From positions 1 through 22,214 of IMG/VR virus record IMGVR_UViG_3300018018_000094: DNA of 22,214 nucleotides. The stretch is one strand, 5' to 3'. Position 1 is the first letter of the stretch, and each line of letters begins with the position of its first letter. The DNA is from a virus. The notes beneath the pieces were generated by a model. It was not told where the DNA came from. It worked only from the letters and a program-made list of their open reading frames with translations, and ran no database searches. Below are positions 1 through 22,214 of this stretch, one piece after another. Both the position numbers and the translations under genes were made by a program.

Positions 1-792
1 ACTCGGAGATTTACTTGGACTTATGCTTGGACTTATTGATGCACTTGGGCTGATACTGGGTGATATGCTAGGACTCAATGATGGCGAAAGACTTGGAGAC
101 TTTGATGGACTGAGTGATGGCGACAAACTTGGCGAGATACTTAGGCTGATTGAAGGCGATATGCTTGCGGACGGTGATATTGAAGGTGATAATGAAGGAC
201 TGAGACTCGGTGATCTTGATGGGCTTAGAGAAGGACTGAAAGAGGCACTCGGAGAGATAGATGGACTTAAACTTGGAGAAATTGACGGAGATAGTGATGG
301 ACTTATACTTGGAGACAAACTCGCAGAAGGACTTACAGATGGCGACAAGCTGGGTGATAGGCTAGGGGACAGACTCGGGCTCAGTGAAGGTGAAAGTGAG
401 GCGCTTGGAGAGACGCTTGGCGATATCGATGGACTTAGACTCGGTGATATACTTGGACTGAGAGAAGGGGAGATTGACGGAGATATAGAAGCTGAAGGAC
501 TGACGCTTGGCGAAATTGACGGCGAAAACGATGTCGGCGCGGCAGAAGGACTCAGACTGGGTGAAAGTGATGGGCTAACTGACGGACTAAGTGATGGAGA
601 TAGGCTCGGAGATAACGATACCGATGGAGAAACTGAAGGGCTAAGACTTGGTGATTTAGAAGGGCTCAAAGAAGGAGACAACGGCGGCGATTTTGATGGA
701 GACAGGGATGGTGATTTTGAAGGTGAAATAGAAGCTGATGGAGAAACTGACGCCGATGGAGAAACAGAAGGCGATGGGCTAATGCTCGGAGA
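1..792 (-). repeat. Tandem S-P-S-x coding repeat (Ser-Pro stalk)
   Basis: This is the DNA encoding residues 312-575 of the beta-helix protein. The period is about 6-12 nt and the codons vary (TCA, TCT, TCG, AGT, AGC for Ser; CCA, CCT, CCG, CCC for Pro). The amino-acid pattern is therefore kept while the DNA has diverged, which indicates selection on the protein. An interruption with Ala-Ala-Pro-Thr-Ser-Phe lies near 529-546. The repeat runs past the left edge. Confidence 0.9.
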
Positions 793-1725
793 AGTGCTGC
801 CAGGCGGATATACAAACGCTCCTATATCCCAATTCGTTGGATCTCCTGATCTTGTCAGTCCAGCAATGTCAGTCGTAAAGTTCAATGGAGCTGAATCACC
901 ACTGGTGTCAGTTCCTGCATTGCGTAATACCGATTCACCAACCAAGCGGAAATCTTCTGAACCTGCCGTTACATTCACAAAATTAGCGGTGCTGTAAGGG
1001 ATATTTTGCAGTCCCGTGCTTCCAGAGGTATCACCCGAAGCACAGGTGGTCATGGTGGGAGAACCGTAGTATGCGCTTAAGTTACCTTGATAGGCATAAC
1101 AATTCTTGCAGATTAGTGTCCCGGCCATTTTCCCAACTCCTAAACAACGAGTATGGGAAATTGTAGAACTGTATAAATAACTCGTCCCAGAAGAACGAAA
1201 TCCACCAGTACCGGATGTAGCATTGGTAAAATTGAAGATTGCTAAATTCCAAGCATACACCTTGGAATTAGCCAGGGTTTCAACACCAATACATGCTAAA
1301 TTTCCTGGTCCCTTATCAATTATATTGCTTAACCAAATTGCGCTTGTTGCGTTTGGATTGACTTCAATGCCGTTATGAGCGCCAGTAGTGTTAACTTGGA
1401 TTCCATCGACACGAACATACGCATTAAGTATGTTAAGGGGAATTGCGCTTCCATTCTGCAAGATATAATACGAGGTAGACCATAACCCTGAATGCTTTGC
1501 TGACGCTGCGGCATAGATATGAATATAGCGTGTAGCATCAGTCGTATATCCTGTAACTGAGCAAGCGGTTGTGTCGGCAGATGACCAAGTGCCGTCTATC
1601 TGCACATCAAAATACTTATCAGCAGCAACCAAATCCTGCTCATTGGCGACCATACAAGCATTCAGGGTGGTATAATCTCCACCCTGACCAGACGGCATGA
1701 CTGTTTTTAGAAGTTGGGCTGCCAT
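1..1725 (-). CDS. Beta-helix surface/fibre protein with Ser-Pro repeat stalk (C-terminus outside window)
   Basis: The frame starts at ATG 1725 and stays open for 575 codons to the left edge, so the C-terminus is missing. Residues 1-311 look like a right-handed parallel beta-helix: an N-terminal GQGGDYTTLNA segment (13-23), many short Asn/Gly/Ser/Thr-rich beta-prone turns, and a closing DIGAFVY (300-306), which is typical of the last strand in pectate-lyase-like surface proteins. From residue 312 to the edge the protein is almost only Ser and Pro in the pattern S-P-S-x, where x is mostly Leu, Ile, Val, Ala or Lys. No signal peptide is seen, which fits a virion protein rather than a secreted host adhesin. 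It lies 4 nt after the 140-residue gene and ends the visible block. A tail spike, fibre or head decoration is likely; the exact virion position is inferred. The Ser-rich stalk is a plausible O-glycan acceptor. Confidence 0.85.
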   Translation of the reverse strand, partial: MAAQLLKTVMPSGQGGDYTTLNACMVANEQDLVAADKYFDVQIDGTWSSADTTACSVTGYTTDATRYIHIYAAASAKHSGLWSTSYYILQNGSAIPLNILNAYVRVDGIQVNTTGAHNGIEVNPNATSAIWLSNIIDKGPGNLACIGVETLANSKVYAWNLAIFNFTNATSGTGGFRSSGTSYLYSSTISHTRCLGVGKMAGTLICKNCYAYQGNLSAYYGSPTMTTCASGDTSGSTGLQNIPYSTANFVNVTAGSEDFRLVGESVLRNAGTDTSGDSAPLNFTTDIAGLTRSGDPTNWDIGAFVYPPGSTSPSISPSPSVSPSASVSPSASISPSKSPSLSPSKSPPLSPSLSPSKSPSLSPSVSPSVSLSPSLSPSLSPSVSPSLSPSLSPSAAPTSFSPSISPSVSPSASISPSISPSLSPSISPSLSPSISPSVSPSASLSPSLSPSLSPSLSPSLSPSVSPSASLSPSISPSLSPSISPSLSPSISPSASFSPSLSPSRSPSLSPSLSPSISPSASISPSISLSISPSLSPSLSPSKSPSLSPSLSPSISPSISPSASISPSISPSKSPS

Positions 1726-1729
1726 AATC

Positions 1730-2152
1730 TTAACTCGTCTTAGTTATAATCGTTCCAATAAACAAAACTGCATTAGGCGGAACCAGTTTGCTCTGTCCTA
1801 AAGCCACCCACGCTCTCACCTGAGACTGAGGAACTTGATACTTAAAATGCTTCTTGAAGACTACCATCGTGCCTTTTTCCGAATCATTAATATCCACAGG
1901 AACAGTATCGCTTAATGAATCTTCCATTTGTTGGACAGCGGCTACAGGAACATTAGGGAGTTGGACAATTATAAAATTCGGCAGACATTCCTCTTTGCCC
2001 CAACCCCAACCATCAGGACGAACAACGATAATGTCGCCTAACTGGGTTCTCGCATTATATTCAGCCAACTGCCCAGGAGAAAGTGCTGACACTTGGTCGG
2101 GCGTAAAGCTGTCCATCCAATGATTTTTTGCTCTTACAAGTAATTCTGCCAT
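1730..2152 (-). CDS. Hypothetical phage protein, 140 aa
   Basis: Not assigned to a family with confidence. The protein is soluble-looking, without membrane segments. It has an acidic/aromatic N-terminal helix region (1-35), then a conserved-looking core, VVRPDGWGWGKEECLPNF (about 43-60), rich in Trp, Gly and Asp, and a beta-prone C-terminus. The stop at 1730-1732 is 4 nt from the start of the beta-helix gene, and the preceding transferase ends 10 nt upstream, so it sits between the glycosylation block and the fibre gene. A small structural or fibre-associated role is possible from position only. The shorter plus-strand frame across it is a shadow. Confidence 0.75.
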   Translation of the reverse strand: MAELLVRAKNHWMDSFTPDQVSALSPGQLAEYNARTQLGDIIVVRPDGWGWGKEECLPNFIIVQLPNVPVAAVQQMEDSLSDTVPVDINDSEKGTMVVFKKHFKYQVPQSQVRAWVALGQSKLVPPNAVLFIGTIITKTS

Positions 2153-2162
2153 ATTATTTTAA

Positions 2163-3119
2163 TTATTTTTTCAAAGTTTTAAGAGCTTCGTCAGTCCAAC
2201 CTTTTACTGGCCAGAACTTTTCAATCAGCCAGCTTACAGAGTGAATCTGCTTGTCCCATTTTCCGTTTGTAAAAAACTCCCAGACTCTCTTCTTTGTCCT
2301 ATCCACTTCTCGTCCGTGCTGTTCGTAAGGAAATCCGAAGTCTCCGCCTTGTGTCCTGAACATGTGGGCATACCAAGTTTTGTGATTCACCAAAACTCTT
2401 CCGCCAGACAGCCAAGTTTTGCAAGCCACTTCTAATCCCTGATTGCCCCAACTGCCGAAAGTTTCATCACAAAGATTAAGTTCCAGATACTTCTCTCTAG
2501 TACACATGAAAAATGAACCTTGCAAGCTCATCGTCTCTGTTAATCCTGTTTTTTCCACCTCTTCTCGATATCCTGGACGCTTAGTATATTCATTAAAGTA
2601 TTGGAAATGTGGCTCTGAATCAAAACAATAAGAGTTGCTCTGCGGTCTTTCCTTGCCGATCCACATCATCTTCCTGTGCAATCTGTGGGTTCTGCCGCAA
2701 TTTTCGCATTTCAGAGGAGTTGGTCCTTGATACTTTTTCCACCCGCACTTATAGCACTTCCAGTCAAACGCCCATAAGTTTCTCATTGTCGGAACCATTG
2801 TCACATTGTCTCCTGTCTCTCTGAATGCTTCTAGCATCTTGCGATCAAATCCCTGATCAAAAGAGCAGTGAGCGTCAATTTTTGCAACATACTTGCCTTT
2901 GCTTAACTTGCAAGCTAAATTCGTTGCCGCACGCTGTCCAATGCTTTGAGGGACATAAATAACATTAACTTTCTCATTCTGTATAAGCGGAGGCTCTGCC
3001 CATTTGCCATCTAGAACCGCAATCACTTCAGTCTCAGCTTCTGAATGCTGCAAAAGATCATCGATCGTTCGACCGAGGAACATCTCATTATTCGCTGGAA
3101 TTAAGACGCTTAGTTGCAT
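2163..3119 (-). CDS. GT2/GT27-like glycosyltransferase with inserted zinc ribbon
   Basis: GT-A fold transferase of 318 aa, using the start at 3119 (sequence MQLSVLIPANNE). An in-frame ATG lies 12 nt upstream at 3131, but the inner start matches paralogue N-termini and has GGAA 6 nt before it. The metal-binding motif is D-A-H (82-84, in KIDAHCSF), a DxH rather than DxD. Residues 224-256 read W-G-x3-L-E-x5-W-x2-G-G and end in H-M-F-R, a spacing very close to that of polypeptide GalNAc-transferases (GT27) as I recall them. Four cysteines as two C-x2-C pairs (122/125, 138/141) form a zinc-ribbon insertion not usual for the family. The C-terminal LIEKFWPVKGW is shared with the transferase at 10539-11402. 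Activity on a protein Ser/Thr is inferred, not shown. Confidence 0.85.
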   Translation of the reverse strand: MQLSVLIPANNEMFLGRTIDDLLQHSEAETEVIAVLDGKWAEPPLIQNEKVNVIYVPQSIGQRAATNLACKLSKGKYVAKIDAHCSFDQGFDRKMLEAFRETGDNVTMVPTMRNLWAFDWKCYKCGWKKYQGPTPLKCENCGRTHRLHRKMMWIGKERPQSNSYCFDSEPHFQYFNEYTKRPGYREEVEKTGLTETMSLQGSFFMCTREKYLELNLCDETFGSWGNQGLEVACKTWLSGGRVLVNHKTWYAHMFRTQGGDFGFPYEQHGREVDRTKKRVWEFFTNGKWDKQIHSVSWLIEKFWPVKGWTDEALKTLKK

Positions 3120-3907
3120 GTTGATTTCCATTTACTTATAACATCGTTAATCCTATCTCTAATCGGCGGAAGATAGCCTCTTCTTGCTCCGATAATTGTC
3201 GTAACTCTATTAGCTCTTTTTTCTGAAGAAATCTCGTTATCCAATTCCTGCTTCGTAAATACTTCAAACTTATGCCCTATCAGTTTGCCAATCTCAGCAG
3301 GAGAAATCGTCCCTTCATTTACCAAATTAAACGAACCAGTTTCATCATTCTTAATTAGCTCATACAACTTAGGAATAAAATCTTCAACGACTGTGGCTGA
3401 TTCCTGTGAATTAACCAGTTTCTTATAAGTCAAGAACTTGTTCAGGACATTGCGAGGATGCGAGACTTCCGAGAGAGGCAATCTCAGTCTGACAATCAAT
3501 GTGTTCGAATTTATCTCTCTAATCAATTTTTCAGCCATCAGTTTTGTCTCCGTATAAAAGCAAGCAGGCGAAGGTGTGGAATCTTCATATCTGACATCAT
3601 TCTCGTTTTGACTCCTAAAGATACAGGCTGAAGAGATGAATACATATTTTACATTCTGCGCTTTACAGACGAGAGCGATATTTCTAGCTCCGAGGATATT
3701 GTTAAACAGAGTCTTGTTTTTATTCTTCTCGCACCAGTCTATATTAGCCGAAGCTGCAAAATTGACCACAGCAGTAATGTCTGGATCCAAACGATCAATC
3801 ATGTTTATCTCGTTATTGTCAAAATCAACAGGTACGCCAATCTTCTTTAAGTAATTATAAAACAAACTCCCTAACCAACCACGTTTGCCCAATATGAGTA
3901 TTTTCAT
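3110..3907 (-). CDS. NAD(P)-dependent sugar-nucleotide reductase/epimerase, RmlD-like
   Basis: Extended short-chain dehydrogenase of 265 aa, close to the length of RmlD (dTDP-4-dehydrorhamnose reductase). Visible motifs are the Rossmann glycine loop GKRGWLG (7-13), NFAAS after the second beta-alpha unit (49-53), SSACIF (92-97) and the catalytic Y118-x3-K122 (YTETK). FNLVNEG (193-199) matches the segment lining the sugar site in RmlD-like proteins. It would reduce or epimerise a nucleotide-bound keto-sugar in the cytoplasm, feeding the neighbouring transferases. No companion RmlA, B or C is in the window, so the partner enzymes must come from elsewhere in the phage or from the host. It overlaps the previous gene by 4 nt and the next by about 10 nt. 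The exact substrate is unknown. Confidence 0.85.
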   Translation of the reverse strand: MKILILGKRGWLGSLFYNYLKKIGVPVDFDNNEINMIDRLDPDITAVVNFAASANIDWCEKNKNKTLFNNILGARNIALVCKAQNVKYVFISSACIFRSQNENDVRYEDSTPSPACFYTETKLMAEKLIREINSNTLIVRLRLPLSEVSHPRNVLNKFLTYKKLVNSQESATVVEDFIPKLYELIKNDETGSFNLVNEGTISPAEIGKLIGHKFEVFTKQELDNEISSEKRANRVTTIIGARRGYLPPIRDRINDVISKWKSTCN

Positions 3908-4620
3908 ATAGTTAGATTAAATAATGTTTTTAAATCCCATTCAGGGATATTGCGAATGTCAATTTCTCTCCAATTGCGAGGTGCATGTCTGAAATCTGAA
4001 AGAAAGGTTTTTGGATGAGACAATGTCCATTTGTGGCGGATGTCTATGTTCGGATATTCTGATTTCCAAATCTCATAACTTTCATCGCTAAAACCTCCTC
4101 GCCTCACTTTCTTCGTGCCTGGCTCATATCCCCATCTTCTCGCCCAAATTGGCTCTCTTGACCTCAACTTGGACAACCCCTGTTCATCAGCAACTCGCAA
4201 TCGCCTTTCAAAATGGTCAAGAGCTAATTTCCGATTGCAGCATAGAGCAGAAAGCGATGCGAGATAATCATAACAGATTGCTACATTTGTCGGATATCTC
4301 CAGCGCCAGTTGTTTACATTATAATAATAAATCGTATCTGTCGGTGGTGTAAAATCAAAGTGCGACTTGTGATAAAGAACATCATGCTCACAGAAGAAAA
4401 CATAATCCGAAGTGCTGTGCTTTAAAGCAATCAATATCTGCTCTACCATTGTCGGATAACTTCTTACCCTATCTTTCAAAACATAATTCTCTCCGAAATC
4501 TATAGGTTGTAAAGAGCAACTCACAATTGGCAATCCACTGGCTGCGATATACTTTTTTGCAAGAGAGATGATTGGCTCTCCAGTCCGATTATCTGTATAG
4601 TATACGATCGACTTGGTCAT
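3904..4620 (-). CDS. Putative GT-A glycosyltransferase, YYT-x-NR family copy 1
   Basis: A 238-aa protein with an N-terminal VYYTDNR, then LPIVSCSLQPIDFG (30-43) and a putative metal motif CEHDVLYH (77-84) where GT-A enzymes carry DxD. It is clearly paralogous to the proteins at 5817-6482 and 6476-7081: the N-terminal YYT-x-NR, the S-x-QPI-x-FG segment and the E-x-D-x-LY motif occur in the same order and spacing. The C-terminal half has diverged and is rich in Arg and Trp. A glycosyltransferase role is inferred from the fold pattern and the neighbours. It shares a 4-nt ATGA overlap with the methyltransferase upstream and another with the RmlD-like gene downstream. Confidence 0.75.
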   Translation of the reverse strand: MTKSIVYYTDNRTGEPIISLAKKYIAASGLPIVSCSLQPIDFGENYVLKDRVRSYPTMVEQILIALKHSTSDYVFFCEHDVLYHKSHFDFTPPTDTIYYYNVNNWRWRYPTNVAICYDYLASLSALCCNRKLALDHFERRLRVADEQGLSKLRSREPIWARRWGYEPGTKKVRRGGFSDESYEIWKSEYPNIDIRHKWTLSHPKTFLSDFRHAPRNWREIDIRNIPEWDLKTLFNLTI

Positions 4621-5288
4621 TGCTTTATAAACATCCAGCTTGAGACGCTGTTATTAGAGCCGCGACCTATATTTCCGAAGATATACCAGTTCTTAATGTC
4701 AAACAATTTAGTATAAGCATCTACTACCGCATCAACATGACAAACGAGATTTCTAGATTCAGGACCGCTGTGCCAGTAATCGTGTCCAGAAACTATTCCT
4801 CCGCTTCTGACTTTCTTAGTCCATTCATAGATGTCCTCGGCGACATATCTGAAACTATGATCTCCGTCTATGTAAACAAAATCCAAACTCCCATCTCTGA
4901 AATCCCTTACCGCTTCCATTGAAGTTTTTCTAATCAATTCACATCTATCACTGCCATAAGGAGAAAGAAGTTTTCTGGTATAGTTGTAATTTGATTCTTG
5001 ATTGTCCTGGACTCTTTGAGAGCGACCTTGTCCTTTGAAAGAAATCCAAGGATCAATTCCATATATCTTCAATCCAGCTTTGCAAAATTGTTCAGTAAAT
5101 ACGCCTTGATAGACGCCGATTTCAGCACCAACTTTATATCCCTGCTCAGCAAAGAATTCTGGTAATCCATCTCTTGAGCAATTAGGTATTTCAACTGGCT
5201 GTCCTACTAGCTTGAGACCTTCTTTTAGTGTCATAAATTTAGAATGATAGTTATATTGTCTTTTCAATTTAAATGCCTCCTGGGTCAT
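4617..5288 (-). CDS. Class I SAM-dependent methyltransferase (Methyltransf_24-like)
   Basis: A 223-aa Rossmann-fold methyltransferase. SAM motif I is GAEIGVYQG (54-62), the ribose-binding acid lies in IYGIDP (75-80), the catalytic/metal region is DFVYIDGDHSF (136-146) and a beta-strand motif GGIVSGHDY follows at 163-171. The D-G-D-H and G-H-D-Y segments are typical of small enzymes that O-methylate sugars in surface polysaccharide loci. It is flanked by a transferase-like gene (4-nt overlap downstream) and a second methyltransferase-like gene 20 nt upstream. Glycan O-methylation is the likely role; the target is inferred from context. No good Shine-Dalgarno precedes the start. Confidence 0.85.
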   Translation of the reverse strand: MTQEAFKLKRQYNYHSKFMTLKEGLKLVGQPVEIPNCSRDGLPEFFAEQGYKVGAEIGVYQGVFTEQFCKAGLKIYGIDPWISFKGQGRSQRVQDNQESNYNYTRKLLSPYGSDRCELIRKTSMEAVRDFRDGSLDFVYIDGDHSFRYVAEDIYEWTKKVRSGGIVSGHDYWHSGPESRNLVCHVDAVVDAYTKLFDIKNWYIFGNIGRGSNNSVSSWMFIKQ

Positions 5289-5308
5289 CCTAGTGCATTA
5301 GATATACA

Positions 5309-5815
5309 TCACAGCGTCAATAAGTCATCAATATTGCTAAATACCATCGTAAGAGGCTTTTCTCGCCCAAATTCCCTGCGATACTTGAATAGACGGTAAA
5401 TTCGTGAATACTTATATGTTCCCTCGCTTCTCGGCTGGCTGTCGTGGGCTACCACATAATCCGTGCAAGAAGCCACTCTTTTTATTTCCTGTCTTCGTCT
5501 CCAGCCTGGATGGTGGTCAATCAAAGCAACGCTCCAATGAAAAGATGCATAAAGTTTTAAAAGACTAGGATCGTCCCAATTCTCCACAAAAACAACTTTG
5601 TGATAATCGCTTTCAAAAGGTTTTAGCCAATTGTAAAACGCCTTGTCACTTTCTATAGTGTAAAGTGGTCGTCTAGTCTCATAACACGCACCATGCAAGA
5701 ATGGTGTTGAAAACAAACCTCCACCAAATTCTATCACAGGACCAGTTGTTTTATTCACAACTTTAATAAGTGCTGGCAAGAGTGTTCCGTGAGGAACTGA
5801 CACTTCTATATTCAT
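5309..5815 (-). CDS. Small SAM methyltransferase-like protein, 168 aa
   Basis: Short Rossmann-like protein. VIEFGGGLFST (27-37) fits SAM motif I, YTIESD (52-57) carries the acidic residue at the end of strand 2, VALIDHHPGWRR (97-108) sits where the D-x-DH motif IV normally lies, and VVAHDSQ (121-127) corresponds to the next strand. It is shorter than the other three methyltransferases in the window and lacks their lid region. It has a clear ribosome binding site (AGAGGAAG at 5821-5828). It is separated by 1 nt from the upstream transferase-like gene. Most likely a sugar or small-molecule methyltransferase; an inactive homologue cannot be excluded. Confidence 0.75.
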   Translation of the reverse strand: MNIEVSVPHGTLLPALIKVVNKTTGPVIEFGGGLFSTPFLHGACYETRRPLYTIESDKAFYNWLKPFESDYHKVVFVENWDDPSLLKLYASFHWSVALIDHHPGWRRRQEIKRVASCTDYVVAHDSQPRSEGTYKYSRIYRLFKYRREFGREKPLTMVFSNIDDLLTL

Positions 5816-5816
5816 A

Positions 5817-6482
5817 CTAGCTTCCTCTCACATAATAATTATAAATATCTATTCCTCTACCCCAGTAAGGCAACTCATGAATCGGAGTTCTTTCTGATCG
5901 AGTATAATATCTCATCCCTTTGTGCGTCTTAATCTGGAATACAGGATTTTCTGTTTTGAAATGCTCAATCTCGTTAAACACGTCGCTTCTGTGATGTCGC
6001 TCCTTCGGAAAATTCTTCTCTGCCACATTCCACTCAGGCGCATCTTTGAATAATGTTTCCAGTCTTTCAATATAGAATTCCCTTCCGACAACTTGAGAGT
6101 GCGTAGCTCCTTCTTCCTTATGAAAGAAAAATGGTCTTCTGTCAGGCATGACATACAGATTGCTGTTTCGGTATGGAACATTGTCTCTCGGCGGAACAAA
6201 GGTAAAATAATCAGGAGGATAAAGACAGTCAGATTCGGCAGAGATGACAAATGGAGTAATTGCAGCTTTGCATCCTATCAAAACTTGGCGAAACATGTTA
6301 AATCCGCTAGTGCCGACATCTCCTACACAAATGTTCTTTCCAAAATCTATCGGCTTTTGAGAGATGGAAATTAACGGCAAATCACCCATAGCCTCCAGCA
6401 GTTTCTGTCTGATTTTCTCCTCAAACACCTCATTTTCCCGATTGGAAGTGTAATACAGGACAGTTAACAGATCTTTCAGCAT
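5817..6482 (-). CDS. Putative GT-A glycosyltransferase, YYT-x-NR family copy 2
   Basis: A 221-aa paralogue of the next two YYT-x-NR proteins. It shows LYYTSNREN (9-17), LPLISISQKPIDFG (35-48) followed by ICVGDVG, and SAESDCLYP (81-89) as a putative E-x-D metal motif. It is closest to the gene directly upstream (6476-7081), sharing the phrase YYTSNREN, the SQKPI-[DE]-FG segment and NICVG, which points to a tandem duplication. AAAGGA at 6492-6497, 9 nt before the ATG, is a good ribosome binding site. It overlaps the upstream stop by 7 nt (ATGCTGA). An overlapping minus-strand frame at 5912-6250 is a shadow of this gene. Confidence 0.75.
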   Translation of the reverse strand: MLKDLLTVLYYTSNRENEVFEEKIRQKLLEAMGDLPLISISQKPIDFGKNICVGDVGTSGFNMFRQVLIGCKAAITPFVISAESDCLYPPDYFTFVPPRDNVPYRNSNLYVMPDRRPFFFHKEEGATHSQVVGREFYIERLETLFKDAPEWNVAEKNFPKERHHRSDVFNEIEHFKTENPVFQIKTHKGMRYYTRSERTPIHELPYWGRGIDIYNYYVRGS

Positions 6483-7081
6483 AGATATTTTTCCTTTAAT
6501 TCTTTAACATTTCCCCAATGAGCCAAAACATGCGCTTTTTCACGCTCAAAGGTTGCGCCTCTAGTCATCCCATTGCCTGTCTTAAAACTGACACACGCGG
6601 TTTCTCCTCTAAAAAATTCAAATGGTTTCCAATCTACCCATAATTTTTGCTTCTCAAGATATGCTTCCAAACTCTTAACGACAAACTCCCGCTTGCAAAT
6701 CGAAGCCCCATTTGAATATGATTTCTTATAGCATAGATTGGTTTTTTTAAAGATTAACCAGACATTGTCATATCGATAAACATTTTCCGTGGTAGGATTA
6801 AACTCAAAATACTCCTTTGGATATAGAAAATCAGCTTCTGCAAAAATTAGATATTCAGTTTTGGCTTGTTTTGCTCCAATCAGTATCTGCTTGAACTCAT
6901 TTATGTAAGAATGGCCGATATTTCCTACGCAGATATTTTCCCCGAATTCAATCGGCTTCTGGGACACACTAATTATCGGCAAACTGCCGCAATTCTTAAC
7001 GATATTTCTTCGAATCTTTTCCTCAAATTCTGGATTCTCACGATTGCTGGTGTAGTATAAAATTGTTTTATTTGATTCCAT
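6476..7081 (-). CDS. Putative GT-A glycosyltransferase, YYT-x-NR family copy 3
   Basis: A 201-aa member of the three-copy family. Motifs: LYYTSNREN (8-16), LPIISVSQKPIEFG (34-47), NICVGNIG, FKQILIGAKQAKTEY (63-77) and AEADFLYP (81-88) as the likely metal-binding E-x-D. Compared with copy 1 it is shorter at the C-terminus, ending in AHWGNVKELKEKYLC. A nucleotide-sugar transferase is inferred because the order (beta strand, conserved polar loop, E-x-D near residue 83) matches the GT-A fold and all neighbours are glycan genes. It overlaps the upstream HDxDA gene by 14 nt. No Shine-Dalgarno is seen, so translation may be coupled. Confidence 0.75.
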   Translation of the reverse strand: MESNKTILYYTSNRENPEFEEKIRRNIVKNCGSLPIISVSQKPIEFGENICVGNIGHSYINEFKQILIGAKQAKTEYLIFAEADFLYPKEYFEFNPTTENVYRYDNVWLIFKKTNLCYKKSYSNGASICKREFVVKSLEAYLEKQKLWVDWKPFEFFRGETACVSFKTGNGMTRGATFEREKAHVLAHWGNVKELKEKYLC

Positions 7082-7862
7082 AATGATGAAATATCTTGAT
7101 TAACCTCTCTGACATCAAAGGCATTTTCAATCTGTTCTTCCCATACATTGCAATCGCCAAGGTATTTATCAACTCATTATGCGGATGAAAATGCAGAACC
7201 CGTATTGGCTTTAACGTATCAACATAATTAGTACGGAGATTTCTCATCCCAAAATTATATGAATAATTTATCTTCTTAATCCTGCTATTGATATTGTGAG
7301 TGTTATCATCAATTAACTGCTCCAATGCAAGCTCTTCCGAATAGCGACGATAGGCGTCTTTGTATTCTCCCACTCCAAGTTCTACTCCTTTCCATTTTTT
7401 AGCATTTTCATAAACTTTGTCTTTGATCCAATTGAATACATCCCCAGCGCTGTCTTTAAAAAAGAAGCTTCCGCAATTCAACCGCAATCCTCTGCCGTAA
7501 CTGGTAAATCCGACATCGACTCCGCCTAGCTCCTCTTTGACTTCCAATTCATCTATCTTGCTATTCTCGTAAGCGTCAAAGTCGTGCAGCCAATACACTT
7601 GTCCTTTTTCTATCATGCCACAAGCAAAAAAATGCACTAGGACGTTAATTTTGCTGACATACTTATAAAATGTGCAAAACAGCTCATCAAGAACAATCGT
7701 AGCTGTTATTCCGTTATACTTATAATCAAAATTAGTTATCAATAAAATGTCTTCTTTTTTCCAACCCAAATCAAGACTATTATCAATCTGTATTTTAACA
7801 AGAGTGGAAGTCTCTTCATCAAACTTTCTTTCTGAATTGAGATAGATTAGAAGATTTTTCAT
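7068..7862 (-). CDS. Putative GT-A glycosyltransferase, HDxDA family copy 1
   Basis: A 264-aa protein paralogous to the product of 8433-9161. Shared landmarks in order are KNL-x-YLN at the N-terminus, QIDN-x-LG, LITNFDYKYNG (41-51), YWLHDFDAYEN (90-100) with D94-x-D96, NINSRIKKINYSY, VLHFHPHN near the C-terminus, and a closing MSERLIKIFHHYGIK. The D-x-D after a hydrophobic strand and the late LHFHP histidines fit a metal-dependent GT-A transferase, but I do not recognise a named family. This copy has an extra acidic/aromatic segment (about 165-190) absent from copy 2. It is linked by a 4-nt ATGA overlap to the methyltransferase upstream. Confidence 0.75.
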   Translation of the reverse strand: MKNLLIYLNSERKFDEETSTLVKIQIDNSLDLGWKKEDILLITNFDYKYNGITATIVLDELFCTFYKYVSKINVLVHFFACGMIEKGQVYWLHDFDAYENSKIDELEVKEELGGVDVGFTSYGRGLRLNCGSFFFKDSAGDVFNWIKDKVYENAKKWKGVELGVGEYKDAYRRYSEELALEQLIDDNTHNINSRIKKINYSYNFGMRNLRTNYVDTLKPIRVLHFHPHNELINTLAIAMYGKNRLKMPLMSERLIKIFHHYGIK

Positions 7863-8461
7863 GGCTTAATAATTCCCCAGCCGTATCTAGGCAGTTCAAA
7901 GAATCTTTCTTTTAAATTATTATGCTCAACAAACTCATCCACCGCTTCAATAACTCCGTAGATAACCCCTGGCCAGTAAGTTGATATTCTATAATCATCA
8001 CCTATCAGAACTCCGCCCTTCTTGACTTTCGGATACCAATCAACAATGTCTTTCAGACACCCGTCATGAGTATGGTCGGCGTCAACATACACAAAATCAA
8101 AAAACTCATCAGCAAACTCTTTAACCACATTGAATGAATAATCTCGGTAAATCTTAACGAACGGTCTGCGAATCATTGCATTTTTAAAGTTCAAGTATTG
8201 CGCATCCAACTCAATTTGAGGAAAGCCAAAATCATTCCTAGACCTAACTCCATCATCTCTCCAGATATCTACTGCGACAGCCATCTTCGGCTTATGCGCT
8301 ATCAATTGCCTAAAATTATACCCTTTACATATCCCGATCTCAGTTATAACATCGCAGTGATATTTTCTCATGTAAGGCTTCCATATCCTGATTTTCTGCC
8401 TAATCTCCAAAGACTGTAAATCTTTGATTTGCTCATTTAATTCCATGTGAGTTGAATACAT
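7859..8461 (-). CDS. Class I SAM-dependent methyltransferase, 200 aa
   Basis: A Rossmann-fold methyltransferase with motif I EIGICKG (41-47), the ribose-binding acid in AVDIW (63-67), DFVYVDADHTHD (122-133) and GGVLIGDDY (149-157). It belongs to the same broad type as the enzyme at 4617-5288, but the sequences are far apart, so this is not a recent duplication. It sits between two paralogous transferase-like genes, overlapping the upstream one by 29 nt and the downstream one by 4 nt. Sugar O-methylation is the likely role. A second ATG at 8446 (MELNEQ) is an alternative start that would cut the overlap to 14 nt; neither has a convincing ribosome binding site. Confidence 0.85.
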   Translation of the reverse strand: MYSTHMELNEQIKDLQSLEIRQKIRIWKPYMRKYHCDVITEIGICKGYNFRQLIAHKPKMAVAVDIWRDDGVRSRNDFGFPQIELDAQYLNFKNAMIRRPFVKIYRDYSFNVVKEFADEFFDFVYVDADHTHDGCLKDIVDWYPKVKKGGVLIGDDYRISTYWPGVIYGVIEAVDEFVEHNNLKERFFELPRYGWGIIKP

Positions 8462-9161
8462 TTATCAATCTTTCTGACATAAAAGGTATTCCAATGCTAT
8501 TCTTCCCATGCATAAACTTGTCTAGCAAACCAGGCTTTGAAGGATGGAAATGTAATACTTTCAATGGCTTATGAGCTTTCCGATGGTTATGCTCAATGTG
8601 CCTCATGCCAATCTGGTAAGTGATGTTTACTTTTTTGATTCGTGAATTAACATTAAGTACATTATCTTTCTGCATATCCAGAAGCACTGTTTCATCTTCA
8701 ATGTTAAGAAAAATATGGTCTCTTAGATATTCAAAAATGTCTTTTGCGCTCGCTTTGATAAAGTCGCTTCCAAGACACCACCTGCTTCGCCAGCCATAAT
8801 CCGTAAATCCAGCATCCAGTCCGTCTAATCCCAATTCTTCTTCTGTGATGATTTCATTCTGAAAGGCATCCAAGTCGTGATTCCAATAAATCTTATCCTT
8901 CTCTATAATTCCCAATTCTATCAAGTGCGGGATTATAGAAGTCTTTATGGACCGAGGTCGAACATCGCAATAATGACCATCACCAACAACAGTAGCTCTA
9001 ACACCTTGATAATCATAAGAAAAATTAGTTACTAAAATCAGGTCATCTTTCAATCCCAAACTTATCGCATTGTCAATTTGCACTCTAGCTAAAAGCTCAC
9101 ATTCTTGATTAAACTTCTTAGCAGGATTAAGATAGACCATTAAATTCTTCACATTTGCCAT
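8433..9161 (-). CDS. Putative GT-A glycosyltransferase, HDxDA family copy 2
   Basis: A 242-aa paralogue of the 7068-7862 product. Motifs: NLMVYLNPAKKFNQE (6-20), QIDNAISLG, LVTNFSYDYQG, YWNHDLDAF (92-100) with D96-x-D98, NVNSRIKKVNITYQIG, VLHFHPSKPG and C-terminal MSERLINVFNSHGIK. The longer open frame begins at 9218, but a near-perfect Shine-Dalgarno (AAAGGAGGT at 9171-9179) lies 9 nt before the ATG at 9161, and the paralogue also starts directly at this strand, so 9161 is chosen. The remaining overlap with the upstream transferase is 13 nt. It is one of the best ribosome binding sites in the window, which suggests high expression or independent translation. Confidence 0.8.
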   Translation of the reverse strand: MANVKNLMVYLNPAKKFNQECELLARVQIDNAISLGLKDDLILVTNFSYDYQGVRATVVGDGHYCDVRPRSIKTSIIPHLIELGIIEKDKIYWNHDLDAFQNEIITEEELGLDGLDAGFTDYGWRSRWCLGSDFIKASAKDIFEYLRDHIFLNIEDETVLLDMQKDNVLNVNSRIKKVNITYQIGMRHIEHNHRKAHKPLKVLHFHPSKPGLLDKFMHGKNSIGIPFMSERLINVFNSHGIK

Positions 9162-9955
9162 TTCGTTAGAACCTCCTTTTCGTAATAATCTTTCCAAGTG
9201 GCAATCGAATAAGCCCAACCCGCTTCTTTGTTTGCTGGATTCTCCGCTGTCCCGTCATTGTGAGTTCTAGAAAAGCTCCTGTGTTTGTGAGCAAACCAAG
9301 TGTTCTTATTCAGCATCAACTTGCCCTCAGCTTGCCATGTCTTAAACTGCATCTCATGCGAATCCTGGTATAATGGACCATATCCTTCTGTCTGAAGCTC
9401 TTTAATCACCTTGTCCCACCAGCTTCTGGACATCAGCCATACGCTCCCTTGCATCGCCATTGTTTCATCTAACATAATGTCTTTGCGCTCTTCGCTTCTG
9501 CTGCTCCATTTTTGTCCAGCGAATTTTAATCTGCCTTCACCACAATCCTGTATGACCAATTTCTCATAATCAACGTAAGGAATATCCATCAGCTTCCACT
9601 GGACAGGGTCTAAGTAATATCTCCTCGCGGTCATTATCCAATCAGGTTGACAAACATCAGTCATCGCCTTGTCAAAGCCTGGAGCAAAGGCACAATGCTC
9701 GTCTGTCCGCATAATGAACTCACCTCGAGAAACATCCACTCCTGCATTTATCGCTCCTCTCATGCCTCGATTTCTGCCAAGATGGACATATCTGACTCTT
9801 GGATCATTTATTATATCAAACTCTGGCCAATAACCATCAAGCACATCGATAATTTCTAACTGATCTCCTAATTGAGAACCTTCCAAGAGAGAACCTATTG
9901 TCTTCATTGAAAGAGGATCGTGATATGATGGGATTATCACAGACAATTTAATCAT
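9149..9955 (-). CDS. GT2 family glycosyltransferase (DxHC subgroup)
   Basis: A 268-aa GT-A transferase beginning MIKLSVIIPSYHD. The motif TDEHCAFAPGFDK (84-96) holds D85-x-H87, and a later QGSVWLMSR and NTWFAHKHR correspond to the acceptor/catalytic region. It is paralogous to the genes at 10539-11402 and 2163-3119: all three have GMRG or GQRA after the first conserved region, D-x-HC-x-F-x2-GFD[KR], QGS and TW[YF]AH. It lacks the zinc ribbon of the 2163-3119 enzyme. The start at 9955 gives a 4-nt ATGA overlap with the upstream methyltransferase; the longer frame from 9988 would add 11 residues unlike the paralogues. Confidence 0.85.
   Translation of the reverse strand: MIKLSVIIPSYHDPLSMKTIGSLLEGSQLGDQLEIIDVLDGYWPEFDIINDPRVRYVHLGRNRGMRGAINAGVDVSRGEFIMRTDEHCAFAPGFDKAMTDVCQPDWIMTARRYYLDPVQWKLMDIPYVDYEKLVIQDCGEGRLKFAGQKWSSRSEERKDIMLDETMAMQGSVWLMSRSWWDKVIKELQTEGYGPLYQDSHEMQFKTWQAEGKLMLNKNTWFAHKHRSFSRTHNDGTAENPANKEAGWAYSIATWKDYYEKEVLTKWQM
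9171..9178 (-). promoter_or_regulatory. Strong Shine-Dalgarno deciding the 9161 start
   Basis: On the minus strand this reads AGGAGG within AAAAGGAGGT, about 10 nt before ATG 9161 and inside the coding end of the upstream transferase. It supports 9161 over the upstream ATG at 9218 and supports a bacterial host. Confidence 0.8.
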
Positions 9956-10551
9956 TTGTTTTTTACGATAATTAGTTTTTCCTTCCATCTTTCACGAGGA
10001 AGAGGAGGAAGTTCGCATTCATACCCAGCTAAGCCTGCAAGAACGACATCAGGATGAAAAACATCTTCTATAATATAAATCACATCTTTTTTGAGCATCG
10101 GCAGAATCATTCTTGCCAGGTTGATTTGATAGTTTGTTTTGTGACAACCATCGTCAATAAACAAGTCAATATCAGAACCCGTCTGTTTAATCAGCCATCT
10201 TAGATGTTTTTCTTTCCTTTCGTCGCACACAAAAGTCTTTATGCGCTCACCTTCATACATGGCATCCTGCTCGCAGTCCGCCCCGTAAACTTGTGCATTC
10301 GGAAAGAAGTCTCTCCACATTCTCAAACTTGGTGCTTTCTGATAATATCTTTTGAGTCTCTTGTCATAAATCTGGTCTTCATACTTCATAGTCTTCCAAT
10401 AGCCGATTCCCATCTCCAAAACTTTTTTGATTGTTTCTCTTCTGTCTTTTAACAGCTCATAATAAAATGGCGTATAAAAATGTTTAAGCTGTGGACACTT
10501 GTCTGTCCCATACTTGTATGCTATTTCACAAAGTGGCGTTAGATCTTCCAT
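9952..10551 (-). CDS. SAM-dependent methyltransferase of the KYGTDK type
   Basis: A 199-aa protein with an N-terminal KYGTDK (13-18) and following H-x-YTP-x-YYELL, a signature of sugar O-methyltransferases acting in macrolide and polysaccharide pathways. SAM motif I is VLEMGIGYW (44-52), VYGADCEQD (88-96) holds the ribose-binding acid, DLFIDDGCHKTN (129-140) matches the metal/catalytic D-D-x-x-H region, and YIIED follows at 159-163. It differs from the other methyltransferases in the window, so at least three subfamilies are present, as expected if different hydroxyls or sugars are methylated. It is overlapped by 13 nt by the upstream GT2 and by 4 nt by the downstream GT2. Confidence 0.82.
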   Translation of the reverse strand: MEDLTPLCEIAYKYGTDKCPQLKHFYTPFYYELLKDRRETIKKVLEMGIGYWKTMKYEDQIYDKRLKRYYQKAPSLRMWRDFFPNAQVYGADCEQDAMYEGERIKTFVCDERKEKHLRWLIKQTGSDIDLFIDDGCHKTNYQINLARMILPMLKKDVIYIIEDVFHPDVVLAGLAGYECELPPLPRERWKEKLIIVKNK

Positions 10552-11402
10552 AAGCTCCTATCCTCTGGCCATCCTGGCACAGGCCAAAACTTTTCTATCA
10601 GCCAATGAAACTTGTGCACCATATTCGGCTCTTCGTTATTCATCCAATGTTTAGCTGACCAAGTGTTATTTCTTTCGGCATGATTATCTTTCTTAAGTCT
10701 TTTCTCAATCACATTTCCTCTCTGATAATAAATCTTGGTCTTCTTGAAATGGGCATACCAAGTCCTTTTGTCTACTTTAACCTCGCCTCCACCTAACCAG
10801 TATTTCAAACAGATCTCTACTGGCTCTTGAGCAAATATCCCGTAAGTCTCCCGTCTGTCATCCAAAAATCCAACACGCTCCATAAAATACTTACGATTCG
10901 CAAACCAGCAACTTCCCTGAAGCACCATCGTGTCATCTATCTCGCTTCCTTCTTTTCCTTCCCACTCCGCTGGAAAAATTCCTGTTCCATAATTGCTTGA
11001 CTGTGGAAATGAAAGATAAAGATAATCTCTGATAGGACGTGCTTCATTTCTTTTCCAATTTTCAACATCCAATGAATATCGCCTAGGAGTCATTAGCCAG
11101 TTCTCTTTGCAATCTTCTGAAAGTATCTTGTCAAATCCTTGCCCAAATATGCAATGGTCATCGCATTTCATCACAAACTTACCAGTAGCTATCTTCAATC
11201 CTTCGTTAATACCGCCTCTCATTCCTCTAGGTTTGTCTGGAAAAATATATCTTACTCTTTTGTCTTCTACCAATTTATCAGGCTTCTTGCCATCCACATG
11301 GACGATTATTTCAATGTCAGTTTCAGATTTCGCCAAAATATCCTCTATCGTCTTTGTCAAATAAACACAATTCAGATTAGGGATTATTACGGATAAGTTC
11401 AT
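10539..11402 (-). CDS. GT2 family glycosyltransferase (DxHC subgroup)
   Basis: A 287-aa GT-A enzyme starting MNLSVIIPNLN. The metal motif is D81-D82-H83 in KCDDHCIFGQGFDK, with GMRGG (60-64) before it. Later landmarks are LQGSCWF, an acidic QEPVEICLKYWLGGG segment and TWYAH, and the C-terminal LIEKFWPVPGW is nearly the same as in the 2163-3119 enzyme. Two consecutive ATGs occur (11405 and 11402); GAGG lies 3 nt before the first and 6 nt before the second, so 11402 is preferred. The start overlaps the end of the dehydrogenase gene by 26 nt. The substrate is unknown; a GT27-like relation is weaker here than in its paralogue. Confidence 0.87.
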   Translation of the reverse strand: MNLSVIIPNLNCVYLTKTIEDILAKSETDIEIIVHVDGKKPDKLVEDKRVRYIFPDKPRGMRGGINEGLKIATGKFVMKCDDHCIFGQGFDKILSEDCKENWLMTPRRYSLDVENWKRNEARPIRDYLYLSFPQSSNYGTGIFPAEWEGKEGSEIDDTMVLQGSCWFANRKYFMERVGFLDDRRETYGIFAQEPVEICLKYWLGGGEVKVDKRTWYAHFKKTKIYYQRGNVIEKRLKKDNHAERNNTWSAKHWMNNEEPNMVHKFHWLIEKFWPVPGWPEDRSLWKI

Positions 11403-12129
11403 CATTCACCTCTAAGAGCTTATTTGTTAACTGCGGATTATAACCAACTGATTCTGCCCACGCTGCCCAGCCGTAAACATCCTTCGGAATACATTTAGAG
11501 TTGAAGCCTCGCTTGTCTGGAAAGATGAAAGTATGCCAGAGATTGAACCTTGTATCATCTCCATAAACCGCATCTCTGATAGTATAATAGTCTACTCCAG
11601 CTTTCTCGCATGCATCGTACAGCTCCTGGCACTGTGCTATCTTGAAAGCAATAGCCCGGTTCTCACTCAACTTAATCACTTCCGCTTCATAGTTGGTCAC
11701 TTGCCTTATCGTGATGTTCGCATGATAAGCTGTCTGGTAAAGTTCTATAGCCTTTCGTCTGTTCTCTGGCCTGCCACCAAATATCAAAAATTGCCTCGCT
11801 TTTTGGTCAGTCATCGGGTGGTTCACAGTCTCGCCTAGATATTCTGGCTGGAACACTACATTCTTTCCGAGCTTCTCTAGCTTGTCGCAAGTCCCAGGCA
11901 TTACAGTGGATCTGATAATAATCAAAGGGCTATCACATTTCTTAACAACATCTTCAACTATAGAGCAATCCAACTTATTGTCTTTCAGTGGTGTCGGCAC
12001 ACATATAAATGAAATATCCACGAACTCCTCGCTTACATAATTTTGCGCAGGGTCGTGGATAAGAGAGTCAGGAAACAAAGTCTGCATTGCTTTGCCTACC
12101 CAGCCTAACCCATAGATTTTTGTAGTCAT
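11377..12129 (-). CDS. UDP-glucose/GDP-mannose dehydrogenase-like, short form
   Basis: A 250-aa homologue of nucleotide-sugar 6-dehydrogenases, which oxidise UDP-glucose to UDP-glucuronate (or GDP-mannose or UDP-HexNAc to the acids) with two NAD+. Motifs: glycine loop GLGWVG (7-12), FICVPTP (41-47), STVMPGT (74-80), QPEYLGE (94-100), EAEVIKLSEN (148-157) and the catalytic cysteine C213 in GFNSKCIPKD. The N-terminal Rossmann domain is compact, and the protein ends soon after the central helix, so the C-terminal UDP-sugar-binding domain of the usual 390-450-aa enzymes is missing. It begins 3 nt after the portal stop and opens the second glycan block. Activity with the missing domain is uncertain. 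Confidence 0.88.
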   Translation of the reverse strand: MTTKIYGLGWVGKAMQTLFPDSLIHDPAQNYVSEEFVDISFICVPTPLKDNKLDCSIVEDVVKKCDSPLIIIRSTVMPGTCDKLEKLGKNVVFQPEYLGETVNHPMTDQKARQFLIFGGRPENRRKAIELYQTAYHANITIRQVTNYEAEVIKLSENRAIAFKIAQCQELYDACEKAGVDYYTIRDAVYGDDTRFNLWHTFIFPDKRGFNSKCIPKDVYGWAAWAESVGYNPQLTNKLLEVNDELIRNNP

Positions 12130-12132
12130 AAC

Positions 12133-14334
12133 CTATTTGAATAAACTCTTCAAAAATAATCTAAGTGATTTAATTGAAAATGCTTCACTTGAAATACTGG
12201 ATTCAAACAATGTCTTGAGCTGTGATATAGTTTCTAAAGCCTTTGGGATAGCATCTTTATGATCTTCCCAACGCTTGACATCTCCTTGAAACTGATAATC
12301 AATTCCGTAACCACGCTTGTCATGACCGATGATATACTGATTAGATCGTCTGTCTCCTAAAACCATGTCTCGCTCTGCTTTCCACAAATTAGCCAAGTCT
12401 TGTATCGCTGCAGAATAACTATCAGGATCTCGTTTCATGTCAGCAAGTAAAAGATGATTGGTTAAATCATAACCATCGACATATTTTGAAACTAAATAAT
12501 AAGGAAACAATCTCGAACCTCCGTTCTTAACTCGCCACTTTTCAGAATCGTATTCTGGTGTCATTGCACAATACATCTCAAACTGAGCTAATACTTCTGG
12601 ATTAGAGCGTAACATATTGACCACTTCAACATACGTCATCTTACTTATGGGATTCACATTCAATCCCATACTTGCCAACTCTTGTGTCAATTTTATTTCC
12701 AAGCTCTGTGATTGCAGATTGACAGCCACAGGCGTTTTGATGACATAGCCAAGACCACTTTTAATATCCATAAAGATAAACGGCTGCGAGAAACCTCTGT
12801 CGTCTGCCCATACTTTATAGCCATTCTGTGTAAAGACTGCTTTCTGTAAAGATTTAGTGACTTCTTCTCCTTTTACACTTTTCTGCTCCTTGTAAGGTTT
12901 TTCACCACCAATTTCTTTAGGTTGTCCTTCTTCAGTTGGCTCTGAAGCCATCAAGCCTGTATAACCATTAGCGGTCAAAATCATCGGCTCGTCTGCCCAC
13001 TCACCATAAGGAGTTTCACCCATTTGTTGTCTGACTTCATTTAGTGTCAATGTGCCGTTTCTTAAAGCTCTATCATAGATAGTTGAAGCTTTATCAGGCT
13101 CAATGTTGTCTTTACCGATAAAAGCAAACTCTAAATCATCATAACCAAAATCTTTCCAGATAATTTCCTGATTGAATACTTGTGTAAACAAATCCAAGAT
13201 TGAACCATATCCTTTGCTCTCTGATAAGTCTTTCTGCACTTCAGATACGCTCTTGCTTCCTGTCGTGTCTGTAATGCCAATGTCTTCAGGCGACATTTCA
13301 AATCCAGCACAGCACATCTTACCGAGCCATAAAGTATACTCCATGAACTGCATATCACGATTATTCAGATCTTTGAGATTGATAATTTCAGATTTCTGTT
13401 TTGAAGCAAGTATTGCTGGACGATGGAATCTGCCTTCAATTTCTTGATAGAAGTATTCTTTCCAAGCCTCTAAATCACGCTGATTGATTTCTCCAATTAG
13501 GTTCAGAATAATCGGAGGAAAAGCTCCTTCTTCAAAATAAGCTCCATTAAAATTGTCTGAATTAAGTAAGTTTGCAACAACAGAAATAATACCTTCAAGA
13601 GGAGACAGCCCATAACCGAAGCCTTCTAACGATCCTTGCGGATGCATGTGAAAATGGATAAAATCCTTCTTCGGCCATGCAGCCACTATATCACCACTTT
13701 CAGGACCGCCATACTGCGAGTTGTTAAATATCTGAAGATATGATACAGGCAATTCACTCTCTTCGCCTTTAGTTGGCAGCGGAATAACTATATCTTGATT
13801 TCCGTACTGGTCGTAAACTGGGCGGATTGTCGCACTATCAACAAAATGCAATTCAGCAAGTTTGCCATCAGGATAACGAGTTTTTTCTATTGAAATAGCA
13901 TCTAAAACAAGAAGATCTTCAACCATCTTATCAAGCAATGTTCTGAATGTCTCATCGTTTTGATTTGGATGTTTTAAGAAATCTGTTATCTCTTTTATGC
14001 GTTTGTCTGAATTTATTGCATTTTTGCGTTTAACTTGGTCTGTCGGCTGAATAATCCACTGAGTTTTAGTAACTTTAGATTTTAGGCAGTTAATACAAAT
14101 CCTAGCCACATATACTGATAATGCAACTCTACGTAATGTATCATAAGCAATTCGTCCAGGTTTGGTAAGTCCTTTACGAATCGCCATTGCGTTGCGCTGT
14201 TTTTCATTTTCAAAAACAAGACCTCTCTGCCTATCAGGATCCTTCAATCCTTTCTGAATCCTATAAAAATCTATATCTTGCATACCTTTCGGAATCAAAA
14301 TAGACTTCGTCAACGTAGTTTCTTCTTCAGGCAT
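12133..14334 (-). CDS. Phage portal protein with C-terminal kinase-fold-like domain
   Basis: A 733-aa protein. Residues about 60-460 form an HK97/SPP1-type portal, the dodecameric ring at the capsid vertex through which DNA passes: FIHFHMHPQGSLEGFGYG (225-242), SPLEGIISVVANLL, the FEEGAFPPIILNL strand (268-280) and the long stem helices near 370-395 are typical. Residues about 460-500 are a charged linker. Residues 505-700 resemble a protein-kinase-like fold: VIKTP (531-535, Lys533), a Glu-rich helix (E546/E552), hinge YYLVSKYVDG (612-621), LGDRRSNQYI with D661 and N665, and GIDYQF with D679. Portals are usually 400-550 aa, so the extension is additional. The kinase-like reading comes from motif order and is not proven. 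No Shine-Dalgarno is seen; 31 nt separate it from the HTH gene. Confidence 0.9.
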   Translation of the reverse strand: MPEEETTLTKSILIPKGMQDIDFYRIQKGLKDPDRQRGLVFENEKQRNAMAIRKGLTKPGRIAYDTLRRVALSVYVARICINCLKSKVTKTQWIIQPTDQVKRKNAINSDKRIKEITDFLKHPNQNDETFRTLLDKMVEDLLVLDAISIEKTRYPDGKLAELHFVDSATIRPVYDQYGNQDIVIPLPTKGEESELPVSYLQIFNNSQYGGPESGDIVAAWPKKDFIHFHMHPQGSLEGFGYGLSPLEGIISVVANLLNSDNFNGAYFEEGAFPPIILNLIGEINQRDLEAWKEYFYQEIEGRFHRPAILASKQKSEIINLKDLNNRDMQFMEYTLWLGKMCCAGFEMSPEDIGITDTTGSKSVSEVQKDLSESKGYGSILDLFTQVFNQEIIWKDFGYDDLEFAFIGKDNIEPDKASTIYDRALRNGTLTLNEVRQQMGETPYGEWADEPMILTANGYTGLMASEPTEEGQPKEIGGEKPYKEQKSVKGEEVTKSLQKAVFTQNGYKVWADDRGFSQPFIFMDIKSGLGYVIKTPVAVNLQSQSLEIKLTQELASMGLNVNPISKMTYVEVVNMLRSNPEVLAQFEMYCAMTPEYDSEKWRVKNGGSRLFPYYLVSKYVDGYDLTNHLLLADMKRDPDSYSAAIQDLANLWKAERDMVLGDRRSNQYIIGHDKRGYGIDYQFQGDVKRWEDHKDAIPKALETISQLKTLFESSISSEAFSIKSLRLFLKSLFK

Positions 14335-14365
14335 AAAATATGGATATACTTATTAACCTTACATA

Positions 14366-14662
14366 TTAATTATAAACTAAAAATTGCAATTTTAGTTTCT
14401 TATAAGAATTATGAACCTTTTTATTTCCTTCATAAACGCGCCCAATTCCAGGGTATTCAAGAATTTTCATAATTTCAATAGGTTTTAAATCAAAATAGCG
14501 ACAAAGTATAATCTCTAATTGCTCTTGCGGCAATAAATGAAAAAATTTCTCAAGTTCAAGTTCTAAATCTATACGAGCATCGTCATTAGAAAAAACCGTT
14601 GGAACCAACTCTGGGTGTTCGCTTTCCAAATTATTATAATTTACATAGCCATAATCAATCAT
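14366..14662 (-). CDS. Small HTH protein, sigma-70 region 4-like
   Basis: A 98-aa protein. Residues 43-92 (LLPQEQLEIILCRYFDLKPIEI onward) follow the pattern of sigma factor region 4: an initial L-P-x-x-x helix, a hydrophobic helix ending in RYF, a turn, a second helix with EIMKIL, and a basic recognition-like helix ending SYKKLKL. The N-terminal 40 residues are acidic. No region 2 is present, so it is not a complete sigma factor. It could be a phage late regulator that docks on RNA polymerase or DNA, or, given its place before the portal, a DNA-binding packaging protein such as a small terminase-like factor. Its start overlaps the upstream stop by 4 nt. Confidence 0.7.
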   Translation of the reverse strand: MIDYGYVNYNNLESEHPELVPTVFSNDDARIDLELELEKFFHLLPQEQLEIILCRYFDLKPIEIMKILEYPGIGRVYEGNKKVHNSYKKLKLQFLVYN

Positions 14663-15252
14663 TGTTTTTGCTTGAATTCTTCTCGCTTTTCGGGCTTAAT
14701 CCAAAGAAGATACAGTTGCTGTGTCCAATCTAAGAACCAATTAGCAAACTGAGATGTTGTTGTATTATTCTTCAGGATAATTGCTACTGCGAAACTATCA
14801 ACAAAAAAACGATGCATCGATCTGATCGTCTCTTTCTTTCTTAATGGTGAAAAAACATCTTTCAGCAACGGCACGCTGCTCATATTGTTTATCGTTTTGC
14901 TCATCTCTTTGATCTCTCTATCAACTTTCTTTTCTTGTCGATGCAATTCATGAACAAGAAACGTGAAAAACTTTACAACATCCTCTGCATCATTAGGATT
15001 CTTCTTCTGACATTCATCAATCCATATACTTAAGAAATCTTTCATCATGTGCTGAGATGCTTGAAGTGTCCAGCGATGTGGCAGATAAGTAATAGAATAA
15101 CCAGGAAGCAATGGAGCATCTTTTTCATGAGCGATCTTGTCTAAAATGCTATCTTTAGCAAGAATGCCTTTCTTAATGAGCTGTTCCTTTGCCCATTTTC
15201 CAGCTGCTCGAAGTTGCTCGATCGGTGGTCTAATTTTATTTTTCTTTATCAT
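14659..15252 (-). CDS. Hypothetical protein, 197 aa
   Basis: Not recognised. The protein is mainly alpha-helical and basic, with a Lys-rich N-terminus (KKNKIRPP) and C-terminus (KREEFKQKQ). A central stretch, about residues 85-125, is rich in Phe, His and charged residues and could form long helices. No cysteines or clear membrane segment suggest a cytoplasmic or virion-internal protein. It lies 8 nt after the AT-hook-like small gene and overlaps the HTH gene by 4 nt, so it belongs to the small pre-portal cluster. A role in head assembly or packaging is possible only from position. Confidence 0.75.
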   Translation of the reverse strand: MIKKNKIRPPIEQLRAAGKWAKEQLIKKGILAKDSILDKIAHEKDAPLLPGYSITYLPHRWTLQASQHMMKDFLSIWIDECQKKNPNDAEDVVKFFTFLVHELHRQEKKVDREIKEMSKTINNMSSVPLLKDVFSPLRKKETIRSMHRFFVDSFAVAIILKNNTTTSQFANWFLDWTQQLYLLWIKPEKREEFKQKQ

Positions 15253-15260
15253 ATCATAGA

Positions 15261-15563
15261 CTACACCCTTCTTTCTTCTACTGCAGCGCCTGGTGTCTCA
15301 GGCTGCTTAAATACTCCTGCTAAGTTAGCTGGAATAATGGTCTTTGGTCTACCGACAGGTCTTCTGACTGGAGACTGTGGAATTTCTTCTTCAAATTGAA
15401 TATCTTCTGATATAGGAGGTGTTACTATTCTTCTACGAGGAGGATCTTCATAATCACTTACGCCTCCTGTATAATCTTCAACTAACACTTTCATTACCCT
15501 TTGTCCATCAAACAAATAAGCAACTTCACCATTCGGTGTGTTTCTAATTTCTATAATCTTCAT
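15261..15563 (-). CDS. Small protein with AT-hook-like motif, 100 aa
   Basis: The N-terminal 30 residues (KIIEIRNTPNGEVAYLFDG) are beta-prone. The middle is acidic and Pro-rich, and residues 66-75 read VRRPVGRPKT, which contains the GRP core flanked by basic residues that defines AT-hooks binding the minor groove of AT-rich DNA. One hook alone binds weakly, so this is suggestive only. The rest looks disordered. It shares a 4-nt ATGA overlap with the upstream gene. DNA binding during packaging or regulation is possible. Confidence 0.7.
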   Translation of the reverse strand: MKIIEIRNTPNGEVAYLFDGQRVMKVLVEDYTGGVSDYEDPPRRRIVTPPISEDIQFEEEIPQSPVRRPVGRPKTIIPANLAGVFKQPETPGAAVEERRV

Positions 15564-15814
15564 ACAGTTATGTTTAATTCTAGCAACTTGCGAATAATTT
15601 GAATCTTTTCTCCTTCAGACATCTTGCCTAACGTCGGATTAGCCACTCTTAAAAGTATCTCTTGTGTAGCTCCTTTATACGCTGGAGCACCATCAATCTT
15701 CTTTGCAACCCACGCCATAAATGAGATGGAACCCATATTACGAACGATATTACCCGATTTATCAAGCGGATAATCCAATATCTCTTTATCACTGGAATCT
15801 TTTGTGATTTGCAT
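15560..15814 (-). CDS. Hypothetical protein, 84 aa
   Basis: Not recognised. It is a small soluble protein with a normal globular composition: a SISFMAWVAKKIDG helix near residues 29-42 and a C-terminal helix with EGEKIQIIRKLLEL. AAAAGGAA at 15821-15828, 6 nt before the ATG, is a good ribosome binding site and favours this frame over the basic open frame that overlaps it (15649-15903). The 75 nt upstream (15815-15889) hold no gene I can support and are the longest gap in the window. It lies within the small pre-portal gene cluster. Confidence 0.72.
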   Translation of the reverse strand: MQITKDSSDKEILDYPLDKSGNIVRNMGSISFMAWVAKKIDGAPAYKGATQEILLRVANPTLGKMSEGEKIQIIRKLLELNITV

Positions 15815-15889
15815 ATTTTATTCCTTTTCCAATCAAGTGGATTAGTAGAGGTGTTTAATTTACGACGAAGTCTACGCTGTCTTTTCAGG

Positions 15890-16690
15890 TCATGCAGTAT
15901 CATTTTGTAGTTTCTTATCTTGCTTAATTATGTCATCCAAATTGGGATCATTGATAGAAAACGGCTGTCCCTTGCTATCAATGTAAATTCCTCCACCTTT
16001 TTGCGCTTCACGAGCTCTTGTAATTTTATCTACCTCTTCTCGCAAGTATTCAGCTTCATCAAGATTATTAATAGCCAACTGGATAAACAGCATATCCCAG
16101 ACCAACCTTTTTACTCCTTCTTGGGTCTCGCAAAAATCTATGTAAGTATATCCTTTCGCTTTGTTATTAGGCAGTTGCAGCCATTTCCGAAATCTTTCCT
16201 TTTCTTCTTCTACATTAACTTTACATATCTTACCAATAACTTCTGCTTGTTTCCTCAGATATTCTATGAACATATTCACAAACATCTCAAAGTCAAACCG
16301 CATCCGAGTCTGAAATACTCTGCTCTCTTTCGTATGATGACCTTTGTAACGAAACAACTCCGCTAAGAAAGAAGCGCTCTCTTTGCCTCTTTCAAACAAA
16401 TACATAGACAACACATTGTCCTTCTGGTCTTGATTCAACTTAGGATCAGCTAATGCCACAATGAGCTTCTGTTCATGCGTTCCTGTTCTGTCAAGTTTGA
16501 CAATCTTCTTATGACCTGTAAATGGATCTTTAACTTCCACTTTCTGGACAGGCGGCAAATTATACTTGTCTAACGTGAGTTTTGTCTTTTCTACCGATTC
16601 CTTCGGGGTCAATGTATTTGAGTCCAGGATCGTAAGTCCACTTGCCAATGAATCTTTTTCTATCGGCTTCAAAGTCTTCTTCTTTTTCAT
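15890..16690 (-). CDS. Hypothetical protein, 266 aa
   Basis: Not recognised. The Lys-rich N-terminus (MKKKKTLKPIEKD) is followed by a low-complexity segment and then, from about residue 75, a mostly helical domain (HEQKLIVALADPKLNQDQKD, then FDFEMFVNMFIEYLRKQAEVI) and a charged C-terminus. No membrane segment is seen. The start at 16690 is chosen because GGAG lies 5 nt before it; an ATG at 16711 has none. This start makes the gene overlap the upstream transferase-like gene out of phase by 131 nt, much more than any other junction here. The next in-frame Met would remove about 95 residues. A scaffold, adaptor or packaging-accessory role would fit the position but is not supported by motifs. 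Confidence 0.72.
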   Translation of the reverse strand: MKKKKTLKPIEKDSLASGLTILDSNTLTPKESVEKTKLTLDKYNLPPVQKVEVKDPFTGHKKIVKLDRTGTHEQKLIVALADPKLNQDQKDNVLSMYLFERGKESASFLAELFRYKGHHTKESRVFQTRMRFDFEMFVNMFIEYLRKQAEVIGKICKVNVEEEKERFRKWLQLPNNKAKGYTYIDFCETQEGVKRLVWDMLFIQLAINNLDEAEYLREEVDKITRAREAQKGGGIYIDSKGQPFSINDPNLDDIIKQDKKLQNDTA

Positions 16691-17456
16691 AATCGCTCCA
16701 AGGAAAATCAAATGGAAAGATAGGGATTCGTTGCGAAGTTATAGCTTCAAAACTTTTCTGTTTAATCTGCTGCCACAAATCAGCTTGTAAGAATACATGC
16801 GTATGATATTCTGGATCAAGAGTAATCATCTCAGCCACATAACGAGGCATTGCTGTTAGATTAAATTGCAGATCCCTTTCTTCTACTGGCATTGAATTGT
16901 TATACTTGTCAAAGTTTTCAGGCTCGATTATCGACCTTAAATCATAGCCAGAAATTACTTTTGCATCATCTGATCTATTCGCTCTATCTATCAAAACATC
17001 TATAGCACCTTCCTGTATCATTATCCAGGGATTGAAAACCATAATGAATTGAGAATCAGTTTCATCTAGAGCCACTCGTAGTCCTTCTATTAAATACTCA
17101 TTATAAGTTGCCTTTCTCCCAACTGGGATGTTCAAAACATTGCCGCGTTTTGTCCAGCCAATTAAGATGTTTGTAACAGATGTCGGATCTGCTAAGTCAT
17201 TTGACAAAGATTCTGGATGCGCAACAAAAATAACATACAAAGAATGTATGTTAGAATATAACCTGCTTAATGCAAGTCTCAACACCTCTCCATTAACCGG
17301 ATTCTTCGGTATGTCTGCCCAATATCCGAACAACGGAACGACGACTGTCACTTTTGTTTTAGCAGTGACACCAATGAATTCTTTCAAAGTCTTATCTAAA
17401 GGCTTTTCTTTTAAACTTTGAGATTTCTTTTTTCTGTCATAAATTCCTCTAGGCAT
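16560..17456 (-). CDS. GT-A-like protein with degenerate metal motif
   Basis: A 298-aa protein with a basic N-terminal extension (1-33, many Lys/Arg) followed by VTVVVPLFGYW (36-46), as at the start of GT2 enzymes. SQFIMVFNPWI (135-145) occupies the place where GT2 proteins carry their D-x-D strand end, but the acidic pair is replaced by N-P. LIDRANRSDDAKVISGYDLRS then follows as in GT-A folds. HVFLQADLWQQI and a Trp/Asp-rich C-terminus complete a transferase-sized domain. It may be an inactive or divergent transferase, or a sugar-binding subunit. The C-terminal 43 codons overlap the next gene in another frame. The upstream GT2 ends 14 nt before it. Confidence 0.72.
   Translation of the reverse strand: MPRGIYDRKKKSQSLKEKPLDKTLKEFIGVTAKTKVTVVVPLFGYWADIPKNPVNGEVLRLALSRLYSNIHSLYVIFVAHPESLSNDLADPTSVTNILIGWTKRGNVLNIPVGRKATYNEYLIEGLRVALDETDSQFIMVFNPWIMIQEGAIDVLIDRANRSDDAKVISGYDLRSIIEPENFDKYNNSMPVEERDLQFNLTAMPRYVAEMITLDPEYHTHVFLQADLWQQIKQKSFEAITSQRIPIFPFDFPWSDYEKEEDFEADRKRFIGKWTYDPGLKYIDPEGIGRKDKTHVRQV
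16696..16699 (-). promoter_or_regulatory. GGAG ribosome binding site deciding the 16690 start
   Basis: On the minus strand the sequence is TTGGAGCGATTATG, with GGAG 5 nt before ATG 16690, inside the coding end of the upstream gene. It supports genuine translation from within the long overlap. Confidence 0.6.
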
Positions 17457-17470
17457 ATATTTTTTGTTAA

Positions 17471-18292
17471 TTACGCACTTGGATTTTGTAATGTGCTCTT
17501 TATAGATTTCTTTTCATCATTGTAAGGATGCTGAAACTTTTCTTCTGTCGGCACTCCTCCCCATTTCTCAATGAAAGCCGCTCTATTCTTTTCAAACATC
17601 TCAGATGTAACTATTCGCCTGCCTCTCTCGCTTCCCACATTCTGAGTCATGCTCCCATAATGATAAAACATCGCTGTCGGCAAAAGAATAGCCAGAAGTC
17701 CAGCAAGCTGCATCCGATAATGATAATCATTGTCTTCAAAATAAGCAGGAGCGAACAACTCATCAAATTCTCCCACAATTTCCCAACAAGGTTTGTTTAT
17801 CATAATCATTGAAAAACAAGGATGCTCCGTTTCTTCCACGCTCTCTTTGTCCTTGGCGTTCAATGTGCTGATTAGAGATGGAATCAGATTGGCTGCTTTC
17901 ATTTCTCCATCAACAGGCATTCCTGTAACCATAGCCACATCACCTTTGTCAAATCTCTCAACGAGTCTCCAAATCGCTTCAGGATGCATGACTATGTCAT
18001 TATTGCAGACTAACCCAAAATCCATTTTATTCTCCCAAGCATACATCATTCCGAAGTTTACAGACCTTTGAAATCCCCATCTGTCACTATTCTTGTGATA
18101 ATGAAATAATTCGCTTTCTAATTTCGAAGCTTCCCTGCTAGTTTCGTCTGTGGAATTGTTATCAATCAAAAGAATATGAGAATCGATATTATGCACTTTC
18201 GCACGTATCATAGCTTCAAAGATAGAATCCAAGCAAGGACTTGTATATTTCTGCCAGAGATTGATAACTGGAACTATGATTTCAACTTTCAT
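17471..18292 (-). CDS. GT2 family glycosyltransferase
   Basis: A canonical 273-aa GT2 enzyme. VEIIVPVIN opens the Rossmann-like half, IDNNSTDE (43-50) binds the nucleotide, RWGFQRSVNFG (71-81) is the usual N-x-G region, LVCNNDI with N98-D99 is the D-x-D equivalent, and PAYFEDNDY (182-190) holds the E186-D187 pair of the acceptor/catalytic base site followed by HYRM. The pattern is rhamnosyl- or hexosyltransferase-like, but the sugar cannot be read. No membrane segment is present, so it acts in the cytoplasm on a soluble or peripheral acceptor. The start overlaps the zinc-ribbon gene stop by 4 nt. Confidence 0.92.
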   Translation of the reverse strand: MKVEIIVPVINLWQKYTSPCLDSIFEAMIRAKVHNIDSHILLIDNNSTDETSREASKLESELFHYHKNSDRWGFQRSVNFGMMYAWENKMDFGLVCNNDIVMHPEAIWRLVERFDKGDVAMVTGMPVDGEMKAANLIPSLISTLNAKDKESVEETEHPCFSMIMINKPCWEIVGEFDELFAPAYFEDNDYHYRMQLAGLLAILLPTAMFYHYGSMTQNVGSERGRRIVTSEMFEKNRAAFIEKWGGVPTEEKFQHPYNDEKKSIKSTLQNPSA

Positions 18293-18444
18293 AAATAATT
18301 GACTTTAAGTAAAGAAGTGAAATGCCACTTATAGCATTTGTCACAAAGATACACTCTCATTCGCTTGCCGTTTCTTAACAAACTGCGCATAGCGTGATGT
18401 GCCGCTTTCTTAGTCCCGAATCCTTGCTTGGTGCATACAATCAT
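18289..18444 (-). CDS. Small zinc-ribbon protein, 51 aa
   Basis: A short gene read directly from the minus strand: ATG at 18444-18442, stop TGA at 18291-18289. It has C4, then an Ala/His/Arg helix (TKKAAHHAMRSLLRNGKR), then RVYLCDKCYKWHFTS with C34-x2-C37 and H41. This layout, one cysteine near the N-terminus, a basic helix, and Y-x-C-x2-C-x3-WH-x-TS, is common in very small phage proteins of unknown function that probably bind one zinc ion. It fills the space between two GT2 genes exactly, with 4 nt upstream and a 4-nt ATGA overlap downstream, which supports real translation. Nucleic-acid binding is a guess. Confidence 0.82.
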   Translation of the reverse strand: MIVCTKQGFGTKKAAHHAMRSLLRNGKRMRVYLCDKCYKWHFTSLLKVNYL

Positions 18445-18448
18445 AAAA

Positions 18449-19069
18449 TCAATAGCCTGTTATATGTTGAGCCAAATCTTCTTTCGTGACTCCAATAAAA
18501 TATCCTGCTTCTCTCATACGCAAAACATAATCGACATCTTCGCCGTTTCCTCCCTTAGTTAAGCAAGTTCCACGCTCATCAAACATTCCAACTTCCTGCA
18601 TTGCCGCCTTCGGAAGCATCCAGCCAACTCCTGGAACTTGATCCATTTCTCTGAACCATTCATCCATAATTCCACCTTTAAGAAAGCCATGAGCAGTATG
18701 ACGCCAAACGCCAAGTATGCCGATGTTGGGATGATGCTCGAATGTCTCAAACATCTTCTTGTGAAAGTCTTTGCTGTATTCTACATCATTGTCGGATATA
18801 AAAAGAAATGGAGCGCGAGACAGACCTAAAGCGTTATTCGTTGCATAGCTCCAACCTCTGTTCTCGGGAAGCAAGACGAGAAATGCGCGATACAGACATT
18901 TCATATCATCTAAGAATTCCCTAACTCCCTTTTCAGTCGAGCCGTTGTCTACGACAATGAATCGCTCGCATGCTTCCAATGCTCCAGAAGTGACCAATGA
19001 TGCCACTGTGCGTTTAAGATAGTCTAAACGATTCCAAGACCTTAAGATGATGTCAAACTTGTTTTCCAT
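18449..19069 (-). CDS. GT2 family glycosyltransferase, short
   Basis: A 206-aa GT2 protein. FIVVDNGST (37-45) binds the nucleotide, LLPENRGWSYATNNAL is the conserved N-R-G region, FISDNDVEY with D93-x-D95 is the metal motif, and GGNGEDVDYVLR (173-184) gives the E177-D178 acceptor-site pair. It is close to the minimum length of a complete catalytic domain and has no C-terminal extension. GGGA lies about 6 nt before the ATG. The start overlaps the end of the RGP-like gene by 17 nt. The sugar and acceptor are not predictable. Confidence 0.92.
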   Translation of the reverse strand: MENKFDIILRSWNRLDYLKRTVASLVTSGALEACERFIVVDNGSTEKGVREFLDDMKCLYRAFLVLLPENRGWSYATNNALGLSRAPFLFISDNDVEYSKDFHKKMFETFEHHPNIGILGVWRHTAHGFLKGGIMDEWFREMDQVPGVGWMLPKAAMQEVGMFDERGTCLTKGGNGEDVDYVLRMREAGYFIGVTKEDLAQHITGY

Positions 19070-20048
19070 ATTTGTCCCAAACCTTCACCCACCATTCCAT
19101 AGCGGGAATCATATTTTTAAACTGCGGACTTTTGCTAGATAAATTCTTAAAACATTCAACAAAAACTTTAAAAGACTTGTCGTATTGTTTATTTTTTATT
19201 TCATCATTTCTCAAAAATATCGCCATATCAACTCTTTCAATAAAACTTTCTTCCCATTTATACATAGCCTCTTCCGCTGCTGTGTCTGCTGCGATATCAA
19301 TCGTTGTGTCGTGATAAGTAATCGGCTGTCCATAACTCATTCCTTCATGCCTCTTGCGCATCAAGCGCTGGAAGATATATCCTCCCCAAATATCATCAAT
19401 CCTGCGAAACTTATCATCACCATACTCAAAATTCGGAATAAAGAAGAATCCTGGAACTGCTTCTCTCAACATGGCAAAGTTACCGCCAGAAAAAGGAATT
19501 GGCGCAAGGGCAGGATGTGAACTAGCATCCAAGACTTCAGTCGGTTCAGTCTTACTCCTGTCTTTGCCGTTAATATCCAAGACATTATTCCAAAGTCCCA
19601 TATTGGCAACAATCTTCCAATTGCGCATAAAATATGGATAGCCGCGAGAATAATAGCCAGTTCCTCTAAGAGGATTTTCCCAACCACCTGTTATTTTGCA
19701 TCCAAGATATTTCAGATGTTCCGCTACAAAACCTGACTGCACGATGCAATCGCTGTCCAATCCGATAATAACATCATAGCCTTCGCTATAAGCTAAAATA
19801 TGACCAAACACACGACAAGCAGCTTGATGGTGAAAGAACTTAGCAAACTCATCATAAAGATCTCCCAAGAATACTGCTTGGTCAAAGTAGTTATATCTCC
19901 GCCATTCAGCAGGCAAACTTTCTAATTCACCATCGCTATCATCCACAATAATCACATCAGCATTTCCAGCGACAGCTTCTCTCTGCAAAGAAGTTATCCA
20001 TTCTTCTGTCAGTTTAATGTGGCAAGGAATTACGATTGCGATTTTCAT
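19053..20048 (-). CDS. Reversibly glycosylated polypeptide / UDP-arabinopyranose mutase-like protein (GT75-like)
   Basis: A 331-aa GT-A protein whose motifs match plant RGP/UAM proteins: IIVDDSD (33-39), IIGLDSDC with D98-x-D100, SRGYPYFMR (134-142), NMGLWNNVLDIN (149-160), PIPFSGGNFAM (183-193) and DDIWGGYIF (218-226). In plant enzymes, which interconvert UDP-arabinopyranose and UDP-arabinofuranose while becoming self-glycosylated on arginine, the RGYPFSLR segment holds two arginines seven residues apart; here R135 and R142 keep that spacing. The C-terminus (about 265-331) is helical and diverges. Start 20048 gives a 4-nt ATGA overlap; the frame from 20057 adds three residues. It could be a mutase or a related transferase; the exact UDP-sugar is inferred. 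Confidence 0.82.
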   Translation of the reverse strand: MKIAIVIPCHIKLTEEWITSLQREAVAGNADVIIVDDSDGELESLPAEWRRYNYFDQAVFLGDLYDEFAKFFHHQAACRVFGHILAYSEGYDVIIGLDSDCIVQSGFVAEHLKYLGCKITGGWENPLRGTGYYSRGYPYFMRNWKIVANMGLWNNVLDINGKDRSKTEPTEVLDASSHPALAPIPFSGGNFAMLREAVPGFFFIPNFEYGDDKFRRIDDIWGGYIFQRLMRKRHEGMSYGQPITYHDTTIDIAADTAAEEAMYKWEESFIERVDMAIFLRNDEIKNKQYDKSFKVFVECFKNLSSKSPQFKNMIPAMEWWVKVWDKYGKQV

Positions 20049-20884
20049 ACTTTGCAAGGAATTAATTTTTTAACATCTCTATACTCCGTAAGCCACTGTC
20101 TTTCAGCTTCTAAGTAAACAGTTTTGTCCCAAGTTTCTATCATCGAAAGATTATGTGCTTCACACCACTCTTTCCCATAATCAGGATTTGCTCCGACTGT
20201 CTGTCCGCTGATATGGTCGCAAGCAATTCCTAAAACTCCAATTTCATATCCTATTTCTCTCGTCTCACAAGACAGCAATCTATCATAGAAATGATGAGGC
20301 GGGAAATTCTCTCTCTGTTTAATCTTTTCCAAAACCTCTTTTCTGAATATCATAGCACATCCATCCACAACCGCAGCCTGTGAATACCCATCACTGCACC
20401 TGCCGTGCATTCCAGCTGGACTGCCTTTCCAAACTGTCTTTGTCCCATCTGCATTCTGCCTCATGCTTTCATTGCCTTGAAAGTTTGACGTAGTGCCATG
20501 ACCGCGACCACCATCATTATCAATCTCGTTTGAACCTACAAAACCAAGCAAGCCAAGTTTAGGTCTTTTTGCAAACTCCTCCAGAACTCTCTTGCCCCAA
20601 TTAGGTTCAGCAAGTATCAAATCACTGTGGAAGAATGCCAAGATGTCTGCGTCAGTATGCTTCAGTGCTTCCCAGAAAATTGGATAAACTCCGATGTTCT
20701 TTTTTAGGTAAACACAATGGATAGATTCTCTCTTAAAGGGTTTAGCAGAGCCATTGTCTATCGCTATAATTTCAGTTGTCCAGTTTTTGTTTTCATACGG
20801 CACTAAATAAGCGGACATCAAATCAATCGCTGTATCAGCTAAGTCAAATTCATTCAAGACTGGCACGACAATTGCGAGTTTCAT
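20045..20884 (-). CDS. GT2-like glycosyltransferase
   Basis: A 279-aa GT-A enzyme. LAIVVPVLNEFD (3-14) is the first strand, IIAIDNGS (39-46) the nucleotide site, KKNIGVYPIFWEAL the usual K-N-x-G region, and AFFHSDL with H86-x-D88 stands at the D-x-D position. The middle (about 120-165) is Gly/Asn/Ser-rich, with GGRGHGTTSNF and SPAGMHGRCSDGYSQ forming a long loop not typical of minimal GT2 proteins. VVDGCAMIFRKEVL (172-185) and FYDRLLSCETREIGYEIG follow as in acceptor-site regions. Several conserved-looking His/Cys residues could bind metal. It is the first glycan gene after the immunity-like gene, 6 nt downstream. Confidence 0.86.
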   Translation of the reverse strand: MKLAIVVPVLNEFDLADTAIDLMSAYLVPYENKNWTTEIIAIDNGSAKPFKRESIHCVYLKKNIGVYPIFWEALKHTDADILAFFHSDLILAEPNWGKRVLEEFAKRPKLGLLGFVGSNEIDNDGGRGHGTTSNFQGNESMRQNADGTKTVWKGSPAGMHGRCSDGYSQAAVVDGCAMIFRKEVLEKIKQRENFPPHHFYDRLLSCETREIGYEIGVLGIACDHISGQTVGANPDYGKEWCEAHNLSMIETWDKTVYLEAERQWLTEYRDVKKLIPCKV

Positions 20885-20890
20885 ATTCTT

Positions 20891-21067
20891 TTAGTTATCT
20901 ACCATTGAAGCCCAGACTAATGCAATAACCCAACCAATCAATGTCCATCCTAATAAAAAGTTAAGCACTCCAATTGCAACAACATTTTTCTTGTGATAGC
21001 TAGATGCGATTATTGTCGGCAAAAAATATATAGCCAAAAAGATGATTGCTAGTAATAATGCTCCCAT
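20891..21067 (-). CDS. Small membrane protein, superinfection immunity family-like
   Basis: A 58-aa gene read from the minus strand: ATG 21067-21065, stop TAA 20893-20891. It has two hydrophobic segments, about residues 3-21 (LLLAIIFLAIYFLPTII) and 31-52, separated by a short basic loop (SSYHKK). The phrases YFLPTIIA and VLNFLLGWTLIGWVIALVWA are hallmarks of the superinfection-immunity family named after phage T4 Imm, inner-membrane proteins that block DNA entry by a second phage; members also occur widely in bacteria. It fits exactly between terminase (10 nt) and the first transferase (6 nt). Function in this phage is inferred from family resemblance. Confidence 0.85.
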   Translation of the reverse strand: MGALLLAIIFLAIYFLPTIIASSYHKKNVVAIGVLNFLLGWTLIGWVIALVWASMVDN

Positions 21068-21077
21068 AAAAAATTAG

Positions 21078-22214
21078 TTAATGTTTATTACTGAAGACTC
21101 CGACCATCCTATCGTAATTGCTTCTCTGCTTTTCTTGTTCCTTAATCATTGTGATGTCTGCTTCTCTTTCAAACACGACCCGTTGCTCTGCTTTCTGTAA
21201 AGGAGGGGAATCTTTGATTGTCATAAGTGATGAAACAGGAAATAAAATCTTGCTACCCAATAGTTCTCTCACTTCGCTATAAGCAAACCACAGGGCCATC
21301 AAACTGTCTCCAGTGTGTCCATCTGGAAATGCTCGCATTTCATTAACCAGTTGTGCAGCTAACATGCTTGTCCTCGCATCTGTAAAATCAGACGGAATAA
21401 CAAGTTTCCCCAGCTCCATCATTACGGCTAAAGAATTAATCCCTATTTCCGGGTCGAATTTTTCTTTGCCGGTATTGTAAGACCTGACAGAAATACCTTC
21501 GTTTGCTAAATCCATTGTCAATGCCGCTTGATAACCGACGCTCTCTACTCTAATTGTCTGTATGTTGTGGTCTACCCATGCAGTTTTGACAACTTTGCGC
21601 TGCTCGTTGGGAGTAAACTTCCCTCTGTGTATTTGCCTGACGATGTAATCACCATCTTCAATTCCCTCATAACCATGACGCACAAGATCTAAATAAACTA
21701 AAGCGGTATCATCTGAAAATTCTTGCAAACTGATAGCTAAATCCATTCCTGCCGCGCTGACTTCAAGATAATTGTTAGCGTGTGGTTGATCTTGAAATCT
21801 CAAATGTTTTCCTTTTTTTAGTGCTTTTTCGATCCATTCATCTTTGATTGTCTGGTTTGGCCTGTCTGATGGGTTGCACTGGTACATTCTTGCAAAAACA
21901 TAAGGGTTGATTAATCGCTCAAGATAAAGGCGTGAATATGGATAGCGTTCAGGCCACAAAACGTGAGCTCCACTGTCCATGTCTTGCTTGTTAAGAATGT
22001 AAAATGAGTTTGCTTGCTCAAACCGTTCTTTGGGCTGGACGGAAATGTTCATCATTATGCTTCCCCATTTCTGCCACAAATCTTGATTTTCTGCTTCCTT
22101 GACAATTGCACCTCTTTTTTTTGCAACAACGAAACGAGGGTCATTTAAAAATCTAGCAACAATATCATCTTGGTGCCACGAATTTCCCAAGTAGATCAAA
22201 GTTCCGCCAGGAAC
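21078..22214 (-). CDS. terL: Terminase large subunit, C-terminal part (N-terminus outside window)
   Basis: The frame is open to the right edge (378 codons in window). The nearest apparent start at 22199 is only an internal TTG, because VPGGT precedes it in frame. Numbered from the edge, residues 1-20 (GGTLIYLGNSWHQDD) match the end of the ATPase domain. The RNase H-like nuclease domain follows, with acidic residues D158 in AAGMDLAIS, E224 in TIRVESVGYQA and D303 in GHTGDSLMALWFAYSE, the three expected metal ligands. The protein cuts and pumps DNA into proheads through the portal. The Walker A and B motifs lie outside. The C-terminal tail (about 340-378) is charged and helical. It is followed 10 nt later by the immunity-like gene, with no portal directly after it as is usual. 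Confidence 0.93.
   Translation of the reverse strand, partial: VPGGTLIYLGNSWHQDDIVARFLNDPRFVVAKKRGAIVKEAENQDLWQKWGSIMMNISVQPKERFEQANSFYILNKQDMDSGAHVLWPERYPYSRLYLERLINPYVFARMYQCNPSDRPNQTIKDEWIEKALKKGKHLRFQDQPHANNYLEVSAAGMDLAISLQEFSDDTALVYLDLVRHGYEGIEDGDYIVRQIHRGKFTPNEQRKVVKTAWVDHNIQTIRVESVGYQAALTMDLANEGISVRSYNTGKEKFDPEIGINSLAVMMELGKLVIPSDFTDARTSMLAAQLVNEMRAFPDGHTGDSLMALWFAYSEVRELLGSKILFPVSSLMTIKDSPPLQKAEQRVVFEREADITMIKEQEKQRSNYDRMVGVFSNKH

Follow-up and report, generated by a model that had tools for sequence, protein, structure and literature searches.

A portal protein of uncultured bacterial viruses with a C-terminal domain of predicted kinase fold

Portal rings are usually regarded as passive gates for DNA. 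The 733 aa ORF at 12133..14334 (minus strand) of IMG/VR record IMGVR_UViG_3300018018_000094, which we analysed as a window of 22,214 nucleotides (positions 1 to 22,214 of the record), raises the question of whether this portal also carries an enzyme and, if so, what that enzyme would do. The original prediction, made from the sequence alone, was that the portal ends in a kinase-like domain. All of the motifs quoted for it lie at the residues given, i.e., VIKTP with K533, a helix bearing E546 and E552, YYLVSKYVDG at residues 613–622, LGDRRSNQYI with D661 and N665, and GIDYQF with D679.

The 733 aa protein is an HK97-type portal by all tests, as had been supposed. Residues 77–438 (13021..14106, minus strand) match the Phage_portal family PF04860 in hmmscan with 94.2 bits against a cut-off of 39.1 (E 1.1e-26), the ORF matches phrog_12 (E 3e-40), and residues 71–478 of a full-length model align with solved portals, with Z scores of 18.1–18.5 for phage 812 and 15.5 for HK97. 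The rmsd to these solved portals is high, which is expected since the full-length model is a single chain of low confidence (pTM 0.41) in which subdomains may be misplaced. Residues 463–497 (12844..12948, minus strand) are read as a flexible linker because their pLDDT in this model is below 50 and they are poorly conserved; mean pairwise identity is 0.29 across residues 455–500, compared with 0.55 for the portal body and 0.54 for the kinase-like domain. The latter spans residues ~504–715 (12190..12825, minus strand), as delimited by an AlphaFold2 model, fold matches in the PDB, and a 29-member family. Many related portals end in a small conserved domain of ~80 residues (PVMFGxLV...YGGIxxxxDxxGxxYxxYxK) for which we found no family match; it was seen in nine portals that carry the kinase-like domain (L016, L018–L021, L023, L025, L028, and L062) and in six that do not (L072, L082–L085, and L092).

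To describe the fold, the C-terminal 245 residues were modelled by AlphaFold2 from a 19-sequence alignment (pLDDT 87.4, pTM 0.82), and residues ~504–715 are predicted with high confidence to adopt a bilobal protein-kinase fold. The predicted elements follow the canonical order beta1-beta2-beta3-C-beta4-(insert)-beta5-hinge-D-E-loop-beta7-beta8. The N-lobe consists of strands at 506–510, 519–523, and 529–533, a helix at 540–555 containing E546, and a strand at 564–567, after which a helical insert peculiar to this family separates beta4 from beta5 (residues 568–604; 12523..12633, minus strand) and contains the invariant Y595, S597, and W600. Strand 612–617 then leads into the hinge, with YYLVSKYVDG (12469..12498, minus strand) holding invariant Y613 and G621, and helices 627–635 and 637–657 precede the LGDRRxxQ loop, strands 667–670 and 675–677, and finally D679. 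In this order K533 closes beta3, E546 lies within helix C, the loop that follows helix E carries D661, and D679 comes after beta8. The stretch following D679 is short in the model, so the lobe that usually binds protein substrates would be reduced.

At E<=1e-3 Foldseek retrieved 394 PDB chains, of which the best 50 are protein kinases or PI3Ks, one of them (7cz2) bearing only a locus-tag title; HipA and APH do not appear among those best 50. By VIA-align, the best match is actin-fragmin kinase (1cja; Z 11.1, 201 aligned residues, 4.4 A, 12% identity), followed by human PRPK/Bud32 (7szc; Z 10.8, 171 aligned residues, 4.5 A, 10% identity), the pre-40S chain 6zxd_z (Z 9.7), which we take to be RIOK1, and Fes, PI3Ks, and AceK at about 9. 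Matches of PI3K/PI4K type (Z about 8.5–9.3) score slightly below actin-fragmin kinase and Bud32. The kinase-like fold was borne out by the model, but the further suggestion that the domain is closest to PI3K-like or APH kinases proved too specific, since actin-fragmin kinase and Bud32 score best and no sequence profile assigns the domain. A search of viral structure models (BFVD) also retrieved a 1201 aa portal of an uncultured phage, A0A6J5S481 (E 1.1e-4, 12% identity), which may represent a second, divergent portal-kinase family; related fusions may thus already sit unnoticed in UniProt.

By sequence, the domain is a member of no named kinase family, and it is called kinase-like on its predicted fold and four catalytic residues. 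Profiles from Pfam, PHROG, NCBIfam, and PADLOC and an HMM search of the PDB gave no assignment, and among 19 members none matched the Pfam models Pkinase, APH, PI3_PI4_kinase, RIO1, or HipA at E<=1, a result with which a remote relationship to any of these may still be compatible. Kinase-PolyVal (PF18762) likewise gave no match in the 19 members, and searching 21 entire records at E<=1 did not bring one up either. A weak sequence signal to Bud32, independent of the fold, was found in four members (best E 0.0012); for the Bud32 model NF011463, L018 reached 17.0 bits (E 0.003) against a curated cut-off of 188 bits. Sequence matches to PDB entry 4mnd (E 0.16–0.9) and to DpdH, DUF3801, and TraI were dropped as weak and inconsistent among members. 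One contig from the first scan, L003, was removed because its unrelated ORF, which by eye we presume to be thymidylate-synthase-like, shares ADMKRDPD by chance.

Conservation was scored over residues 505–700 in the 29 contigs with the fusion, the window included. Only 30 of the 196 positions do not vary, and these include all four of K533, E546, D661, and D679 (crude chance 5e-4), which is more than expected by chance. K533 (12736..12738, minus strand) occupies the position of the ATP-binding Lys, E546 (12697..12699, minus strand) that of the helix C Glu, D661 (12352..12354, minus strand) that of the catalytic-loop Asp, with R662 and R663 also invariant and Gly at residue 660 in all 29, and D679 (12298..12300, minus strand) that of the DFG Asp, with Q681 and F682 likewise invariant. 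Further hallmarks of the family are D512, G514, P518-F519, Y595, S597, W600, R608, G660-D-R-R, and D679-x-Q-F. A divergent member, L089 (5824-7986), has SDMG in place of DDRG and retains the four catalytic residues. In the one pair for which dN/dS was measurable it was low (0.046), other pairwise values being mostly saturated.

Conservation thus agrees with the prediction at K533, D661, and D679, and only in part elsewhere. The proposed Glu-bearing helix holds for E546; E552 is variable, which leaves E546 as the helix C Glu. N665, which had been read as the catalytic-loop Asn, was the only one of the four positions expected to be conserved that is not: it lies at D+4, where 18 sequences have Asp and 11 have Asn. 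The metal-binding position of kinases, D+5, is Q666 (12337..12339, minus strand), and there we found no Asn, only Gln in 28 of 29 and His in one. Alpha-kinases also have Gln at D+5; Asn at this position is not universal in the superfamily, so Q666 limits the claim to a classical kinase rather than the claim to the fold. A Gly-rich GxGxxG loop between beta1 and beta2 is absent from the 29 sequences as well, the region reading DDRGxxQPF with G514 as its sole invariant Gly; PI3Ks also lack GxGxxG. The domain resembles PI3K/PI4K in having a GDR catalytic loop followed by a metal-binding Asp, but differs in that it reads GDRRxxQ where PI3Ks have GDRHxxN. Actin-fragmin kinase and Bud32 are both minimal or atypical kinases, as the portal domain appears to be, but sequence-level membership is missing at the low identities given above, and the context differs.

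Where does the domain occur, and is it part of every such portal? When IMG/VR was scanned with the domain or the portal, 28 contigs besides the window proved to carry the fusion. A standalone form did not turn up in the domain-level scans, the last of which added no new contig; these scans rely on short peptide patterns, so very divergent versions would be missed. Bacterial and archaeal genomes (pattern search and tblastn), phage records, and plasmids yielded no relative of the domain, and neither a partner immunity gene nor a substrate was found for it. A scan with the portal body, in contrast, retrieved the six close relatives lacking the domain, in which the linker directly joins the small C-terminal domain (..PVMFG..YGG..). 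In the portal-body tree these domain-less portals form a clade nested among carriers (branch support 96/94), so that two changes are needed, consistent with a single gain and a single loss. No second copy of the domain was found elsewhere in the domain-less records by whole-record searches (up to 62 kb, some of the records being short fragments).

A pair of carriers, L078 and L081, suggests that the domain also moves between portals. Their portal bodies are divergent (dS about 1.3), and DNA identity begins at the very codon that opens the first strand of the domain, from which the two are near-identical for ~5 kb onward (7285-9507 and beyond in L078, same coordinates in L081). The two viruses appear to have recently exchanged DNA at the boundary of the domain, though one of the assemblies could instead be chimeric. 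Judged from these sequence comparisons, the kinase-like domain is an accessory cassette subject to modular loss and exchange.

The domain is also linked to MuF proteins. In the deepest branch, a single ORF of 968–1223 residues in L029, L030, L044, and L047 encodes the portal, the kinase-like domain, and a Mu gpF-like region, with DUF5661 also lying between these domains in L029 and L030. In L048, on the same branch, a MuF gene follows next after the portal-kinase ORF (PF04233, E 1e-8). Downstream of the MuF region in L029 lie ORFs that we presume to be protease and capsid genes. MuF is not adjacent in the clade of the window itself, several carriers of which have a MuF-like ORF thousands of bases away. 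The MuF proteins of SPP1 attach to the portal on the inside of the head (PMC5576092).

That the fusion is without precedent holds in part. In the open literature that we searched, no portal is described as having a protein-kinase fold. Fusions of portals or MuF proteins to enzymes of other folds are known, and two sources propose that those to ART, Nudix, 2H, and RNase domains are packaged and injected effectors (PMC9503650, PMC5512222). MuF fusions there include a zeta-toxin-like kinase, and PBECR RNase is among the fused effectors (Iyer et al. 2017 PMC5512222; Viruses 2022 PMC9503650). The portal-kinase proteins resemble these in placing an enzyme domain on a head protein of the portal vertex, with MuF adjacent or fused in some members, and differ from them in fold. 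Kinase-PolyVal (PF18762), from phage polyvalent proteins, is described in PMC5512222 as kinase-like, proposed to be phage-delivered, and having a lost or reduced C-lobe. The portal domain is likewise a protein-kinase-like phage domain with a reduced C-lobe; however, according to the same source, Kinase-PolyVal has a catalytic His plus an insert ahead of the Asp, and its last N-lobe strand holds a conserved Gln, whereas the portal domain has Gly-Asp-Arg-Arg, lacks the His, and does not match PF18762. In 'Gratiaviridae' a HipA-like kinase gene lies between the portal and MCP genes (PMC8008677), which similarly places a kinase in a phage head module, but as a separate gene that HHpred identifies as HipA, while the portal domain is fused and was not assigned to HipA. 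The zeta-toxin kinase mentioned above has the fold of P-loop kinases, which is unrelated to that of protein kinases.

Our preferred reading, to which we give roughly even chances, is that the domain is an atypical phosphotransferase borne on the portal as an accessory effector in the head and that it modifies host proteins on infection. The invariance of the catalytic residues points to activity, and the domain is probably competent for phosphotransfer; in that case ATP would be positioned by K533 and E546, the base in catalysis would be D661, and the metal would be held by D679 together with Q666. It would be tethered by the flexible linker at the portal C-terminus, toward the capsid interior. 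In known portals the C-terminal crown lies inside the capsid, and with a placement borrowed from these about 12 copies of the domain would sit inside the head. From there the domain would ride along and act on host proteins after delivery. Because sister portals work without the domain and the cassette is mobile, an accessory effector is more likely than a component required for portal construction. That the domain is dispensable, is apparently exchanged at its boundary, and is linked to MuF together suggests the cargo role, and analogy to the other portal and MuF fusions suggests the host target; these two are the weakest steps. More tentatively, and at short of even chances, the domain may be an undescribed atypical-kinase family that is exclusively portal-tethered, forming a ring of kinases on the DNA gate that acts on the host at infection.

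An active kinase could instead serve the assembly of the virus, phosphorylating the scaffold, portal, MuF, or capsid in the procapsid and, e.g., timing maturation or packaging. Its conserved catalytic residues, its place on a head protein that presumably faces the procapsid interior, and the head genes downstream in L029 would suit such a role, which we nevertheless hold to be unlikely, though worth serious thought, since sister portals that share the body and the C-terminal domain do without it, their records hold no second copy, and it has apparently been exchanged between viruses with divergent portals. We also regard it as distinctly unlikely that the domain is a pseudokinase, acting as a portal tether or plug that binds either a nucleotide or another protein without phosphotransfer. 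The missing Gly-rich loop and the replacement of Asn by Q666 would agree with this, and the invariant Y595, W600, R608, and D512/G514 could make a binding surface, but it would be unusual for a pseudokinase to keep all four core catalytic residues unchanged in 29 sequences when five sixths of the positions vary.

Some kinase folds are known to perform other chemistry, e.g., SidJ, and the reduced C-lobe is more like that of small kinases than of full protein kinases. An enzyme that transfers AMP or phosphorylates a sugar or nucleotide, e.g., disarming a host defence signal, is nonetheless improbable here, given that protein kinases are the best fold matches, although nothing speaks specifically against it. 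That the domain has no relationship to kinases, its motifs having arisen by chance in a portal extension, would accord with the lack of significant profile matches, but this is scarcely credible in the face of the confident fold prediction, the kinases at the top of the matches, and the invariant catalytic residues.

If the preferred reading of a portal-borne effector is right, these proteins add a new example of enzymes on virus head proteins in a group of uncultured bacterial viruses, and a kinase-fold domain gained and lost on the portal would add protein phosphorylation to the activities of such proteins. The portal-tethered domain would offer a direct test system for a role in assembly against action on the host. 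Atypical kinases, too, gain a family, one that has Gln at its metal site and that databases do not currently model.

Two features of the surrounding window are of note. At its left end, positions 1-1725 (minus strand) encode a protein without a Pfam match whose C-terminal part is a long low-complexity SPS repeat (SPSxSPSxSP...), the ORF being truncated by the contig end. The C-terminal part of the terminase large subunit lies at 21078..22199 (minus strand; phrog_38, E 5.5e-27), and sugar-related genes crowd both flanks of the portal gene, at 2163-12129 and 16560-20884 (minus strand), including the gap between terminase and portal; they encode GT2-family glycosyltransferases, an RGP-like protein, Methyltransf_24-type methyltransferases, an RmlD-like epimerase, and a UDP-glucose dehydrogenase-like protein. 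The stretch of sugar genes between terminase and portal is an unusual interruption of the packaging module.

Follow-up and report, generated by a model that had tools for sequence, protein, structure and literature searches.

A distant GT75 family member, predicted to act as an NDP-pyranose mutase, in the late gene block of a phage

GT75 chemistry, which uses an arginine instead of a flavin, is known from plants and from two bacterial antibiotic pathways, and the family includes proteins that are inactive or have autoglycosylation as their sole activity. The best-described relatives of the protein studied here are MtdL (PDB 7yua and 7xpr–7xpu), a GT75 GDP-L-Fuc/GDP-L-Gal pyranose mutase, and the plant UAM/RGP proteins, which include rice UAM2 (8cid), OsUAM1 and AtRGP2. 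According to the available part of the report on MtdL (PMC9937993), D111 and H287 bind Mn, D110 contacts ribose O2, and R257 binds phosphate and sugar; the nucleophile is probably R159 and the base probably D260. Changes at D87, D109, R159, D195, Q229, R257 or D260 abolish MtdL activity, and MtdL D87 and AtRGP2 S91 are each essential in their own enzyme against the replacements tested. The same text describes inactive members of the family (rice UAM2 and AtRGP5), autoglycosylation of the conserved arginine by GT75 enzymes, and AtRGP2 with UDP-Glc, where autoglycosylation was the only activity.

GT75-like proteins also occur in other phages: the uncultured huge phage LR756511, the Synechococcus phages Sf-CH8 and Sf-CH5, and BFVD entry A0A6J5N5Z7, annotated as an RGP fragment (this entry is known from a fold listing alone, and Sf-CH5 from a search listing alone). 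Full-text literature searches listed no paper that addresses what a phage GT75 does. In the available part of PMC12369002, a 4,6-dehydratase feeds a pyranose/furanose mutase in the formation of CDP-D-fucofuranose, a 6-deoxy-furanosyl donor, in Campylobacter HS:41. That mutase is FAD-dependent and of the UGM type, in contrast to the metal-dependent GT75 type proposed here. Phage arabinose and pentose modification of DNA is known and is tied to other genes (PMC6024577, PMC12838424); neither text contains a word starting with ‘mutase’ or ‘furanose’.

The window analysed here is the 22,214-nt stretch of IMG/VR virus record IMGVR_UViG_3300018018_000094 (positions 1–22,214), and the GT75, glycosyltransferase, terminase, portal, RmlD-like and dehydrogenase-like (11377–12129) genes described in it, and the gene at 16560–17456, lie on the minus strand. 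At 19053–20048, where the sequence-only reading had placed an RGP/UDP-arabinopyranose mutase-like gene without naming a strand, the minus-strand frame is open throughout, begins with ATG at 20048 and encodes a 331-residue protein (P0001). A plus-strand reading of the same segment is rejected, as its frame is interrupted by stops. Every motif named in that reading is present in the minus-strand translation and in the order it gave: D98-S99-D100, R135-GYPYFM-R142 with both arginines in place, G151LWNN155, P185FSGGN190 and D218D-I-WGG223. The Pfam RGP profile PF03214 matches residues 30–327 with 63.6 bits (cut-off 23.8, E = 2.4e-17), covering profile positions 31–340 of 342, and phmmer against the PDB finds rice UAM2 (8cid) at E = 1.9e-10 and MtdL chains at 1.1e-7 to 2.8e-7. 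Judged by these scores, GT75 membership is beyond chance. NCBIfam and PHROGs searches of the protein gave no match of note. GT75 chains (E = 8e-29 to 2e-23) are the only convincing PDB matches of a profile made from 15 phage sequences, and RGP is matched by 14 of the 15 rows of alignment A4 at E ≤ 0.01.

The AlphaFold model of the protein, computed from a 17-sequence alignment, has a pLDDT of 89.6 and a pTM of 0.90. Seven GT75 entries take the top ranks in a Foldseek search with this model. VIA-align superposes it on MtdL with Z-scores of 30.7–31.4 (304–309 residues) and on rice UAM2 with 29.5, over 304–310 residues in all; across all seven GT75 entries (Z 29.5–31.4) the matched region covers the GT-A N-terminal part, the GT75-specific core and the C-terminal helices. 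The first non-GT75 fold, that of ordinary GT-A enzymes, follows at Z 13.7, in a listing from which the absence of a family does not exclude it. An ordinary GT2 enzyme as the sole explanation is rejected on this difference. Sequence identity to the characterised GT75 enzymes is about 17–19% (about 18% to MtdL, 19% to the plant proteins), and fold likeness in a predicted model by itself proves no function. Profile, fold and active-site residues together identify the window protein as a true, distant member of the GT75/RGP family, and the family relation proposed in the sequence-only reading is borne out by profile and by structure.

Alignment to MtdL superimposes phage D98, S99 and D100 on D109, D110 and D111, and R135, D158, R216, D219 and H246 on R159, D195, R257, D260 and H287. 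The DSD motif (19749–19757) corresponds to the metal/nucleotide motif DDD, which is described as highly conserved in GT75 (PMC9937993, in part). S99 replaces its middle Asp, MtdL D110, and as the first and third Asp are retained we regard DSD as a variant of it. R135 (19644–19646) is also equivalent to rice UAM1 R158 and corresponds to the autoglycosylated arginine, the proposed nucleophile; R142 (19623–19625), the second arginine of the RGYPxxxR motif, is conserved across the phage relatives described below and absent from most other GT75 rows. D158 (19575–19577) is equivalent to AtRGP2 D182 as well, the R216-I-D-D219 segment (19392–19403) carries the counterparts of the phosphate- and sugar-binding arginine and the proposed general base, and H246 (19311–19313) that of the Mn-coordinating histidine. 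Equivalents of five activity-essential MtdL residues (D109, R159, D195, R257 and D260) are present, as are all three metal-site residues, D98, D100 and H246. Two catalytic residues of the phage protein are missing from rice UAM2, which has T and R at the positions of R216 and H246. As far as sequence comparison can tell, the Arg/Asp/metal site is intact and mutase is the most likely activity.

Other positions depart from the characterised enzymes. A76 occupies the position of MtdL D87 and AtRGP2 S91, where the phage relatives have Ser or Ala, and the Asp-Ser pair that precedes the conserved Arg in active plant enzymes (AtRGP2 D90-S91) is Q75-A76 here, with Asp at 75 only in relative L027. G188 and G189 stand at MtdL S228 and Q229; the first is also Gly in AtRGP2, which shares the SGxN motif with the phage protein where MtdL has NSQN, and the second (Q229A is inactive in MtdL) is I in the plant row and M in the other phage relatives that cover the site. 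If the stretch is aligned rightly, D39 is Asp, as in plants, at the MtdL N42 position. The phage also has no known link to GDP.

The window protein is one of 17 distinct GT75 sequences that form a phage-only clade; its relatives there are about 37–57% identical to it and were collected in four viral-contig scans (members: the window, L002, L007, L008, L016, L019, L020, L022, L023, L024, L026, L027, L054, L058, L059, L061 and the fragment L063). We dropped L018, L025, L017 and L021, which repeat L016, L024, L007 and L008, respectively (L018 and L025 encode the same GT75 proteins as L016 and L024), and L048–L053, L055–L057, L060 and L062 duplicate loci already collected. At the middle DXD position, all 16 clade members covering the site have Ser and all 20 rows outside the clade, two repeated pairs included, have Asp. 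Among close relatives the gene is under purifying selection (dN 0.117 and dS 1.53 between L002 and L007). In a 32-row tree built before L054–L063 were found, in which two sequences were each entered twice (L013/L031 and L015/L032), 12 clade members form a group with 100/100 support whose stem measures 2.4 changes per site. MtdL and the other GT75 proteins of bacteria and huge phages fall outside this group, and so, at some distance, does the plant row, which is long-branched and of unsure placement.

The two other phage proteins whose sequences were read, from LR756511 and Sf-CH8, keep the active-site Arg and Asp but lie on other branches of the tree and have DDD, not DSD. Sf-CH8 GT75 groups with MtdL (97/90 and 100/99), likewise on a long branch, and sits among phosphoheptose isomerase, heptose kinase, nucleotidyltransferase and dehydratase genes (L005, 1000–12585), a heptose-type cluster that suggests a heptofuranose donor in cyanophages. 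A further GT75 gene, on a 69-kb viral contig (L030, 5675–7660), carries an apparent intein, judged by eye, exactly inside the FPLC-GMN active-site motif; it begins CFLEKQL and ends VVKN before Cys, and the sequence was excluded from both the tree and the residue tables. A PF03214 profile search of genomes found eight of nine, missing G002, whose locus L022 does encode a relative at 43% identity. No cellular donor of the phage gene was found, because the genome-contig scan gave only three distant cellular GT75 proteins and the sampled phyla have GT75 in 7 of 199, 2 of 198 and 1 of 74 genomes (each count including the centre genome). With respect to the host, tblastn of the terminase large subunit (TerL) and portal against phage records gave only distant matches, to phages of many hosts.

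The GT75 gene lies in a block between the terminase large subunit gene upstream (21078–22214; cut by the window edge), which starts the late block, and the portal gene downstream (12133–14334), in agreement with the phage late block of the sequence-only reading. It overlaps by 4 bases a GT-A glycosyltransferase gene (PF13712; 20045–20884) and by 17 bases a GT2 gene (18449–19069), both conserved neighbours in relatives, and the genes may be co-transcribed. Another GT2 (17471–18292), matching phrog_29879 ‘galactosyl transferase’ at E = 1.4e-25, is a candidate user of a furanosyl donor. PDB sequence searches gave nothing for this GT2 and nothing meaningful for the glycosyltransferase at 20045. 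The 14-base gap that follows (17457–17470) is the slot of an RmlB-like gene in most relatives and holds none here. The protein encoded at 16560–17456 recurs in the TerL–portal block of most relatives at 41–67% identity and matches no Pfam or PHROG family; it was modelled as a possible further sugar enzyme, and the model is too poor to use (mean pLDDT 45.9).

The remainder of the window contains an RmlD-like short-chain dehydrogenase/reductase (SDR; 3110–3907), its only Epimerase-family match and a possible 4-ketoreductase. The segment 2163–11405 is dense in GT2-like, methyltransferase-like and uncharacterised paralogous genes (those at 3904, 5817 and 6476, for instance, are 36–41% alike). It is missing from the related record G001 and is read as the variable glycan part of the phage. 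The last protein, at 1–1725, is truncated by the window edge, and its end is a long serine-proline repeat of the SPSxSPS type.

Leaving insertions aside, 12 of the 17 clade members share the order TerL, PF13712-type glycosyltransferase, GT75; TerL is not beside GT75 in L024, L026 and L061, the L027 neighbourhood is unrelated, and L063 is cut. We observed an HNH-endonuclease-like gene (by eye) directly before GT75 in L002 (7570–8004), with a gene of equal length at that site in L007 and one of about 190 codons in L008. In L027 a TOD1/MUCI70-type glycosyltransferase gene (PF04765; 5315–5983) overlaps GT75 by 11 bases. Fourteen of the 17 members have an RmlB-like gene near GT75, the window, L027 and L063 being the exceptions; this count includes L002 and L007 copies towards the other contig end, which continues the block, an L016 copy read from its sister contig L018, and an L023 copy cut by the contig end. 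The gene directly precedes GT75 in L024, L026 and L061, overlapping it in the last two.

Thr-Asp-Glu and YxxxK are the catalytic motifs of dTDP-glucose 4,6-dehydratase; TDE is present in 9 and YxxxK in all 10 of the aligned neighbour SDRs, and the SDR of L027 is of another kind. With TIGR01181, the G001 and L008 copies reach 218.8 and 227.6 bits, below its cut-off of 365.1 but well over the 36–53 bits that they obtain with the CDP-glucose and GDP-mannose dehydratase models, and their best PDB matches are dTDP-glucose 4,6-dehydratases. By sequence the neighbour is RmlB-like but falls short of assignment as a TIGR01181 equivalog.

We propose that the GT75 gene probably encodes a divalent-metal-dependent NDP-pyranose mutase that would supply a furanosyl donor to the co-encoded GT2 enzymes. 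By analogy with MtdL, D100 and H246 would hold the metal on the diphosphate, and R135, deprotonated by D219, would attack C1 of the NDP-pyranose. The sugar ring would then open on the arginine adduct, and the C4 hydroxyl would re-attack C1 to give the NDP-furanose. The donor may be used by the GT2-type transferases between terminase and portal, and the product would be a glycan specified by the phage, with virion proteins as its most likely carriers. Ser for the middle Asp of DDD, G189 at the Q229 position, A76 at the D87/S91 position and the low identity to characterised enzymes may speak against mutase activity.

As to which sugar such a mutase would act on, the neighbouring genes favour a 6-deoxyhexose, as a candidate, over arabinose. 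Possibly, though this is a doubtful extension of the proposal, the clade forms a new GT75 specificity class of metal-dependent mutases for dTDP-6-deoxyhexoses (converting, for instance, dTDP-fucopyranose into dTDP-fucofuranose), supplied by the co-conserved RmlB-like dehydratase, in which the Asp-to-Ser change reflects loss of the ribose O2 contact. Since dTDP has no ribose 2′-OH, the contact of the replaced Asp, an invariant Ser would fit a dTDP-sugar. This argument is weakened by the wide variation of the middle DXD residue among other GT-A enzymes, some UDP-using ones having DSD, and the dTDP-6-deoxyhexose assignment by the many phages that have RmlB-like genes without GT75: 233 phage records match RmlB-like and three match GT75. 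RmlB leaves a keto group at C4 of its product, which needs a reductase before ring contraction. No C4-reductase was seen in the relatives, a difference from the Campylobacter system with which they share the pairing of 4,6-dehydratase and mutase; an RmlD-like gene is found only in the window. RmlC (PF00908) and nucleotidyltransferase (PF00483) gave no match in G000–G007 (the window and its seven related records) at E ≤ 0.001, with positive controls in 11 and 14 of 14 control genomes, respectively. These results argue against a complete phage 6-deoxyhexose pathway, and such a route would therefore need host enzymes.

A UDP-arabinopyranose mutase is an unlikely alternative, by which UDP-Glc would be converted to UDP-GlcA by a UDP-glucose dehydrogenase (UGD)-like enzyme, then by host steps to UDP-Xyl and UDP-Arap, and finally to UDP-Araf for arabinofuranose in the glycan. 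The spacing of R135 and R142, the SGxN motif and, with the alignment caveat given above, D39 are plant-like, but Q75-A76 takes the place of the plant D90-S91 pair and the clade does not join the plant row, itself unsurely placed. The sequence-only reading took the UGD-like gene of the window (11377–12129) as a hint of a pentofuranose. UDP-glucose 6-dehydrogenase has three domains, including a C-terminal UDP-binding domain; the 250-residue window protein, a truncated UDP-glucose/GDP-mannose dehydrogenase-like protein, matches only PF03721 and PF00984, the N-terminal and central domains, and no C-terminal UDP-binding domain was found in it or in its L024 counterpart, although a Cys-x-Pro-Lys-Asp type motif is kept. 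The L024 gene (8906–9718) encodes a 270-residue dehydrogenase in which, as in the window protein, the NAD domain, the central domain and the catalytic Cys are present; it directly follows and overlaps GT75, in L025 as well. The gene is confined to the window and G003/G004 (L024/L025) and is absent from G001, G002 and G005–G007. Neither UXS nor UXE was seen in the seven related phage records G001–G007 (28–77 kb, possibly fragments), where the RmlB-like gene is the only Epimerase-family match, and a close link to UXS/UXE is rejected on that basis; the pentofuranose hint is not supported. The arabinose reading is weak; it keeps some probability, given that the window is fragmentary and that the precursor could come from host enzymes.

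It is also improbable that the protein only glycosylates, either as a self-glycosylating priming protein with RGP activity or as an ordinary GT-A enzyme, with no ring contraction. GT75 enzymes autoglycosylate the arginine equivalent to R135, AtRGP2 with UDP-Glc does nothing else (PMC9937993, in part), the gene sits among glycosyltransferases, and 3 of the 15 rows of alignment A4 match Glycos_transf_2 weakly; against this, the GT75-specific core is matched in full at more than twice the Z-score of ordinary GT-A folds, and the residues needed for the MtdL mutase reaction are mostly kept. A catalytically dead paralogue that partners the neighbouring transferases, as inactive rice UAM2 and AtRGP5 (PMC9937993, in part) and the DSD, G189 and A76 departures might suggest, is very unlikely given purifying selection and retention in all 17 clade members of the R257 and H287 equivalents that the inactive plant protein has lost.

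A GT75 clade with a shifted nucleotide motif, lying beside terminase and 4,6-dehydratase genes in many contigs, suggests that phages make their own furanosyl donors. If the dTDP-6-deoxyhexose assignment holds, phages would encode furanose glycans without a flavin mutase. The phage protein is a small enzyme suited to direct study of GT75 nucleotide and sugar specificity, and furanoses carried by virions or by modified surfaces of the host might influence adsorption or defence.
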